Assembly (NCBI RefSeq): GCF_001984155.1
Contig: NZ_MTQO01000024.1
Coordinates: forward strand, 1-64,000
Reading direction: 5' to 3'
DNA from: Actinosynnema sp. ALI-1.44
GTDB taxonomy: Bacteria; Actinomycetota; Actinomycetes; Mycobacteriales; Pseudonocardiaceae
DNA length: 64,000 nt
Part shown: positions 1 to 64,000 of the stretch, piece after piece
Layout of the letters: the number at the start of each line of letters is the position of its first letter
Position numbering within the stretch: the stretch's first letter is position 1
Position numbers and translations under genes: made by a program
Notes under the pieces: model-generated
Databases searched by the model: none
Seen by the model: only the letters and a program-made list of their open reading frames with translations
What the model was told of the DNA's origin: nothing

Positions 1-207
1 GCTGAGAACACCGTAGGCGTCCAACAGGATGACCAGTTCGTGGTACGTCGGCAATTGGTGACGTTCGAGCCTGCCGAGTTTCTTCGGCTCGATGCGAGCA
101 CGCTCACCCGCCTGCTCCTGGGTCCACCTGCCCTGTTCACGGAGCTTCTTCAACGCCCGCACGAGCTTGCGGCCGTGGTAGTTCAGGGGTGGGATCGACC
201 CTGCCAT
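1..207 (-). CDS. XRE-type helix-turn-helix regulator, N-terminal part (cut by window edge)
   Basis: The first 69 codons of a leftward gene are present; the rest lies beyond base 1. The ATG at 207 follows GGAGGAACA, a good Shine-Dalgarno at normal spacing. The peptide reads like an XRE DNA-binding domain: KLREQGRWTQEQAGERA for the first helices, then a second helix and LGRLERHQLPTYHELVILLD. Actinomycete proteins with this start are usually small phage-repressor-like regulators or HTH proteins with a C-terminal ligand or TPR domain; which one cannot be told from the fragment. A longer rightward reading frame over the same bases looks like an antisense shadow. Confidence 0.75.
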   Translation of the reverse strand, partial: MAGSIPPLNYHGRKLVRALKKLREQGRWTQEQAGERARIEPKKLGRLERHQLPTYHELVILLDAYGVLS

Positions 208-270
208 GCTTGTTCCTCCAGCGATACCGCGACCACGGCGTGTCATGGGTGGCACGATGTCGCGTTGTAT

Positions 271-549
271 CTACTGTGGACTACGTACGCTGCTTTGACG
301 TGTCGCCGTTTGGAGTTCTTGCTGAACCTGATCTGCCTTCTCCTTTTCCAGCCCAACACAGGCGATTGCTTCCCAATAGCGTTGCGCATCCGTCTTGGCG
401 ACATCGCGGAACATGGCCTCGCGCTCGCGATAGAATTCGCACTTCTGCCGTGCTGTCGCACTGACCGGGGGCAACATCGGCGTCACCGAGTACGCCTGTT
501 GCAGGGTGGTTATACCCTTCCCGATACGCCGTGGCCCCATTTCGGTCAT
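271..549 (-). CDS. Small hypothetical protein, 92 aa
   Basis: I do not recognise this protein. The ATG at 549 has GAGGAG nine bases upstream, which makes it a better start than codons further out. The product is hydrophilic and mostly helical, with a charged middle segment (CEFYREREAMFRDVAKTDAQ) and no membrane span or signal peptide. It lies upstream of the XRE gene on the same strand, about 60 bases away, so the two could be co-transcribed. The overlapping rightward frame lacks a convincing ribosome-binding site. Confidence 0.45.
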   Translation of the reverse strand: MTEMGPRRIGKGITTLQQAYSVTPMLPPVSATARQKCEFYREREAMFRDVAKTDAQRYWEAIACVGLEKEKADQVQQELQTATRQSSVRSPQ

Positions 550-786
550 TACTGACGGCTCCTCAGCGTTGCTAGCGCTCGCTACACGGGCGCCATTCGA
601 TACAGACCGTGCCATTAACTGTCCGTTGCCCATACCGTCGCCGCCACATCAACCCTGGAATGCCCATATTCAGATCGGGAATCCCGCCACGTGACGGGGT
701 ACTTTGTCGGTGTTCAGCTTCACCCGTTGGTGTACGTCTGACGGCGGATGTACGCTGGTCAGCAGCGATAGATCGAGCTCAGCACC

Positions 787-2136
787 ATGCGGGGTAGGAA
801 GATGAGCGTTGCCGGGCCACGGAGAAGATTGACCAACGGCGCACGGCGCTGTCCTAGCTGTGGTTCGGTGCTCGCCGCTGACAACACGGCGGCTCTATGC
901 AGTAGGTGCCTGCGCGACCAGCTTTCAGGCCCACCTGCCGACCTCCGGGTTGAATTTTTCCAGACGGACGAATTTAGGGCAGCGTTCGATAGCCAGCATA
1001 TGGGCCAGGTGTGCAGGGCATACCGACATCATCCTCACTGGCTCGAACTGCTCGGGAAGACGCTCAATCAGGAGACACTGGGGCGATGGCTTGGCCTCAA
1101 CCAGAGTCAGATCAGCAAGCTTGAAAAGGGTGCGCCAGAGTACAATCTCAAAGCTTTGCGTGAATATGCGGCAGCGCTGAGCCTGCCGCATCACATGCTT
1201 TGGTTTGATTTTCCCGGCGAGCGTCGCTACGCATTTTCCGAGGTCGAACCCCGTTCAATGGCCGCAAGTATTGAGTTCGAGTGGCAGGACCCGGCGTTCG
1301 AGAATCCCCTGAGAAAACTAGGAGAAAAAGCGGCCGGTGCAGCTTTGGCTGCCTTGACGGCGGCAGAGTCGGCTGCTTTTGGATTGAGGCATCAAGTGGT
1401 CGAGATACACGCATCCACGATGGAGCAGATCGAGGAAGAAGCTCGGCAGCTCAGTACGGATTTTATTGCCAACGATCCACTGAACACTTTCATGCGCAGC
1501 CGGAGACTACGCGATGACATTTTCACCCTGCTTGATCAGCGCGCGTTTCCTCACCGGCAACGACTTCTGTACGGTTTCGCGGCTCGTACGTGCGGTTACT
1601 TGGCGGCAGCAGCGAGTGACTTCTATGGCGACTACGACGCGGCCGCCCGTCAATGCCGTGTCGCGCGTCAACTCTCCGACGCGGCAGATTTTTCTGAATT
1701 GCAGTCTTGGGTTCTTGGCATAGAGTCGGGAATAGCCTTCTGGCGTGACGAATGGAAGCGGGCGGCCACTCTCGCCGAGCGCTCGCTAGAACTTGCGGTA
1801 ACCCGTTCGGGCGTGATGCGCGCGGCTTCAATGAGGGCACGCGCCCTGGCACGCCTAGGAGACAAAGAGGGGTTGCAGGATGTTATCGCCGCATCCGAAG
1901 CAAGTTCGATTGATACCGTTGGCGACGAAGAGAACGGAATGATTTTGTTCTCGGAAGACAATCATTTGCGTTGTATTGGCACGGCAAACCTATGGGTCGG
2001 TGAAGCGCGTAGAGCACGCGAGCAGCTCACACAAGCGCTCGACGCCTACCTTGCCAGTTCTCCCGAGAACTTCGCTGTAATCACAGTGATCCGAGCAGAC
2101 ATAGCCCTACTCATTGTTGATGGACAAAGATGTTGA
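787..2136 (+). CDS. Zinc-ribbon/XRE HTH regulator with C-terminal helical repeats (reading frame broken near its end)
   Basis: The protein begins with a four-cysteine zinc-ribbon-like segment (C22-x2-C25-x12-C38-x2-C41), followed around residues 85-140 by an XRE-type helix-turn-helix (ETLGRWLGLNQSQISKLEKG). The remaining 300 residues are TPR-like helices, the usual layout of actinomycete signal-sensing regulators. The start may be the ATG at 787 or at 802. The frame ends in a stop at 2134-2136, but homologous-looking sequence continues one frame over (2114-2341) up to the start of the next gene, so the intact protein would be about 518 aa. Base composition is less GC-rich than the genes after 4.6 kb, suggesting acquired DNA. 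It probably controls the adjacent hydrolase gene; that is inferred from position only. Confidence 0.75.
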   Translation: MRGRKMSVAGPRRRLTNGARRCPSCGSVLAADNTAALCSRCLRDQLSGPPADLRVEFFQTDEFRAAFDSQHMGQVCRAYRHHPHWLELLGKTLNQETLGRWLGLNQSQISKLEKGAPEYNLKALREYAAALSLPHHMLWFDFPGERRYAFSEVEPRSMAASIEFEWQDPAFENPLRKLGEKAAGAALAALTAAESAAFGLRHQVVEIHASTMEQIEEEARQLSTDFIANDPLNTFMRSRRLRDDIFTLLDQRAFPHRQRLLYGFAARTCGYLAAAASDFYGDYDAAARQCRVARQLSDAADFSELQSWVLGIESGIAFWRDEWKRAATLAERSLELAVTRSGVMRAASMRARALARLGDKEGLQDVIAASEASSIDTVGDEENGMILFSEDNHLRCIGTANLWVGEARRAREQLTQALDAYLASSPENFAVITVIRADIALLIVDGQRC

Positions 2137-2341
2137 AGGCGCGACAGAGGCCCTCACCCCGCTGTTCGAGGTAGATACCAGGCGGAGGCTCGAAGGCGCC
2201 GTTCGACGGATGCGCACGCTCAACAGAGTTCTCCAGTCCCAGTATGCGGGCTCAGCACAGGCCAGCGACTTGACATCACGTATCAACACTTTCCTTTCAA
2301 GCGTGCATGAAAACTCGAAAGAATTGCCGGAGGGCTCGTGA
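2114..2341 (+). pseudogene. Out-of-frame C-terminal end of the HTH/TPR regulator
   Basis: This +1 frame continues the helical-repeat protein where the main frame breaks. The residues after RADIALL in the first frame continue naturally as DKDVEGATEALTPLFEVD here. Its stop TGA (2339-2341) overlaps the GTG start of the next gene in a GTGA arrangement, as expected if ribosomes normally reach this point. I read it as the displaced C terminus of the upstream gene, caused by a 1-base change at about 2110-2120, rather than as an independent 75-aa gene. Confidence 0.6.
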
Positions 2342-3063
2342 AACTAAGAGTACTAGGATGCTCGACACCCTACCCGCGGCCTCAATTCCCATGTTCCGGA
2401 TACCTCGTCTCGTCAACAGAGAACCACATTCTTCTGGATTGCGGCTCTGCAGTATTCGGCGCGTTGCTCGAGCATATCGATCCCAGCAGTCTGTCGGCAG
2501 TGTGGATCTCTCACATGCACCCAGACCACTGTGGCGACCTTCCGGCATTGGCGAACTGGGCGCTCAATACAGCGAATGGCCCAAGGATTCCGGTCGCAGG
2601 CCCAGAAACCTGGGATGCTCGACTGAACGCGTTCATCTCGAACGACAACAAGGCCGACGTCGTTGCCGACATATTCGACGTCCAGTACCTTCAAGACGGT
2701 GGTACACTGTCCGCTGGCGAATTCAACCTGGCAAGCCGACTTGTACACCACTCGGTAGCCACTTATGGCGTACGCGTCTCGGACGGTACGCACACAATCG
2801 CGTACTCGGGAGACAGCGGGCCTTGTGCAGCGCTGGATGAGGTTGCCGACAATGCCGACTTGTTCTTGTGCGAAGCGGGCTCGAACGAGCCCGCCGAGTA
2901 TCATATGACCGCACAGCAAGCGCATGAATTGGCGGTTCGGGCCAACACCAGAAGGTTGATACTCACACACATTCCAGCCGATGCGCCGGTGAACAAACCC
3001 GCAGGTCAATCCGCTCCGTCGGACATCGCATACCCAGGCGGCGAATGGCTTACCAGCGAGTGA
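2338..3063 (+). CDS. Metallo-beta-lactamase-fold hydrolase
   Basis: The 241-aa product has the MBL-fold metal motif SHMHPDHCGD (HxHxDH) near residue 60, a later GDSGP segment (third metal-ligand region) near residue 160, and a C-terminal LILTHIP histidine. Length and order resemble RNase Z-like/phosphodiesterase members of the superfamily; the substrate is unknown. It is predicted cytoplasmic. The GTG start at 2338 sits in a GTGA overlap with the preceding reading frame and has GGAGGG just upstream, so translation is probably coupled to the HTH regulator. HTH-TPR regulator plus MBL hydrolase pairs suggest a small sensing or signalling module, which is inference. Confidence 0.85.
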   Translation: MKLRVLGCSTPYPRPQFPCSGYLVSSTENHILLDCGSAVFGALLEHIDPSSLSAVWISHMHPDHCGDLPALANWALNTANGPRIPVAGPETWDARLNAFISNDNKADVVADIFDVQYLQDGGTLSAGEFNLASRLVHHSVATYGVRVSDGTHTIAYSGDSGPCAALDEVADNADLFLCEAGSNEPAEYHMTAQQAHELAVRANTRRLILTHIPADAPVNKPAGQSAPSDIAYPGGEWLTSE

Positions 3064-3184
3064 GCCAAGGCGATCAAGATCTGACAGCATTCGGGCACAA
3101 CCAGTCAGGAGCGCGGGGACGTTGCTCCCGCACGTGTTCGATACGTGGGGTCCGAGTAGGGCGCCACGTCCCACTACCCGATCA

Positions 3185-3209
3185 GTGGTAGGACACCTTG
3201 TCCTACCAC
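3185..3209. terminator. Bidirectional hairpin between convergent genes
   Basis: A perfect 10-bp inverted repeat (GTGGTAGGAC / GTCCTACCAC) with a 5-base loop lies between the end of the MBL gene and the end of the leftward HTH gene. There is no long T tract, but position and symmetry fit a shared terminator. Confidence 0.65.
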
Positions 3210-3233
3210 AAGATGGTCCCGATATGTCGGGAC

Positions 3234-4436
3234 TCAATTTCCAGTGACGCCGAGTCTCCGAGCCAGTCCGCGAAGCCGCGCATTCCGTCCGTGCGACAGC
3301 AGTTCAGCCACGATTTGACGGGGTAGCGAGTGGTAGCGCATCAGGTCAGGGGCCAGGTGCTCAGCGGCCAGTACAGCATCCAGAGCACGCTGGTCTTGAC
3401 CGAGCCTGGTGTGTGCGAACGCCTGATCGTAGAGGTTGCGGGCGCGAGACACGATCGGCAGTCGAGTGTCTGTCGGCAGACGTTCCGCGGCAGTGAGCGC
3501 CGCCGTGTAGTTCTCAGTGACTACGTGGACGTCGACTGTCTGCATGGTCACCTGGGACACCCCGAACGACGTTTCATAGTCGTTGCGGTCACCGCCTAGG
3601 CGTTCGGCGAAGTGCATCGCCGTTGTGAGCAGGTCGTTGGCCTCGCGTACCCGCTGACCTCGCCCGGCAGCACTAGCCGCTGTTAGCAGAAGGTGACCGT
3701 AGGCTGCCATGTGCGGTAGTGGTGCGTTTCCCGTCGGTTCGATCTGCCTTGCAGCATGAAGAGCGACTTCACGGGATTCGTCGTAACGACCCTGTGTCAG
3801 GAGCAGGTGAGCGGCAGAACTCCGCATCATCGCCTCCAACAACGGGTCCGAGCCGTGTTTGACCGCATCGAGTGCGTTCCGGATGGCAAGCCATGCAAGA
3901 TCCGGTTGACCAAGTCGCGTCACGGTGCATCGGGTGACGCAGTACATCTGGGCCAATAGCTCGTACGCCTGAGCGTGTTCTCCGGCAGCAGCCGTTCTAG
4001 CTGTAGCGCGGAGTTGTGCTATCCCAGCAGGTATAAGGGTGCCAAGTTGCTCCAGCCGCCCGGCCCAGTAGCTTCCCCATGCGTACTGGACGATTCGACG
4101 CGCCTCGGTAAGGGTTACGGGTTGACCGTGTCCTGTTACGTCACTTTGTACGAGGTCGTCTACAGAGGTCAGTGCGTCTCGGATGGCAATCACCCCAGTG
4201 TTGGGGTTGTTGGACGGCATTGACGTTGGCCTGGCAAGGAGCTCCGAAAGATCAACATCCAAGGCACGGGCGATTCGATGCAGACTGCCGATCGACGCGG
4301 TATGACGCTTCCCTTGTTCGAGCTTTCGAATCAGATCCACGCTCACCTGCGCGGCGTCGGCCAGCTGTTGTTGCGTGAGCAACTTGCCGCGCAAGGAACG
4401 GATGCGTGCGCCGATTGGCAACTCATGGTCACCCAT
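3234..4436 (-). CDS. XRE HTH regulator with C-terminal TPR-like domain, 400 aa
   Basis: The ATG at 4436 (MGDHELPIG) is preferred because it starts directly before the HTH and has GAAGG upstream; the open frame extends further but with no site. Residues 10-70 form an XRE domain (LTQQQLADAAQVSVDLIRKL, then a third helix). The rest is a helical repeat region typical of actinomycete HTH-TPR regulators that respond to a small ligand or peptide. It converges with the MBL hydrolase gene across a hairpin. No target gene is evident nearby. Confidence 0.8.
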   Translation of the reverse strand: MGDHELPIGARIRSLRGKLLTQQQLADAAQVSVDLIRKLEQGKRHTASIGSLHRIARALDVDLSELLARPTSMPSNNPNTGVIAIRDALTSVDDLVQSDVTGHGQPVTLTEARRIVQYAWGSYWAGRLEQLGTLIPAGIAQLRATARTAAAGEHAQAYELLAQMYCVTRCTVTRLGQPDLAWLAIRNALDAVKHGSDPLLEAMMRSSAAHLLLTQGRYDESREVALHAARQIEPTGNAPLPHMAAYGHLLLTAASAAGRGQRVREANDLLTTAMHFAERLGGDRNDYETSFGVSQVTMQTVDVHVVTENYTAALTAAERLPTDTRLPIVSRARNLYDQAFAHTRLGQDQRALDAVLAAEHLAPDLMRYHSLPRQIVAELLSHGRNARLRGLARRLGVTGN

Positions 4437-4590
4437 GACTGACCTTCTTTCGCGGAGTTGCGCCTCTTCGCGTGCCCCCGGTGGCCAAGCCGGGGGCGTC
4501 CCTTCGTGAAGAGGTGCCCATAAGGCTACCCACCAAGTAGTTACGCGTGGCCATGGACGGTCAGCAGTGACCCGCTCGTCGTGACCCAAG

Positions 4591-4643
4591 CAACCAATGT
4601 GGCATTCGTTGCGAAAAACGCAACCAAGGCGGCATTCGTTGCG
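4591..4643. repeat. Tandem 23-bp intergenic repeat with hairpin
   Basis: Two copies (4591-4613 and 4621-4643) of a 23-bp unit containing GGCATTCGTTGCG agree at 21 of 23 positions, with 8 bases between them. The end of copy 1 and start of copy 2 form a perfect GTTGCG-AAAAA-CGCAAC hairpin (4608-4624). They sit between the end of the PucR-type gene and the start of the XRE gene. I recall similar intergenic repeats in Amycolatopsis, which is a memory-based hint and not a search result. Confidence 0.7.
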
Positions 4644-4667
4644 TCCCGGGTACGCCGCGTGAGAGCA

Positions 4668-5720
4668 CTAGTTGCGGTAGTGGCTGGTGCGCAGCAGTGC
4701 GGCACGGGTGGCCAGCTCGAGGTCGAGCCTGCCGTGGGGTTCGGAGAACTGGCTGCCGAACATCTCCTGCAGCTTGCGCACCCGGTACCGGAACGTCTGC
4801 ACGTGCACCCCGAGCCGCTTGGCGGCTTCCTCCGCCTGGCCCCGGCCGGGTCTGCTCAGCCACTCGTGCAGGGTCGCCAGCATCCGTTCGCGTTGCTTGG
4901 GCATCAGGTCCGCCAGCGGCGCGAGCCTGCGGTCGATGAGCTGTTCGAGCAGGTAGCCGTCGGTGAACAGCAGCAGGTTCACCGATTCGGCCATGCAGTC
5001 GATGACCGGCCTGCGCAGCGCCGGGTACCGCTCCACGAGGTCAAGCGCGCGCACGGCGACGGCGAGCGAACCCGACACCTCGGCGAGCGGTGCCGGGATG
5101 CCGATGGCGGCACGCCAGCCGGGGCAGCGGTGCGGGAACGACTTCAGCACCGGGTCGCCGGCGCGCACGATCAGACAGGTGCGCCCTTCCCATTCGCCCG
5201 CCAGCACGTTCGGGCCCAGCTCACCGAGCGGCTCGGTACCCAGCCGCGCCAGTGCGATCCCGATCGCCGTCCTCGGCATCGGCCAGTTCACCTCGCGGGC
5301 CAACTCCTCGTCGGGTTCGTTCGCCATGACGAGGTGGAACAGCCGACGCCTGCGCATCACCATGCTTTCCTCGCCGGGGTCACGCGCCGCTGTGTAGCCC
5401 GCGGCGCAGACCGTGGCCACTTCGGCGATCCGGGCCGCGATCACGGGTCTGCCCGCGACCTCGGCGGCGACCTGGAACACCCGGCGCAGCGAATCGCCGG
5501 ACAGCCCGTCGGCGACGGCCAGCGCGCCGAGGCTGCGGAACATCCTGACCCATCTGGCGTCCATCGCGCCGGGTGCGGTTGCCCAGTCGAGTGCGGCGCC
5601 GAGCACCGCGCCGAAGGGGCCGGACAGCTCGATCTCAGGCGACTCGGCGCGCAGCCGCGCGGTCACCTGTCCATGGAGCAGCGAGGTGGTCGCTGCTGCG
5701 TTCAGACCAGACACACTCAC
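4668..5720 (-). CDS. PucR/CdaR-family helix-turn-helix regulator, 350 aa
   Basis: The C-terminal 60 residues carry the family's signature (EEAAKRLGVHVQTFRYRVRK), a Fis-like helix-turn-helix preceded by a GGDEF-like linker region. The N-terminal two-thirds is a helical sensing domain. Members of this family activate catabolic or secondary-metabolite genes. A second PucR-type gene of similar organisation lies at 9567-10778 on the other side of the lipase. The start is uncertain: GTG at 5720 or 5714, neither with a clear ribosome-binding site. It follows the LuxR-type ATPase gene by 38 bases on the same strand and may be co-transcribed with it. Confidence 0.8.
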   Translation of the reverse strand: MSVSGLNAAATTSLLHGQVTARLRAESPEIELSGPFGAVLGAALDWATAPGAMDARWVRMFRSLGALAVADGLSGDSLRRVFQVAAEVAGRPVIAARIAEVATVCAAGYTAARDPGEESMVMRRRRLFHLVMANEPDEELAREVNWPMPRTAIGIALARLGTEPLGELGPNVLAGEWEGRTCLIVRAGDPVLKSFPHRCPGWRAAIGIPAPLAEVSGSLAVAVRALDLVERYPALRRPVIDCMAESVNLLLFTDGYLLEQLIDRRLAPLADLMPKQRERMLATLHEWLSRPGRGQAEEAAKRLGVHVQTFRYRVRKLQEMFGSQFSEPHGRLDLELATRAALLRTSHYRN

Positions 5721-5758
5721 AGAGTGTCAATACCGCCGTACCGAGTTCATCGTTGAAA

Positions 5759-8029
5759 CTACCTAAAGGACTGCTCCGACAGCTTCGAGTTCACGAACCA
5801 CGCGGCGATCTGGGCCCGGTTTGTCACCTGGAGCTTGACGCGGATGTGTTCGACGTGTGATTCGGCGGTGCGCCGGGCGATGGACAGCTCCTCGGCGATC
5901 TCGTTGTTGGTCATCCCCCGTGCGACCAACTCGGCGACCTGCGCCTCGCGCCTGGTCAACGGCGAACTGGCGAGCTGGCGCTGCGGTGGTGTCCGGCCGC
6001 CGACGGCGAACCCGACGGCTTCGTCGGCGTCCATCCGGACACCTTCCATGAACTCGGCCGCGGCTTCGATCAACCCCAGTTCGCCGGTCACGAGTTCGAT
6101 GTCCTTGCGCATCGGCTCGACGAACGAGGCGTAGTTGGTCGGCATGGCGCCGAGGGCCTGCCAGAGTTTGGTGGCGGCGCCGAACAGCCGGGCGGCCCGG
6201 CGCGGCCGGTCGGTGTGCGCCGCGCAGCCCGCCATCACGGTCAGGGAGAACGCGAGGATGGTCCGGTCGTCGGTCATCTTCTGCAGGCGCAGCAACTCCA
6301 GCCCGGCCTTTTCCGAGGACCGCACGTCCCCGCGCAGGTACTCCGCCGCGCTGTAGGACCACAGCGCCCAGGACCGCCAGAACACCTCGCCCGCTGCCAC
6401 GCACCGGCCGACCGCGTTCTCCAGGATCCGGCGGCCGGAGTCCGGGTCGCCCGCCAGGCTGACCGCCAGGCCGTAGTTGTACGTGGCCCACAACTCGCCA
6501 CCGTGGTCGTCCTGTTCGCGGAACATTTCGATGGCCAGGCCATACAGTTCGGCGGCGCGCGCGGGTTGGTCCCCGATCAGCGCCGCGTACGCCCGCACGT
6601 GGTGCACGTAGGCGCGCGCCCGGACGTGCCCGCTCGTCTCCGCCGCGACGCAGGCCTGCTCGAACGCCGTCATGTCGCCCTGCACCAACGCCAGGAAGGC
6701 GTACTGCCACTGACCGTCGGCCCACTCCGGGTCGTCGTCCGCGACCAGTGACAACAGTTTGACCAGCCACATCCGGCCTTCGGTGTTCAGACCGGCCACC
6801 ACCCAGAACTCCTTGACGGCGTTGATGATCCGCATCCCGCTGGGGGCCTCGTGCGGCTCGGTCAGGCAGAAGTCCAGCGCGGCCCGCAGGTTGGCGTGCT
6901 CACTGCGGATCAGCTCGATCAACGACACCTGGTGCGGCCCGAACCACTCCTGTTCGAACCGCGTGGCCAGCCCGACCAGCCAGTCCCGGTGCAGCCCGCG
7001 CAACCGGGCGGTGTCACCAGTGGCGCGCAACTGGTCCTCGCCGTACTGGCGGATCGACTCGAGCATCCGGAACCGGACCGCGCCCGCGTGGTCCTCGCGC
7101 AGCAGGATGGACTTGTCGATCAGCCCGTCCACGGCCTCCAGCACCGACTCGATGCCGTCACCACCGCACACCTCCTCGGCGGCGTCGAGGTCGAACCCGC
7201 CCACGAACACCGAGGCCCGTGCCCACAGCAGACGTTCGGTGTCGGTGCACAGCTCATGGCTCCAGTCGATCAGCGACCGCAGCGTCTCGTGGCGACTCGG
7301 GCCCCATCTGTTGCCCTGGTTGAGCAAGGTGAACCGTTCGTCGAGCCGGTCGGCCAGCTGGCGCACCGACAGTGAACGCATCCGGACCGTGGCCAGCTCG
7401 ATGGCCAGCGGCAACCCGTCCAGCGCACGGCACAGCCGCACCACGTCGTCCGCGTTCTCCCCCGTCACCGCGAACGAGGGCAGCACGGCGGTCGCCCGTT
7501 CCACGAACAGTTGCACAGCTTCGGAACTCGTGGCGTCGTCGACGCCGTCCGGCACGCTCAGCGGCGGTACCGGCAGCACTCGTTCGCCGCCCACACCAAG
7601 GGACTGCCTGCTCGTGGTCAGCACCACCAGCTGCGGGCACGCGGTGAGCAGCGCGTGCACCAGATCCGCGCAGGCGTCCACGAGGTGTTCGCAGTTGTCC
7701 AGCACAAGCAGCAGCCGCTGCTCACCGATGTACTCGACGAGCTGGTCGATCGGGCGCAGCGAGGAGTGGTCGCCCAGTCCCAGCAGATCGGCCACGGTAC
7801 TGGGCAGCAACTCCTGCTCGCGCAGTTCGGCCAGTTCGACGAACACCACGCCGTCGGGGAACCCCGGCCGCGCCGCGTCCACCGCGCGCAGCGCCAGCCG
7901 GGTCTTGCCCACCCCACCGGGTCCGGTCAGCGTCACGAGCGACGCCGCGCCGAGTAACTCGGCGGCTTCGCGGATCTCGGCGCGACGCCCGACGTAACTG
8001 GTCAACTCGGCCGGCACGCGGCGTTCCAT
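5759..8029 (-). CDS. Large ATPase/TPR LuxR-family transcriptional regulator, 756 aa
   Basis: Near the N terminus a P-loop is seen (TGPGGVGKTRLAL), followed by a Walker B-like LLLVLDNCEH and a TSRQSLGV sensor segment, the layout of NB-ARC-type ATPases found in SARP- and LuxR-type regulators. A long TPR-like region follows. The last 65 residues are a GerE/LuxR HTH (LTRREAQVAELVARGMTNNE). The start at 8029 (MERRVPAEL) is preceded by a G-rich stretch; an upstream ATG at 8062 is also possible. The lipase gene ends 29 or more bases before it on the same strand, so an operon is likely. Its effector is unknown. Confidence 0.88.
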   Translation of the reverse strand: MERRVPAELTSYVGRRAEIREAAELLGAASLVTLTGPGGVGKTRLALRAVDAARPGFPDGVVFVELAELREQELLPSTVADLLGLGDHSSLRPIDQLVEYIGEQRLLLVLDNCEHLVDACADLVHALLTACPQLVVLTTSRQSLGVGGERVLPVPPLSVPDGVDDATSSEAVQLFVERATAVLPSFAVTGENADDVVRLCRALDGLPLAIELATVRMRSLSVRQLADRLDERFTLLNQGNRWGPSRHETLRSLIDWSHELCTDTERLLWARASVFVGGFDLDAAEEVCGGDGIESVLEAVDGLIDKSILLREDHAGAVRFRMLESIRQYGEDQLRATGDTARLRGLHRDWLVGLATRFEQEWFGPHQVSLIELIRSEHANLRAALDFCLTEPHEAPSGMRIINAVKEFWVVAGLNTEGRMWLVKLLSLVADDDPEWADGQWQYAFLALVQGDMTAFEQACVAAETSGHVRARAYVHHVRAYAALIGDQPARAAELYGLAIEMFREQDDHGGELWATYNYGLAVSLAGDPDSGRRILENAVGRCVAAGEVFWRSWALWSYSAAEYLRGDVRSSEKAGLELLRLQKMTDDRTILAFSLTVMAGCAAHTDRPRRAARLFGAATKLWQALGAMPTNYASFVEPMRKDIELVTGELGLIEAAAEFMEGVRMDADEAVGFAVGGRTPPQRQLASSPLTRREAQVAELVARGMTNNEIAEELSIARRTAESHVEHIRVKLQVTNRAQIAAWFVNSKLSEQSFR

Positions 8030-8091
8030 CGCCAACCACCCCCGTCTGATCCGGACGGCCATTGTGCCGTGCAACCAGCCGGAGCGCATCC

Positions 8092-9282
8092 TTAACAGTT
8101 GGAGGTCGCTGGTTTTCCCGCTACGCGGTCGGCGATGAACGCCCTGGCATCCGCGTTCCCGTGATACACCAGGGTTATGTGGTCGGTCGCCTGCGTCTTC
8201 CACGTCAGCTCGACGCCTTTGCCGCAGTACGCGTCCCGCAACGCCTTGGCCTGCGAGTAGTCGACGAGGTCGTCGCTGGTGGCGTGGTACTGCAGGACCG
8301 GGACCTTGATCGGGGTGGAGCCGAGCTTGTTCTCCGCGACCCTCGCCAGCCACGGCGGCGTGAGGACCGGGCTGCTCGTGGTGTAGTCGAGCAGCTTCTT
8401 GTCCTTGTAGTTCAACAGGACTTCCATCGTGCACGCGTCGGCGCGCATCTCGGTGAGCAGCGCCCGTCCCGCGTTGTTCAGATACGTGTCCAGCTTCAGA
8501 TCGGGGTATGCGGTATCCAATCCCGACAGGGAATACATCAGCAGCCCGAAACCACGCTTGCCGTCCAGTTGCAACGCCACCTGGGTCAGGTCCGCGGGCA
8601 CGCCACCGCCCACCACGCCGACCAGGTTGAGGTCGGGCGCGTAGGCGGGTTGTTGCTCGCCCGCCCACATCGCCGCGCCGCCGCCCTGCGAGTAACCGCG
8701 GAAGGCGACCTTGGCCGTTGTGGACAGCTTCGTTTCCGGAAGTCGTTGTGCCGCACGGACCGCGTCGATGACCGCGTGCCCCATGGACTGTCCGACCACA
8801 TAGGTCGTCCGCGGGTCCGGTTCGTATCCCTCGTAGTCGGTTATCGCGACCGCGTAACCGGCGGCGATCATGTCGTTGACAGCGGGCTGTTCGTAGAAAG
8901 CCCCCGCGTCGATCATCTTCGACGGCGCGCACCGGAAAGCCGGGCCCTGGGTGCCCGCCGCCAGACCGATGATCGGCGCGGTGGCCGGGTCGACGCGCTT
9001 GGGGACGAGCACGGTCCCGGTGACCGCGTCGGGCTGGCCCAGCGCGTCCGTGGACCGGTACATCACCTGGTAGGCGATCACGGATTCGTTGATCGGGGTC
9101 TTCGCCGGGCCGATCTTGGCCGGGCGCCAGCGGATGACGTCACCCGGCGATCCCGGCGGCAACGGCACGGGTGGGACGTAGAAGCTGTCGTCGGCCGGGC
9201 CGGGGTCGACCGCAGCGGCCGGAGCGGCGGCGACGGTCACCGCGGCGGTCATCGCGGCGAGAATCGCGGATAGTGCGCGCAT
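8092..9282 (-). CDS. Secreted lipase/esterase, 396 aa
   Basis: Residues 1-24 form a signal peptide (positively charged start, Ala-rich core, AAA cleavage region), so the enzyme is exported. The nucleophile elbow is GYSQGGGA with Ser198. A later TSDD segment and an ATDH segment near the C terminus supply the likely acid and histidine of the triad. The layout matches the secretory triacylglycerol lipase family common in actinomycetes (LIP family, about 400 aa). ATG at 9282 has GGAG seven bases upstream. It is divergent from the PucR-type gene at 9567, which is therefore a candidate regulator. Confidence 0.88.
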   Translation of the reverse strand: MRALSAILAAMTAAVTVAAAPAAAVDPGPADDSFYVPPVPLPPGSPGDVIRWRPAKIGPAKTPINESVIAYQVMYRSTDALGQPDAVTGTVLVPKRVDPATAPIIGLAAGTQGPAFRCAPSKMIDAGAFYEQPAVNDMIAAGYAVAITDYEGYEPDPRTTYVVGQSMGHAVIDAVRAAQRLPETKLSTTAKVAFRGYSQGGGAAMWAGEQQPAYAPDLNLVGVVGGGVPADLTQVALQLDGKRGFGLLMYSLSGLDTAYPDLKLDTYLNNAGRALLTEMRADACTMEVLLNYKDKKLLDYTTSSPVLTPPWLARVAENKLGSTPIKVPVLQYHATSDDLVDYSQAKALRDAYCGKGVELTWKTQATDHITLVYHGNADARAFIADRVAGKPATSNC

Positions 9283-9494
9283 GTGCTGTCTCCGATATTT
9301 CGAGGTCGATAAATCGTAACCTACCCGCCAGTAATGTCAGAGGCAAACATCCGCTTGAACTGTCATTGCGAAACAATTTCAAGGAATGGTTCATACCTTT
9401 TTACCACGGTGCCGACCAGGCCAAACGACCCAACTTTAGCAAGATCGTATAGTTCCTGACGAACGGACTGTCAGTACTCGACAATAGTGCATCA

Positions 9495-9523
9495 TTGACA
9501 TTGATCCCGGTCATATTTATGGT
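9495..9523 (+). promoter_or_regulatory. Predicted sigma-70-like promoter for the PucR-type gene
   Basis: TTGACA (9495-9500) is followed after 17 bases by TATGGT (9518-9523), 44 bases before the ATG at 9567. It lies in a visibly AT-richer 284-bp divergent intergenic region shared with the lipase gene. No lipase-side promoter of equal quality was seen. Confidence 0.5.
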
Positions 9524-9566
9524 CGATGGATCCTTGCCCTGCTTTTGTCACACAGGAGTGGCGATC

Positions 9567-10778
9567 ATGAGGACGGAACTCGACCGTGCCGTGGGCACGC
9601 CAAGCCAGCAGGCGCTCACGGCCGTGCCGAGAGAACTCGCCGAGCGGATGCGGCCACACCTCGGCCAGATGGTCCGCGACATGATCGTCGAGATCCAGCG
9701 CGCGGTCCCGGCGTACCGGCAGCCGTTGGAGGGCAAGTTCGGCGAGATGCTCATCGGTGGCGTGCAGACGGCCATCGAGGAGTGCTACGACACCATCGGC
9801 ACCTCGCCGGCGCTGCGACCGGACTGGCTGCAGTTCTTCCGCTACAGCGGGAAAGTCGAGTTCCTCGAAGGCCGGACGATGGACGCGCTGCAGACCGCCG
9901 TGCGGATCGGCGGGCGAGTCGCGTGGCGGCACCTGTCCACCGCGGGCCGCGCGCTCGGCATCGAGCCGGACACGCTGTTCGCCGCCGCCGACGCGATTTT
10001 CGCCTACGTGGACGAACTGTCCGCAGTGGCCGTCGAGGGCTACACCGAAGCACAGGCACGAGCAGGCGGTGCGCTGGAACGGCGCCGCCAGCAGCTGTTG
10101 AAGATGATCCTGGCGAAACCGCAGGCACCGAGGGAAAGCATCGCCGAACTGGCGGTGGCGACCGACTGGGAACTGCCGGACCAGCTGGCGGTGATCGCGT
10201 TGGAGTACCGCGACGACCAGCACCAACTACCCGCGACCGCACTCGGCCCGCAGGTCCTCGTCGACCTGGAAAGCGCTGAACCCTGCCTGGTGGTGGCGGC
10301 GCCGGACACCCACCTCCCACGCCTGGCGGGGGAACTGCGCGGCCGCCGCGCCGCCATCGGCCCGATCTCCCCGCTGTCGGACGCACGGCACTCGATGCGC
10401 TGCGCCCGCACCGCGCTGACACTGGTGCAGCGCGGTGCCTTGCCGCAGCAGCCGATCACGTGGTGCCGCGACCACCTGTCCACTTTGCTCCTGCTGTCCG
10501 ACGAATTCCTCGCCGCTCAGCTCGTGCGCCGCGCGCTGGCGCCGTTCGCCGAGTTGACCGAGAAGCAACGCGACCGCCTGACTGCCACCTTGCACGTCTG
10601 GCTCGGCACCAGCGGCAGCATCAACGAGATCGCCAGCAAGCTGGACATCCACCCGCAGACCGTGCGCTACCGCATCGCCCAGCTCACTGAACTGCTCGGT
10701 GACCGGCTCAACAACCCGGCCGAACGCCTCAACTTGGAGATCGCTTTGCGCGCACGGCAATTGATCGATCCCAGGTGA
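9567..10778 (+). CDS. PucR/CdaR-family helix-turn-helix regulator, 403 aa
   Basis: ATG 9567 follows AGGAG at ideal spacing, so the 24 upstream codons of the open frame are not used. The C terminus carries the family HTH (INEIASKLDIHPQTVRYRIA) after a degenerate GGDEF-like domain. The N-terminal 160 residues are a helical sensory domain (RsbT/RsbRD-like in general look; not certain). It is divergent from the lipase and is the second PucR-type gene in 6 kb. A block of five 17-bp direct repeats begins 2 bases after its stop codon. Confidence 0.85.
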   Translation: MRTELDRAVGTPSQQALTAVPRELAERMRPHLGQMVRDMIVEIQRAVPAYRQPLEGKFGEMLIGGVQTAIEECYDTIGTSPALRPDWLQFFRYSGKVEFLEGRTMDALQTAVRIGGRVAWRHLSTAGRALGIEPDTLFAAADAIFAYVDELSAVAVEGYTEAQARAGGALERRRQQLLKMILAKPQAPRESIAELAVATDWELPDQLAVIALEYRDDQHQLPATALGPQVLVDLESAEPCLVVAAPDTHLPRLAGELRGRRAAIGPISPLSDARHSMRCARTALTLVQRGALPQQPITWCRDHLSTLLLLSDEFLAAQLVRRALAPFAELTEKQRDRLTATLHVWLGTSGSINEIASKLDIHPQTVRYRIAQLTELLGDRLNNPAERLNLEIALRARQLIDPR

Positions 10779-10779
10779 T

Positions 10780-10864
10780 CGATCCGCGCTGGGCCTCGAT
10801 CCGCGCTGGGCCTCGATCCGCGCTGGGCCTCGATCCGCGCTGGGTCTCGATCCGCGCTGGGCCT
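10780..10864. repeat. Five tandem copies of a 17-bp unit
   Basis: The unit CGATCCGCGCTGGGCCT is repeated at 10780, 10797, 10814, 10831 and 10848. Four copies are identical and the fourth has one C-to-T change. The array starts immediately after the PucR-type stop codon. A 17-bp period is not a multiple of three, so it is unlikely to be coding. Near identity implies recent expansion or assembly-sensitive sequence. Confidence 0.9.
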
Positions 10865-11092
10865 CCACCTCGATGTGACGACCGCCCGGCGACCACTGCC
10901 GGGACGACCACGGCTGTGGGTCCGGTCCAGCCGTGGTTCCTCCACGAAACCTGTGCCAAACGAGAGCACCCGCGGCCAGCGCGCGCTCCATCTCCTACGC
11001 TCAACGCCGCGACACCAACGAAGGTTCCAACCCCGACGAACTCGCCCACAATACTTGACACCAACGCACCTCGCCTGATCCGGATCCGGATC

Positions 11093-11249
11093 GGCGAGGC
11101 GAGGCGAGGCGAGCTGAGCCGAGGTGTGAAGGAACGACGGCCGGACTGGGGCCGAGGCGCTGGCTGGGGCGTGGTGAGGCGAGCCGCCCGGGCGAGCAGC
11201 GCCGCAGCAAGGCGACCCCAGTTCGGCAGTCCGGCGACCCCAGTTCGGC
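11093..11249. repeat. Short tandem and direct repeats at the end of the tubulin-type operon
   Basis: GGCGA is repeated four times at 11093-11112, after GATCCG microrepeats. GGCGACCCCAGTTCGGC occurs exactly twice (11211-11227 and 11233-11249), the second copy ending 2 bases before the stop codon of the leftward operon. The rest of the 473-bp gap 10779-11251 holds no gene I can support. Confidence 0.7.
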
Positions 11250-11251
11250 GT

Positions 11252-13918
11252 CTACTGCTCGGCGAGCAGCCGCAGGTCGGCTTCCTCGCACCCCTCCGAC
11301 ACGTCCAGCCGGATCACCGACATCTGGTAAGGCAGGTCCTTCGCCGGATTTCCCCGTTTCACCACGTGATCGTGCTGCGGCAGGCGCAGCGAACTGCGGG
11401 TCCACTGCTCGAACGGCCCCCACAGGTACACCTTGGCCACGTTGCCGCGGCCCCTGATCCGACCCTGGTCGCTGAACACGGTCGACGCCAGCGGTTGGCT
11501 CGGCGCGTCGTCGGTCGGCTCCGGCAGCACCGCGGTCAGGAATTCCGGTGTGGACATCAGCGACCCTGTCGAGTCGGCCGTCACCATCGGCATCACTTGT
11601 TCCGGCGCCTGGTCGAGCAGTGCGTCGCGGATCCGGTCGGTCAGCTCGTCCTTGGCGATCGTGCCGCAGTTGCCGTTGCGGAACTCGCGCAACAGCTTGT
11701 CCCTGGCGTGTTTCGGAGGTTTTGCCGGGTCTGCCTGTGCGTCGTTCGGGCCTGGGCCCGGCGAGGCGTCCGGGTCCACCTGCCCACCGCTGCGTCCTTC
11801 CGGGTTCGGGATCAGGGTCTGTTTGAGCACGCCGTAGAGCCGCGTCAGCCAGCCTTTGCCGAAGACGTCCTTGGTTGTCCGGTCGATCACTTCGTCGAAC
11901 TGCTCGGTCGTCACTTCCGGCCGTGCCACCCGGAACGCCTCCGGGCGCGTCATGTCCGCCGGGCCTGGCACCGACGCGTGCGCCTCGCCGTAGGGCTCGT
12001 GCAGCATCCAGCCGATCACCTCGCCCCAGTCGACCAGCACCTCGTACACCGACGTCAGCCGGTCCACTTCGGCGGGCCACCGTTCGATCGCCGCCACGTG
12101 GGCTCGCAGGCGGGAATCCACGTACTGCAGGTCCCGTTCGAGTGCGGCGGCCCGCGCTGCCAGCGCCAGCATCCACAGCACCGCGTATCCGCCGCCGAGG
12201 ATCGCCGCGCTGACGGACAGGATCAACGCCCACTGCGGCAACGGGGTGACCGCGACCGACACCAGCCAGCCCACCAGGCCGATGAACCCGATCAGCATCG
12301 CCCACACCTGGTTTCCCAGCCGGGTGCGGATCCGGTCGAGTTCGTTGAGCACCGCCTTGCGTTCCCGCTGCGCCTCCGCGTACTCGACCGCGCGACGGCC
12401 GAGGTCACCGCTGGCCTTCCGCATCTCGTCGCTGACGTGCGTGCTCAGTTTGCCCAGCAGCGACTTGTCCTCGCGTCGTTCGGTGACCCAGTCGTTGACC
12501 CGGTCGCGGAACGCCTTGAGCTTGTCGCCGCCCGGCAGTTCGGCGAGGCGTTCGTACAGCGCCGCGATCATGTTCACGTCACCGGGCCGGATCCGCCGCG
12601 TGGGCGGCAGGTCGATGCTGCCCAACACGTCCTGTTCGGACTTGTCCAGGTCCAGCCCGCGGCGGGGCGGCGGGGCGACCCACTTCGGATCCGACACACC
12701 CGGCCGCAGCGTGTTCCACGACGCCTCCACCTCAGGTGGCAGGTCACCGCCGTCGACCAGGCTGAAACTCAGCCGCCGCAACGGCGACCACACCTGCGTC
12801 GACACGGGCACGGTCCCCGGCAGCAGGCCCCGCAGCTGGTCTGGCGCGTCCCTGGCCACCTCGAGCATCTCCCCGGCCGTGACGACCCTGCGGCCGATCT
12901 CGTTCGGCGCGACGTCGACGACCGTGCGTTCGAGCCATTCCTGTGCCGCGGTGGCCAGCTCCATGGTCCCGCTCTGCTGCCACTCCAGCATCCGGATCTT
13001 GGCCAGCTGCAACGAGAACCGCACGAGCATCCGCAGGGTCTTGACCGCGAGGTGGTCGGTGGGTTCCTTGATCTCCAGCCGCGGCGGGCGGTACGAGAAC
13101 TCCCCGTCCTCCATCTTCAGCATCATCGCCACCGCCGCGTCGACCACGGCCTCGTCGTGGGCCGTGCGGTTGGGGTCCGGGCCACGGTGCCGGTTGAGCG
13201 ACGTCACGCCGTCGCGCATCAGCCGGTCGACGACCTCCTCCGGCATCATGCGGCCGTCCACCACCCGCGCCATGGCACGGGTGACCACGATCCGGCCGTG
13301 GTTGCCCGCGCCTTGGCCTTCGATCTGGTCGAACGCGCCGCGATCCGCGTGCCGCCACAGCCCCGCGACGGACGCGCACGCCAACGCGGTGTGCGCGCGG
13401 AAGATCTCCGGGCGGCTCAGGCCGAGGTCGATCGCGCCTTCCCTCGGCCGGTCCTCCGGCGAGACGATCACGTTGATGTCGCACCCGGGTTCCAGCAACT
13501 GCTTGGTCCACACGTCGGTGCCGTCGGGCACCAGCAGGTTGATGCGGCGCAACACGGTCTGCGAGCCCAGCCGTGCCTTGAGGTCGTCGGCGAAGGACCA
13601 CAGGTCGCTCATCGGCTCGTCGCCCTTGTGGACAGCGGTGATCGGCCGCAACGCCACGACCCGCACGACTTGGTACTTGTTCTGGCCGTAGATCTCACGC
13701 ACCGGCATCGTCTTGGTGTCCACGGAGGTCACGTACCGCACGGGTGTTTGCAACGGGTCGCCGTGGGCGAACTGGTCGTCGGAGAGGTCGAGCCAGATGG
13801 AGTCGTGCAGCAGGCCCGCCGCTGTCCAACCCGCGATGGTGTCGCGTTCGACCTCCGTGTCGGCTCCGGCGACGAAGGTGATCGTGTCGACCTCGGCACT
13901 GGTCCCTGAGTCGTTCAC
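11252..13918 (-). CDS. Large membrane-associated protein of the tubulin/vWA operon, 888 aa
   Basis: I do not recognise a named family. The GTG start at 13918 overlaps the stop of the tubulin-like gene (GTGA), so the two are translationally coupled. Residues 1-500 look globular with no membrane spans. Around residues 537-600 there are two transmembrane helices (LIGFIGLVGWLVSVAV and a second span), flanked on both sides by charged, heptad-like helices (e.g. RRAVEYAEAQRERKAVLNEL) suggestive of coiled coil. The C-terminal 280 residues are cytoplasmic-type, with a Pro/Gly/Asp-rich linker near residue 720. It may tether the tubulin-like protein to the membrane; this is inference from operon position and topology. 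Confidence 0.8.
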   Translation of the reverse strand: MNDSGTSAEVDTITFVAGADTEVERDTIAGWTAAGLLHDSIWLDLSDDQFAHGDPLQTPVRYVTSVDTKTMPVREIYGQNKYQVVRVVALRPITAVHKGDEPMSDLWSFADDLKARLGSQTVLRRINLLVPDGTDVWTKQLLEPGCDINVIVSPEDRPREGAIDLGLSRPEIFRAHTALACASVAGLWRHADRGAFDQIEGQGAGNHGRIVVTRAMARVVDGRMMPEEVVDRLMRDGVTSLNRHRGPDPNRTAHDEAVVDAAVAMMLKMEDGEFSYRPPRLEIKEPTDHLAVKTLRMLVRFSLQLAKIRMLEWQQSGTMELATAAQEWLERTVVDVAPNEIGRRVVTAGEMLEVARDAPDQLRGLLPGTVPVSTQVWSPLRRLSFSLVDGGDLPPEVEASWNTLRPGVSDPKWVAPPPRRGLDLDKSEQDVLGSIDLPPTRRIRPGDVNMIAALYERLAELPGGDKLKAFRDRVNDWVTERREDKSLLGKLSTHVSDEMRKASGDLGRRAVEYAEAQRERKAVLNELDRIRTRLGNQVWAMLIGFIGLVGWLVSVAVTPLPQWALILSVSAAILGGGYAVLWMLALAARAAALERDLQYVDSRLRAHVAAIERWPAEVDRLTSVYEVLVDWGEVIGWMLHEPYGEAHASVPGPADMTRPEAFRVARPEVTTEQFDEVIDRTTKDVFGKGWLTRLYGVLKQTLIPNPEGRSGGQVDPDASPGPGPNDAQADPAKPPKHARDKLLREFRNGNCGTIAKDELTDRIRDALLDQAPEQVMPMVTADSTGSLMSTPEFLTAVLPEPTDDAPSQPLASTVFSDQGRIRGRGNVAKVYLWGPFEQWTRSSLRLPQHDHVVKRGNPAKDLPYQMSVIRLDVSEGCEEADLRLLAEQ

Positions 13919-16900
13919 AGTACTTCGCCTCCGACCTCGCGGCACAGGTCTTCCAGTACTTCGTGCACGTCGGCGCGCAGTTCCCACGCGCGGTCCGGGG
14001 CCAGCGGCAGTTCCACCGGCAACCGTTGCACGGCTTTGCCCAGCAGCTTCTCGATCTGGGTCGCGATGTTGCCGCCGGACTGGGTGTTCTCCCTGACCAG
14101 GTCGGTGACCCGGCCGAACTCGGCCAGCGCGCGGTACGCCTTGACCGGCTCCGAATCCTCGGCCAGCGATTCGATGAACACCAGCGGGAACGACTCGAGC
14201 ACGGCTGCCAGCGCGTCGAACGGGTCGCCGACCATGACCGGTTCGCCGAGCAGCGGCGCGGGGAACGACAACTCGTTGCCGGGTGCGGTGATCCGCACCT
14301 TGGTGCCGTGGCCGGTGATCTCGATCCGGTCGAGCAGGTGCGCCACGAACCAGCCGCGGACCATCTCCCGGCGCATCGGCGCGGGCAGCGGCACCACGCG
14401 TGTCAGCGGCCGTGCCCGCCGCCAGCGCGCGAACCCCGCGCGCTGGCCCGCGTTCTCGGATTTCTGCTGCCAGTCCGAACGGATCGGGTCGGTCAGCGAC
14501 AGGAACGCGACCGGGTGGCACGGCGCGCCGAGGAACGTGGTGAACTCGATCTCGCCGGAACCGGCCACGTTGAACTGGTCCGCGGCCTTGTCCTCGTCGA
14601 ACCCGGCGCGTTTGACCAGCAGCTGCAAGGCCTTGTTGTACGCGTCGGTGCCCTTGCGCAGCGGGATCTGGCTGATCAGCGGCCGGTTGCCGATCGTGCC
14701 CTCACCGGCTTGCAGGCTGCCGTACGACGGGTCCATCTCCACCAGCGGCGCGGACGCCAGCAGTGCCTGCTCGAACTGGGCGGCGAACCGGTCGATCCGG
14801 GCGCGTTGCTCGGCGTCGGGCTGGTCCCCGCCGAGCGCGTCGGCCAACGACTGCTCGATGTAGGAGCCGAGCCCGGGTGCGGACGTCGCCCATTCCTCGC
14901 AGCGGGCGAGCAGGTCGGCCGCGGCGACCTCGATCCGGTAGACCGCCCGTTGTTCGGTCGCGTCGGCCACCCATTCCCGCATCACCTCGGGCCGCCAGGT
15001 CGCGGTCTGTTCCAGCAGCGACGGCAGGTCACCCGACCCGTCGCCGATGATCTTCCTGACCGCGGCGGTGACCGCGTCGCCCTTGAGCGACGCCGAGACA
15101 GCGGTCTGCAGCAGCTCCAGGAACTTCTCCGGGTAGTCGTCGATGTCGTCGACGAGGAACTGGGTCCGCACCGGCTCGAGCGACTTCGGCACGCGGAAAC
15201 CGGGCGACGGCGGCCACTGCTCGACCACCGACGGTTTCCCGTCCACAGCGGACTCGACGTCCCTGCGCAGCGCGTCGAGGCCTTGGCCGAGCTCGGCCAC
15301 CAGTGGTTTCAGCAACTCGCGCACCAGGTTCTTGAGCAGCTTCGCCGCGCGTTTGCGGACGACGCAGTCCACCGAGCGGCCGAACGCCGACTCTATCCCC
15401 CATTCCAGGCCGGCGATCACGCGCTCGTTCTCCGGCGGGAACAGCCTGCGGCGGCGGAACAGGTTCTTCGGCGGGTCCTCGCCGAGGCCTTGGCCGACGC
15501 GTTCGCGGTAGGTCCCCGCTTCCTGCTCGTCCTGCTGGGCGCCGTTCTCCAGGTGCGGGATGGCCTCGTCGGTCAGCACCCGGATCGTCTCATGCAGCAG
15601 CCGAAGGGTGACCGGCAGACCGTCGGACACGATCGACTTGACCGTCGTCTCCCTGATCCTGCCCTGCACGGCCGTGATCCACGCCTCGGACGTGGCGTCG
15701 AGCAGTTGTTGTTGCTGCCGCACGAAAGCGTCCCGCCGCTCGCCGATCAACGCGATCAGCGTGCCGCGCCACTCCGACACCTGTTCGGGGTTCGAGCCAG
15801 CCGCCGCACGCACCTCGCGGCACTGGGTCTGCAGCACCTCGTCCCGTGGCGGCCGCAGTGCCTCGTAGACGTCCTCGACCGGGTGGTTGAAGTCCGGGCC
15901 GCCGAGCCCTGCCTGCCGCATGAAGTGCTGTTTGCGTTGCCGGACAACAGCGTCCATGTCGACGCTGACACCGGGCGTGCCCTTCATGATCCGCTCGGCG
16001 GCGGCCCTGGCCAGGCACTGGCCGACGTACTCGCGGAACAGGCCACGGCCGAGGCCCACGCTGGCGTAGCCGAGCGCGGAGAACGGCATGGCCACGTCGT
16101 TGCCCGCCAGTCCGAGCGGGTCTGGCCGGGTCGCGGCCTGCTGCCAGTTGCTCTGCACGTAGGAGGAGAACTGCTTCTGGATGCTCGGGCTGGTCGCCCA
16201 TGCGGCCACGGTCCGGCCGACCGCGGCGAAGACCTCCTGCTGGGTGCGGAAGTTGACCTTCTGGTTGGTCGAGCCGACCAGGAACGCACGCGCCGGGCCG
16301 CTGCGCGGCAACTGGTTGCCCACGGTGACGCCGGCCAGTTGGTGCATCGGGTCGATGGTGGGCTCGCTGTTCCAGTACCCGGCGAGCAGTTCGGTGACCG
16401 TGGCCAGTGCGTTGGCCTGCACGCCCTGCCGGACGTCGTCGGCGAGGCCGGCGAAGACGTCCGGCGCGTAGAGGATCGCGGTGGAGTCCGCGGCCCACGA
16501 GTAGTGGTGGCCGCGCAGCAGGTCGCAGACGTCCTGGAACATCCCGGAGCCGGTGCCGCCCGCGAGCGACGAGATCACCACCGCGACGGGGGCCGTGTCC
16601 TTGGCCATGACAGGCGGTTTGCCGGTCAGTTTGGTGGTCACCGGTTCCAGGCTGGCCGCCGCGTCGGCGTGCCGGACCCGTTTGACCACGGTGGTCAGTT
16701 CTTCCTTGATGTGCTTGAGGCGGGTGATGGCCAGTACCCGGCCGATCGAGCGGTACTGCCCGGCGCCTTCCTCGATGGCCACGTTGACCTTGGCCGGGTC
16801 CGGTCGCCAGCCCGCCATCGCGCTCTTGGTCTGTTCGCTGTTGCCCAGTGCGCGGGCGATCGTCCGGTAGGTGACGTCCCGCTGGACCAGTCCGACGTAG

Positions 16901-17100
16901 GTGTAGTTGCCGGACTCGGGGATCGCGAGGTTCTCGTGGGTTTCCTGGGTGGTGCGGCTGTCGACGTGCAGGAACTGCCAGCCCGACGGCATCTCGTTGA
17001 TGCCGACGCGGCGCAGCCTGGTGCTCAGCTCGTTGTACAGGTGCAGCAGGGTGTCGCCGCCGGACCCGCCGACTCCGACGAACAAGAAGGGTTGGGACAC
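13915..17100 (-). CDS. Tubulin/FtsZ-like GTPase-domain protein, 1061 aa
   Basis: The N-terminal 400 residues have the tubulin/FtsZ nucleotide-binding landmarks in order: FVGVGGSGGDTLLH at 7-20 (first loop), EEGAGQYRSIGR at 110-121 (third-loop-like GAG), and the signature loop SSLAGGTGSGMFQD at 177-190. This resembles the divergent bacterial tubulin-like families (Pfam Tubulin_2-type) rather than cell-division FtsZ, which is about 400 aa. The remaining 650 residues are mostly helical and of unknown function. The GTG start at 17100 has GGAG seven bases upstream. It lies 11 bases after the vWA gene and overlaps the next gene by GTGA. Polymerisation on or near the membrane is inferred from family and operon, not shown. 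Confidence 0.88.
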   Translation of the reverse strand: MSQPFLFVGVGGSGGDTLLHLYNELSTRLRRVGINEMPSGWQFLHVDSRTTQETHENLAIPESGNYTYVGLVQRDVTYRTIARALGNSEQTKSAMAGWRPDPAKVNVAIEEGAGQYRSIGRVLAITRLKHIKEELTTVVKRVRHADAAASLEPVTTKLTGKPPVMAKDTAPVAVVISSLAGGTGSGMFQDVCDLLRGHHYSWAADSTAILYAPDVFAGLADDVRQGVQANALATVTELLAGYWNSEPTIDPMHQLAGVTVGNQLPRSGPARAFLVGSTNQKVNFRTQQEVFAAVGRTVAAWATSPSIQKQFSSYVQSNWQQAATRPDPLGLAGNDVAMPFSALGYASVGLGRGLFREYVGQCLARAAAERIMKGTPGVSVDMDAVVRQRKQHFMRQAGLGGPDFNHPVEDVYEALRPPRDEVLQTQCREVRAAAGSNPEQVSEWRGTLIALIGERRDAFVRQQQQLLDATSEAWITAVQGRIRETTVKSIVSDGLPVTLRLLHETIRVLTDEAIPHLENGAQQDEQEAGTYRERVGQGLGEDPPKNLFRRRRLFPPENERVIAGLEWGIESAFGRSVDCVVRKRAAKLLKNLVRELLKPLVAELGQGLDALRRDVESAVDGKPSVVEQWPPSPGFRVPKSLEPVRTQFLVDDIDDYPEKFLELLQTAVSASLKGDAVTAAVRKIIGDGSGDLPSLLEQTATWRPEVMREWVADATEQRAVYRIEVAAADLLARCEEWATSAPGLGSYIEQSLADALGGDQPDAEQRARIDRFAAQFEQALLASAPLVEMDPSYGSLQAGEGTIGNRPLISQIPLRKGTDAYNKALQLLVKRAGFDEDKAADQFNVAGSGEIEFTTFLGAPCHPVAFLSLTDPIRSDWQQKSENAGQRAGFARWRRARPLTRVVPLPAPMRREMVRGWFVAHLLDRIEITGHGTKVRITAPGNELSFPAPLLGEPVMVGDPFDALAAVLESFPLVFIESLAEDSEPVKAYRALAEFGRVTDLVRENTQSGGNIATQIEKLLGKAVQRLPVELPLAPDRAWELRADVHEVLEDLCREVGGEVL

Positions 17101-17111
17101 AGGTGGACTCC

Positions 17112-19529
17112 TCAGACTGGTGAATCGACGGACGCGGGCTGGTCGCGCGGCAGCAGGCGGCGGCAGGCGGTCAGGCAGGACCGGGTGAGGGCGGCGGCCA
17201 TGTCGGTCACGTTCTGGTCGGTGAGCACCACGATCAGTTCCGCGGTGAACTCCTCCTCCCCGGTGACGGCGGCGCCGGTCGTGACGACGACGGTCCCGCC
17301 GAGGTCGAGCGACAGGCCACGCAGCACGCGAGCGGGGTCGTGTTCCGGCGAGACCACCTGTGTTCCCCGGTGGGCGACCACCTTGGTGTAAGCGGGTTTG
17401 AACGGGTTGACCGAGGCGCGCGCGACGAACCGCACCTTGCCGACGGGCAGGCTGCGCGTGCGGCGGACGACCGGGGTGAACTGGTCGGGCCGCGGCCAGT
17501 CGGTCCTGCCGTCCTGGGGGATGATCTCGATCGTCGTCCCTGGCACGACCCGGACGGGGACACACGCGACCCGCAGCGTCCGCGCGCGTTGGAACCGGGC
17601 CAGGACAAGCACGTTGAACAGCGACATCAGCAGCAGCGGCACGAAGCCGATGACGGCCAGCGCGATCCACACCGCCCAGAAGTCGATGTCCCGCGCGATG
17701 TCCAGTGCGAACGTGACCGGGACGTCCGACTGGTACTCGGTTCCGCCGTCCGGTTTCACCCGCAGGGACACGGTGCCGTCCGCGCGGCCGGTCCACCCGT
17801 GGTCGGCGCCGAACCGGAAGGTCAGTTCCCTGTGCTGACCGTGGTCCACCCGGACGCAACTGTCCGGTGTGGACGCCTCGGGGGTCGTGGTGGTCGCGAT
17901 GTGCACGGGCACGCCGGTGAAGCGGCTGTTGCCGTTGTCCACCCACACGCAGCCGCCTGCCGCGGGTGCGCTGATCCTGACGGTGCCCTGTGTCGTTGCG
18001 GTGCCGAGCACCGACGGCAGCGCGAGGCTGGCAGGTTCGAGCGTCAGCGGTGTGATCACTGTGACGTCGGTGACCAGCGGCGGTGGGCTGATGTCGATGC
18101 CGGACGGTGTCCGCACGCTCAGCCCGATGGTCAGCTTCACCTGGGTGGAGTGCCATTCCGGGGGCGGGTCGAACGTCACCGCGACCGTGCCGTCCGGTTC
18201 GGTGGTCGTCCTGGCCGCGCGCCGGTCGTCGCCGTCGGCGATCGCCACGGTCAGCTCGGGGCGGATCCGGTCCAGGTGGAGTCGCGCGTCGGCCGGGCTC
18301 ATGGTCTTGACCGCGAGCGTCCACTGTTCGCCGCGCACGAACCGCGGTTGCCGGACGATCCGCTGTTCGAGGTCGCCGATCAGGTAGACCCGGCCGCCCT
18401 GGGCCTTGCCCGCGCCGCCGTCCAAGCCGACTTTCCACGTGCCGCGCCACTGCCCCGCGTTGGACCTCGGCAGTTCCCCGCTGACGGTGACGATGTCGTC
18501 GCCGAACCACGCCCAGCGCAGCTTCGCCCCCGCGGCCTCCCTGGCGTCGCCCGCGCCCGGCCGGTCCAGGTTCACCGGCGGTCCCGCAGGCGGTTGCAAC
18601 GTCACTGCCGCGCCCGCTCCGCCGGTGTGGATCAGGACGTAGAAGTTGCGCAGCACGTCGTCGAGTTCGAAGGAGCAGCCCTGGCCGCCGCACAGCTGGG
18701 CCGGTTCGCCCGCCGCGCGGACCTTCTGCATCAGGTCGGAGAAGGCGTCGACGAGCCCGGCGTCGTCGCCGGATGGGACGTACACGCCCCAGTCCGCCCC
18801 GCTCTGGCTGCCGCAGCCCAGGGTCAGCCACCGCAGGAACTCCTGTCCCGCGACGGAGAAGTCCTGTTTGGTCAGCGCGACGGTCAGCAGCGGCACCCGC
18901 TCGGCGCGCATCCGGTCGAGCACACCGTTGGGGTCGCAGAGTTCCCGCTTGCCGCGCTCCTTCTCCGCCTCGTTGCCGGGGGCGCTGTCGAGCGGGTCGT
19001 AGTCGCCGTCGGTGAACCAGAGCAGCGCCTGGCACGGCGGTTTGCCACCGGCGGACGTGGCGGTCGCGGCGTGCTCGGCCAGTTGTTGCCGTGCGCCGCG
19101 CAACGCGGCCGCGTAGTCGGTTCCCACGATGTCGTCGCGGTCGGCGAACCCCGAGACGTCGGCGTTGATCGCGGGCGCGTCGGCGACCAGGTCGCGCCAC
19201 GGGCCGGGGCTGAACCCGCGCGCGAAACCCGCGAGGCCGACCTGGACGCGGACCGGTTTGGCCGGTGCCATCACAGCGGCGTCGGTGAGCTGCCGCAGCC
19301 CGTGCAACGCGACCTGGGCCGCGCGGACCCGTCTGGCCGGTTTGTCGGTGCTCTGCAGGCTGCGCGACTCGTCCATCAGGATCAGCACGTCCAGCGCGCC
19401 GCGCTCCTTGACGCAGCCCGACAGCTGCGACATCGCCGGTTCGGCAGGCGCGGTCGCCGCCGCGGCAGGCGCCGGAAGCACCGGCAGGACGAGCAGCGCG
19501 GCGGCGAGCGCGACGCGGGGCAGTCTCAT
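17112..19529 (-). CDS. Signal-anchored von Willebrand factor A protein, 805 aa
   Basis: A signal peptide (residues 1-25, Ala/Leu/Val-rich) precedes a vWA domain of about 230 residues. The MIDAS metal site is visible as D53-x-S55-x-S57 (MDESRS), with GTDYAAAL and WFTDGDYD supplying later ligands. A long extracytoplasmic beta-rich region follows. One transmembrane helix lies near residues 612-640 (WIALAVIGFVPLLLMSLFNV), followed by about 160 cytoplasmic residues. Such topology lets an external metal-dependent binding domain signal to an internal partner. The ATG at 19529 overlaps the stop of the preceding small gene (ATGA). The tubulin-like gene follows after 11 bases. Confidence 0.87.
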   Translation of the reverse strand: MRLPRVALAAALLVLPVLPAPAAAATAPAEPAMSQLSGCVKERGALDVLILMDESRSLQSTDKPARRVRAAQVALHGLRQLTDAAVMAPAKPVRVQVGLAGFARGFSPGPWRDLVADAPAINADVSGFADRDDIVGTDYAAALRGARQQLAEHAATATSAGGKPPCQALLWFTDGDYDPLDSAPGNEAEKERGKRELCDPNGVLDRMRAERVPLLTVALTKQDFSVAGQEFLRWLTLGCGSQSGADWGVYVPSGDDAGLVDAFSDLMQKVRAAGEPAQLCGGQGCSFELDDVLRNFYVLIHTGGAGAAVTLQPPAGPPVNLDRPGAGDAREAAGAKLRWAWFGDDIVTVSGELPRSNAGQWRGTWKVGLDGGAGKAQGGRVYLIGDLEQRIVRQPRFVRGEQWTLAVKTMSPADARLHLDRIRPELTVAIADGDDRRAARTTTEPDGTVAVTFDPPPEWHSTQVKLTIGLSVRTPSGIDISPPPLVTDVTVITPLTLEPASLALPSVLGTATTQGTVRISAPAAGGCVWVDNGNSRFTGVPVHIATTTTPEASTPDSCVRVDHGQHRELTFRFGADHGWTGRADGTVSLRVKPDGGTEYQSDVPVTFALDIARDIDFWAVWIALAVIGFVPLLLMSLFNVLVLARFQRARTLRVACVPVRVVPGTTIEIIPQDGRTDWPRPDQFTPVVRRTRSLPVGKVRFVARASVNPFKPAYTKVVAHRGTQVVSPEHDPARVLRGLSLDLGGTVVVTTGAAVTGEEEFTAELIVVLTDQNVTDMAAALTRSCLTACRRLLPRDQPASVDSPV

Positions 19530-19918
19530 CCGGACACCCACCAGGTCGCGAGGTAGTAGCCGTGGCCGAGGCCGGCCAGCCAGCCCGCGACGGCCGCGCC
19601 GACGACCGGGCCGTTGCTGAACGAGGTCGTGCTGAAGTCGGGGCGCCCGCTCAGGGCCCTGACCCGCAGCCGGTGCAGCACGAGGCAGATCATCGGAATC
19701 CACGTGCCCGCCACCCAGCCGAGCACGTGAATCACGAACAGATCCCATTCCCGCGGTGTGTACAAAAATAAACAGACAGCGCCGAGAACCGCGGCCGCCG
19801 AGATGACCAAAGGCCATCTGGGCGGCCGCGTTCCGCGCCCGTAACGGACATTATCGGCAACGACAGTCACTGACTCCCCAATTCGCTGTGTACCGATGGC
19901 CGCGACTGTGTACCACAT
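19526..19918 (-). CDS. Small membrane protein heading the tubulin/vWA operon, about 130 aa
   Basis: Three hydrophobic spans are visible: one near PLVISAAAVLGAVCLFLY, one at FVIHVLGWVAGTWIPMICLV and one at VVGAAVAGWLAGLGHGYYLA. No family is recognised. The stop overlaps the vWA start by ATGA, fixing it as the first gene of a four-gene operon. The start is unsure: ATG 19918 has no clear ribosome-binding site, while GTG 19870 has GGGGAG but at short spacing. Confidence 0.65.
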   Translation of the reverse strand: MWYTVAAIGTQRIGESVTVVADNVRYGRGTRPPRWPLVISAAAVLGAVCLFLYTPREWDLFVIHVLGWVAGTWIPMICLVLHRLRVRALSGRPDFSTTSFSNGPVVGAAVAGWLAGLGHGYYLATWWVSG

Positions 19919-20010
19919 CCGGCAGACACATTCGCACCCGACCTACCGCCGTATGGAGTCTTGCTAAAGTGCTCCAGCACATGACGCATCGGGTGATCGG
20001 GAGCGGGTGC

Positions 20011-23000
20011 GTGGCACAGTCGAGAAGAACCGCTTTATTGATCAATGTAGAAAGCTTTTTCGCAGGTCAAGTGCTACTCGACAAGGACGGTGAGCCCCGT
20101 TCTCCCGAATTTGGCGAACTACCGTACGGCCACGAGACCGCACACCTCGCTGACGTGCTGCAACGCGGTTTTCATTTCGACGTCGGGACGCACAAGGACC
20201 CGTCGTCGACCAAGCTCGGCGAGCTGGTCGAAAGTGCCATAAGGGCACATCACCAGGACGACGTGGTCCTCATCCACGTTCTCACTCACGGTGTGCCGAA
20301 CCCGGATTTCTACGGGATGTACGCGATAGGCAATGACGGCGAACGCGTCAAGCAGGCGGATGTGGCCAATTGGCTCATGGTGTGCGCGGAACGTGCCAGA
20401 AACGGGCCACACGTGTTGTTCCTGCTGGATCTGTGCGGTGCGGGCGAAGCCGTCCGGTTCGACGACGCGATCCGCCGGACGAAGGCGCACCGGACCTGGA
20501 TCGTGGCCGCGGCCCACGCCGGGACCGGCGCCTTCGACGCGCGGTTCACCCGGGCGGTCGGCCACGTGCTCGAGCGGGTCACCGGCGACCGGCGACCGGG
20601 GCTCGACCTCAGCAGCGGACACAGGTTCCTGCCGCTGGACACGTTCGCCCGGCAAGTGGGCACGACCGTCACCGACCTCGCCGACGCCGAGGGCAGAGCC
20701 GCCCGGCAGACGGTGACCGGCACGAGAGTCGACATCGCCGCGTCGGACGTGGTGCTGGTGCCGTTCTTCCCCAATCCCCGCTACCGCGCCGAGGCGCCCG
20801 CACCACGGGTGGTGCCGTCCGGATCCGGCTACGACCGGCAGGCCGGGCACTTCCTGAGCGCGGCGAGCGGGCATCCGGTCGCCGAAGCGGGCAACGGCCT
20901 GTTCACCGGCCGGACCCAGGAGTTGAACACCCTGTTCGGCCGGTTGACCGGCGAACCGGCGACGCTGGTGGTCACCGGCCGCGCGGGCGTGGGCAAGTCG
21001 GCGCTGCTGGGCATGCTCGTCTGCACAACACACCCGCAACTGTCCACAGTAGCCACCGAGATGACGCGGCCACTCGCGGTCCCGTTGCCCCAGGGGCGGA
21101 TGGCCGCGGTAACCGCACGGGAACTGGATCTGACAGCGATCGTCGTCGCGCTGGGCGCCCAGCTGAAAGGCGCGCGGGACGCGCGGACGCCCCAGGCGCT
21201 CATCGACGCGATCCGGCGCCACGGCGAGCAGCCCGTCCTCGTCGTCGACGCGTTGGAAGAGGCGCTCGACCCCTCGGCGGTGCTGACGGAGTTGTTGCTG
21301 CCCCTGAGTTCCCCGCGGATCTGCCGGTTGCTGGTCGCGGCCCGCTCGGCCGAGTCCGTCGCCGGGCTGCCTGCCGAGCCGATGGACCTGGACAGCGCCG
21401 ACCCCGAGCAACTGCGCGACGACCTGGAGGAGTACGCGACCCGGCTGCTGCGCCGGCTGCCGCCCTACAGCACGAGCGAGTACGTGAGCGCCCGAGCCCA
21501 CCTCGCGGCCGCGATCGCCGAAGCGCTGACGTCCGGCGAGCGGAGTGTCTGGGGCGAGTACCTGATCACCCGCCTGTACGTGCAGCACATCGCCGACCGC
21601 GAGCCGGTGCGGGACGAAGCGGCCGCGCGGGAGCTGGGGCGGTCGGTGCCGTTGAACCCCGCGGACCTGCTGGACGCGGACCTGAGCAGGCGCCCGTCGT
21701 GGGTCCGCCCGGTGCTGTCGGCGGTGGCGTGGGCCCACGGCGACGGCATGCCGTCGGAGGTGATGCCCGCGGTGGCGTCCGCGTGCACGGACGATCCCCA
21801 CCTCCGGCCGACGGACGAGCAGGTCGCGGATATCCTGGCCACCAACGGGAGCTACCTGCGGCGGATGCCGGGCAGCGATGGTTTCGTCCGCTACCAGCTG
21901 TTCCACGAGGGCCTCGCCGACCGGCTCCGCGACAGGTCACGCGCCGCGGCGGTGTTCGACGCGCTGATCAGCACGGTGCCGGGCCGGTGGGATCTCGCCT
22001 CGCCCTACGTGCGGCAGCACGCCCTGGACCACGCGCGTGACGCGGACCAGGTGGACAAGTTGGTGCTGGACCCGGCTTTCCTGCTGAGCGGACCACCGGA
22101 GGATCGCATCGCGTCCTTCGAACAGCTCGGTGACCGGGCGGCGGCCCAGGTCGCGGTGCTCAAGGCGGCCAGGGCCATGCCGGACGACATCGATCCCGAC
22201 CGGAAACGAGCCGAACTGGCCGTCGAGGCGCTCCGCCACCGCTCCCCCGAGCTCGCCGGGGCCCTGTCCGGCGGCCTGCGCCCGATCTGGCACGTCGCCC
22301 TGCCCACGGGGCGCGACGCCCCGGAGTCCAGCCGGAGCACACCGATGTTGGTCGTCACCGGCGGCACCTCACGTGTCGAGGTCTACCACCTGAGCGATCC
22401 GCCCAACCTCGCATACTCGTACAAGCACGTGAGTTCCATCCGGTGTGTGGCGACTGCCCGGTATCGCAACGAGAACGAGATCCTCTGCGGCGGCAACGAC
22501 CACAGCATCTCGGTGTGGCCACTGCGGCACGTGTCGGTGCCGCGGTTGGTCCTGAAAGGTCACCGCGGCCCGGTGCGCTGCATCACGTCCACAGTGGTCG
22601 GCGAACAGACGATCGCGGTCTCGGGCGGGGCCGACCGCACCGTGCGCCTGTGGGACCTGGAAACGGGTGAACTGCTCGACACGATCACCACCTACGACGG
22701 GCCGATCCTCGACCTCGCGGTGATGAAACCCCCCAACCGCCGCAAAGTCGTCGTGGCCAGAACAGCTCACGGAACGCACACCAGGGACTTGCTAGAGCCA
22801 CGGCGGACACGCGAGAACCAGCGGCTGCAGAAGGACGACGCCGTCCTGTTCCCGCTCGCGGACGACAACGCGGCCCTCATCACCATCCACGGAGACTGGT
22901 CGACCGCGCCGAGCCGCTCCGCGGAGCTGCGTGTCAATGACCTGAGTTCGCACAAGCTCATGAAGAGCGTGCGTCAACAGGGCATGGTGACCGCGGTGTG

Positions 23001-23751
23001 CACAGGACAAGTGGCCGGGCAGCCGACCATGGCGGTTGCCACGAGCGACGGCTCGGTCTGGCTCCACGGTCTCGACAGCGACGAGCCGCCGACAAGCTTT
23101 CCGTTGTCGGTACAGGCACGCGGTCTGGCGCTCACCGAGATCGAGCCCACGGCTCGTGTCCCGGCAGCACGCTCCATCGCGGCAGGCCCCGGCTACGGCG
23201 GCACAGTGCTCGCTGTCGGCGACCGCGACAGCGTTCACGTCCACCATCCCGCGACAAGCTGGTCGGTGACAGCCGCTCATGAGACGTTCGCCGCGGTGCA
23301 AGTGCGGCCGCTCGACGACGGTGCCGTCGTGCACGCACACGTCGTGGGCGGCAGGGCCTTCTCCTTTCACCCGCTCAGCCGGAACGCGCTCGACCTGCCC
23401 GTGCCACCGGCAGCGCCCGTCGCGAAGGACAGGGACTGGGTGCTGACCGCCCACGGCGCGATCACAGCGCGGATCGACAACGACGGCGCGCTCACCGCCG
23501 GTGCACACCGCCTGGTCGGGCATCACGGGGCCGTTCGTTGTGTGGCCGCGTGGCGCTGGGACGGCCGGGCGCTCGTCGTCTCCGGCGGTGCCGACTCGAC
23601 CATGCGGATCTGGGACGCCGAGCGCGGTCTGCAGCTGCGCCGGTTCTGGCTTCCCGCGCCCGCGAACGCCATCCGGGCGTCCGGCAGCACCGTTCTCGTC
23701 GACATGGCGGAAGAAGCGATCGCGTTCGAACTCAGGGAGGAACACCTGTGA
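20011..23751 (+). CDS. Caspase-like protease/STAND NTPase/WD40 protein, 1246 aa
   Basis: The N-terminal 250 residues are a caspase-like (peptidase C14) domain with the expected dyad: His93 in VLTHG and Cys142 in LLDLCGAG. A P-loop NTPase follows, with Walker A GRAGVGKS at 323-330 and Walker B VLVVDALEEA at 409-418, then a helical region. From about residue 740 to the end there are WD40-type repeats, clearest at GHRGPVRC...SGGADRTVRLWD (from about 849) and GHHGAVRC...SGGADSTMRIWD (from about 1169). This is the architecture of bacterial NTP-dependent conflict proteins: the repeat domain senses, the NTPase switches and the caspase executes. The GTG start at 20011 is chosen for its GGGAG seven bases upstream; an in-frame ATG at 19981 lacks one. 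It is divergent from the tubulin operon across 92 bases. Confidence 0.9.
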   Translation: MAQSRRTALLINVESFFAGQVLLDKDGEPRSPEFGELPYGHETAHLADVLQRGFHFDVGTHKDPSSTKLGELVESAIRAHHQDDVVLIHVLTHGVPNPDFYGMYAIGNDGERVKQADVANWLMVCAERARNGPHVLFLLDLCGAGEAVRFDDAIRRTKAHRTWIVAAAHAGTGAFDARFTRAVGHVLERVTGDRRPGLDLSSGHRFLPLDTFARQVGTTVTDLADAEGRAARQTVTGTRVDIAASDVVLVPFFPNPRYRAEAPAPRVVPSGSGYDRQAGHFLSAASGHPVAEAGNGLFTGRTQELNTLFGRLTGEPATLVVTGRAGVGKSALLGMLVCTTHPQLSTVATEMTRPLAVPLPQGRMAAVTARELDLTAIVVALGAQLKGARDARTPQALIDAIRRHGEQPVLVVDALEEALDPSAVLTELLLPLSSPRICRLLVAARSAESVAGLPAEPMDLDSADPEQLRDDLEEYATRLLRRLPPYSTSEYVSARAHLAAAIAEALTSGERSVWGEYLITRLYVQHIADREPVRDEAAARELGRSVPLNPADLLDADLSRRPSWVRPVLSAVAWAHGDGMPSEVMPAVASACTDDPHLRPTDEQVADILATNGSYLRRMPGSDGFVRYQLFHEGLADRLRDRSRAAAVFDALISTVPGRWDLASPYVRQHALDHARDADQVDKLVLDPAFLLSGPPEDRIASFEQLGDRAAAQVAVLKAARAMPDDIDPDRKRAELAVEALRHRSPELAGALSGGLRPIWHVALPTGRDAPESSRSTPMLVVTGGTSRVEVYHLSDPPNLAYSYKHVSSIRCVATARYRNENEILCGGNDHSISVWPLRHVSVPRLVLKGHRGPVRCITSTVVGEQTIAVSGGADRTVRLWDLETGELLDTITTYDGPILDLAVMKPPNRRKVVVARTAHGTHTRDLLEPRRTRENQRLQKDDAVLFPLADDNAALITIHGDWSTAPSRSAELRVNDLSSHKLMKSVRQQGMVTAVCTGQVAGQPTMAVATSDGSVWLHGLDSDEPPTSFPLSVQARGLALTEIEPTARVPAARSIAAGPGYGGTVLAVGDRDSVHVHHPATSWSVTAAHETFAAVQVRPLDDGAVVHAHVVGGRAFSFHPLSRNALDLPVPPAAPVAKDRDWVLTAHGAITARIDNDGALTAGAHRLVGHHGAVRCVAAWRWDGRALVVSGGADSTMRIWDAERGLQLRRFWLPAPANAIRASGSTVLVDMAEEAIAFELREEHL

Positions 23752-24572
23752 TCCCGGTTGTCGGAGTGCACGGCGTCGGTTACCACATGCCCGGGTACAC
23801 GCCCGCCGACGCGGCCACGACGCTGGCCAGGTCATGGTCGGCCGCGCTGGCGAAGGGAATCGGCGAGGACCACGGCTTCGACGTGACGATGGCGTACTAC
23901 GCGCACCATCTGCGGCCCGACCACACACGCCAGTCAGCCGACGACTTCGACGATCTGAACGATCTCGACGACGAGGCGATGGAGATGCTGCTCGCGTGGG
24001 ACGCCGAGCTGCGCGGGTTCGAGCAGGTTCCGCAGGGCTGGCCGACCATGCCGCCACGCCAGCTGATCAGCGGCATGGCGTCGTTCGGCGGGTTCGCCGC
24101 GGTCCCGTTCCACGCCTTCGCGCTGCTCGTCATGCGCGACGCCACCACCTACCTGGGTGCACGCCATGCGGCGAAAAGGCAGAACGCCCGTGACGCCGTG
24201 GCGAAGTCCATCCGGAACAGCGGCGCGCGGATCGTGCTGGCGCACTCGCTCGGCTCGGTCGTCGCCTACGAGGCGCTGTGGGCCTGTCCGGAGCTGGCGG
24301 TCGACCTGCTCGTGACGTTCGGGTCCCCGCTCGGGATCAGGGGGTTCGTGTTCGACCGGCTGGTCCCACGGCCGGACAGGCCCGGCAAGCGCCCACCCGG
24401 CGTCGGGCGCTGGGTGAACATCGCCGATCCCGGCGATGTGTGCGCGGTGCCGCGCTGGCTGAGCAGATCGTTCGACGTGGACGAGGATTTCGAGGCTCCG
24501 ATCGGGACCTTCGGCTACCACAAGGCCGTCGGCTACCTCGCCTGCCCGGTGATGGCGGCGACATTGCGGTGA
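23748..24572 (+). CDS. Alpha/beta hydrolase coupled to the caspase-NTPase gene, 274 aa
   Basis: The first residues (VIPVVGVHGVGYHMPGY) give an oxyanion-hole-type HG motif. The nucleophile elbow AHSLGS has Ser167, and a following TFGSPLG segment is typical of PGAP1-like/lipase-type hydrolases. GTG at 23748 overlaps the caspase gene stop (GTGA) and has AGGGAGG seven bases upstream, the strongest site in this region, so tight co-expression is intended. There is no signal peptide, so it acts inside the cell. By context it is a candidate effector (lipase, esterase or peptidase) that the caspase-NTPase protein activates or guards; this is inference. Confidence 0.82.
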   Translation: MIPVVGVHGVGYHMPGYTPADAATTLARSWSAALAKGIGEDHGFDVTMAYYAHHLRPDHTRQSADDFDDLNDLDDEAMEMLLAWDAELRGFEQVPQGWPTMPPRQLISGMASFGGFAAVPFHAFALLVMRDATTYLGARHAAKRQNARDAVAKSIRNSGARIVLAHSLGSVVAYEALWACPELAVDLLVTFGSPLGIRGFVFDRLVPRPDRPGKRPPGVGRWVNIADPGDVCAVPRWLSRSFDVDEDFEAPIGTFGYHKAVGYLACPVMAATLR

Positions 24573-24652
24573 CCGTCATCTCGTGAGTCCATCCGGAGCA
24601 ACCTCCCCGCCGTGGACTTCAGTACTGTTCGTGGCGACAGGGGGAGGCTGAG

Positions 24653-25792
24653 TTGCGACGGTATCTGCGGCCACAGACGGACGTCCCGGCGGTCGAGGAC
24701 TGGTCGACGGCGCTCATCCTCAAGGAGAACCGGGCGTTCGCGCCGATCGCGTTCGCCATCTCGGTTTCCTTCGCCGCCGTGGCGTCGTGCGTCGCGATCT
24801 TCCTGCCGGGCAGTCCGGGCAATGTGGCCACTGTCGTGGTGCTCGGCGCGCTGAGCGTGCTGACGTCGCTGAGCGTGGTGGCCGCTGTCGTGGAATCGGC
24901 GCCCGCCCGGCGTGGACGGCTGAACTCGCCGTGGCGCCGGTGTTCGGCCACGGTCGCGGCGCCCATGCCGGACAACCCGTGGTTCCAGCGGTTGCTGGTC
25001 TTCGACGAACCGGGCACGCTCGTGTTGCGCGGCACGTCGTTGGAAGGCGCACTCGACCTCGTGCTGGATCAGCAGGAGCTGTTCCTGTGCGGCCCGGACG
25101 AGGAAGGCCGGGCGATCATCCGCGTGCCTGGCCTGTGCCAGCTGTACCACGCGCGCGTGGACCCGTTGCTCGAAGCGGCGGACGTCCGCCCCATGGAACG
25201 CGAGCCGGCCGTGTCCAGCCGCCCACTGGACGACCCGGCGGTGGCGCACGCGTTCCGCTATTTCCGGTGGGGCACGAGGCAGTGGGTCTTCCCGGTGATC
25301 CCCGGCGCGGTCGGCTGTGCGCTGGTCGGCCTGAGCATCCGGCCGCTGGCGATCGCGGGCCTGGTCACCGGCGGGCTGCTGCTGCTCGCCGCCGGGATCG
25401 CCACGTCGTTGCTGGCGCTCGCCCCGTTGTACCGGCAGGCCGTCGACCGGCTGGAGGCGGCGACCGAGTGGACGACCGTGCCGTTCACCTTGTTCCCGTG
25501 GGAGCCCGCGCAGGAGGTGGCCGGGTTGGCCCAACTGCCGGGCGGCGGGATGGCGTTGGTGCAGTTCCCCTTCCCGAACTCGGTGCTGATCGCCAACATC
25601 GCCGACACCGGCACCCTCTGGGTCGCCGGATCGCTCACCGACCAGGCAGTCGCGGTCGGCATCCCCCGGATCACCGTGCTGTCGCTCGCTTTGGTGCAAC
25701 CCGACCGCGACACCCCTGACGACAAGCCGCAACCGTGGCTGCTGCGCGGCAACGAACCGTCACTGCGCCGGATCCCCGTGCTCAATCGCTGA
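24653..25792 (+). CDS. Uncharacterised membrane protein downstream of the caspase operon, 379 aa
   Basis: No family is recognised. Two membrane helices lie near residues 28-80, then a soluble segment of about 130 residues, then two more hydrophobic spans near residues 220-260 and a soluble C-terminal domain. The start is a TTG at 24653 with GGGGAGG five bases upstream; no better start is present. It follows the hydrolase gene by 80 bases in the same direction and could be transcribed with it or from its own promoter. A membrane partner or target of the conflict system is a possibility only by position. Confidence 0.7.
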   Translation: MRRYLRPQTDVPAVEDWSTALILKENRAFAPIAFAISVSFAAVASCVAIFLPGSPGNVATVVVLGALSVLTSLSVVAAVVESAPARRGRLNSPWRRCSATVAAPMPDNPWFQRLLVFDEPGTLVLRGTSLEGALDLVLDQQELFLCGPDEEGRAIIRVPGLCQLYHARVDPLLEAADVRPMEREPAVSSRPLDDPAVAHAFRYFRWGTRQWVFPVIPGAVGCALVGLSIRPLAIAGLVTGGLLLLAAGIATSLLALAPLYRQAVDRLEAATEWTTVPFTLFPWEPAQEVAGLAQLPGGGMALVQFPFPNSVLIANIADTGTLWVAGSLTDQAVAVGIPRITVLSLALVQPDRDTPDDKPQPWLLRGNEPSLRRIPVLNR

Positions 25793-25886
25793 GCCCGGTC
25801 CGCCCGCCTGGCAGAACTCGACGCTCGTCGACGGCGATCTGGAATCGTTGACACAAGATGTCAGGGTTTGTGGGGATCATCGTGTC

Positions 25887-26411
25887 ATGCGTGAAACGCC
25901 GGAGGAGCTCACCGAGCTCCAGGCCCTCCTCGATGCCTCACTCGCCCGTTCCACCTCGCACCTGCGTTCGATCATCGACACCGGCAGGACACTGACCGCG
26001 GCACAACTCACCCAGGTCCTCACCGGCATGTGCACCCTCGCACTGTCGACGGTGACCGCGACGGGCGAGCCGCGGATCAGTGGCGCGGACGGGCACTTCC
26101 TGAACGGCAAGTGGCACTTCGGCACGGCCCGCACCGCCGCGAAGGCCCGCCACCTCGCGGCCCGGCCGGCTGCCAGCGTGGCACACATGCGTGGCGAGGA
26201 CCTGGGCGTGTTCACGCACGGCACCGTGGAAATCCTCAACCCGGCGGACGGCGAAGCGGCGGCGGACTGGCCGCGTCTGCTGGCGTACCTCAAGGACTTC
26301 TACGGCGCCGACGACGCGTTCGACTGGGACAACGACGTGGTGTACTACCGGCTGCGTCCACACTGGATGACCGTCTACGCCCCGGATGCCGGGAAACTCA
26401 TCCCGTCATAG
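25887..26411 (+). CDS. Pyridoxamine 5'-phosphate oxidase-like flavin-binding protein, 174 aa
   Basis: The sequence fits the split-barrel FMN-binding fold: MCTLALSTVTATGEPRISGA for the first strands, then the NGKWHFGTARTAAKARHLAA region typical of actinomycete PNPOx-like proteins (F420- or FMN-dependent reductases). It is cytoplasmic and the substrate is unknown. The ATG at 25887 is chosen over an upstream codon because the fold begins just after it. Its stop lies just inside the end of the convergent esterase remnant. Confidence 0.8.
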   Translation: MRETPEELTELQALLDASLARSTSHLRSIIDTGRTLTAAQLTQVLTGMCTLALSTVTATGEPRISGADGHFLNGKWHFGTARTAAKARHLAARPAASVAHMRGEDLGVFTHGTVEILNPADGEAAADWPRLLAYLKDFYGADDAFDWDNDVVYYRLRPHWMTVYAPDAGKLIPS

Positions 26412-26945
26412 CCGTGCGCACGTGGTCGGCGATCAGCCGGTACGTGCGTTCGGTCAGAGCCCGCGTGCCGAAGCCCAGGATGTTGTACCCGTGGTCGGTG
26501 GCGGGGACATCCTGGTGTTCGACCAGGGCGCCCGCGGTGCGCAGTGCTTCGGCGTAGCGGATGCCCTCGGCACGGAGCCGGTCGAACTCACAGGTGACGA
26601 CGAGGGCCGGGGCGATTCCGGTGAGGCCGTCCGCGTTGGCCTGCCACGCTGGTGAGACGAGCCGGTCGCGGCGAATGGCGGGATCGGGGACGTAGGCGAC
26701 GTCGAACACGTCGGACATCCACGGCCGCATGATCGGCTTGTCCACGGTGGACGGCTTGTCGCGCAGGTGCGTGACCAGGTCGAGCGGCGCGTACTGCAGG
26801 ACCTGCAACGCGATGTGAGGACCGTTGTTCTCCCAGGCGAGGCGCGCCGCCGCGGCGGCGAGCCCGCCTCCCGCGCTCTGACCGCCGACGCAGACGCGTT
26901 GGCCGTCCCGGGCGGCCCACGTGACGACGTCGAAGAATCGCGTCC
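26398..26945 (-). pseudogene. Alpha/beta hydrolase (esterase) remnant lacking its N terminus
   Basis: The frame ending at 26398 reads as the C-terminal two-thirds of a hormone-sensitive-lipase-type esterase: VCVGGQSAGGGLAAAAARLA (nucleophile elbow G-Q-S-A-G), then VVTCEFDRLRAEGIRYAEAL (acid region) and DVPATDHGYN (histidine). The oxyanion HGGG region and the start codon are missing. Upstream the frame runs into the 5' end of an SRPBCC gene at about 26940. A deletion has therefore joined two genes out of frame. A short in-frame TTG at 26808 could start only a fragment. Confidence 0.75.
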
Positions 26946-27103
26946 GTCATGTCCAGGGTGTTCGTGCCGCCTTCCCGCGGTTCGATCGCGGTTCGCCCCA
27001 TGAACCAGGAGTCGACGCCGGGGCCGGTGGCGATGGCGTCCCACACCTGTTGCGGGGTGGCGGCCACCGCGATCTCGTCGGCGATCTCGAAGTCGCGTGC
27101 CAT
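26588..27103 (-). pseudogene. SRPBCC (AHSA1-like) gene, 5' part fused out of frame to the esterase remnant
   Basis: The first 52 or so residues (FEIADEIAVAATPQQVWDAI, then GPGVDSWF) are the start of a START/SRPBCC ligand-binding domain of the AHSA1 type. After about 26940 the frame turns into Arg-rich nonsense, because it is reading the esterase remnant in the wrong frame. The ATG at 27103 follows the ArsR stop by one base (TGACATG), the usual ArsR-SRPBCC operon layout. The product can no longer be a complete SRPBCC protein. Confidence 0.7.
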
Positions 27104-27104
27104 G

Positions 27105-27704
27105 TCAGGAATCTCCGTCCTCGGCCGGTTGGGGCCTGGGATGCAGGGCGATCAAGATCCGGTGATCACGGCCGCCGGGCGTGTTCTCGTCGTGGTACCG
27201 GCTGATCAGCGCGGCGACCGTGGTGGTCAGTTCCTCGGTGAAGGCGGCCCGGTCGGCGGGGTTCGCGAAGCGCACCTCCGCGTCCAGCCCGAAGGTCGCC
27301 AACGCCTTGCGGGCCTTGGTGGCGCCCGTGATCAACGCACCGACCTCACGCACCAGCCGGGCGCCCACCGCGATCAGCCAACCGGCCGACAGCCGGTCCG
27401 GCGAGCGCGCCGGGTCGGGCTGGACGGCGGCCAGGACAGCCGGGGAGATCACATAGGACCGCGCCGACGCCCGCATCAGGCGCTCGGTGACGTTGCCCTT
27501 CTTGCGCTCCTCGACCAACTCGATCAGGCCGTGCCGTTCCAGCTCCCGCAGGTGGTAGTTGACCTTCTGCCGGGCGAGTCCGACCCGCGCGGCCAGCATC
27601 GTGGCCGAACCGGGCTCGGCCAGTTCGGCGAGCAGCCTGGCCCGCATCGGGTCCATGCACACCTCGGCTACCGCCGGGTCCTCGATCACCGCCACGTCCA
27701 CCAT
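27105..27704 (-). CDS. ArsR-family winged-helix regulator, 199 aa
   Basis: Residues 10-80 form a winged helix: MDPMRARLLAELAEPGSAT, then LARQKVNYHLRELERHGLIE for the recognition helix. No cysteine-based metal site is evident in that helix, so metal sensing is unlikely. The C-terminal 110 residues are helical. Start ATG 27704 is preferred over a codon nine residues upstream. It is followed after one base by an SRPBCC gene, a common pairing in which the regulator controls the ligand-binding partner; here that partner is broken. Confidence 0.85.
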   Translation of the reverse strand: MVDVAVIEDPAVAEVCMDPMRARLLAELAEPGSATMLAARVGLARQKVNYHLRELERHGLIELVEERKKGNVTERLMRASARSYVISPAVLAAVQPDPARSPDRLSAGWLIAVGARLVREVGALITGATKARKALATFGLDAEVRFANPADRAAFTEELTTTVAALISRYHDENTPGGRDHRILIALHPRPQPAEDGDS

Positions 27705-27967
27705 GCGACAACCCTCGCACCGACAATCCAAACTGTCAAGACAAAACTTTTTGTCGGTGAGGTCGTGCTGGGCGGACCAGCGGTCGGGAAGTGTGGTTCA
27801 GCGTTGCTGATCGCCGCCGATCCCTGGGCGGTTGTGGTGCGTGCGATTCGACGCACGGTGGGTCCCTCATGCGGGTAGACGTCGCGTTCCTCTCAGCGCT
27901 GTTGGGCCGTTCGGGTTACGTTCGAGACGAAAGGCCAGGTCAGCGACGACAGGCGAAGGCGGCGGTG

Positions 27968-29482
27968 ATGGCAGGCTCGGCACTCGGTCACGCTGAGGTC
28001 CCGCCCTGGATCGAGCCGATGCTGGCCAAGCCCGACCGGGGTCGGCTCCCCAGCGGGCCGGAATGGACCTACGAGTACAAGCTGGACGGCTATCGAGCGT
28101 GTATGCAGGTCGCCCCGGATGGGACCACCGTGCTCACCAGCCGCAACGGCATCATCTTCACCAACGAGTTCCCCTCGCTGTCCGGCGTGCTTGCCCCAGC
28201 CCTGGAGGGTCGATCCGCCGTGCTGGACGGCGAGATCGTGGTCTACAACGACGCGGGGCAGATCGATTTCGGCGCGTTGCAGGAGCGACGTGGCCGCTAC
28301 CGCAGACACGCCAAGCTCACCCGCGGCGGCACGCCGTTTGAGGACGTCGACGTCCGCTTCCTCGCGTTCGACCTGCTGCGACTGGGCGACGAAAGCCTGC
28401 TGGACGCACCCTACGACGAGCGTCGGGCACAGTTGGAACGGTTGCCCATGCCCGATCCATACCGCGTCGCGGTAGTGCCCGCGTTCACCTTCGACGCGCT
28501 GGCGGCTGACCGGATCACTCCCGAGAAGCTGCTGGACCGGGTCACCCGCGCAGGCCACGAGGGGCTGATCGCCAAGCTGCGGACGTCAACCTATGTACCG
28601 GGGCAACGGCCGGACTCGTGGATGAAGCACCCGTTGACCCAGACCCAGGAGGTGATCGTGTGCGGCTGGCGGCCGGGCCAGAACCGGCTCGCCGGGACAC
28701 TCGGCGGTCTACTCCTGGGAGCCCATCACCCGGACACCGGGGCACTCCAGTACATCGGGGATGTGGGCACGGGTTTCTCGGAGAGTTCCCGCAGAGACCT
28801 ACAGGCGCGGCTGGAACCCCTCGAACGCCCAACTCATCCGTTCGCTGAGACACCGCCGCGTGACGACGTGCGCCGAGCACGGTGGGTGGAGCCCGTGTTG
28901 GTGGGCGAGGTCGTGTACCGGCAGTTCACCCGCGGCGCGGGACGTCTCCGGCACACCGCGTGGCGTGGGTTGCGTGAGGACAAGGCGCCCCAGGGCGTCA
29001 TCGCCCCCACCAGTCAGCTGGCGATGTCCACGCCACAACCCGCGGAGTCCTCCACGCCAACTGTGCGGTCACCGGGCAACAAGGTCGTGGTGCAAGCAGG
29101 GGCCCGGCGGCTTACCCTGTCCAATCTGGACAAGCTGATGTACCCGGCGACCGGGTTTACCAAGAGCGCGGTCATTCGTTACTACACCCTGATCGCCCCA
29201 GCGCTGCTCCCGCACGTGGCGGGTAGGCCGATCACGACTATCAGGTTCCCGGACGGTGTTGAGGGGCAGCGGTTTTTTCGAGAAGAACGCGCCACGCGGC
29301 GCACCCGACTGGCTACCCACCGCCCGCCTGCCCAGCAGTGGGTCACGCGGCAGTGGCGACGTGATCGAGTATCCGCTGTTCGACGAACTGGCCGCGCTGG
29401 TCTGGGCTGCGAACCTCGCCGCGCTGGAACTTCATGTACCACAGTGGACGGTAGGCGCCAGTGGGCAACGGCGGATGCCTGA
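27968..29482 (+). CDS. ligD: LigD-type ATP-dependent DNA ligase, ligase part (frameshift before the polymerase part)
   Basis: The ligase active site is visible as EYKLDGYRA near residue 37 (motif KxDGxR with the adenylated Lys), followed by VLDGEIVV, EGLIAKLR and SWMKHPL motifs and an OB-fold domain. From about residue 380 the start of a LigD polymerase/primase domain appears (LTLSNLDKLMYP...PITTIRFPDG). The frame fails at a run of six T at 29273-29278; with one T fewer the sequence reads GQRFFEKNAPRG and continues to 30068, giving one 699-aa protein with ligase then polymerase domains. LigD normally acts with Ku in non-homologous end joining; no Ku gene is in the window. Out-of-frame residues after about 29278 are not meaningful. 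Confidence 0.8.
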   Translation: MAGSALGHAEVPPWIEPMLAKPDRGRLPSGPEWTYEYKLDGYRACMQVAPDGTTVLTSRNGIIFTNEFPSLSGVLAPALEGRSAVLDGEIVVYNDAGQIDFGALQERRGRYRRHAKLTRGGTPFEDVDVRFLAFDLLRLGDESLLDAPYDERRAQLERLPMPDPYRVAVVPAFTFDALAADRITPEKLLDRVTRAGHEGLIAKLRTSTYVPGQRPDSWMKHPLTQTQEVIVCGWRPGQNRLAGTLGGLLLGAHHPDTGALQYIGDVGTGFSESSRRDLQARLEPLERPTHPFAETPPRDDVRRARWVEPVLVGEVVYRQFTRGAGRLRHTAWRGLREDKAPQGVIAPTSQLAMSTPQPAESSTPTVRSPGNKVVVQAGARRLTLSNLDKLMYPATGFTKSAVIRYYTLIAPALLPHVAGRPITTIRFPDGVEGQRFFREERATRRTRLATHRPPAQQWVTRQWRRDRVSAVRRTGRAGLGCEPRRAGTSCTTVDGRRQWATADA

Positions 29483-30068
29483 CCGGCTCGTATTCGACCT
29501 CGACCCCGGGCCAGGCGCGACGGTTGTCGAGTGCGCCAGAGTCGCGGAGCGGCTCTACGAGACCCTCGTCTTGGATGGCCTGACTCCGGTGGCCAAGACC
29601 AGCGGTTCCAAGGGAATGCAGGTGTACGCCAGCGTGCGCACCCGTACACCGGATCGCACGTCGACCTACGCGAAAGCCATCGCGCACCAGTTCGCCACTG
29701 AGACTCCGGACTTGGTCACCGCGAAGATGACCAAGGCCCTGCGCCCGGGGAAAGTGTTCATCGACTGGTCACAGAACAACCCAGCGAAGACAACTGTGGC
29801 ACCGTACTCCCTGCGCGGCCGTGACCAGCCCACCGTGTCCACTCCCGTCACCTGGGACGAAGTCCGTGCTTGTACCGAGCCGTCCGACCTGGTGTTCACC
29901 GCCGACCAGGTCATCGACCGGGTCACCGAGCTCGGCGACCTGTTCGCCACGCTCACACGACCCGCACACCCCTGCTTACCTGACGTTCCGCCACCTACGG
30001 CCGAATACCGAGCAAGGCCGCACCGGGTGCCGACGAGCAGGTACGGCGCGCTGGCGGTGATCGCCTGA
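29256..30068 (+). CDS. ligD: LigD polymerase-domain part, displaced by one base
   Basis: This frame carries the rest of the LigD-type primase/polymerase domain: FFEKNAPRGAPDWL, DRLVFDLDPGPGA (DLDP catalytic acid motif), KTSGSKGMQVYASV and KVFIDWSQNNPAKTTVAPYS. These are the standard motifs of the archaeo-eukaryotic primase-like LigD domain, in order and undamaged. Apart from the single-base shift at the T run the domain looks functional, which favours a sequencing or slippage explanation over old decay. Confidence 0.78.
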   Translation: MLRGSGFFEKNAPRGAPDWLPTARLPSSGSRGSGDVIEYPLFDELAALVWAANLAALELHVPQWTVGASGQRRMPDRLVFDLDPGPGATVVECARVAERLYETLVLDGLTPVAKTSGSKGMQVYASVRTRTPDRTSTYAKAIAHQFATETPDLVTAKMTKALRPGKVFIDWSQNNPAKTTVAPYSLRGRDQPTVSTPVTWDEVRACTEPSDLVFTADQVIDRVTELGDLFATLTRPAHPCLPDVPPPTAEYRARPHRVPTSRYGALAVIA

Positions 30069-30783
30069 CTCTCGCGACAACCTGCTCACCTGGGATCGTG
30101 CGCTCGCTACGGCAGGTTCGAGACTCATCAGCACACCGAACACGCGCGGCAGCATCGCACGCAGCGCCTCAAGCGGCAGACGGCTGACCAACCTGCCCGC
30201 GCCCACCACCAGCCGGTAACACCAGCAGCCACACCCACACCGGGACGCCCTCGTGAACTCCCACCAACCACACGACGACAGCCACGACCGCTGCACGCTG
30301 GTGTGACAGCCGCCCGCCCCCACAGGCAATGGCGGTGAGGCTGGCGGCGGTCCCGCCACCAGCCTCACCAGCAACCACCAGCCGTCGGTCAAGTAGACAA
30401 TGACGCCACACCTTCGCCACCACAACCGGCGCCGGCACCGCCCGGACAGGTATGCCCCAAGCTTGCGGAGGGACGTATCGCTGACCTGCGGTTCGCAGGG
30501 TAGGTCTGGACAGGGGACGGTGAAGTTGTCCGGATCTACCTTGCGGATTCAGCAGCCGGTAGTTGGACGCCACCGTGGTGACAGGAGGTGAGGACGAGCT
30601 GTCGCCGCATCCGCATGGCGTCCTCATCCCCTCGTTCCGGGCCAATTCCGAGGGCCTTGGTGTCATCTGATCTGGTGGTCATTGGTGCGGTCCGTCGCTT
30701 ATTGCAGATGGGTGGGCATCCGCTACAGAACCGGAACACCCACCAACCAGCCGGCTCGCATCGGGCCGGTAAGGAGGTCGACA
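30069..30783. other. Gene-poor stretch
   Basis: No reading frame here has a recognisable domain or a supported start. Two overlapping leftward frames (30169-30666 and 29976-30425) are open but low in complexity and give no family signal. The stretch ends with a strong AAGGAGG ribosome-binding site for the gene starting at 30784. Confidence 0.5.
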
Positions 30784-31184
30784 ATGATGCGTTGCCCTAG
30801 GAACGCCGCCGCCGTTACTGCGGTCATGGTCGGTGCCGCCGCGCCCGCTGCAGGGGCGGACCAGCCGCGAGCCGTGGCCGGGGCCATCGACACCACGTGC
30901 TGTTCGCCACCTTCGACAGGGACCTGGCCACCGAACTACGGGTGGCCGGATGCGTCAGCGGACCCGACTGGGGTGGCGAATTCACCATCAGCGCCGAGAT
31001 GTTGCGCCTCGGCGAGACCGTCGTGGGCGATTGTGTGACGGTGGATCTGCCCGACCCGCCCGCTGAGGGCGGGCGCCCTGGGCACACCGGCGAGGCGTTC
31101 GACCAGTCCGACGTCGACCGGGGCAAAGGAACATCGCTTCCGACGGAAGCATCAGAGATGCCAGGGCGGGGAGCACATCGGTGA
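30784..31184 (+). pseudogene. Small secreted protein gene, apparently frameshifted
   Basis: AAGGAGG six bases before ATG 30784 marks a genuine start. The first 24 residues form a signal peptide (MMRCPRNAAAVTAVMVGAAA, then APAAGA). The initial frame then becomes Cys/Ser/Pro-rich and stops at 31038. A second frame from about 30897 reads as ordinary beta-rich protein (DRDLATELRVAG, ISAEMLRLGETVVGDCVTV) and runs to 31184. A 1-base change near 30890 would join them into a protein of about 133 aa. No family is recognised. Confidence 0.45.
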
Positions 31185-31411
31185 TCTGCCCAGCCAGTCC
31201 TGCCCCGAGGATCCCGCTCACCACCAGCCGCAGCAGTTCGCCGACGAAGTAGCCCCACGGGCCCGCGGCTGTGCTGTTGGCCGTCGCACCAGCCTCGGCA
31301 TCGATCTCCCCACGGCCATTTCCGGTGCTTGCGCAGCACAGCGGCGAACTCCAGACCTTCGACCACGAAGTTCCCCGCAACAGCCCACAGGGCTGCGTGC
31401 CACCACACCAT
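30988..31411 (-). pseudogene. Small membrane protein gene with a 1-base frameshift
   Basis: From ATG 31411 the frame begins MVWWHAALWAVAGNFVVEGL and continues EFAAVLRKHRKWPW. At the GGGG run near 31310 it must shift by one base to continue as EIDAEAGATANS and then a hydrophobic span GELLRLVVSGILGAGLAGQI, ending at 30988. Read together it looks like a short actinomycete membrane protein that often occurs beside integrated elements. Function is unknown. It overlaps the tail of the rightward secreted-protein frame. Confidence 0.5.
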
Positions 31412-31557
31412 CCCTAATCGGAATCGTCCGCCAAACACCGAACGAGCGGGTGAAGCGCGGCAGCGCATACATTCGTCGCTGGGGACCTCTCCCTTCCAGC
31501 CTCTGCTAGACCATGGACGCAGTCGGTCGCTATCTCTACTCGAAAGTGAGAGGGATC

Positions 31558-32127
31558 ATGACATTGAACGCGGGGTTCATCAAAAAGATCAGAGTACTGA
31601 TGCTTGCTACGGTCAGCGCCGCATTGTTGCTTGTCTCCACGGTCACCGCAACCGGGCAAACAGGGGCACACGCGGTAGAAGGCAGCGAGATGGTGCGGGT
31701 CAGCTCGCCCGGAATCGCGGCTGTCTATCAGGTCGTCAACCGGCACAGCGGAAAATGCCTGGAAATCCTAGGTTGGTCCACTACGGAGAGCGGTAAGGCT
31801 GGACAGTGGGACTGCCATGGCGGGAACAATCAGCGATGGGAATTCATACGCTACGGCAGCACGTACCGGCTGCAGAATGTTCACAGTAAACTATGCCTCT
31901 ACGCGTGGAGCAAGAATAACGGCACGATAGCCGGGCAGCTTCGTTGTGACCACCCCGAGTACGAATACACCACCCGCTGGACGACCAGCGGCAGTTCGAG
32001 CAACAAGACCTGGCGCTTCAAGTCTGTCTACGGGCTGTGCCTGGAAACCCTCGGCTGGTCGACCGCGAACGGTGCCCATGTAGGCACGTGGAGCTGCACC
32101 AACGGCTACAACCAGTACTGGTCCTGA
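31558..32127 (+). CDS. Secreted ricin-type beta-trefoil lectin, 189 aa
   Basis: ATG 31558 follows GAGAGGG. A signal peptide spans about residues 1-40 (KKIRVLMLATVSAALLLVST core). The mature part is one ricin-B-like beta-trefoil with Q-x-W motifs (NNQRWEF, YNQYW at the very end) and repeated CLEILGWST / CLETLGWST segments that show the internal repeats. It would bind carbohydrate outside the cell. No catalytic domain is attached, which is unusual because this fold is commonly an accessory to secreted hydrolases. Its base composition is less GC-rich than the cluster genes. Confidence 0.85.
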   Translation: MTLNAGFIKKIRVLMLATVSAALLLVSTVTATGQTGAHAVEGSEMVRVSSPGIAAVYQVVNRHSGKCLEILGWSTTESGKAGQWDCHGGNNQRWEFIRYGSTYRLQNVHSKLCLYAWSKNNGTIAGQLRCDHPEYEYTTRWTTSGSSSNKTWRFKSVYGLCLETLGWSTANGAHVGTWSCTNGYNQYWS

Positions 32128-32402
32128 TACCCCGGCTATGGCGTGGAGTATCGCCATCATCAGCGGCGGGAACAAAGGCTGGCCGGGGACTGGCTCGCCG
32201 GCACCTCTGTCCGCACATCCGCCCACACTGATCAGACTCGCTCACATCGGTGGAACACACCAAGGTCCGAGTCATGCGCTGACGGGGCGGAGGGGTGCCT
32301 CAAGTGCCGAGTGCCCGTAATCGGGCCGCCGCTCGGCGTCGTCGGGAACCACGCGGCGAAGCGGGTCGTTGAACCTGGGCTGTTGGTCCGATTCCGCTGA
32401 AT

Positions 32403-32810
32403 GTGTGGAGGAAAGCCATCACCGCCGAGCCGTACGTTCCGAACCTGAAGGCGCTGCGCGAAAAGATCGACCAGGACACCAAACTGTTGGGCTCGCTCGA
32501 CCCGGACTCCGACGTCTATCGGCGCCTGCAAGCCCGCATCACCGACCAGACCACCCAACTGCTCAACTACGAGGACACGCTCGACCGGCGACGCAAGCAG
32601 CTGGCTGCCGAAGAAGCGATCAGGGCGATGCCGCGCCCGCCGTCGCCGGCAGGTGAGGCTGCTGGCGCGGGCATGCTCTTCACCATTCCTGGCCTGCTCG
32701 TTGGCTATTTCGGCTGGGGCACGTGGTGGTTGGTCCTGGCTGGCGTCCTGCTCCTGTTCGGTGTGCCGAACCTCATCGAGGGCATCAAGCTCGCCGTCAA
32801 GAACATCTGA
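32403..32810 (+). CDS. Small membrane protein with N-terminal helical domain, about 135 aa
   Basis: A helical charged N-terminal part (LREKIDQDTKLLGSLD...TLDRRRKQLAAEE, likely coiled coil) is followed by two C-terminal hydrophobic spans (GMLFTIPGLLVGYFGWGTWW and LVLAGVLLLFGV). Family is unknown. The GTG at 32403 has no site before it, whereas GGAGGAAA lies at 32407-32416, six bases before an ATC codon (32421). The gene may therefore start at a non-standard ATC or have lost an ATG. A strong hairpin terminator follows the stop. Confidence 0.6.
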   Translation: MWRKAITAEPYVPNLKALREKIDQDTKLLGSLDPDSDVYRRLQARITDQTTQLLNYEDTLDRRRKQLAAEEAIRAMPRPPSPAGEAAGAGMLFTIPGLLVGYFGWGTWWLVLAGVLLLFGVPNLIEGIKLAVKNI

Positions 32811-32822
32811 CCCGACTCCCAC

Positions 32823-32869
32823 ACGTGAGGAGGGCTCGCCGCGTCATCCGCGGCAGGCCCTCCTCACGT
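32823..32869 (+). terminator. Strong hairpin terminator
   Basis: A perfect 13-bp stem (ACGTGAGGAGGGC / GCCCTCCTCACGT) closes over an inner GCCGCG/CGCGGC stem, 12 bases after the stop of the membrane-protein gene. Confidence 0.85.
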
Positions 32870-32904
32870 TGTCGAGTGGGGCCGGTGCCACATGAGTCAC
32901 GTGG

Positions 32905-33123
32905 TCAGGTGAAAAGTTTGGCCAGCAGTTCAGCTGCGGCCTTCGGGCCGAACTCCAGGGCGAACTGGCGGACGCTGGTGAGCAGATTGGCGAGGGCACT
33001 CTTCGCGCCGCCCGGGAGCGCGATGATCCCTCGCTGTTGGGTCCTTGGTCGTCGTGCGCACGTGAGTTCCGAAGTTCCTCGTGAACGCGAAAGTCCCGAT
33101 CCGCCCTGGTCCTGGGCGGGCAA
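32905..33123 (-). CDS. Short open frame, possible remnant
   Basis: Only the last 40 residues look protein-like (SALANLLTSVRQFALEFGPK, then AAAELLAKLFT, amphipathic helices). The upstream residues are Arg/Ser-rich, with no ribosome-binding site. It could be the 3' end of a gene whose start was lost in the neighbouring rearrangements. No family is recognised. Confidence 0.25.
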   Translation of the reverse strand: MPAQDQGGSGLSRSRGTSELTCARRPRTQQRGIIALPGGAKSALANLLTSVRQFALEFGPKAAAELLAKLFT

Positions 33124-33169
33124 GATGATGGCCGATGCAGACCTTGAATCAGCTCAGCCTGCCCCTCGA

Positions 33170-33840
33170 CTACCTCGCGCGACTGCGGGGCCTACTCCTG
33201 ATCCGCCTCCCAATTTGAGGTGCGCCTTTCATTTCGGCTGTAAGAAGTTGCCGTGCCGATTCGGCATAGCGTATTGCGGTTTTGGGTGCGAGGCCGAAGA
33301 CAACGGCGAGATGGAGAGGGTCGGGGCCGTGAGTAAGGGCTTCTTCGAGCTGCCGGTCTCGGCGCAGCCGTTCGAGGGTGGCGATTTGGCCGTGGAATGC
33401 CGTGGCGATCCAGGGGCGGCTGGTCGGGGCTGTTGTCAGTGCTGTCTTGCGGTTGATGATCACGTGGGGGTTGGCGGTGGCTGGCCACTGGACGCGTCGG
33501 TAGTTCAACCACTCGACCAGGGTTTGGTAGGTGAGTTCGTCGAGCGGGCGGGTCCGGCCGGCGATAGTCAGACGACGGTCGCCAAGGTCGAGGTCGGTCA
33601 AGCGCAGGGCACGGATGGCGCTTACGCGTGCGGCGTGCACGGCGGCAAGGGCGAGAATCAGTCGGTCGGCGGGACGGGTGGCGGCGGTGATCGATCGCTG
33701 GATGTCGCTTGTGGCGAGCGGTTGGTTCACCTTGCGTGTCTCTTCGTAGCCGCGGATGCGGCTGGTGGGGTTTCTGAATATCGCGCCGTGCTTCTTGCAG
33801 AAGCTGAACAGCGAGCGTAGGGCGGTCAAGGCTTCTCAGC
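33170..33840 (-). pseudogene. Recombinase/integrase remnant
   Basis: The leftward frame shows features of a tyrosine-recombinase-like integrase of mobile elements: LRSLFSFCKKHGAIFRNPTS, AAVHAARVSAIRALRLTDLD (catalytic-Arg-type region) and HLAVVFGLAPKTAIRYAESA at the C terminus. No start codon with a site exists. Just upstream an in-frame TGA (about 33840) interrupts the continuation, and beyond it the DNA becomes a GGDEF-protein remnant in the opposite direction. The N-terminal half is therefore missing. Confidence 0.7.
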
Positions 33841-34581
33841 TGTTCGAGAACTTCAGCGAGCACTGGCTTGAGGCCGGAGCGTTCGGCTTGGGCCTGGTTG
33901 CCGCCACCCTGGTGGTCCGCGACTCTGTGGTTCTCGCCGGAGTAGTGGTCGCATTGGTGGCGATGCATCGCGGCGTTCTTCTTGCCCAGTTCCGGCGGGC
34001 CGCCCGCACCGACGCGAAGACCGGCCTGTACTCCCCGGAGTGATGGCACCAGATGGCCCAACAAGCACTGGAACGCGCAGAGGTTCGAGGGACGGGCATG
34101 GCAGTCCTCATGCTCGACCTCGATCACTTTAAGGTCATCAACGATACCTACGGTCACATCGTCGGTGATCACGTGCTCCGGGCAGTGGCACAGGAACTCG
34201 CTGCCGAGACCCGCGACTACGACACCGCCGGCAGGTTCGGCGGCGAGGAGTTCATCGTCCTGCTGCCCGAGGTCGACGCGGAGAACGTCCGGGGTCTCCG
34301 AGCGTATCCGTCGCCGCATCCATGGCTTGATCATCCCCGCGACGACGGAGGACGACGAGACGGTCACGATCAACGACCTGACAGTTTCCATCGGCGCCGC
34401 CATGTACCCCAGCGCGGGGATCAGCACCCTTGAAGAACTCCACCAGGCCGCCGACTCGGCTCTCTACAAGGCCAAGAACAACGGCCGGGACCAGGTACAC
34501 CTGGCGACCAGCCGGATCCCGCGCAGCCGGGGCCGACCGAACCTGCCTAGACCACCGACTGCCGGCCGACATGGGAAGTAA
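33841..34581 (+). pseudogene. GGDEF-domain diguanylate cyclase remnant
   Basis: A membrane segment (FGLGLVAATLVVRDSVVLAG and VVVALVAMHRG) leads into a GGDEF domain: LMLDLDHFKVINDTYGHIVG and the active-site motif RFGGEEF. Three lesions are visible. The 5' end is replaced by an integrase remnant. A TGA at 34041-34043 interrupts what reads as YSPE-W-WHQMAQQALERA, best explained by TGG to TGA. A 1-base frameshift near 34290 moves the C-terminal part (SERIRRRIHGLIIP...VSIGAAMYPSAG) to another frame. The gene is dead or, if the shift is an error, at least doubly broken. Confidence 0.78.
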
Positions 34582-34695
34582 GCGGCGCTCGGCAGTGAGC
34601 CGCCGAGCCGTGACCACGCAACCGCACACCCACGCCCTACTCCGCGAGGCCGCGGTGGGAGCCGGGCAATATCGACGATCGAGACACCTCCTGTA

Positions 34696-34917
34696 TCAAG
34701 AGCTCGGGTCCTTGGACGAGGCGCTGAGGCCAGCCTTGAGGTCGTCGAACTCCTCGTCCGTGAAGAAGAGCCGAGGACCATTGGGGCCAGCCTTGCTGTC
34801 CAAGATCGCAGCCCAACCGTCACGCTGCGCAACCTTCACACAGTTGTTGCCGTTCTCGCCGCTGAAGCTGGACTTGCGGAACTCGTGAGGGGCGAAGTCC
34901 GGTGGGGTGTTGGCCAT
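34696..34917 (-). CDS. DUF397 protein, 73 aa
   Basis: The sequence is a complete DUF397 domain: FRKSSFSGENGNNCVKVAQR with the conserved Ser-x-x-x-G and Asn-Cys-Val positions, then AAILDSKAGPNGPRLFF. GGAGGG precedes ATG 34917 by five bases. Such proteins are small partners of XRE/DUF5753 regulators in actinomycetes, and exactly such a gene lies 37 bases upstream, so they form an operon. The pair type is known from WhiJ-like and toxin-antitoxin-like regulators of development. Confidence 0.9.
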   Translation of the reverse strand: MANTPPDFAPHEFRKSSFSGENGNNCVKVAQRDGWAAILDSKAGPNGPRLFFTDEEFDDLKAGLSASSKDPSS

Positions 34918-34954
34918 CGAGGCCCTCCTTGACTGAAAAGCCGGTGGTGGTGCT

Positions 34955-35815
34955 TCAGTTGTACTCGTTGGCCACCTGACGCAGGAACTTCCGGGTCGCC
35001 TCGAAGCTCAGGGCGGCGCCTGTGAGGCGAGACCACGCCCTGTCGTGAGCAGCCACAGCCGCCTTGTCGTCGAGGTAGCGCAGCTCGCCCTCGTTCTCGG
35101 TGTAGGCAAACTCCAGCGGGCCGGCGACTCCCGGCGACGGGATCCGCAGCAGAACGAAGCGGTTGCCGATCGAGGCGCTCTGCACGCGAGTCTTGAACGG
35201 GAGCAGCTGAAGGCGCACGTTAGGCAGCTTCGACATCTCGATCATGTAGTCGACCTGTTCGCGCATGACCTCCGGCGGTCCGTACTCCCGGCGGACCGAG
35301 GACTCCGAAATGACGAACGCCACCTCGGGCGGGGCGGACTTCTTGTAGATCGCTTGCCGCGCCAGTCGCGCTTGAACGCGAGCGTCCAGGTCCGTGCCAG
35401 CGTGAGCGTGCTTGTAGAGCGCGCGGATGAACGCCTCGCACTGCAGCAGGCCCGGAGGCACCTCGCACTCGACGGTGCGGATGAGATCGCAGTGCTCCTC
35501 CAGGTCCACCATCGTTCGGAACTGCTCGCTGTAGTGGCTGCGGATGCCGGTCCACTTGCCGCGCTGGTGGTTGTTCCGGCGCAGTTCCAGCAGCACGTCC
35601 TTGTGCCACTGTTCAGTCACGCCGAGGCCATCGAGCAACAGGAGCAGGTCGCCAGGGGTGATGCTGGCTTGCCCTGCTTCCAGGGCGGCGATCTTGCTCT
35701 GGCCCTTCTCGATCAGCGCTGCCGCTTCCTCCTGTGACTTGCCTGCGAGCTCGCGCAGGTGCTCGATCTCCTTGCCGAGCAGGAGCTTCTTCGCGGTCGG
35801 CGTGACCTTGGCCAT
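34955..35815 (-). CDS. XRE regulator with DUF5753 domain, 286 aa
   Basis: Residues 10-70 are an XRE helix-turn-helix (AGKSQEEAAALIEKGQSKIA), followed by a long DUF5753-type domain with its typical YSEQFRTMVDLEEHCDLIRT, VPPGLLQCEAFIRALYKHA and LPNVRLQLLPF segments. ATG 35815 is chosen because the HTH starts right after it. It is followed by the DUF397 gene and is divergent from a small membrane-protein gene. A 19/21 inverted repeat lies in the divergent region and is the obvious candidate binding site. Confidence 0.9.
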   Translation of the reverse strand: MAKVTPTAKKLLLGKEIEHLRELAGKSQEEAAALIEKGQSKIAALEAGQASITPGDLLLLLDGLGVTEQWHKDVLLELRRNNHQRGKWTGIRSHYSEQFRTMVDLEEHCDLIRTVECEVPPGLLQCEAFIRALYKHAHAGTDLDARVQARLARQAIYKKSAPPEVAFVISESSVRREYGPPEVMREQVDYMIEMSKLPNVRLQLLPFKTRVQSASIGNRFVLLRIPSPGVAGPLEFAYTENEGELRYLDDKAAVAAHDRAWSRLTGAALSFEATRKFLRQVANEYN

Positions 35816-35903
35816 GCGGTGCCCTTCCCGAGCGGACGGTGAGCTCGTTCCATCCTCGCTGGTCACACAGCGTACTCAAGCGGAACCACCCATTCGGGTG
35901 CAT

Positions 35904-35962
35904 ATCTAAATTCCGATTATCGGAGTAGCGTCGGGAGTCAGTCCGATAATCTGACTTTAGAT
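35904..35962. promoter_or_regulatory. Imperfect 21-bp inverted repeat, candidate operator
   Basis: Arms 35904-35924 and 35942-35962 match at 19 of 21 positions when one is reversed, with a 17-base spacer. Each arm contains ATCTAAA and GATTATCGGA, markedly AT-rich for this genome. The element lies between the divergent XRE/DUF5753 gene (start 35815) and the gene at 36013, so it could control both. Confidence 0.7.
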
Positions 35963-36012
35963 GACTGGACACGGTACACCGTCCATCGACCGCCACGAAG
36001 GAAGGGGGCCGC

Positions 36013-36396
36013 ATGCCGCAGTGGCTGATCTACGTGCTCGTAGCGGCGCTAACCCTCGTGGTGGTCCTCGCTGGTCTGGGCTGGCTGGCGTGGGCCACTT
36101 GCAAGTGGCTCGACAGCCGGCGTGACCGGCGGTGTCAAGCCGCACGCGCCACGGTGTTGGCGCGTATCGCGGCCGGGCACATCAACGAGCCCCTCGGCGG
36201 GGAGGCTGCTTCCCCCGACAGCGGCCTCCCCGCCGAGGTTCCACAGCGCCGACGAGCGCCCCGGCGGTCGTCCACACCTGTTCGTCGGCCTTCAACCGAT
36301 GTGCCAACTGGACGTCACGCCCGCGTTGTCCACTCCGCGAATGGAGGTGCTCCTGTTCGATCACGACGGACTGCATCTGTCAGTCCCGGTTCCTGA
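36013..36396 (+). CDS. Small single-span membrane protein, about 127 aa
   Basis: AAGGAAGGGGG lies a few bases before ATG 36013. Residues 4-28 are a membrane helix (LIYVLVAALTLVVVLAGLGW), followed by a basic cytoplasmic tail. The first 70 residues look like a real protein. The rest is Arg/Pro/Ser-rich and could reflect an undetected frameshift. Family is unknown. It is divergent from the XRE/DUF5753 operon across a likely operator. Confidence 0.5.
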   Translation: MPQWLIYVLVAALTLVVVLAGLGWLAWATCKWLDSRRDRRCQAARATVLARIAAGHINEPLGGEAASPDSGLPAEVPQRRRAPRRSSTPVRRPSTDVPTGRHARVVHSANGGAPVRSRRTASVSPGS

Positions 36397-36571
36397 ACCT
36401 CAGATCGAGTGTTCCGCACCCCACATGCATCAACCGGCCGCAGTCTGATCCTCGGGCTTCTACCGATCGGGCCCCGGAAATCCTGTCGCGCGGCCGTAAA
36501 GAGGCCATCGCGGCCTTGCGTGCGTGGTATGCGCTGACACTCCAACGTGTCCACAAAGGAGAGGATCAGCA

Positions 36572-37039
36572 GTGGCTGTCGCTACGCTTGACGATCTCGA
36601 TCAGCTCGCTGGTTGCGATCCCGAATTTGGTCCCACGGCACAGCGTTGCGGCCAGTATTACAACGATCACGACTTCCCCGTCGCCCTCGACTTCCCGTCT
36701 CGGTGCATCTTCCTCAAGGTCGGCGGCCTCGTTGGTGCTATCACAACGCCCACGCCGATCGGGACAGATGTGTTGTGGCGTCTGGACACCGCGATATCCG
36801 GAGGCCCAGTGGTCATCGACTCCGGCAGGAAGCGATGGATCTTCCTTACCGGCTCCCCGCGTTCGATCAACGATGACACGGCGGTCGACTTACTCCGCCT
36901 TGGTGCGACTGTCCACAAAGGTGGCGAACGGTTGGCGCTCCCCACGCCCGAGGAAGAACAGCTCGGGCTACGGCAGTGGCAGCGACCACTGGATCGCCGG
37001 TCGAGATCTGCCTCGGCAGTCGCTCGTCAATGCCATTGA
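36572..37039 (+). CDS. Conserved-looking hypothetical protein, 155 aa
   Basis: GTG 36572 has AAAGGAGAGG seven bases upstream. The core (GPVVIDSGRKRWIFLTG, DDTAVDLLRLGATV, LALPTPEEE) resembles small actinomycete proteins usually found beside HTH regulators, for which no function is established. There is no signal peptide or membrane span. The C-terminal 25 residues are Arg/Ser-rich and end near the point where the integrase frame opens, so the 3' end may be altered. Confidence 0.55.
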   Translation: MAVATLDDLDQLAGCDPEFGPTAQRCGQYYNDHDFPVALDFPSRCIFLKVGGLVGAITTPTPIGTDVLWRLDTAISGGPVVIDSGRKRWIFLTGSPRSINDDTAVDLLRLGATVHKGGERLALPTPEEEQLGLRQWQRPLDRRSRSASAVARQCH

Positions 37040-37176
37040 TCAGGATCGCAGGCTCCGAAGCCCGGTGATCTGAAGCCCACGCACCTGGCAGGCCGAAGCC
37101 GTCTCGAATCTCCACTCTCCTGAACGCCGCCGTCCGCGCACGGCTCATCCCCGCCTCCCCCTGCAGCGGAGTCCGA

Positions 37177-38049
37177 GTGACATCAGGCGAGTACGAGCCC
37201 GAGCGACTGGTCGCCTCACCCGTACAAGGCCTGCGGGCAGCCATGCGCCTGTACGAATCCGGCCTCGGCATCAGTGGATTCACTCTGTGCCTCACGGATT
37301 TGTACACCGGGGCACGCTGGGGCGAGTTGGCCGGCCAGCAGCGGCATGAGTACGACGAGATGAGCAGGTCCCTGGGCATACTCGCCCCGTTCAAGGAAGT
37401 AGGTGGTGCCCTGAAGAAACATGGCCTGGTAGTCACACCAGCCGAAGAGCCCTCTCCAGCGCCCACACGCCGTCGCGGCGCTGCGGCACGCAAAGGCCGA
37501 ACCAAGACGCCAGCCGGCACCCGCTGGGTACAACTCCCACCCAGCATCGCCACCTTCTACGAACTGCTGATGGACAGTCACCGCCATCCGTTCGTGTTCA
37601 CCACACTGGAAGGCATGCCATGGCGGCGATCCAACTTCCGCCAACGCTACTGGCGACCAGCCTGGGACGGAGCCAACACCGACAACCCTGAAGCAAACGA
37701 CCATGTTCCCGCGATCCTGCCCTGGTTCACCTTCCACGAAGGACGTCACACTCACGCCACCTGGCTCACCGAGGACGGTGTGCCGGAGGTGGCCCGACGT
37801 GCCCGGTTGGGGCAGAAGATGAAGGGCATTGCCCGGATCTACGACCACGTCACCGAGCCCATGAAACGTCAGATCATCGACGTCCTTGAGCAGAGGTGGA
37901 ACGCGAGCCTGCTCGCCCTGACGGCTACGGAGCGTGCTCGTTTGACTGAGTGGTTTCCACACCTGGGGCCGGTCGTCACCAGGCTCATGATCAGGAGCCA
38001 GGACGGTCAGGAGAACTTGATCTCCAATTTCGCTCCATTTGATCACTGA
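37177..38049 (+). CDS. Phage-type tyrosine integrase, 5'-truncated
   Basis: The catalytic domain is complete: LYTGARWGEL (first Arg), WFTFHEGRHTHATWL (His-x-x-Arg with second His), and ARIYDHV with the nucleophile Tyr near residue 218. Some 36 more integrase-like codons are open upstream to 37069 (STLLNAAVRARLIPASPC) without a start, so the N-terminal arm-binding region of roughly 100 residues is missing and the GTG at 37177 may not be a true start. It ends 51 bases before the 3' half of a tRNA-Val gene, the usual integrase-next-to-att arrangement. Activity is doubtful. Confidence 0.78.
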   Translation: MTSGEYEPERLVASPVQGLRAAMRLYESGLGISGFTLCLTDLYTGARWGELAGQQRHEYDEMSRSLGILAPFKEVGGALKKHGLVVTPAEEPSPAPTRRRGAAARKGRTKTPAGTRWVQLPPSIATFYELLMDSHRHPFVFTTLEGMPWRRSNFRQRYWRPAWDGANTDNPEANDHVPAILPWFTFHEGRHTHATWLTEDGVPEVARRARLGQKMKGIARIYDHVTEPMKRQIIDVLEQRWNASLLALTATERARLTEWFPHLGPVVTRLMIRSQDGQENLISNFAPFDH

Positions 38050-38100
38050 AGCCCTGCCCCTCACGAGGAGGAACAGGGCTTCTGACCAGCAACTTCTTAC

Positions 38101-38145
38101 TGGTGGGCGATACTGGGATTGAACCAGTGACCCCTACCGTGTCAA
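38101..38145 (-). other. Attachment-site scar: 3' half of tRNA-Val(GAC)
   Basis: Read on the minus strand, the bases run from the anticodon loop (T32-T33-G-A-C) through stem GGTAG, T-arm ACTGG-TTCAATC-CCAGT, acceptor ATCGCCC and ACCA. The 5' half is absent, since the sequence before the anticodon loop no longer pairs. Integrases of actinomycete elements recombine at exactly this part of tRNA genes, so this is taken as one att copy. The intact tRNA copy is not in the window. Confidence 0.75.
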
Positions 38146-38362
38146 CGTACGACATCATCAGGCTTGACCTGCGGAAACACGACTTCTGCACGTCATGACA
38201 GGTCCGTTGACATTCGTTGAGTGCAGATGAGACCGGTCCAACGCGCCGGGTTGCTCCCAACCTGCTCCCACGCAGCGCTCCCAACGGGGGCAGGCAGAGA
38301 GAGCCTCGTTGTTGACGGACATGACGTCTGGTCGGATGCACGATGCGTTGCGACCCCTTAAC

Positions 38363-38783
38363 TCAAATCAACGCTTCACCGTCCGCCGACACGATCATCT
38401 CTGCGGAATCCTTCATGAGTACCGACGTGTCATTTGACCTGGATGGACGTGGTTTTCGGCACGCACAGATGCGCGCGGCCAGGACGGGGCCGACCCTGGG
38501 TAGTTGCAGCAGTGACGGTTCAGCGTGTGCGAGCGCGTCGGAGATGTGCTTCTTCGTGGCGGTGATTTTCTTGGTGGCGGATCTCAGCGACGAGGTCGAC
38601 CGCGAGAGTTCGTCGGGTAACTCGCACTCCACGCGCTCGGCGAATACGCCCCAGCAGGGCGGCGGCCTGGTCGGCGGTCAGCGCCCGCGGGGCCCTGCCC
38701 TCGACCAGGTGAGGTAGCAGCACGTGGAGTCGGTTGACGACTTGGGTGCGTCGTGCGACGAGCTCCTCTCGGTGTTCGCGGCC
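38363..38783 (-). pseudogene. IS110-family transposase remnant
   Basis: Two frames together read as the middle of an IS110-type transposase: REHREELVARRTQVVNRLHV, ALTADQAAALLGRIRR and LAVDLVAEI in one frame, then after a 1-base shift near 38575 SATKKITATKKHISDA and LLQLPRVGPVLAARI in another. The N-terminal DEDD catalytic region and the C terminus are missing, so the element is dead. Confidence 0.7.
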
Positions 38784-39298
38784 GCCTGACAACCCGCCAG
38801 GTCGGCCACCGTCACCGCGGACATGGGCCTGTGGTCGCCGCTGCTTTGCAGCGACGGGCGAAGAAGGAGAAAGGGGCCCGGGGCCCTGATGGAGCGCGGC
38901 ACGGTGAACCTCAGCTGCAGTCCGAGGTGATCGCCGCTGGCCCACCCGGCACACGGGATTGAACCGAACGGGTTGCCATTCACGATACGACGCCGGGCCA
39001 CGGAATCACCAGGCCCTCGGGTACCGCCATCGACGATGCTCCGACCAGCCCTGCCACCGTTGTAGTCCACTGACTGCCTCGACGCAACGCGGCGCGACCG
39101 GACACACCTGAGCTGCGACGCAGCCTTCACCGTCGTCTCGACGGTGTCCGTATCAGTGCCCGGTTGGGGGACAGCACATCCGCTACGCACGGTGTAATCT
39201 CAACCCCGGCTCTCACCGGAGAGTGACAATATCCGGTACCGCTCCTGACCCCGGCGGCGAGTTCATCCCTCGGCGTCAGCGATCTCAGGAGCATCGCC
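38784..39298. other. Gene-poor stretch
   Basis: No supportable gene. It holds a short perfect hairpin (ACCGTCG-TCT-CGACGGT, 39129-39145) and a tRNA-like T-arm sequence near 38950 that does not fold into a complete tRNA. A good AGGAG site for the next gene lies at its right end. Confidence 0.5.
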
Positions 39299-40273
39299 AT
39301 GGTCACCCCGATTGTCGTTCCCGACGCGTCGCAGCCGGTCCACGTCAGCGCCCCGGACACCGCCGAACTGATCGAGCGGCAGACGAAGTTCCTGCGCGAG
39401 ATGGACCACCGATCAGGCGGAGGATCCTGCCTGGACGGCGCGCTGACCCTGATCCACCGGATACGGCACCTTCCCGGCTCACCCCACGACATCGAACACC
39501 GGCGCCGCGACGTCGCGGTCGCGGACCTACACAACTTGGTGGGGTGGGCGTCGTTCGACATCGGCCTGACCCATCAGGCGCACCGGTATTTCAGTCAGGC
39601 GCTGGCGTTGGCTGGGCGTGGCGGCGACGCCCGGTTGATCGCGGACATCTTCCACCGGCTTGGCCGGATGCGGTTGCACGAGGACAGCCCAGTCGAGGCG
39701 CTCGACTACCTCCAGTTCGGCCTGCTCGCCGCCGACGCGCCCGGTGGCGAGATCACGACCAGCATCCTGTTGATGAACCAGGCGTGGGCCTACGCCATGA
39801 CGGGAACCGCGGCACTGGCCTGTCAACTGGTCGACCGCGGCCATGACCTGTTCACGGCCGCCGCGGCCAGTGACCGGCCCGGCTGGTCGAGCTTCGTCAC
39901 CGAAACGGACATGCTCGCCATGACCGGTACCGTCTACAGTGAACTCGCTCATCGGGTGGATCCGTCGTACGCGCGGACCGCGATCCCGCATCTGACCCAA
40001 GCCATCGACGGTTACGGCGACCCCATGGCCCGCAGCCGAACCTTCACCCTGATCCTGCTGGCAATGAGCCACCTGGTCGACGGCGAGGTCGATGAGGGGG
40101 TGGAGATGGGTTCCCACGCACTCGCCTGTGCCGAGAACCTCGCCTCGGTCCGGGTCCATGAGCGCATGCTTCGGCTCAAAGCGGACGCCGAACGCCACGA
40201 CACCCACACCGGGGCCCGGAAACTAGCCACACGAATCGCTGCCCTCACCATCCCCCCAGGACACACGCGATAA
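39299..40273 (+). CDS. TPR-type protein resembling the C-terminal part of HTH-TPR regulators, 324 aa
   Basis: The sequence starts at a point that in the usual 400-plus-residue family lies after the HTH (VHVSAPDTAELIERQTKFLR, MDHRSGGGSCLDGALTLIHR), and continues with tetratricopeptide-like helices (LADLHNLVGWAS-type pattern; YFSQALALAGRGGDARLIAD). No DNA-binding domain precedes it. ATG 39299 with AGGAG seven bases upstream suggests it can be translated as it stands. It is either a truncated regulator or a regulator-derived sensing protein. Confidence 0.7.
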   Translation: MVTPIVVPDASQPVHVSAPDTAELIERQTKFLREMDHRSGGGSCLDGALTLIHRIRHLPGSPHDIEHRRRDVAVADLHNLVGWASFDIGLTHQAHRYFSQALALAGRGGDARLIADIFHRLGRMRLHEDSPVEALDYLQFGLLAADAPGGEITTSILLMNQAWAYAMTGTAALACQLVDRGHDLFTAAAASDRPGWSSFVTETDMLAMTGTVYSELAHRVDPSYARTAIPHLTQAIDGYGDPMARSRTFTLILLAMSHLVDGEVDEGVEMGSHALACAENLASVRVHERMLRLKADAERHDTHTGARKLATRIAALTIPPGHTR

Positions 40274-40366
40274 ACGGCGCATCCGCGGACCCGATCCAGC
40301 CATGTAACGCGGCTGCAGGTCGCGGGGCGCTGCGCAATGCCCCATGTTGACCACCCTGATCCTCGC

Positions 40367-41827
40367 CTAAGCGGCACCGATGTCTTCTCGGGCTGCGGTC
40401 ATGCCGTGGTTCTTCCGGCTGGTCGGATCGTCGCTGCGGCGGCGGCCGGGCGTCTGGCAGCCGTCGAGCCCTCGGAGGTGCTCGATGAACGCGTCGATCA
40501 CACAGACAGCGGCGGCGCGTGCCCCTGTGACCAGTACATCGTCAAACGCCTCGACGATGAGTTCGGCGTCTGCCGCTCCTGTCGAGAAGACCGTGTTGAT
40601 CTCTCGCTTGACCGCCGTGAGGTAGGCGCTGGCTGCCTTCTCAGGGGAGTATTCGATCAAGACTGGGGGAAGTTTGAGGATCAGGCGCCCGGGGTTGACG
40701 AGGGTGATGGTGTGGGCGAGCCCTCGCCCCAGGCCTGTGCCCGCTCTGGTGAAAACGCGGTACTCGCGGGTGTGATTGCCCTCCGCATCCACGGAGGGAG
40801 TCGCTGCGGCGGCTTGCAGGTCCGTGACCCCGAGTTCTCCGCGGATGCGGGAAGGCGTGGCGAGGACCTCGACATGCCCGAACTGCGTGCACCAGCACGC
40901 ATCCGAGAAACCTGGCACGTCACGGTCGGTGGCTGCCGACGCGTGCTCGGCCACCTCATCCTGCCGCTCCACGGGGAGATGGCCGATCTCCATCGCGGCG
41001 CCGTGTCCCCCTCGGCGGACACGGCCGTCCATGACCAGCCCACCGCCGACGCCCTCGTCGTAGACCGCGACGACGACCATGTCGAGGCTCCCGTAGTTGC
41101 GCTGGCGAGTGGCCATGACCGCGAGAGCGTTGACATCGTTCTCCACGACGACCGGCTTTTGCAGCAGCGACTCCAACATGTGGGCGAGTGGCGCGGTGCC
41201 GGACTGCCTGCTGTAGTCGGACAGGACAACCTGACCTTCGAAGACGTGCCCACCGACCTCCACTCCCGCACCCAGCAGCTCACTGGCCGCCCGTCCCTCG
41301 CGAACGCGCGTGTTGTCGTCGTCCGCTTTGATCGAGTCGATCTCGTCCTTCGCGATCCGCGCGATCTGCGGCCAGACGTCGTCGGTCGGCGAACTTGGGC
41401 TCGGCAGTGGCACAGGCTCACGCTTCCGCAGAACCGTTCCGTCAAGAGCGGTCAAAACCGTGGCCACGGCGACCGGCCTGGTGTTGTGGTGCGTGACCTT
41501 CACACCGGCCACAGTCCAACCGCTGCTGAGCCGGAGGGGAAGCACTGGTCGTCCGGTCGCCCGCTGCAGAGATGAGGTGCCGATCTCCAGGAGGTTTCTC
41601 TCGATCAGCACTTTCACGGCTTTGCTGACCGTTCCCGGAGTGAGCGTCATCCGGTCCACCGGCCGTCGTTCCTCCGGGTCGGCGATCTCCGCGCGGGAGA
41701 TCTCCTCGGGCGCCTTGAACACCACCCGGGCCAGCACCTCGCCGAGGACCTCACGTCCGATAGCCGGCCGGCCGTCCGCATCATCGCTCTCGAGAGCGGC
41801 CAGCAGCCTGTCGAACTGTTGGTGCAT
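40367..41827 (-). CDS. ROK-family protein (sugar-responsive repressor type), about 486 aa
   Basis: The N-terminal 100 residues look like a winged helix (ISRAEIA...TPGTVSKAVKVLIERNLLEI). The rest is a ROK kinase-like domain: VVVENDVNALAVMATRQRNY, then VYDEGVGGGLVMDGRVRRGG and GHGAAMEIGHLPV. The usual ROK zinc motif (CxCGxxGCxE) is degenerate here (CWCTQFGHVE), so metal binding may be lost. ATG 41827 has GGAG six bases upstream; a GTG at 41869 is an alternative. No sugar transporter or glycosidase, the usual targets, is adjacent. An AT-rich palindromic region lies upstream. Confidence 0.82.
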   Translation of the reverse strand: MHQQFDRLLAALESDDADGRPAIGREVLGEVLARVVFKAPEEISRAEIADPEERRPVDRMTLTPGTVSKAVKVLIERNLLEIGTSSLQRATGRPVLPLRLSSGWTVAGVKVTHHNTRPVAVATVLTALDGTVLRKREPVPLPSPSSPTDDVWPQIARIAKDEIDSIKADDDNTRVREGRAASELLGAGVEVGGHVFEGQVVLSDYSRQSGTAPLAHMLESLLQKPVVVENDVNALAVMATRQRNYGSLDMVVVAVYDEGVGGGLVMDGRVRRGGHGAAMEIGHLPVERQDEVAEHASAATDRDVPGFSDACWCTQFGHVEVLATPSRIRGELGVTDLQAAAATPSVDAEGNHTREYRVFTRAGTGLGRGLAHTITLVNPGRLILKLPPVLIEYSPEKAASAYLTAVKREINTVFSTGAADAELIVEAFDDVLVTGARAAAVCVIDAFIEHLRGLDGCQTPGRRRSDDPTSRKNHGMTAAREDIGAA

Positions 41828-41907
41828 GACCCACTCCAGTCGCTCGTCGACGCGTGCCGCGCTGCTCACACCTTACTAGCCCACTGAACTTCATGGTGGA
41901 TATGAAC

Positions 41908-41973
41908 CTAAAGTTCCAAAAAACTTTTAGTAGTTGTGAAAACGAGATGTTCCTACAGAAACTTACCTGTAGG
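41908..41973. promoter_or_regulatory. AT-rich palindromes upstream of the ROK gene
   Basis: A near-palindrome CTAAAGTT...AACTTTTAG (41908-41930) is followed by a 7-bp hairpin CCTACAG/CTGTAGG (41952-41973). The local base composition is strikingly AT-rich compared with the flanks. ROK repressors bind AT-rich operators of this kind, so this is a candidate operator and leader region. Confidence 0.5.
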
Positions 41974-42065
41974 TTGAAGTCAGAGCCACCGGACCTCCAC
42001 CACCAGGGACCGAGGAGCCGACACCGGACAGCTCGACACGAACCAACACCGAAAGGGGCGCCACG

Positions 42066-42146
42066 ATGAGTACCAACTTGACGCGAGTTCTCGCCGAAGA
42101 GATCGGAAACCTCCTCCACATCACCCCAGAACGAGTGAACAGGTGA
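42066..42146 (+). CDS. 26-codon open frame, possible truncated gene
   Basis: ATG 42066 has AAAGGGGC upstream and the peptide ends at 42146 (LAEEIGNLLHITPERVNR near its end). The pattern resembles the first helix of a carrier protein, but it is too short to call. It may be what remains of the gene once divergent from the ROK regulator, or a leader peptide. The following 250 bases hold nothing else. Confidence 0.25.
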   Translation: MSTNLTRVLAEEIGNLLHITPERVNR

Positions 42147-42393
42147 ATCGCTCGTGTGAGCGCGAGGACACACGTGCCAGGCCTGCGAGGCCAGGTTGCG
42201 CGAAAAGCGCCTGAACCCGTGGAAAATGGGACAGACGCTTGCCGCGCTCATCATCCGGATCAGCCTGTGGATCTGGCTGAACAACTAGGTCCCGTGCCGC
42301 CCTCAGCGACATCGCCCGCTGATCGGACCACCCTGCGCGTCGCACTGGCGTTCCTCGATCGGCCTTGACCCAACCAGCACAACCGCCCGATGC

Positions 42394-42442
42394 AGACCTC
42401 TCTGAGGCTTTCCACGCTGCAAGGCGAGCCGCAGAGAGGTCT
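42394..42442 (-). terminator. Hairpin terminator after the sigma-factor remnant
   Basis: Perfect 11-bp arms AGACCTCTCTG (42394-42404) and CAGAGAGGTCT (42432-42442) lie immediately after the stop of the leftward frame at 42451, with a 27-base GC-rich loop. Confidence 0.65.
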
Positions 42443-42450
42443 TCGGCGCA

Positions 42451-42756
42451 TCAGGTGAGTTCTCCCAGGCGGCGCCGCAGGTAAACGCGCTCCGCCTCGT
42501 TCGAGGTTTGGGCGAGCGCTGCCCGGTACGCGTCGACGGCAGACCCTACCCGGCCCGCTCGGCGCAGCAGATCGGCGCGCGCCGCGTGCACCAGGTGATC
42601 ACACCCGCCGTCACGGTCGAGGTCGTCCAGCAATGTCAGCCCGGCGTCCGGCCCCGACGCCATCGCCACCGCGACAGCCCGGTTCAACGCGACCGTCGGC
42701 GACGGGACCTGAGCCAGATCCACGGCGAACTTCTCGTCCTCGGCGTCACACCACAT
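42451..42756 (-). pseudogene. C-terminal remnant of an ECF sigma factor (DUF6596 type)
   Basis: The frame carries the TPR-like C-terminal extension of actinomycete ECF sigma factors of the SigJ/RpoE-DUF6596 type: VPSPTVALNRAVAVAMASGP, then ARADLLRRAGRVGSAVDAYR and AERVYLRRRLGEL. All DNA- and core-binding parts are missing. The first 15 codons (before VPSP) are not from the family, so the junction is near 42710. Confidence 0.72.
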
Positions 42757-42761
42757 CCCAC

Positions 42762-42872
42762 CGCGCGGCCGGGGTCACCCAAGCCGCACGCAACCTCGTC
42801 ATGGACATCGAGGACGGGAGCCGAGCGCGGTTCCTGATCCGCGACAGAAACGGGAAGTACCACGCGGTGGTT
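42762..42872 (+). pseudogene. rve-type transposase fragment
   Basis: A 37-codon piece of an integrase-core transposase is recognisable: VTQAARNLVMDIEDGSRARF then LIRDRNGKYHA, matching the strand and loop region around the second catalytic Asp of IS3/IS481-type enzymes. Both sides are cut off by other gene remnants. Confidence 0.6.
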
Positions 42873-43044
42873 CGCCACGATCCGCAGGGCGACGCCCCTG
42901 CTCCCGGCAGTTGCGGTCGGCCACGATGAGCGACGTCAGCCCTGCGGCACCGAATAACGTCACGGCCCTGAGATCGACCACCAACATCTTGGCCGTCGGC
43001 TGCGGCCACCTCGGTGTAGCTTTCAGTAGTCGTGGCTGAATCAC
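42799..43044 (-). pseudogene. STAS-domain (anti-sigma-antagonist-like) remnant
   Basis: The frame contains the core of a STAS domain: KMLVVDLRAVTLFGAAGLTS, then LIVADRNCREQG. The position normally held by the phosphorylatable Ser appears as G-A-A-G. GTG 43044 overlaps the stop of the AfsR-like gene (GTGA). After about 42873 the sequence runs into a transposase fragment, so the 3' part is lost. Confidence 0.55.
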
Positions 43045-44966
43045 TCGCGTTCGTCACGTTGGATCGCTGTCGATTCGGCCCAGTATTCCGCGGTGCGGCT
43101 GAGCACACGGGCACGTGCTGGCTCGGGTAGCTCCTCGTGGGCGCGCGTCCTGGCGTAGAGACCGAACAAGTCATCCAGCCGGTAGCGCAGCATTCCCGTC
43201 GAATCCACTCCGACAACGTCCACCAGCCTGCGGTCCACCAGGGAATCGAGGAGCTTTTCGGCCAGCGGCGGCGCGACGTCACCCACGATGGCAGCCACCT
43301 CAGCCGGGAAGTCGAGCCCCTGCAACAGGCTCAGTTTCCACCACAGACTTCTCGCCTCATCCGGCAATCGCCGAACGGTCAGCGCCAGGCTGTCGCGCAC
43401 GTCGAGCCCGCCGTGCGCGAGTTCGTCCAGTCGCCGTTCTGGATCACGCAACCGGTCGGCGAACTGGGCGAGCGAAAGGTAGGACCGCGCGGCGAGCCGC
43501 GCGGCGGCCGACCTGATAGGCAGGGGTAGGTATCCGGTGGCGCGGATGATTTGGTTCCGTGGCCCGGGTTCGGCATGGCAGCGATCGGCGCCGACGATCC
43601 TGGTGAACAGGTCGGTCGCCTCGTCCTGCGACAGGACGCCGACCTCCACCGGAGTGGCCCCTGGCAGGTCGGTCAGGGTGGTGTGGCCCGTAAGAAGCAC
43701 CGCGCTGTCCGGCCCGCCAGGCAACAACTGCTGGGCTTGCGCGGCGTCGGCCACGTCGTCCAGAACGATGAGCATCCGTCGCTCGGCCAGAACGCTGCGG
43801 TACATCGCCGCCCGCCCGCACAGGTCGACTGGAATCCACGAGTCCGAGTAGCCCATTGCGCGCAGGAATCCGCTCAACACCTCGCCGAGGTCGGCGGACA
43901 AGAGGTACGAACCGCCGAGGTCGGCGTAAAGCTGACCATCCGGAAAACGGCTCCGGAGCCGATGCGCGACATGAACAGCCAGCGCTGTCTTGCCGGCACC
44001 ACATCGGCCGAGAAGTGCACAGATCCGTACTCCCCCTCGCCCGTCCACGCTCAGCAGGCGTAACACCTCCGCGACGTGACTCGTTCGGCCCACGAAGTCG
44101 GTGACGCCGGCAGGCAGCTGGGCCGGTTGCAACGGCGGCGCGGCAACCAGCGCCGTGGATTTCCCGGCCAGGATGGTCCGCTGCACCTCCTGCAGCTTCG
44201 GCCCTGGCTCCAAGCCGAGCTGGGCAACCATGGCGCTGCGACCTTCCCGATACGTGGCCAGCGCCTCGGCGCGGCGACCGTCTCCGGTAAGAGCCAGCAT
44301 CAACTGGCAACGGAGACGTTCCCGCAACGGGTTCTCATGGACCAAAGTGGTCAGCTCGGTGACCAGCTCTGTGGTCCTGCCTGAGGCGAGCTCCAACTCG
44401 ATGCACTCCTCGAGCACGGTGAGCCTGCGCTCCGCCCACATAACGGCCGCCGCCTGTACAAGCGCACTGTCGATCTCAGCGAGCACTGGGCCGCGGAACA
44501 AGTGCAAGGCTTCGCGGAACACGGAGATCGCGGTCGTGTTGTCGCCGTTGGAACGGGCGACCTTAGCCTCGCTCACCTGCCTGTCGAACACACCTGTGTC
44601 CACCCAATCCTCGGGGAGGTGCAGGGCGTAGCCCGACATGGTCGTCGCGATCAACCCATCCTTGGCCCCACCTCGCACGAACGATCTGCGCAGGCGCCAG
44701 ACACAGGTCTGGATCTGCTCCGCGGCCGTCTTCGGCGGACGTCCGTTCCACACCGCTTCCACCAGCCGGTCGGTCGAAACAGGCTTGTTCACATCCATCA
44801 GGAGAAGGGCGAGGACGATGAGTTGCCGGCTCTTGCCCGGCGAGACCAACCGTCCGTTGATCGACGCTTCGAGCGTGCCGAGTACACAGAACAACGCAAC
44901 CCCCAGGACGACAACAACGCCCGGATCTCGTTCGCTCTCCCATGATCGTCGTTCGTCGCCCGCCAA
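43041..44966 (-). CDS. AfsR-like SARP regulator with ATPase domain, up to 641 aa
   Basis: An OmpR-like winged helix and bacterial transcriptional activation domain are seen first (VLGTLEASING...LIVLALLLMDVNKPVSTDRL; then IQTCVWRLRRSFV). After them comes an NB-ARC ATPase with P-loop LLGRCGAGKTALAVHVA and Walker B RMLIVLDDV, ending in winged-helix-like residues. No C-terminal TPR set is present, so it is shorter than classical AfsR. The start is uncertain: TTG 44966 is the longest option, but TTG 44894 after a G-rich stretch gives a more typical SARP N terminus. It is likely a pathway regulator of the cluster to the right. Confidence 0.85.
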   Translation of the reverse strand: MAGDERRSWESERDPGVVVVLGVALFCVLGTLEASINGRLVSPGKSRQLIVLALLLMDVNKPVSTDRLVEAVWNGRPPKTAAEQIQTCVWRLRRSFVRGGAKDGLIATTMSGYALHLPEDWVDTGVFDRQVSEAKVARSNGDNTTAISVFREALHLFRGPVLAEIDSALVQAAAVMWAERRLTVLEECIELELASGRTTELVTELTTLVHENPLRERLRCQLMLALTGDGRRAEALATYREGRSAMVAQLGLEPGPKLQEVQRTILAGKSTALVAAPPLQPAQLPAGVTDFVGRTSHVAEVLRLLSVDGRGGVRICALLGRCGAGKTALAVHVAHRLRSRFPDGQLYADLGGSYLLSADLGEVLSGFLRAMGYSDSWIPVDLCGRAAMYRSVLAERRMLIVLDDVADAAQAQQLLPGGPDSAVLLTGHTTLTDLPGATPVEVGVLSQDEATDLFTRIVGADRCHAEPGPRNQIIRATGYLPLPIRSAAARLAARSYLSLAQFADRLRDPERRLDELAHGGLDVRDSLALTVRRLPDEARSLWWKLSLLQGLDFPAEVAAIVGDVAPPLAEKLLDSLVDRRLVDVVGVDSTGMLRYRLDDLFGLYARTRAHEELPEPARARVLSRTAEYWAESTAIQRDERE

Positions 44967-45048
44967 GCATCACGTGTTCGCGTAGGTCATCGGCTGGCAC
45001 ACCGTGGTGCCGACGACTCCGGGCGCGGCCCGTTCACCCGAATAGCGG

Positions 45049-47859
45049 TCACGCGATCCCATGCCGGCCCGCCTCCCGGGCCAGGACATGGCGAGTCAAG
45101 TCGACTCGGCTGCTCACACCGAGCTTGGCGAAGCAGCGCCGCAGGTGGCTGTCCACCGTATGCGGGGACAGGCGTAACTCCCGGGCGATCTCGCGGTTGG
45201 TCATGCCGTGGGCCACCAGCCGGATCACGCGCAGCTCCGATGGTGTCAGGCTCGCCCAGCCCTGCCGGTCACGGTTCCCGTCCCGGCGGGGTCTTCCGCG
45301 AACGCCGAGCGCGGGCAGTCTGCTCCGGACACGCGCGGTGTCGCGCTGGGCGCCACTGGTCTCGTACAGCTCTTCGGCCTGCCGGATCAATCCCGATACC
45401 TGCGATCGCTGACCCGCCATGTGCTCGGTGACCGCCAGGTCCTCCAGAGCCGACGCCGTGGCAAGCGGCCGTGGACCGGCCCGGAATACCTCGACCGCCC
45501 TTGCCAGCGCGTCGATGTTTTCGCGCAGCAGCCCTTCGGCGTGCATCGCGGAGCCGACCAGCGAGTTCGAGGCCGGATTGCGGTCGGCGAGGTCGCTCGC
45601 GGACTCGACCACGGTCTCCGCATCCACGACCCTGCCGGTACGCAACGCCATCCGCACGATCTGTGCCGCCGCCATCGGCTCGTGGACGAGCAACGACGGT
45701 CCCAGCCACCTTCCCGTGCCGGACTGGCCGACACCTGTCAGCCTGTCCAACGCGAGATCGGGACGGCCCATCGCGTCGTGCAGCCCGGCGAACGCCCAGT
45801 TGAGCTCCACGAAGTCGCCGTCCTGACCGGCGCCGCGTAGTCGCTCGGCTCCGCCAAGGTAGCCCTCCGCCATGCCAAGATCGGCTCGATGGATCGACAA
45901 ACGTGCGAACAACGCCATCAGGAGCACGGACGCGCCAACCGAGTTGATCCGCTCCGCAGTGCCCAGCCCTTGATCAGCCTCCTTCCACGCATCGTCCAGC
46001 ATGCCCGAGGCCATCCGCAGTTCCGCTCGGCGCAGCCGGTACAACGGTCGCGGCCAAGCCGTGCCGAGCCGGTCGGCGTCGCGCTGCCCGCTCGCACACA
46101 CCGAGCCGGCCTCGTCGAATCGGTCGGCTGTCGTCAGTACCTGGCACAAACTCAGCCGGGTATGTCGCCGAAGCGAGTCGTCACCTGCCTCGTCGGCAAT
46201 CCGAACGGACTCCCTGGCCAATGTCAGGCCGCGGTCGAGGTCACCTGCCGCCCTGGCGACCAGGGCGCGCACCGCGATCCCACTGCATCGCGCTGCCGCG
46301 GACCGTCCGTCGGCAGAGTGTTCGATCGCATCGAGCGCCACCAGGTCGGCCGAAGCGAAATCTTGCATTCCGATCAGGCCACATGCCTGGATCGCGAGCA
46401 GGTCCGCCTTGGCCGCATCGGGAGTACTCACCCTGGCGAGCGCGCGCTCGGTGTACTCGACAACCCGGGCATTGGAGCCGACGAGGTGCAACGCCTCCGA
46501 CACCGCTACCAGCAGGCTTGCCTGCTCGGTGTCCTCGAGTCCATTGCGCAGCCGCTCCTCGGCCAACTCGATCGCCTCGGCCCCCCGGCCCGCGGTGATC
46601 AGCAACCGCACTGCCTCCGCGACGAACGGCGCTCGCGCGGCTTCGTGCGGACCGATCACGCCCAGAAGCCGGATGATCAGGTCCGCCGCGGTGTTGGGCG
46701 CTGCGGGCCCGACTCTGTCGACGACCAATCGGAGAATCTCCGCGCCATCCTCGCCTGCGACGTATCCGCTACGGATGAGGTGCTCCGCCGCCTCCGCGGG
46801 CGAACGACCTTCACGACGCGCGGCCGAAGCGATCTCGCGGTGCAGCGCCGAGCGCACCGGACCGGGCAATCCGTCGTAGAGCGCCTCGCGGATCAGGTCA
46901 TGCCGGAAGGTCAACTCGGCGCCGTCCCCCACGAGCACGGCGGCATGGATCGCCTCCGTGGTCACCGTCAGCAACTCCGGTATGCCGCCGCTGGTCAGGA
47001 CGGCGACCTCGTGCACCGTGAACGGCCTGCCAAGCACAGCCGCCGCAGACAGCATCCGGCGAGCCTCGTCGGAGAGGGGGAGCAGATACTGATCGACCAC
47101 TGCGACGAAGCCGTGCGGCAGTCCCTCCGCATCGGCCAGCACCGCTTCACCCGACACGATGCGCACTCGCCCGGCGGTTCGAGCCGCGGTAAGCAGTCCT
47201 TCCAGTAGAAACGGGTTGCCATCGCAGCGGGCAGCCATCTCGACCACCCCTGCGCCGGGGTCCCCACCCAGGAGGTTGGCGCACATTTCGATGGCCGCAT
47301 CCGGCGAGATGGGTCCCAATCGGTGCGGGCTTGCGCCCCGAGCCAGCAAATGGTCGATACTGGCCTGCGCCCGTCCGCCTGCTGGGACGGGCCTGCGGAT
47401 CAACAACCACAGCACCGGCGAGGCAGCGAACACGTCGACAAGTACCCGCAACATCAGTGTGGTTACCTCGTCCGCCCAGTGCGCGTCGTCCAGCGCGACG
47501 AGCACGGGCTTGCGGGAAGACCAGCCGTCCAGGCGCGCACGGACCTCGGCGATCAGGATGCTGGGGTCTTGCTCGGAGTTGACCAACTCGAGAGCATCCG
47601 TCCTTCGCGGTGGCCCTCCTGCGTTGAAGAGTCCGCGCAGCGCGCGTGCCGGAACCAGGCTGTCGAGCTCGGATGCCTGAGCGCGGGCAACGATGAATCC
47701 CCGGGCACGGGCCTCCGCGACCACGACGTCCAGCACGCGGCTCTTGCCAATGCCCGCGACTCCCTCGACCACCACGCAACCGCCCTGCCCCGACTGGGCA
47801 GCGGCCAACCAGTGTCTCAACTCGGAGAGCGATTGTTCTCTTCCCACCAGTGGAAACAT
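45049..47859 (-). CDS. LAL-type LuxR regulator, 936 aa
   Basis: The start MFPLVGREQ at 47859 puts the conserved V-G-R-E motif at the N terminus. A P-loop (VVEGVAGIGKSRVLD) and Walker B (VLVALDDAHWADE) follow within 150 residues, then a long helical region and a C-terminal LuxR HTH (LTPSELRVIRLVAHGMTNRE; third helix LSPHTVDSHLRRCF). This is the large ATP-binding LuxR family whose members activate antibiotic clusters. It is divergent from the dTDP-glucose synthase gene across 342 bases. Confidence 0.9.
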   Translation of the reverse strand: MFPLVGREQSLSELRHWLAAAQSGQGGCVVVEGVAGIGKSRVLDVVVAEARARGFIVARAQASELDSLVPARALRGLFNAGGPPRRTDALELVNSEQDPSILIAEVRARLDGWSSRKPVLVALDDAHWADEVTTLMLRVLVDVFAASPVLWLLIRRPVPAGGRAQASIDHLLARGASPHRLGPISPDAAIEMCANLLGGDPGAGVVEMAARCDGNPFLLEGLLTAARTAGRVRIVSGEAVLADAEGLPHGFVAVVDQYLLPLSDEARRMLSAAAVLGRPFTVHEVAVLTSGGIPELLTVTTEAIHAAVLVGDGAELTFRHDLIREALYDGLPGPVRSALHREIASAARREGRSPAEAAEHLIRSGYVAGEDGAEILRLVVDRVGPAAPNTAADLIIRLLGVIGPHEAARAPFVAEAVRLLITAGRGAEAIELAEERLRNGLEDTEQASLLVAVSEALHLVGSNARVVEYTERALARVSTPDAAKADLLAIQACGLIGMQDFASADLVALDAIEHSADGRSAAARCSGIAVRALVARAAGDLDRGLTLARESVRIADEAGDDSLRRHTRLSLCQVLTTADRFDEAGSVCASGQRDADRLGTAWPRPLYRLRRAELRMASGMLDDAWKEADQGLGTAERINSVGASVLLMALFARLSIHRADLGMAEGYLGGAERLRGAGQDGDFVELNWAFAGLHDAMGRPDLALDRLTGVGQSGTGRWLGPSLLVHEPMAAAQIVRMALRTGRVVDAETVVESASDLADRNPASNSLVGSAMHAEGLLRENIDALARAVEVFRAGPRPLATASALEDLAVTEHMAGQRSQVSGLIRQAEELYETSGAQRDTARVRSRLPALGVRGRPRRDGNRDRQGWASLTPSELRVIRLVAHGMTNREIARELRLSPHTVDSHLRRCFAKLGVSSRVDLTRHVLAREAGRHGIA

Positions 47860-48201
47860 GATCGGCGTCCCTCGCCAGCCGCCATACCCCTTTACACGAC
47901 ACCACAACGATAGCGATGACCGACTGTATTGCGCATCTGCTCACAGCGATCGCCGCGCAAATCGTGTTCGACGGCCGTCTGCTCCGTGATGTCACCAATA
48001 ATCCACGCGGGTCAGGGCCCACACCGCCGGATGGCATCCCTTGGGTGTCGCAAGGCCAACTGGCCACGCTGTCGGCGCGCACAAACGCAGTTGCTTCGCG
48101 GGCTCACCGGTGCGACTTCTGTAGCGACACTTGATGACGCTCCCACAATCAAGCGCCAGACTCTCGACTCACAGCGGAACCAAAGCGGCGGAAGGTGTCA
48201 C
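47860..48201. promoter_or_regulatory. Divergent promoter region between LAL regulator and rmlA
   Basis: No gene is supported here. It contains an inverted repeat CTTGAT/ATCAAG (48130-48135 and 48148-48153) 49 bases before the rmlA start, which could be an operator. Promoter boxes are not clear enough to mark. Confidence 0.35.
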
Positions 48202-49095
48202 ATGAAGGGGATCATCCTGGCAGGCGGCAGCGGAACTCGTCTGTACCCCATCACCCTGGGTGTGTCCAAACAACTGCTCCCCGTATACGACAAACCGATG
48301 ATCTACTACCCCCTGTCGGTGCTGATGCTCGCAGGCATCCGGGACATCCTGGTCATCTCGTCACCCGCCGACCTGGACGGTTTCCGCAGGCTACTCGGCG
48401 ACGGAGCACCACTCGGCCTTTCCATCAGCTACGCCGAGCAGGACGAACCGCGTGGCCTCGCCGACGCGTTCGTCATCGGCGCGGCCCACATCGGCTCGGA
48501 CTCGGTGGCGCTGGTGCTCGGCGACAACATTTTTCACGGCCCGGGCTTCTCGGCGGTGGTGCGGCGCAGCATGCACGCAATCGTCGGCTGTGTACTCTTC
48601 GGTTACCCGGTGCAGAATCCCGAGCGTTACGGCGTGGGCGAGGTGGACAGCCGTGGTCACCTGATCTCCATCGAGGAAAAGCCCGCCCATCCGCGATCGG
48701 ACCGGGCGATCACCGGGCTCTACCTTTACGACAACGATGTTGTGGACATCGCTCGAGGACTCCGGCCGTCGGCACGCGGCGAACTGGAGATCACCGACGT
48801 CAACCAGGTCTACCTCAAGCGCGGCAAAGCACGTCTCGTCGATCTCGGGCGCGGGTTCGCCTGGCTGGACACCGGAACCCACGACTCACTGACTGAGGCA
48901 AGCCAGTACGTCCAGATCCTGGAGCACCGGCAGGGCACCCGAATCGCCTGTATCGAAGAGATCGCGCTGCGAATGGGCTTCATCGACCAGGATGCCTGCC
49001 ACCGGCTCGGCGAGGCGCTCGCCAAATCCGGTTACGGCCAGTACGTGATGGACATCGCCACCGCCACACCACCGGGCCTGCTCGTGGCCAAATGA
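48202..49095 (+). CDS. rmlA: Glucose-1-phosphate thymidylyltransferase, 297 aa
   Basis: The nucleotidyltransferase signature is at the N terminus ([20 protein letters not shown]), with the sugar-binding [10 protein letters not shown] and YGVGEVD...SIEEKP segments and the [10 protein letters not shown] motif. Length equals that of RmlA enzymes. It makes dTDP-glucose from glucose-1-phosphate and dTTP, the first step of deoxysugar synthesis. It is the only rightward gene of the cluster in the window and converges on the 3-ketoreductase gene. The next enzyme, the 4,6-dehydratase, is not in the window. Confidence 0.95.
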
Positions 49096-49109
49096 ACGGG
49101 CCACCGCGA

Positions 49110-49155
49110 CCGGCTGACGGACCGGACCGATACTCAGGTTCCGACAGTCAGCCGG
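49110..49155. terminator. Hairpin between convergent sugar genes
   Basis: CCGGCTGAC (49110-49118) and GTCAGCCGG (49147-49155) form a perfect 9-bp stem over a 28-base loop between the stops of rmlA and the 3-ketoreductase gene; the right arm overlaps the latter's stop codon. Confidence 0.5.
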
Positions 49156-50137
49156 CCGGTCGAGTCCCATGCCACCGAATGTCGTCGATCAACCTCGCCT
49201 GAACCACTACGGTGTCGGCGTCCAGGACAGACCCCGCACGCACCGCGCCGGTGAACGCGGCGACGCTGGCCGCGTATTGATCGTCGCTCGGCAGGGTCAG
49301 CTGTTCCCGACGGTCCTGACACGCAAGCCGCACGACAGGCCGATGCCCAGGTGGCGGGGTGAAAACATGGTCCAGGGACAGTCGGCCGTCAGTTCCGAGA
49401 AACTCATAGTGGGAGGTGTAGGCGTGGCGGAGGCCGAATGACAACTGGGCAGTGACCCCATCGTCCCGTCTCAGCAGCGCAGCGCCGCCCACATCGACGC
49501 CAAGTACATTGTCATGGCTGAGAGAGGCTCCCATGACAGTCAGATTCGCACCGAGGAGCAGTTGTGCCGCCCGCACCGGGTAGCCACCGACGTCCAGCAC
49601 GGCTCCCCCGCCAAGCTCGGCGGAATAGCGGATATCACTCTGCGGACGCGGGGGGATCGCGAACGTCGCGGCGAACGAGCGCACTGTGCCGATGGCTCCG
49701 TCATCCAGCAGTCGGCGCACGGCCGCGTGCTGGCTGTGCCGATGGAACATGAAGTTCTCCATCAGTACCCGCTGCTGCCGGTGTGCCAGCATGGCTACCC
49801 TGGCGGTCTCGGCCCCGGATGTCGTGAGCGGCTTTTCGGCGAGTACATGCTTGCCTGCCATCAGCGCCCGCGCGATCCACTCCGCGTGCAGGGCCGACGG
49901 CAACGGGATGTAGACCGCGTCCACATCGGTTCGGTCGAGGAGCGTCTGGTAGCCGAGCACGGGTTCGCCCCCGAAGTGGGCGGCCAGCGCCCGTGCCTTG
50001 CCCAAAGTCCTACTGGCAACCGCAACCAGCCGGATACCCGACGTGGTGGCGACTGCGGGTAGTACCCGGCGCGCGGCGACATCGGCACAGCCGAGCACAC
50101 CCAGCCGGATCGGCGCGGCATCGTCGGCGGCGCTCAT
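49148..50137 (-). CDS. NDP-hexose 3-ketoreductase (Gfo/Idh/MocA family), 329 aa
   Basis: An N-terminal dinucleotide fold (RLGVLGCADVAARRVLPAV) and the catalytic EKP motif (E101-K102-P103) place it in the Gfo/Idh/MocA family. The overall pattern (MENFMFHRHSQHAAVRRLL, then GGGAVLDVGGYPVRAAQLLL) matches deoxysugar 3-ketoreductases such as the OleW/SpnN/UrdT group. It reduces the 3-keto group left by the 2,3-dehydratase encoded three genes away, giving a 2,6-dideoxy-4-keto sugar. Cofactor NADPH is expected for the family. Confidence 0.88.
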   Translation of the reverse strand: MSAADDAAPIRLGVLGCADVAARRVLPAVATTSGIRLVAVASRTLGKARALAAHFGGEPVLGYQTLLDRTDVDAVYIPLPSALHAEWIARALMAGKHVLAEKPLTTSGAETARVAMLAHRQQRVLMENFMFHRHSQHAAVRRLLDDGAIGTVRSFAATFAIPPRPQSDIRYSAELGGGAVLDVGGYPVRAAQLLLGANLTVMGASLSHDNVLGVDVGGAALLRRDDGVTAQLSFGLRHAYTSHYEFLGTDGRLSLDHVFTPPPGHRPVVRLACQDRREQLTLPSDDQYAASVAAFTGAVRAGSVLDADTVVVQARLIDDIRWHGTRPAG

Positions 50138-50170
50138 CCGCCCACCTGCTCGATCGCCACGGCCCTGACC

Positions 50171-51046
50171 TCAACTCGCCAGCCGGTCGGCTGAGAGCAG
50201 GTCATGGTGCAGTTGTTGCACATCGGCGCAGGGGTCAAGACCCAGTTCCTCGTTCAGTACTGTCCGGAGACCCCGGTAGACATCCAGCGCGTCGCTGCGG
50301 CGTCCGCTACGGTCCAGCACCCTGATCAGTTGACCCTGCAACCCCTCATCGAGTGGGTTCGTGGCCACCAGGGATCGTAGTTCTCCAACCAGTTCCCGGT
50401 GCAACCCGATCTCGATCTCGGCCTCGATCCGAAGATGGCGTGCATGGTGCCGTTGCTCCGTCAAGTCCACGGCGTACGCCGACAGCCGAGGCCCACAGTT
50501 CACATTCGCCAGCGGCGGACCGGACCACAGCGAGAGCCCGTCCCGAAACAAACCGGCCGCCTCCTTGTAGTGGCGGCGATGCCATGCCTCCCTGCCCTCC
50601 TGACACAGCCGCTGGAACACGAACATGTCGATCTGATCGCGATCGACCATCAACACATATCCCGGCGCCTTGGTGACGAGCATGTCGTCACCGTTTCCGG
50701 CAAACCCACCGCTTTCGATCATCCTTCGCAACTGATACACATAGGTCTGCACAGTCGTGCGCGCATTTCGCGACGGCGGTCCCGACCACAACTCCTCGAT
50801 GATCGAATCAGTGTGCACCGGCCGACCCGCCCGGAGAATGACCATCGCCAGCAACTGCAATAACTTCGGCGCCGTCGGCGCGTAGTCGTCACCCCCCTTG
50901 ACAGCCTCCACCGCACCCAGCACAGCGAAGCGCACGATCCTACTGTCATCCGCCCTACTGTCATCCGCGACCTTGGCGAGGCGGCCGGGGCCACCCGAAA
51001 CCACAACCCCAGGAATCGCCACATACTCCTTCTGCGTCGTACCCAT
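50171..51046 (-). CDS. SARP-family pathway activator, about 291 aa
   Basis: An OmpR-type winged helix (VRFAVLGAVEAV, then LLQLLAMVILRAGRPVHTDS and TVQTYVYQLRRMIES) is followed by a bacterial transcriptional activation domain (ELVGELRSLVATNPLDEGLQ). There is no ATPase part, so it is a small SARP like those inside type II polyketide clusters. ATG 51046 is chosen; ATG 51061 is possible. A heptamer-type direct repeat with 11-bp spacing lies about 120 bases upstream, the arrangement SARPs bind. Confidence 0.9.
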   Translation of the reverse strand: MGTTQKEYVAIPGVVVSGGPGRLAKVADDSRADDSRIVRFAVLGAVEAVKGGDDYAPTAPKLLQLLAMVILRAGRPVHTDSIIEELWSGPPSRNARTTVQTYVYQLRRMIESGGFAGNGDDMLVTKAPGYVLMVDRDQIDMFVFQRLCQEGREAWHRRHYKEAAGLFRDGLSLWSGPPLANVNCGPRLSAYAVDLTEQRHHARHLRIEAEIEIGLHRELVGELRSLVATNPLDEGLQGQLIRVLDRSGRRSDALDVYRGLRTVLNEELGLDPCADVQQLHHDLLSADRLAS

Positions 51047-51165
51047 CTTCGTCCCTATCAACCCACGATCGACCGTGGGATTTTGTTGGCACAGAATTGG
51101 TCGCGCATCTCGGATGACGACGTCCTATGACAGTGAAGTGTACCTAGTTCAGAGTGACACACGTG

Positions 51166-51184
51166 GCTCTCACGGCGCTCTCAC
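51166..51184. promoter_or_regulatory. Candidate SARP binding site
   Basis: GCTCTCAC is repeated exactly at 51166-51173 and 51177-51184, an 11-bp period equal to one DNA turn. SARPs recognise two such same-face direct repeats. It lies upstream of the SARP gene, suggesting autoregulation. Confidence 0.5.
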
Positions 51185-51248
51185 ATTCCGGACGCGGCTC
51201 TGACTTGGTTCCACATCCTCCGGGAGTGCCGGCCTCTCTCGCACAGGT

Positions 51249-51830
51249 TCATGTCCTGTATGGACGCTTGGCCCTCGCGTCCCGAAGCGCGTGGCCCCAC
51301 CAGATGAGCTGATCGAGCATGGACTTGGCGGCCGCATTGCACTCTTCGGGTGCCTTTGCCTGGCCATCGGGCTCGAACTGGCTCCACGCGCCGTGAAAGC
51401 TGACCGTGTCGCGAATCGTGACCGCGTGCAGCTCCGCGAACACCTGGCGAAGGTGCTCCACCGCCCGCAGCCCACCCGCCATGCCGCCGTAGGAGACAAA
51501 ACCGATCGGCTTGGCGTGCCACTCCTTGGAGTGCCAGTCGATCGCGCTCTTCAGCGATGCCGGAAAGCTGTGGTTGTACTCGGGGGTCACCACGACGAAC
51601 GCGTCTGCCGCCGCCAGCCGCGATGCCACCGCGGCCACCTCCGGCCCGGGCTCGTCTCCGAAATCGGAAAGCGTCTCGGGCAACTTCGCATCGGCCAAAT
51701 CGATCACATCCACGGCCAGGTCAGCGTGCCGCTCGGTCTGTTCGACAAACCACGCGGCCACAGTCGGCCCGAAACGGCCTTTCCTGGTACTACCGATGAT
51801 GACGGCAATACGGATGCGCTCGTTCGTCAT
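51249..51830 (-). CDS. NADPH-dependent FMN reductase, 193 aa
   Basis: The flavodoxin-like phosphate-binding start IAVIIGSTRKGRFG and the VVVTPEYNHSFPASLKSAID motif identify the NADPH-dependent FMN reductase family. Length is typical. It starts 2 bases after the 2,3-dehydratase stop, so the two are one operon. In the cluster it may supply reduced flavin to an oxygenase or electrons to the Fe-S C-3 dehydrase; neither can be shown from sequence. Confidence 0.9.
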   Translation of the reverse strand: MTNERIRIAVIIGSTRKGRFGPTVAAWFVEQTERHADLAVDVIDLADAKLPETLSDFGDEPGPEVAAVASRLAAADAFVVVTPEYNHSFPASLKSAIDWHSKEWHAKPIGFVSYGGMAGGLRAVEHLRQVFAELHAVTIRDTVSFHGAWSQFEPDGQAKAPEECNAAAKSMLDQLIWWGHALRDARAKRPYRT

Positions 51831-51832
51831 GA

Positions 51833-53248
51833 CTATCCTTCCGGTAGTGCGGAAAGCTCTGGCACATCGGACGACCTACCGATGTCACGTCGCCCCCTCG
51901 TGCCAACAGCACGGTCCGGTTCGCCCGCGAGGCAGCTCAGCAGGCAGCGCGCCGCGACGTTGACGTGGTTCCCGTAGCGAATGAAACCGGTCAACTGACT
52001 CACCGTCATCCAGCAGAAATCATCGGGAACGTCGAGGTCGAAGTCCTGGCCGACATCGACGACGAGGTACTGGTTCTCCGCGTGGAAGAAGCGGCCCCCT
52101 TCCTCTGAATGCACGACATCGACGATGGTGCTCGACGACGACGCCCGAGAGAAAGCTTCTAGGTACCACGGATGCCGCTCGGCCGGAAGCCCGGCGTAGT
52201 TGGCTGGGATGCAGTTCACCGTCGGCGACATCTCGACCACATCGTGCGTTCCGGCTTCCGTCCGCGCCTGCACCAATATGTGGAACACACCGGCAATCTG
52301 CCGCCCGAGAAAACCGATCACACCCCGGTCGACGGGTGCGAGCATTGGCTGCGACCACTGACTCACCTCGCGGCTGCTCGCCTGCACATTCACCCCGATA
52401 ACCGAGAAGTACCTCTTTTCTTCGTGCACGATCTCGCCGGAAGAACGCACCCAATGCGGCAATCCGGACAACGGCAACTCCCGCCGGGTAAGGTAGTATC
52501 GGGATTTGACCTCGGTGAACCAGCTCAGCAGTTGCTCGACCGAATGTAGCGGGTCACCGCCGGGGCCGAGGTCGGTGCTGAGCGGTCCCGCCCTGTCGAG
52601 GCTGGTTTCAGTGAAGAAGAAGGGAATTCCCGACAACACGGTCCGCGCATCCATGTTCACCAGATTGGGAACCCTCATCAGGGTCGCGAGTTGCTCGAGA
52701 CTTAGCCAGCAGAAATCGTCGAGCGGCGGCAACTCCTCCGCCACTTCGACGATCATATTGCGGTTCCGCTTGTTCAGGAACCATGAACCCTGTTCCGACT
52801 GCAGCGCGTCGAATACCGCGCGGCCACCGCGAGGGGCCATGAAGTGGTCCAGGTAGGGCACCGGATTACCCTGATGTACCCGCGTGTAGTTACTGCGGGT
52901 CGCCTGCACCGTCGGTGACAACTGGAGTAGGTTGATGTTGCCAGGTTCCATCTTCGCCTGCATGAGACAGTAGACCGTCCCATTGGCCACCGTCATGACG
53001 ATGCCAAGGATACCGATCTCCGGCTGAAGAATGATCGGCTGCGTCCAGGAATTCGTATCCCGATGATCGGTACACACCTCGAGCCCGCGTATCGAGAAAA
53101 ACTTTCCGCTCCGATGCGCGACGTCTCCGGTCTGGTCGTGGATGTGCCAGCCATCCATCATATCCAGAGAAGTCCTGGTGACTTCATACTCGTTTTCCTG
53201 GTTTCGCTCGGCAAACCATTCGTAGAACTCCGCCAGATCGTGGAACAC
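51833..53248 (-). CDS. NDP-hexose 2,3-dehydratase, 471 aa
   Basis: The protein consists of two related halves of about 210 residues, each ending in the same segment (DDFCWLSLEQLATLMRVPN and DDFCWMTVSQLTGFIRYGN), the hallmark of the TylX3/OleV/UrdS dehydratase family. It removes water across C2-C3 of dTDP-4-keto-6-deoxyglucose as the first step of 2-deoxygenation. The GTG at 53248 is chosen because GGGAGG lies seven bases upstream and the length then equals the family's; the frame is open for 57 more codons that look unrelated. Confidence 0.93.
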   Translation of the reverse strand: MFHDLAEFYEWFAERNQENEYEVTRTSLDMMDGWHIHDQTGDVAHRSGKFFSIRGLEVCTDHRDTNSWTQPIILQPEIGILGIVMTVANGTVYCLMQAKMEPGNINLLQLSPTVQATRSNYTRVHQGNPVPYLDHFMAPRGGRAVFDALQSEQGSWFLNKRNRNMIVEVAEELPPLDDFCWLSLEQLATLMRVPNLVNMDARTVLSGIPFFFTETSLDRAGPLSTDLGPGGDPLHSVEQLLSWFTEVKSRYYLTRRELPLSGLPHWVRSSGEIVHEEKRYFSVIGVNVQASSREVSQWSQPMLAPVDRGVIGFLGRQIAGVFHILVQARTEAGTHDVVEMSPTVNCIPANYAGLPAERHPWYLEAFSRASSSSTIVDVVHSEEGGRFFHAENQYLVVDVGQDFDLDVPDDFCWMTVSQLTGFIRYGNHVNVAARCLLSCLAGEPDRAVGTRGRRDIGRSSDVPELSALPEG

Positions 53249-53402
53249 GCGGTTACCTCCCGATAGGGCACTCGACTGAGAGCTTGAAACGGCGATGCGC
53301 CGAGGCAGCGCCTTGCTTGCCGCTATCGTCGCGGATCGCGCTGCTGCCAGAGCCGCCCTCCGGCTGAAGAACCGCTGAACCCTGTCCAACGGACAGTCGG
53401 CA

Positions 53403-53432
53403 CGGAGGGCGGGGCCCAAGCCCCGTCCTCCG
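53403..53432 (-). terminator. Hairpin terminator after the first MFS gene
   Basis: CGGAGGGCGGGGC and GCCCCGTCCTCCG pair over 13 bp (one G-T wobble) around a CCAA loop, 32 bases past the stop of the exporter gene, separating it from the dehydratase unit. Confidence 0.7.
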
Positions 53433-53464
53433 AAGACGACAGTCTCTAATGGACTAAAGAAGCG

Positions 53465-55063
53465 TCACTCCCCGTCTCGTGACTTGACCACGTCGACGGG
53501 AACCGCCTCGGCAGCCTGCCCGGAGTCCGGCTGGTCCTCGGGTTCCGGCTTCATATGCAAGTTCCGGAGCAGGACCATGATCAAGATTCCGGAGACCGCC
53601 ACCACGGCGGCGCTGATGCCAGCGGTCACCTGCAGGCCGTGGGTGAACGCCTGGCGGGCGGCGGCGAGCAGGTCGACGCCGAGCTGACCGGACAGTTGCC
53701 CAGCCGTTGCCATGGCACCACCGAGTGTGTCCTGTGCGGCTGTCGTCGCTTCGGGCGGAACTCCAGCCGGAACGACGTCGGCGACGTCACCGCGATACAC
53801 AGCCGTGCCGATGGCGCCGAGCACCGCCAAGCCGAGCGCCCCGCCGAACTCCTGGCTGGTCTCCGAGATCGCCGACGCCGCGCCTGCCCTGTCGGGTGGA
53901 GCGGCGCTGACGACGAGGTCTGTGCTCAGGACGCTGCCCGGGGCGAGGCCGATCGCGAAGACGATGGACCCGGTTACGACGATCGCGAGTCCGCCGGTGG
54001 CGTCAACCTGGGTGAGCATGCCGAACCCGGCGGCAGCGATCACCATGCCAACGCCCATGGCGACGGACGGCCGAACCCACCGCACGATGGTCGAGGCCAG
54101 CATGACGCCGACGATCAGCCCGCCGACCATGGGCAGACCCCACAGCCCAGCCGACAATGGCGACAGCCCAAGCACCATCTGCAGATACTGCGCGATGAAG
54201 AGGTTCAAGCCCATCATGATGAAGCTGCCGATCATCATGATCGCCAACGATCCGCTGAAGGCGCGGCTGGCGAACAGGTTCAGGTCGAGCAGTGGATCAG
54301 CGAGCTTGCGCTGCCTTCGGACGAACCCCGCGCCGATGACCAGCCCGACCACGATGAGCAGCGCGGCCAGCCAGTCTGCTCCGTGCTCGGCGATGTCCTT
54401 GATGGCATAGATGACCGTCAGTACTGCGACAAGCGACATTCCCGCGCTGATCAGGTCCACCCGGCCCGCCTTTGGATCGCGGTATTCCGGCAGCAGTATC
54501 GGTCCCACCACCAGCAACAGCACCATCACCGGTACGCCGAGCAGGAACACCGAGCCCCACCAGAAGTTCTCCAGCAAAGCACCGCCAACCAGCGGTCCTA
54601 TCGCCGCGCCGACCATGAAGCTGATCATCCACGTCCCGATGGCGACCGAGCGCTGCGCCGAGTCGTGGAACATATTGCGGATCAGCGCCAGAGTGGAGGG
54701 CATCAGGGTCGCTCCGGCCACCCCAAGCAGCGCGCGAGCCGCGATCAGCAATTCGGCGCTGCCCGCGAACGCGGCGAGCATCGAGGCGCCACCGAACGCG
54801 GCGGCGCCGATCAGCAGCAGCTTGCGCCTCCCGATGCGGTCACCCAGGGTGCCCATCGTGATCAGGAAGCCGGCCAGCAGGAACCCATAGATGTCGGTGA
54901 TCCACAGCAACTGCGAACTGCTGGGTTTCAAATCTGCGCTCAGCGACGGCACCGCCAGGTGCAGAACGGTCAAATCCATGGAAAGGAGCAGGGTCGGCAG
55001 CGCAAGCACCGCTAGCCCAATCCATTCCCGTCGCCCAGCGCGGGCTGGGATCTCTGACGTCAT
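53465..55063 (-). CDS. MFS exporter, DHA2/EmrB-QacA type, 532 aa
   Basis: About 14 membrane spans are seen, with the family motif GTLGDRIGRRKLLLIG after span 2 and a long C-terminal hydrophilic tail. The first span carries the acidic residue typical of drug-proton antiporters (LLLSMDLTVLHLAVPSL). ATG 55063 is preferred over an upstream frame that adds 44 basic residues. It probably exports the cluster product and confers self-resistance. The 194-bp gap upstream separates it from the glycosyltransferase gene and may carry its promoter. Confidence 0.9.
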   Translation of the reverse strand: MTSEIPARAGRREWIGLAVLALPTLLLSMDLTVLHLAVPSLSADLKPSSSQLLWITDIYGFLLAGFLITMGTLGDRIGRRKLLLIGAAAFGGASMLAAFAGSAELLIAARALLGVAGATLMPSTLALIRNMFHDSAQRSVAIGTWMISFMVGAAIGPLVGGALLENFWWGSVFLLGVPVMVLLLVVGPILLPEYRDPKAGRVDLISAGMSLVAVLTVIYAIKDIAEHGADWLAALLIVVGLVIGAGFVRRQRKLADPLLDLNLFASRAFSGSLAIMMIGSFIMMGLNLFIAQYLQMVLGLSPLSAGLWGLPMVGGLIVGVMLASTIVRWVRPSVAMGVGMVIAAAGFGMLTQVDATGGLAIVVTGSIVFAIGLAPGSVLSTDLVVSAAPPDRAGAASAISETSQEFGGALGLAVLGAIGTAVYRGDVADVVPAGVPPEATTAAQDTLGGAMATAGQLSGQLGVDLLAAARQAFTHGLQVTAGISAAVVAVSGILIMVLLRNLHMKPEPEDQPDSGQAAEAVPVDVVKSRDGE

Positions 55064-55257
55064 GAGAGCTCTCGTCTCAGTAGTGTCGCGCAGATTGCCG
55101 AAACTCGTCACCGGCAAGATCAAAAATGACAGAATCTCAAGCGCGACCAAGGTTCGAGGTCGCCGAAACTTGAAGTTGTAAAACCATACTAGCACCCCTG
55201 AGCAGCGACGACCCTGAAATTATCGGCCAGCTTCCGGTCTTGCCCCCGGGAGCCTGG

Positions 55258-56523
55258 TCAGCCGCGGTGCAATGCCGTCAATTTCTCCAGCATCGGAACG
55301 AGATCATTCGGGCTCGGCGTAGCCAGTGAGTCCTCGTACAGCGATATCGCACCATCGGTGAACGAGGGCTCGGTCAAGATCTGGATGAGCTGTTTCCGCA
55401 CCGCGTCCGCGGAGAACCCGACACTGTCGACGACAAGGCCCGCGCCACGATCGACCACATATTTCGCGAGATCGTCGTAGTCGGCGCCGTCCTCGAGAGA
55501 GATGAGCTGCGGCACCTTGTTCGCCACCGCGGCCGCGAACGTCCCGGTGCCCCCGTGGTGAATGATCGCCGAGCAGGTCGGCAGCAGGAGGTGCAGTGGC
55601 AAGTAGTCGACCACGCGCACGTTGCCGGGGACCGTGCCCACCACGGCGAGCTGTGTGGCGTTCAACGTGGCCACGACTTCGATGTCCATGTCCGCCACCA
55701 TGTCGAACAAGTCCGCGAGCGGAACATCGGTTGCCTGGAAGAACTTCCGCAGAGCCAGCCCCAACGTCAGGCATACCCGTGGCCGCTCCGGCTGCCGCCA
55801 CAACCATTCCGGAATTGCCGCCGATCCATTATAGGGCACCGAGCGGATCGGGATGGAACGCAGGTCGAGCGGCAGGCGCATCCGGGTCGCCATCGGGTCG
55901 ATGGTCCACTGACCGATGAGCATTTCCTCGTCAAATTCGTCCCCGAACCGCCGCAGCGTCGGTGCCATCAACGCCGCCATCACATCCTCGGTCAGGTCCG
56001 ACCCCTGCTCGTTGAGCTTGTCCAGCAGTTTCACCCTGATCCATGCGAAGTCGTCCAGTCCCCAGAGGAAACGGGCATGCGCGGCACCACACGCACGTGC
56101 GGCGATCGGCGCGGGCAGGAACAGGGGATCCCAGATGATCAGATCCGGCCGCCAGCCACGCGCGAAGTCGACGAGGTCGTCCACCAAGGGCCGGTGCTCA
56201 GGACCAGGCGGCTCGGCTGGGTAGTACATCGAGAACGCGGACAGCAGGTACTGCCTGTCCGACTTGCGAAGGCGACCGAGATCGCCGGAAAGCGCGTCGA
56301 CGACGATCCGGCGCGCTTCATCGTCGCCCTGCACGATGGCCGCGATATCCATGGTCTCGCCCACCGAGACCGCTGTCAGGCCGGTGGTGGTGATCGCATC
56401 GACCATGTCCGGGTGGCTGGCGACGCAGACCTCGTGCCCCGCGCCCCGCAGCGCTCCGGCCAGCGGAACGATGGGATAGAGGTGCGATGTCGACGACACG
56501 ACCGTGAACAGCACTCGCATCAT
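55258..56523 (-). CDS. Family GT1 glycosyltransferase, 421 aa
   Basis: The N terminus (MRVLFTVVSSTSHLYPIVPL) and the sugar-nucleotide site (AIIHHGGTGTFAAAVANKVP near residue 320, then QLISLEDGADYDDLAKYV) fit macrolide/aromatic-polyketide glycosyltransferases of the DesVII/UrdGT type. An ATGATG start overlaps the aminotransferase stop. It is the only glycosyltransferase in the window and should attach the deoxysugar made here to the aglycone. No activator (DesVIII-like) partner is seen. Confidence 0.92.
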   Translation of the reverse strand: MMRVLFTVVSSTSHLYPIVPLAGALRGAGHEVCVASHPDMVDAITTTGLTAVSVGETMDIAAIVQGDDEARRIVVDALSGDLGRLRKSDRQYLLSAFSMYYPAEPPGPEHRPLVDDLVDFARGWRPDLIIWDPLFLPAPIAARACGAAHARFLWGLDDFAWIRVKLLDKLNEQGSDLTEDVMAALMAPTLRRFGDEFDEEMLIGQWTIDPMATRMRLPLDLRSIPIRSVPYNGSAAIPEWLWRQPERPRVCLTLGLALRKFFQATDVPLADLFDMVADMDIEVVATLNATQLAVVGTVPGNVRVVDYLPLHLLLPTCSAIIHHGGTGTFAAAVANKVPQLISLEDGADYDDLAKYVVDRGAGLVVDSVGFSADAVRKQLIQILTEPSFTDGAISLYEDSLATPSPNDLVPMLEKLTALHRG

Positions 56524-57716
56524 GATTTCCCGTCGGGTAGTTGTCGCGATGTGCCGTGGTCGTCGAGGCCGGCCAGGTGCTCCCGGCGCCGGTGGTCCAC
56601 GGCCTTGCGGAGTTCGTCGGCCACGGTGTGCACGTCCGTGTCATCAAGTCCTTGGTGCAGTGGCAGCAACAGGGTGGCGTCCGCCGCCGAATCGGTCGCA
56701 GGTAGCGCACCAGCCGCGCGGTAGGCGGGCACTTTGTGCAATGGGGGGTAGCGAAACGTCGTGTAGATGTCGTTGGCGAGGAGATCGGTGGCCACCAGGT
56801 CGCGGATTGCCGGGTCCAGCTGCACCCAGTAGAAGTAGTGGGAAGTGCGGTGCCCGGCGGGCAGGGACGGCAGCGTCCGGATTCCGGGCACCCCGGCCAG
56901 CAAACGGTCGTACAGCTGGACGATCTCGCGGCGCCTGCTGACGAACCGCGGCAGCCTGCGCAGCTGCACGGAGCCGATCGCGGCGGTCAGGTCGTTGCCG
57001 ATCAACCGGCGGCCGAAGTCCTGGACGTCCAACTCCCACCATCGGGCGGACACCTTGGCGGCGGCGAACCCGTTGGCTTGCTCGAGACCGTGGTACGCCA
57101 GCCGCCGGGCTCGCCGGGCGAGCTGACCGTCCCGCAGACAGAGCATTCCGCCGTCCCCGGTGACCAGTATCTTCATCGCGTCGAAGCTCCACACCCCGAT
57201 GTCTCCGAAGGTCCCGCACGCTTTGCCGCCGACCGAGGAGGCCACCGCGCAGGCGGCATCCTCGATCAGGGGGATGCCCCGATCCCGGCAGAGTGCGGAG
57301 ATCGCGGAGATCTCACCGGGATAGCCGCCGTAGTGCAGCACGAGCACGGCCTTCGTCCGCGACGTCAGCACGCCTTCGACATCGGTGACTGTCGGGTTGA
57401 GGGTTCTCGGATCGACGTCGCAGAACACCGGTTGGGCGCCGGTGGCCGCGATCGCGTTCCCGGCGGAGACGAAGCTGATCGACGGGAGCACCACCTCGTC
57501 CCCTGCACCGAGCCCGAGCAGTTCGCCTGCCAGGAACAACCCGGCGGTGGCCGAGGCGATGAACAGCACATTTTCCGGATCGACCCCGAGATGTGCGGCG
57601 AATTCCGCTTCGAATGCCTTGGTTCGCGGTCCATGACCGGGCCAGTTGCTGTCGAAAACCTGAGATACGGCGTCGAGTTCCTCCGCGCCGAGCATTGGCT
57701 GAAAAATGTTGAGCAT
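56520..57716 (-). CDS. DegT/DnrJ/EryC1-type sugar aminotransferase, 398 aa
   Basis: The PLP-binding lysine is K182 in FDAMKILVTGDGG, with the upstream IEDAACAVASSVGG (Asp) and later HYFYWVQLDP typical of the family, so it is a true aminotransferase unlike its neighbour. ATG 57716 follows GGAG. It could aminate C4 (as SpnR or DesI do) or C3; sequence alone does not decide. Together with the C-3 dehydrase it suggests a 4-amino-2,3,4,6-tetradeoxyhexose. It overlaps the glycosyltransferase start by 4 bases and follows the epimerase gene by 8. Confidence 0.9.
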   Translation of the reverse strand: MLNIFQPMLGAEELDAVSQVFDSNWPGHGPRTKAFEAEFAAHLGVDPENVLFIASATAGLFLAGELLGLGAGDEVVLPSISFVSAGNAIAATGAQPVFCDVDPRTLNPTVTDVEGVLTSRTKAVLVLHYGGYPGEISAISALCRDRGIPLIEDAACAVASSVGGKACGTFGDIGVWSFDAMKILVTGDGGMLCLRDGQLARRARRLAYHGLEQANGFAAAKVSARWWELDVQDFGRRLIGNDLTAAIGSVQLRRLPRFVSRRREIVQLYDRLLAGVPGIRTLPSLPAGHRTSHYFYWVQLDPAIRDLVATDLLANDIYTTFRYPPLHKVPAYRAAGALPATDSAADATLLLPLHQGLDDTDVHTVADELRKAVDHRRREHLAGLDDHGTSRQLPDGKS

Positions 57717-57724
57717 TTCTCTCC

Positions 57725-58321
57725 TCAGTCGGGATGCCTTGCCTGCACGGCCGGAATGGGCCATTCGGCCAGTAACCCCCTGGCTCGCGCCTTGGCGACA
57801 CTTGTCGCCCCGGCGTCCTTCGCAGACATCAGCGGTGGTTCCCTGAAGCCCCACGGAAGGGCCAGCTCAGGGTCGAACGGGTCGATGTCGATCTGTGTAC
57901 CCGGAACGTGCACGGTGGACAGTACGTAGCAGACACACGTGCGGTCCTCGAGCGCGAGGAAACCATGGCCGACGCCTTCTGGCACGAAGACCGAGCTACC
58001 TGACGCGGGATCGAGTCGCGTGATCGCGTGGCGGCCGAACGCAGGCGAACCCACCCGCAGGTCCACCACGACATCGTGAACGGCACCACGCACGCAGCTC
58101 ACGTACTTGGCCTGCCCCGGCGGGACAGTGACGCTGTGCAGCCCGCGCAGGGTATTACGCCTTGACGTCGAGTAGTTGATCTGGCGCGGCGTGAACGGCC
58201 TGCCGACCGCGCACTCAAGCACGTCGGCGCGTAGCCCCTCGTAGAACACTCCGCGCTCGTCGCGGAGTTGATCGGGGGTAATGACGAACGCGCCGGGAAC
58301 GACGGTCTCGCTCACTCTCAC
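57725..58321 (-). CDS. dTDP-4-keto-6-deoxyhexose 3,5-epimerase, 198 aa
   Basis: Residues used by RmlC enzymes are at their expected positions: His62 (LRGLHS), Tyr132 and Asp169, in a cupin fold with GVGHGFLALED. It inverts C5 (and possibly C3) of the 4-keto sugar, giving the L series. Start GTG 58321 or GTG 58315. Spacing of 33 bases to the C-3 dehydrase and 8 to the aminotransferase makes an operon. Confidence 0.92.
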   Translation of the reverse strand: MRVSETVVPGAFVITPDQLRDERGVFYEGLRADVLECAVGRPFTPRQINYSTSRRNTLRGLHSVTVPPGQAKYVSCVRGAVHDVVVDLRVGSPAFGRHAITRLDPASGSSVFVPEGVGHGFLALEDRTCVCYVLSTVHVPGTQIDIDPFDPELALPWGFREPPLMSAKDAGATSVAKARARGLLAEWPIPAVQARHPD

Positions 58322-58354
58322 CTTTCGGTCCTCTCTTCCCGGTCGTGACCGTGA

Positions 58355-59665
58355 TCAGCGGGCGGCGGCGAATGGCGAGTGGTCATGTGCGAACTCGGTG
58401 ATGGACTTGATGATGTAATCGATCATCTCGGTGCTCAGCCCCGGATATACACCAACCCAGAATGTGTCCGCCGTTACCACGTCGCTGTTGGCGAGGTGGC
58501 CGGAGACGCGGAACTCGGCGTTCGCATACGCGGGATGGCGGGTCAGATTACCGCCGAAGAAACGCCGGGTGGAGATGTTGCGTGATTCCAGGAACGCCAC
58601 GAGATCCTTGCGCGTGTATCCGGCCGAGGGCAAGACGGTCAGCACGAAACCGAACCAACTCGGATCCGCGCCCGGTGTCGGTTCGGGCAGCAGGAGGCCG
58701 GGCACGCCATCGAGTTCCGCGCGCATCCGACGCCAGTTCCGGCGGCGTACCTCGCCGAATTCGTCGACCTTCCGGAGTTGTGTCACGCCCAGTGCCGCCT
58801 GCAGGTCAGTGGACTTCAGGTTGTAGCCGACGTGGGAGAAGATGTACTTGTGGTCGTAGCCGTGCGGTAGCGTGCCCAGTTGCTGGTCGAACCGCTTGAA
58901 GCACTTGTTGTCCTCACCCGGTTCGCACCAGCAGTCCCGGCCCCAGTCGCGGAACGACTCGACGAGTCTGGCCAGCGCGAGATTGTTGGTGACCACGCAA
59001 CCGCCCTCGCCCATGGTGATGTGGTGGGCCGGGTAGAAGCTGACGGTCGCCAGATCGCCGAAGGTTCCGGTGAGTTGACCCCGGTAGCGGGAGCCGACAG
59101 CATCGCAGTTGTCCTCGATGAGGAACAGCCCGTGCTGCTCGGCGAGGTCGACGATTTCCTGTGCCGCGAACGGATTGCCGAGCGAATGAGCCATCATGAT
59201 CGCCCTCGTGCGTGGCCCGATCGCGGCCGCGACCCTGTCCGGCGTGGTGTTGTAGGTGCCGAGCTCGATATCCACGAACACCGGGATGAGACGATTCTGC
59301 AGGATGGGGTTGACCGTTGTCGGGAAACCCGCGGCCGCGGTGATCACCTCGTCGCCGGGCCGGAGCTGGTGTTCCTCCAGGCTCGGCGACGTCAGTGCAC
59401 TCAGCGCGGCCAGGTTCGCCGACGAGCCTGAATTGGTGAGGTGGGCTTTGCGCAGCCCGAAGTAGCGCGCCAAGCCGCGCTCGAAGCGGCCCGCGCTGAA
59501 GCCCGCGGCGATGCGCATATCGAGTGCCGCTTCTACCAGCGCGATGCGGTCATCGTCGTCGAGCACCGCGCCCGACGCCCATAAGGGAGTCACACCAGGG
59601 ACGAAGTCCGGCTGATTTACTCCGCGATGGTACTCTCCCGTCAGCTGGAGAATCTTGTCCTTCAT
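58355..59665 (-). CDS. NDP-hexose C-3 dehydrase, PMP and [2Fe-2S] dependent, 436 aa
   Basis: The fold is of the DegT type, but the PLP lysine is replaced by histidine (YPAHHITMGEGG, His214-His215), as in E1/SpnQ/UrdQ/LanQ dehydrases. The iron-sulfur ligands C187, C245, C247 and C255 follow the E1 pattern C-x57-C-x-C-x7-C exactly. It removes the C3 hydroxyl to give a 3-deoxy sugar and needs an external reductase and a PMP source. ATG 59665 is taken; a GTG at 59674 is possible. Confidence 0.95.
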   Translation of the reverse strand: MKDKILQLTGEYHRGVNQPDFVPGVTPLWASGAVLDDDDRIALVEAALDMRIAAGFSAGRFERGLARYFGLRKAHLTNSGSSANLAALSALTSPSLEEHQLRPGDEVITAAAGFPTTVNPILQNRLIPVFVDIELGTYNTTPDRVAAAIGPRTRAIMMAHSLGNPFAAQEIVDLAEQHGLFLIEDNCDAVGSRYRGQLTGTFGDLATVSFYPAHHITMGEGGCVVTNNLALARLVESFRDWGRDCWCEPGEDNKCFKRFDQQLGTLPHGYDHKYIFSHVGYNLKSTDLQAALGVTQLRKVDEFGEVRRRNWRRMRAELDGVPGLLLPEPTPGADPSWFGFVLTVLPSAGYTRKDLVAFLESRNISTRRFFGGNLTRHPAYANAEFRVSGHLANSDVVTADTFWVGVYPGLSTEMIDYIIKSITEFAHDHSPFAAAR

Positions 59666-59697
59666 GGTATTCACTTCAACTCACCTTTCCTTGCACG

Positions 59698-60366
59698 TCA
59701 GCCGCCGACTTCCGAGTCGATGGTCATAACCACGCGACATAACACGAATTCCGCTGGAGCGACCTCCAGGCTGGCGACCGCCGCCTGACCTTCGGCGATC
59801 CTCGGAGCTGCCATGTAGCGATGGAAGGCGGCTTCATTCACCCATTGCGGGTAGTTGACGAAGGTCTTGCCGTCAAGGCTGATATATGGCGTCGCAGAGA
59901 TGAATCCAGGGAAATCGCGTTTCCACTCACCGGACTGGACCAATAGGTCGACCATCGCACTGGCGGACTCGTGCCCGGCCACGTGCCGCGTCGCGACCGC
60001 GACGAATCCTGGCGGTTCCGCTGCAGCGGGGCCGTCCACACCAGCGGCTCTGGTGCCGCCGAAGGTCGTCGCCGCGGTGACCTCGGGTCTGTTCGCAAGG
60101 CTGCCCAGCGCGCCCCTGCCCGGCCCGGCCTTCGTCGAATTACTGTGGTCTGCCGCGCTGCCCCACTGGCCACAGCTCACCACGGTGGTGCCGTCGACGC
60201 CGAGGTGCACGCGGCCAGTGACGAAACCGGCAGTGTGCCGAGCATGATCCCGCACCTCACCTACCAGGATGTCCGCCAGCACACCTGCCGTCTCGGGACG
60301 ATCCACCCGTAGCGTCTCGAAGGTAAAAAAATCAGGCCCCGCGCTGCGCGCGTGTGCTGATGTCAT
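59698..60366 (-). CDS. Tandem antibiotic-biosynthesis-monooxygenase (ABM) domain protein, 222 aa
   Basis: Two ABM-type ferredoxin-like domains of about 95 residues are joined by a Gly/Ala-rich linker; each contains the strand pattern ending in YPQW or CGQW (GRVHLGVDGTTVVSCGQW; TPYISLDGKTFVNYPQW). Such proteins act as cofactor-free anthrone oxygenases or as oxygenase-like partners in aromatic polyketide clusters. The start at 60366 overlaps the end of the MFS gene by 35 bases; 60378 is an alternative. Confidence 0.82.
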   Translation of the reverse strand: MTSAHARSAGPDFFTFETLRVDRPETAGVLADILVGEVRDHARHTAGFVTGRVHLGVDGTTVVSCGQWGSAADHSNSTKAGPGRGALGSLANRPEVTAATTFGGTRAAGVDGPAAAEPPGFVAVATRHVAGHESASAMVDLLVQSGEWKRDFPGFISATPYISLDGKTFVNYPQWVNEAAFHRYMAAPRIAEGQAAVASLEVAPAEFVLCRVVMTIDSEVGG

Positions 60367-61831
60367 GAGACCGTCCATCTGGTGTCCTTTCTCCGCTTGA
60401 CGAAACCGGCAAACGGCCGCGTGGGAACAGACCAGTGAGTGCGACCAACAGGCCCGCCACCCCGGCGGCGATGATCAGCAGCAGGGCGGGGCGATAGCCT
60501 GCCGAGACCGCATCGGCCGACGCTCCCTCCGGTGCCTCGTTGGCAACGAGCAGCGCCGCCACCAGCGCCAACATCACTGCGCCGCCCAACTGGACCGCGG
60601 TCTGGTACGCCCCACTGGCCATTCCCCGCTCTGCTGTGCGGATCCCTGCGATGGCCTGCACGTGCAATGGCGAGAAAGCTAGCAGGAAACCCAAGCCCAC
60701 CAACAGCATCGTCGGAAGGACGTCGGCGGCGTACGTCGACGGTGTTCCCGCCGACAGCCACAGGATGTATCCGGCAGGAGGAGCGGCCGCACCAAGAGCG
60801 ATGAGTCGCGCGGCACCGAAACGGCCGACCATGCGTCCGGAAAAAGGGGCCGCGAGCGTCAGCAGCATACTGGCGGGCAGGATGGCCAGCCCCACTTGCC
60901 ATGGCGTCCAGTCCAACAGCGACTGCAACTGGAAAGTGCAGACGAGCAGAAAGCCCCAGTACGCACCATTGAGGGCGGCGGCACCGAGAGCCGACCGCAT
61001 CAGTGCGCGGTTGGTGAAGACACCGAACCGCACCAGAGGCCGCGGCACCGATCGTTCGATGACGACGAACCCCGCCGCCAGCAGCGCGGTGAGAGCGAAA
61101 GCACCAACCGTGCGCGGATGACCCCACCCGATTTCCGGTCCGGTCACGATCGCGTGCACCAAGAGCAGCATCGCGGCGACGAACGTGCCCGCGCCGGCAA
61201 GATCGTACCGGCGATCGGTGTCCTCGCCAGGCTTGTCCCTCGGGATGAGCCGCAGGCCGAGCGCGAACAATGCGATGGCAACCGGGACCGGAAACAAGAA
61301 TGTCCACCGCCAGCTCACCTGAGTGAGCGCCCCGGACAGCAGCAGCCCCAAGGAGAAACCACTGGCGCCGAAGAGAGAGTAGATCGACATCGCCCGGTTG
61401 CGGGCCGGGCCCTCTCGAAACGTGTTGCCGATGATGGCAAGCCCGGTCGGCGCCGTGAGAGCGACGCAGAACCCCTTGACGAAGCGAGTGGCTGTCAGCA
61501 GCGCGCCGTTGTCCGCCAACGCGCCAACCAGCGAAGCGGCCGCGAACACCAGCAGCGCGATGAGATACATGCGGCGACGGCCGAGCAACGCGACGACCCG
61601 CCCACCGAAGAGCAGCAATCCGCCGAACCCGAGCGCGAATCCGCTCATCGTCCACTGCAGAGCGGCGATTCCGAGGTTCAGGTCGTCGCCGATCGAGGGC
61701 ATGGCCACGATCACCACGGAAACCTCGAGCGCGTCCAAGAGCATGTTGCCGGAGAGCACGAACAGCAGACCCCAGAGACGAGGATCCCAGCGCACGGGCG
61801 CAGGTGTGGCCGTCACCTGTTTCGCTGTCAT
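60332..61831 (-). CDS. Second MFS exporter, 14-span type, 499 aa
   Basis: ATG 61831 is preferred because the upstream extension is not protein-like. The start (LLFVLSGNMLLDALEVSVVI) and the loop GRVVALLGRRRMYLIALLVF after span 2 mark a DHA2-type drug-proton antiporter with about 14 spans. It is the cluster's second exporter and the two are not closely alike in sequence. Overlap with the ABM gene suggests co-transcription. Confidence 0.88.
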   Translation of the reverse strand: MTAKQVTATPAPVRWDPRLWGLLFVLSGNMLLDALEVSVVIVAMPSIGDDLNLGIAALQWTMSGFALGFGGLLLFGGRVVALLGRRRMYLIALLVFAAASLVGALADNGALLTATRFVKGFCVALTAPTGLAIIGNTFREGPARNRAMSIYSLFGASGFSLGLLLSGALTQVSWRWTFLFPVPVAIALFALGLRLIPRDKPGEDTDRRYDLAGAGTFVAAMLLLVHAIVTGPEIGWGHPRTVGAFALTALLAAGFVVIERSVPRPLVRFGVFTNRALMRSALGAAALNGAYWGFLLVCTFQLQSLLDWTPWQVGLAILPASMLLTLAAPFSGRMVGRFGAARLIALGAAAPPAGYILWLSAGTPSTYAADVLPTMLLVGLGFLLAFSPLHVQAIAGIRTAERGMASGAYQTAVQLGGAVMLALVAALLVANEAPEGASADAVSAGYRPALLLIIAAGVAGLLVALTGLFPRGRLPVSSSGERTPDGRSHDISTRAQRGA

Positions 61832-61913
61832 CTGTGTCCACCGCCGTAACTGGTCGCTGGGGGAGGCCGGGCGCAGTCGGCCCCCACCTTGGTTCGCAAA
61901 TGCCGTCCCGCCA

Positions 61914-62675
61914 TCAGCCGAGCAGCGAGCCGCCGCTGGCATCGATGAAGGCACCGGTGATCCAGCGGGCGTCATCAGAAGCCAGGAAAGCCACTACGTC
62001 ACCGATGTCCGTCGGCTCGCCGACCCTCCCGAACGCCGACAGATTCGACATGAACGCCACGGCGTCCGGGTTGTTGAAGATCTCGCTGCCGTTGTTGGTG
62101 ACGCCGGGCGCCACGCTGTTGACGGTGATGCCTCGCGAACCGAGGTGCTTGGCGTAGTGCAGGGCGATCATCTCCACCGCGCCCTTGGTCATCGCGTACG
62201 CCACTTCCTGAGCGTTGGAGACCCGGGTCAGCCCGGACGAGATATTGATGACCCGCCCGCCGTCCGGCATGACCGACAGGGCGCGCATCAGAATGAACAG
62301 TGGTGCTTTGGCGTTCACTGCCATCAGACGGTCGAACAGTTCCGGTGTGACGTCCTCGGGCGCCACTCCGCCCATGATGCCCGCGTTGTTCACCAGGATG
62401 TCCAGCTCGACCCGTCCGCCGTGCTCTTTGAGGCCCGCCTGAACGCCGTCGAACAGCACCTCGACGTCGCCCGGCACGCCCAGTTCGGCCTGGACAGCGA
62501 ACGCGCGGCCGCCTGCCGCGACGATAGTCTTGACGGTCTGCTCGGCCGCCTCGGAATTGGTCGAGTAATGCACGGCGACGAGCGCGCCGTCGCGGCCGAG
62601 CCGCTCGGCGATCGCCCTGCCGATTCCCCGGCTCGCGCCGGTGACCAGTGCGGTTTTGTTCGTCAACCTGTTCAC
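61914..62675 (-). CDS. SDR ketoreductase of the angucycline type, 253 aa
   Basis: The NADPH site TGASRGIGRAIAERL, NNAG, and the Ser-Tyr-Lys triad (ISSGLTRVSNAQEVAYAMTK) are complete. Segments such as EDVTPELFDRLMAVNAKAP and ITVNSVAPGVTNNGSEIF resemble the LanV/UrdM-reductase ketoreductases that act on C6 of angucyclinones. GTG 62675 with GAGG upstream overlaps the hydroxylase stop (GTGA). This pairing with an FAD hydroxylase matches the lanE-lanV and pgaE-pgaM arrangement. Confidence 0.9.
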   Translation of the reverse strand: MNRLTNKTALVTGASRGIGRAIAERLGRDGALVAVHYSTNSEAAEQTVKTIVAAGGRAFAVQAELGVPGDVEVLFDGVQAGLKEHGGRVELDILVNNAGIMGGVAPEDVTPELFDRLMAVNAKAPLFILMRALSVMPDGGRVINISSGLTRVSNAQEVAYAMTKGAVEMIALHYAKHLGSRGITVNSVAPGVTNNGSEIFNNPDAVAFMSNLSAFGRVGEPTDIGDVVAFLASDDARWITGAFIDASGGSLLG

Positions 62676-64000
62676 TTTTTCCTCGTTCCTGTTGGGGAGT
62701 CTTCCGTGTCCGCCGCCGGTGCGCCGAACCAGCGGTACAGGGCGGCTTGCATGTCTGCCTCGCTGTCGTCTGTCCAGGCAATGTGGCCGTCCGGGCGCAC
62801 GAGGACGGCAGCGGCTCCGGACAGCGCACTGTCCGGCGCTGCCCGAGCCCGCACTGTCCGGATCCGGTCGCTCCACTTCATCGCTGCCGGGTGCAGGCCC
62901 GCCTGCCGGTTGCTGTCGTTGGAAAGGTCGAGCAACAAGCCACGAGCTGAACGCAGCAACAAGGTCGTGGTGGTCCGGCCGAATTCGGTCGTCAGCTCGC
63001 AATCCGGCAACCGGGCGCCCAGCAGGGGATGCTCGCCGGGGCCGACCTGGTAGCGAACGTCAAGGCCGCTGACCATTCCGGCCAGATGCCCGCGCGCTTC
63101 GGGACCGTCAAGCAGCTCACCGAAGACCGTGCGCACGGCATCCACCTCGCTGCCACCGAGCAGGAGGATGGTCTGTGCCTCGACGTTGGTCAGGACGCGC
63201 GCACCGACCGGGTGCCGCTCGTCGTGGTAACTGTCCAGCAGCCCGGCAGGTGCCCAGCCGCGTACCTGTGCGGCCAGCTTCCAGCCGAGGTTCACCGCAT
63301 CCTGCAGGCCCAGGTTGAGAGCCTGACCGCCGACAGGCATCTGACGGTGTGCGGCGTCGCCCGCCAGCAGCACCCTGTCCCGGCGATAGTGGGTCACCTG
63401 GCGGCTGGCGTCGCCAAACGCGTCGACCCAGATCGGCCTGCCGCCGCTGATGTCCTCGCCCGTTGTCCGTGCCCATGCGTCGACGACCTCGGCGAACTGC
63501 GGCGTTCCGGTGCGCGGGCGAACCGGACGGCCGAACTCGTGCACCATGACACGGGTGACGTCATCGCTCCGCCTGGCCGCGATGGCAAGTCCATTCTCGC
63601 ATCGCTGGAAACGCCGGTTCGGTATGTCGATGCCCGCCACGTCCGTCCGGAGCAGCTCGCGGGTCGCTTCAGTGCCGGGGAAGTCGAATCCCGCCAACAG
63701 CCGGACGGCGCTCTGTTCACCGTCGCAGCCGACCAGATATTTCGCGCACAGCCCGACCGGCCCATCGGGTCCGTCGGCCTCGGCGTCGACCCGGTCCGGC
63801 CCCGCGGCCAGCTCCCGCAACTCGTGCCCGCGCCGGATGTCGGCGCCCAGATCGGACGCCCACGCCCCCAGCATCGCCTCGGTACGGTACTGGGGAACCT
63901 TCCAATGTCCCGCGTGGACACTGCGGAGCCGACTCATGTCAAGGGGAAGCCCACCAAAGTGACCCACGTCTTCGCGCCTTGTCTCACCCAGACGCTCAAG
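62672..64000 (-). CDS. FAD-dependent aromatic polyketide hydroxylase, C-terminal part (cut by window edge)
   Basis: The frame is open through base 64000, so the N-terminal FAD dinucleotide-binding motif lies outside. Visible are the DG motif (VGCDGEQSAVR), the GD motif (LLAGDAAHRQMPVGGQALNL), and a C-terminal thioredoxin-like domain, as in PgaE/UrdE/LanE class A flavoprotein hydroxylases. It overlaps the SDR gene by GTGA. The enzyme likely hydroxylates the angucyclinone at C12 or C12b before the SDR acts; this is inferred from the family. Confidence 0.9.
   Translation of the reverse strand, partial: LERLGETRREDVGHFGGLPLDMSRLRSVHAGHWKVPQYRTEAMLGAWASDLGADIRRGHELRELAAGPDRVDAEADGPDGPVGLCAKYLVGCDGEQSAVRLLAGFDFPGTEATRELLRTDVAGIDIPNRRFQRCENGLAIAARRSDDVTRVMVHEFGRPVRPRTGTPQFAEVVDAWARTTGEDISGGRPIWVDAFGDASRQVTHYRRDRVLLAGDAAHRQMPVGGQALNLGLQDAVNLGWKLAAQVRGWAPAGLLDSYHDERHPVGARVLTNVEAQTILLLGGSEVDAVRTVFGELLDGPEARGHLAGMVSGLDVRYQVGPGEHPLLGARLPDCELTTEFGRTTTTLLLRSARGLLLDLSNDSNRQAGLHPAAMKWSDRIRTVRARAAPDSALSGAAAVLVRPDGHIAWTDDSEADMQAALYRWFGAPAADTEDSPTGTRKK

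Follow-up and report, generated by a model that had tools for sequence, protein, structure and literature searches.

Divergent tubulin–vWA and caspase–STAND–hydrolase operons in one gained or lost block of an Actinosynnema genome

Two divergent operons of Actinosynnema sp. ALI-1.44 (contig NZ_MTQO01000024.1, assembly GCF_001984155.1), one carrying a tubulin-like GTPase with a vWA protein and the other a caspase-like STAND NTPase with an alpha/beta hydrolase, lie together in a 13.8-kb block that is absent from the corresponding site of a congener, and the cassette appears to have been acquired as one block. We favour, with a probability of roughly 0.42, a reading in which this two-module cassette arrived as a single block and its tubulin–vWA module gives the caspase module a platform at the membrane or a sensor facing outside; that the two operons act jointly is what we infer from this one genome. 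The features below are given in coordinates of the window, that is, the whole 64,000-nt stretch of the contig that was analysed.

10779–24619, no strand: gained or lost block, with the two operons as its only called genes
10779–10865, no strand: 17-bp tandem repeat of 5.1 copies (Tandem Repeats Finder, TRF), at the left junction
11252–13918, minus strand: M888, 888 aa, transmembrane (TM) hairpin, without Pfam match, predicted tubulin fold
13915–17100, minus strand: TUB, 1,061-aa tubulin-like GTPase of the Tubulin_2/FtsZl1 family
17112–19529, minus strand: VWA, 805 aa, signal peptide, vWA domain, TM segment near residues 620–640 and a tail of ~165 aa
19526–19918, minus strand: M130, small membrane protein of 130 aa that heads the tubulin operon
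20011–23751, plus strand: CASP, 1,246 aa, caspase-like domain, STAND NTPase and WD40 propeller
23748–24572, plus strand: ABH, 274-aa alpha/beta hydrolase
24653–25792: M379, 379-aa membrane gene of the pre-existing flank, starting 80 bases past ABH

The shared block and the empty site in a congener

The minus-strand operon, read from 19918 to 11252, runs M130, VWA, TUB and M888. An earlier note on this DNA had described divergent operons 92 bases apart with stop-start overlaps inside each, and both observations are correct: the gap extends from 19918 to 20011 (62 bases if CASP starts at an alternative ATG at 19981), the M130/VWA overlap is ATGA, and the TUB/M888 and CASP/ABH overlaps are GTGA. 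Its gene set stands for these six genes and loses M379, which we rejected as a member of the caspase operon because it flanks the empty site and is present in a congener without the six. Third-position GC content (GC3) of 0.81–0.92 across the cassette, together with homologues elsewhere for five of the six genes (the exception is M130), indicates that the six-gene set is not a product of chance. A plus-strand open reading frame over TUB from an early gene call proved false, homology deciding for TUB. Between 19800 and 20100, a scan limited to promoters of the sigma-70 type found no promoter or terminator pattern, and PADLOC and NCBIfam returned nothing usable on the cassette proteins (NCBIfam gave only low CASP scores, far below cut-offs).

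Evidence for a shared block comes from congener G002 (locus L231), in which window positions 4670–10778 align at 89% DNA identity and positions 24620–25792 at 83%, only 60 bases after the left-flank match; 10779–24619 is absent. The left junction coincides with the stop codon of a PucR-type gene and the right junction lies just upstream of M379, which is 78% identical in G002, a genome with none of the six genes at this site. The six genes are thus present or absent together, with both operons in one gained (or lost) block, and in this sense the earlier suggestion that the two operons form one unit is upheld by the empty site of one congener. The site was compared in two congeners, and emptiness was seen in G002 alone; in G006 the left flank is matched in part (78%) and the sequence beyond it differs. 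M379 itself matched in 3 of 296 genomes of the class (its own and two at E values of 4e-5 and 4e-4) as well as in congener G002, and had no match in plasmids. The empty site offers a before-and-after comparison for a cytoskeletal membrane complex joined to a caspase-type death module.

Among 60 relatives, including 7 congeners and 28 other family members, TUB was found in its own genome only, which supports the view of both operons as accessory genes. Gain is a simpler reading than loss, because none of the other relatives searched has TUB, and the block may have arrived in one step. The converse, an ancestral block lost in congeners, draws on the fact that a single empty site cannot separate gain from loss, but we consider it very improbable, given the missing TUB matches among those congeners and family members and given that none of the best 80 of 159 TUB relatives exceeds 33% identity in its best segment (the maximum in a search of class genomes was 35%), so that no close carrier was seen. 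Composition argues neither for nor against recent transfer, since the GC content of 10779–24612 (0.697) is close to that of the flanks (0.68 and 0.69). No direct word of at least 9 bases was found in common between 10760–11260 and 24560–24700.

The 17-bp tandem repeat begins at the PucR stop codon, exactly where the block starts, and the repeated unit is similar to the PucR gene's 3' end; a search of the genome for two units in a row, allowing up to 3 mismatches, found no further copy. A local density of defence genes, which the earlier note had raised, did not emerge: no clear defence gene was present either in the two flanking proteins run through PADLOC (weak partial hits only) or in the ten searched with Pfam (regulators, LigD-like and ROK proteins, an integrase fragment and others). 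The integrase-like fragment at 37177–38049 has a weak Phage_integrase match, and 33170–33835 is integrase-like by eye only; the stretch with these two fragments has few well-scoring open reading frames. Window positions 1–4000 likewise hold few well-scoring open reading frames, at a GC content of 0.58–0.59, and adjoin a region of 0.65–0.70.

Predicted properties of the cassette proteins

TUB belongs to Pfam family Tubulin_2 (PF13809; E = 1.1e-49, 170 bits against a cut-off of 27), stands alone in its genome as a Tubulin_2 match and has intact GTP-binding motifs (T1, GVGGSGG; T4, AGGTGSG), with the T4 pattern kept in 80 of 81 family members and the T1 pattern in 77 of 81. When a profile of the TUB alignment was compared with solved structures, two matches at E = 0.05, to phosphomevalonate kinase, were taken as chance. 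The adjoining VWA, in the position of the vWA gene of FtsZl1/vWA membrane systems, matches PF13519 below the curated cut-off (E = 3.5e-4, 21.6 bits against 27) and has an intact MIDAS motif (DESRS); because hydropathy indicates a signal peptide and a C-terminal TM segment, its vWA domain should lie outside the cell. M130 has two hydrophobic segments and found no match by tblastn in 80 tubulin loci, where its counterparts are positional only: a small open reading frame with a hydrophobic segment occupies the M130 position in 23 of 26 short, 2 of 3 undecided and 36 of 37 long loci, under a permissive criterion applied without a random control.

M888 is predicted to adopt a tubulin fold into which a long coiled coil carrying a membrane hairpin is inserted, a structural model that would place it in the tubulin superfamily. 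Support for this fold at the sequence level was sought and not found: neither the T1 nor the T4 pattern occurs in the M888 family (0 of 72), comparison of the M888 and TUB profiles by hhalign gave a probability of 0.3–0.4%, and no tubulin family stands among the Pfam matches of 46 M888 members in the 25 of 32 families listed. A description of M888 as tubulin-like was not found in the open-licence PMC literature, supplements excepted; the family may appear under a different name in the additional files to Makarova and Koonin. If M888 is tubulin-fold, a family nameless in Pfam that stands beside TUB in 74 of 80 loci (by clusters) would be a membrane-anchored tubulin, and the tubulin system would gain a testable mechanism, a membrane-templated heteropolymer. 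More broadly, and doubtfully, actinobacterial tubulin–vWA operons, those of mycobacteria and corynebacteria included, could pair a soluble GTP-binding tubulin with a membrane-embedded tubulin-fold partner unable to bind GTP in a heteropolymer at the membrane, linked to an outside-facing MIDAS receptor somewhat as integrins are linked to the cytoskeleton, and here wired to a caspase–STAND death switch.

In CASP, the caspase-like His and Cys lie in LTHG and DLCGAG (LLDLCGAG), and the call relies on these motifs and on homologue N-termini, where like positions were read by eye. Peptidase_C14 (PF00656, E up to 0.001) matched six places in the genome, CASP not among them; as this family is very diverse, we kept the label caspase-like. 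The STAND assignment rests on nSTAND1 (PF20703; E = 5.4e-8, 33.3 bits against a cut-off of 27.1) and a Walker A motif (GRAGVGKS), in a region assigned to nSTAND1/AAA_16, and the propeller on WD40 (PF00400, E = 7.3e-16). ABH has a nucleophile elbow (AHSLG) and a weak match to PF06259 (E = 0.004, below cut-off). Another Peptidase_C14 match of the same genome (G000:C51:1029397-1030770) has an ABH relative adjoining on the opposite strand.

The two modules in other genomes and their possible joint role

A scan of genome contigs kept the best 80 of 159 TUB relatives, some of whose loci are cut by contig ends. VWA accompanies TUB in 68 of these 80 loci by tblastn and in 77 by single-linkage clusters, and M888 does so in 54 and 74, respectively (window excluded). 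An extra gene of ~750 aa (median) is present in 41 loci, in 40 of which there is a GAP1 gene; its representative has matches to both GAP1-N2 and GAP1-M, and DO-GTPase2 is matched, below cut-off, by a neighbour. These 41 loci resemble the GAP1-N2 tubulin systems that Kaur et al. described. The window groups with the remaining 39 loci, of which 32 have a right flank of 8 kb or more and 7 are undecided, on the opposite side of one branch (support 100, quick tree method), which puts the window on a tubulin branch without a GAP1 gene, sister to the GAP1 branch; the window sits at the end of a long branch (1.92), and its exact placement is therefore unsure. GAP1-N2 had no match in the Actinosynnema genome at E values up to 0.001, and none in the block. 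TUB also occurs in 3 plasmid records at 26–27% identity, M888 had no match in any plasmid record, and no TUB relative in viral contigs was confirmed from 107 pattern matches. Loci L036, L039 and L063, on contigs of metagenome-assembled genomes with doubtful labels (Luminiphilus, Bifidobacterium breve), group with actinobacterial loci.

CASP as a query matched 28 and ABH 57 of 394 genomes of the class, TUB 12 (own genome included in each), and CASP was found in 15 of the 60 relatives, its own and five other congeners among them. Across 30 ABH loci from 27 genomes, chosen as the better ABH matches outside the window's genome, a CASP homologue is present in 13, and no TUB, VWA or M888 in any. Conversely, ABH is absent from all 80 tubulin loci and their flanks of up to 10 kb; WD40 gave weak matches in only 2 of them. 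Just two of the 12 TUB-positive class genomes are also CASP-positive, namely the Actinosynnema genome and one (G143) with E values of ~7e-4 in both searches. These locus and genome comparisons find the two modules apart in the genomes searched, which, by the note's own test, tells against the joint system that it had proposed: homologues of the operons occur separately, and no second genome with the divergent pair was found. CASP matches, many of them partial, occur in 31 plasmid records (24 of Streptomyces), and none to CASP (830 aa) in phage records. A gene with a GGQ motif, taken for release-factor-like from that motif, adjoins ABH relatives in 5 of the 9 loci printed.

It is quite possible, if short of an even chance, that two independent modules share one accessory site, the tubulin–vWA operon having a cell-surface or membrane-shaping job and the caspase–STAND–hydrolase operon being a separate death module, with their layout a single chance event carried along. 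The separation of the halves in other genomes fits this explanation, as do household genes beside some short-form tubulin loci (UvrD and NUDIX at L048, arginyl-tRNA synthetase at L109, HemD/CbiX and an Mrp antiporter at L044); however, the block consists of just these six genes with operon starts 92 bases apart, and 4 of 10 short-form flank proteins are of conflict type (three GmrSD_C and one type I restriction protein with Schlafen AlbA_2; UvrD, arginyl-tRNA synthetase and NUDIX account for three more, and three have no match). Household and conflict-type neighbours therefore both occur. The GmrSD_C genes lie at L033:5739-6662, L037:5660-6823 and L109:15978-17285, one with an Excalibur domain, and the gene cluster of the L033 and L037 genes recurs in 14 loci.

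Caspases are switched on by proximity and STAND proteins oligomerise once triggered; when tubulin-fold proteins polymerise, the nucleotide sits between adjoining subunits. In our preferred reading of a two-module cassette, TUB would bind GTP and assemble with or upon membrane-anchored M888, which could, having a predicted tubulin fold and no GTP motifs, cap, nucleate or tether the polymer. VWA, its MIDAS site facing out, would tie this complex to the outside, with M130 as a small membrane part. The WD40 and STAND parts of CASP would sense a trigger and oligomerise, switching on the caspase; proteolysis would then activate the coupled hydrolase ABH, whose attack on membrane lipids may arrest or kill the cell. 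The first module would act for the second as its platform at the membrane or as its sensor of the outside. An improbable variant makes the tubulin complex a guarded object, with the WD40–STAND–caspase protein sensing phage interference with membrane or cytoskeleton and killing the cell via the hydrolase; the shared block would suit it, and tubulin domains are among conflict-system effectors in the part of Kaur et al. (PMC7159879) compared here, but some genomes in which no such tubulin turned up do have CASP homologues.

Comparison with known systems

Within the parts of the two publications compared, the tubulin operon and the caspase–hydrolase pairing are already known kinds. Operons of FtsZl1/Tubulin_2 with vWA genes, thought not to act in cell division, were described by Makarova and Koonin (2010, PMC2875224); GAP1-N2 tubulin systems were described by Kaur et al. 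(2020, PMC7159879), who class both the caspase with alpha/beta hydrolase and the tubulin with membrane vWA among conflict systems. The window shares with the FtsZl1/vWA operons a tubulin-like protein of ~1,050 aa, a vWA partner and membrane proteins, but has no GTPase, kinase or OmpA-type gene, and the compared text of PMC2875224 does not name M888 as tubulin-like. With the actinobacterial GAP1-N2 tubulin systems of PMC7159879, as far as that text was covered, it shares a small TM gene, VWA, TUB and M888, ordered as in the long loci, whereas the GAP1 gene is lacking from the window and its sister branch; a single tubulin gene is counted in those systems, while the M888 fold prediction suggests two tubulin-fold proteins. 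The same part of PMC7159879 describes two-tubulin GAP1-N2 systems of Firmicutes, which the cassette would resemble if M888 is one of two tubulin-fold proteins; there, however, both genes are named tubulin-domain, whereas one of the pair here is membrane-anchored and without GTP motifs.

For the caspase half, the earlier assignment to a conflict type is supported. As in the VMAP and GAP1-N1 systems of the compared sections of PMC7159879, a caspase superfamily domain has a neighbouring alpha/beta hydrolase (in VMAP systems, the caspase domain always stands with such a gene); unlike in those systems, the caspase here is fused to STAND and WD40, with no VMAP, MoxR or GAP1 gene adjoining. The earlier note knew of no characterised system with the full set; both halves had been published as classes, in the portions of PMC2875224 and PMC7159879 compared, and among the genomes searched the divergent pair was found only here.
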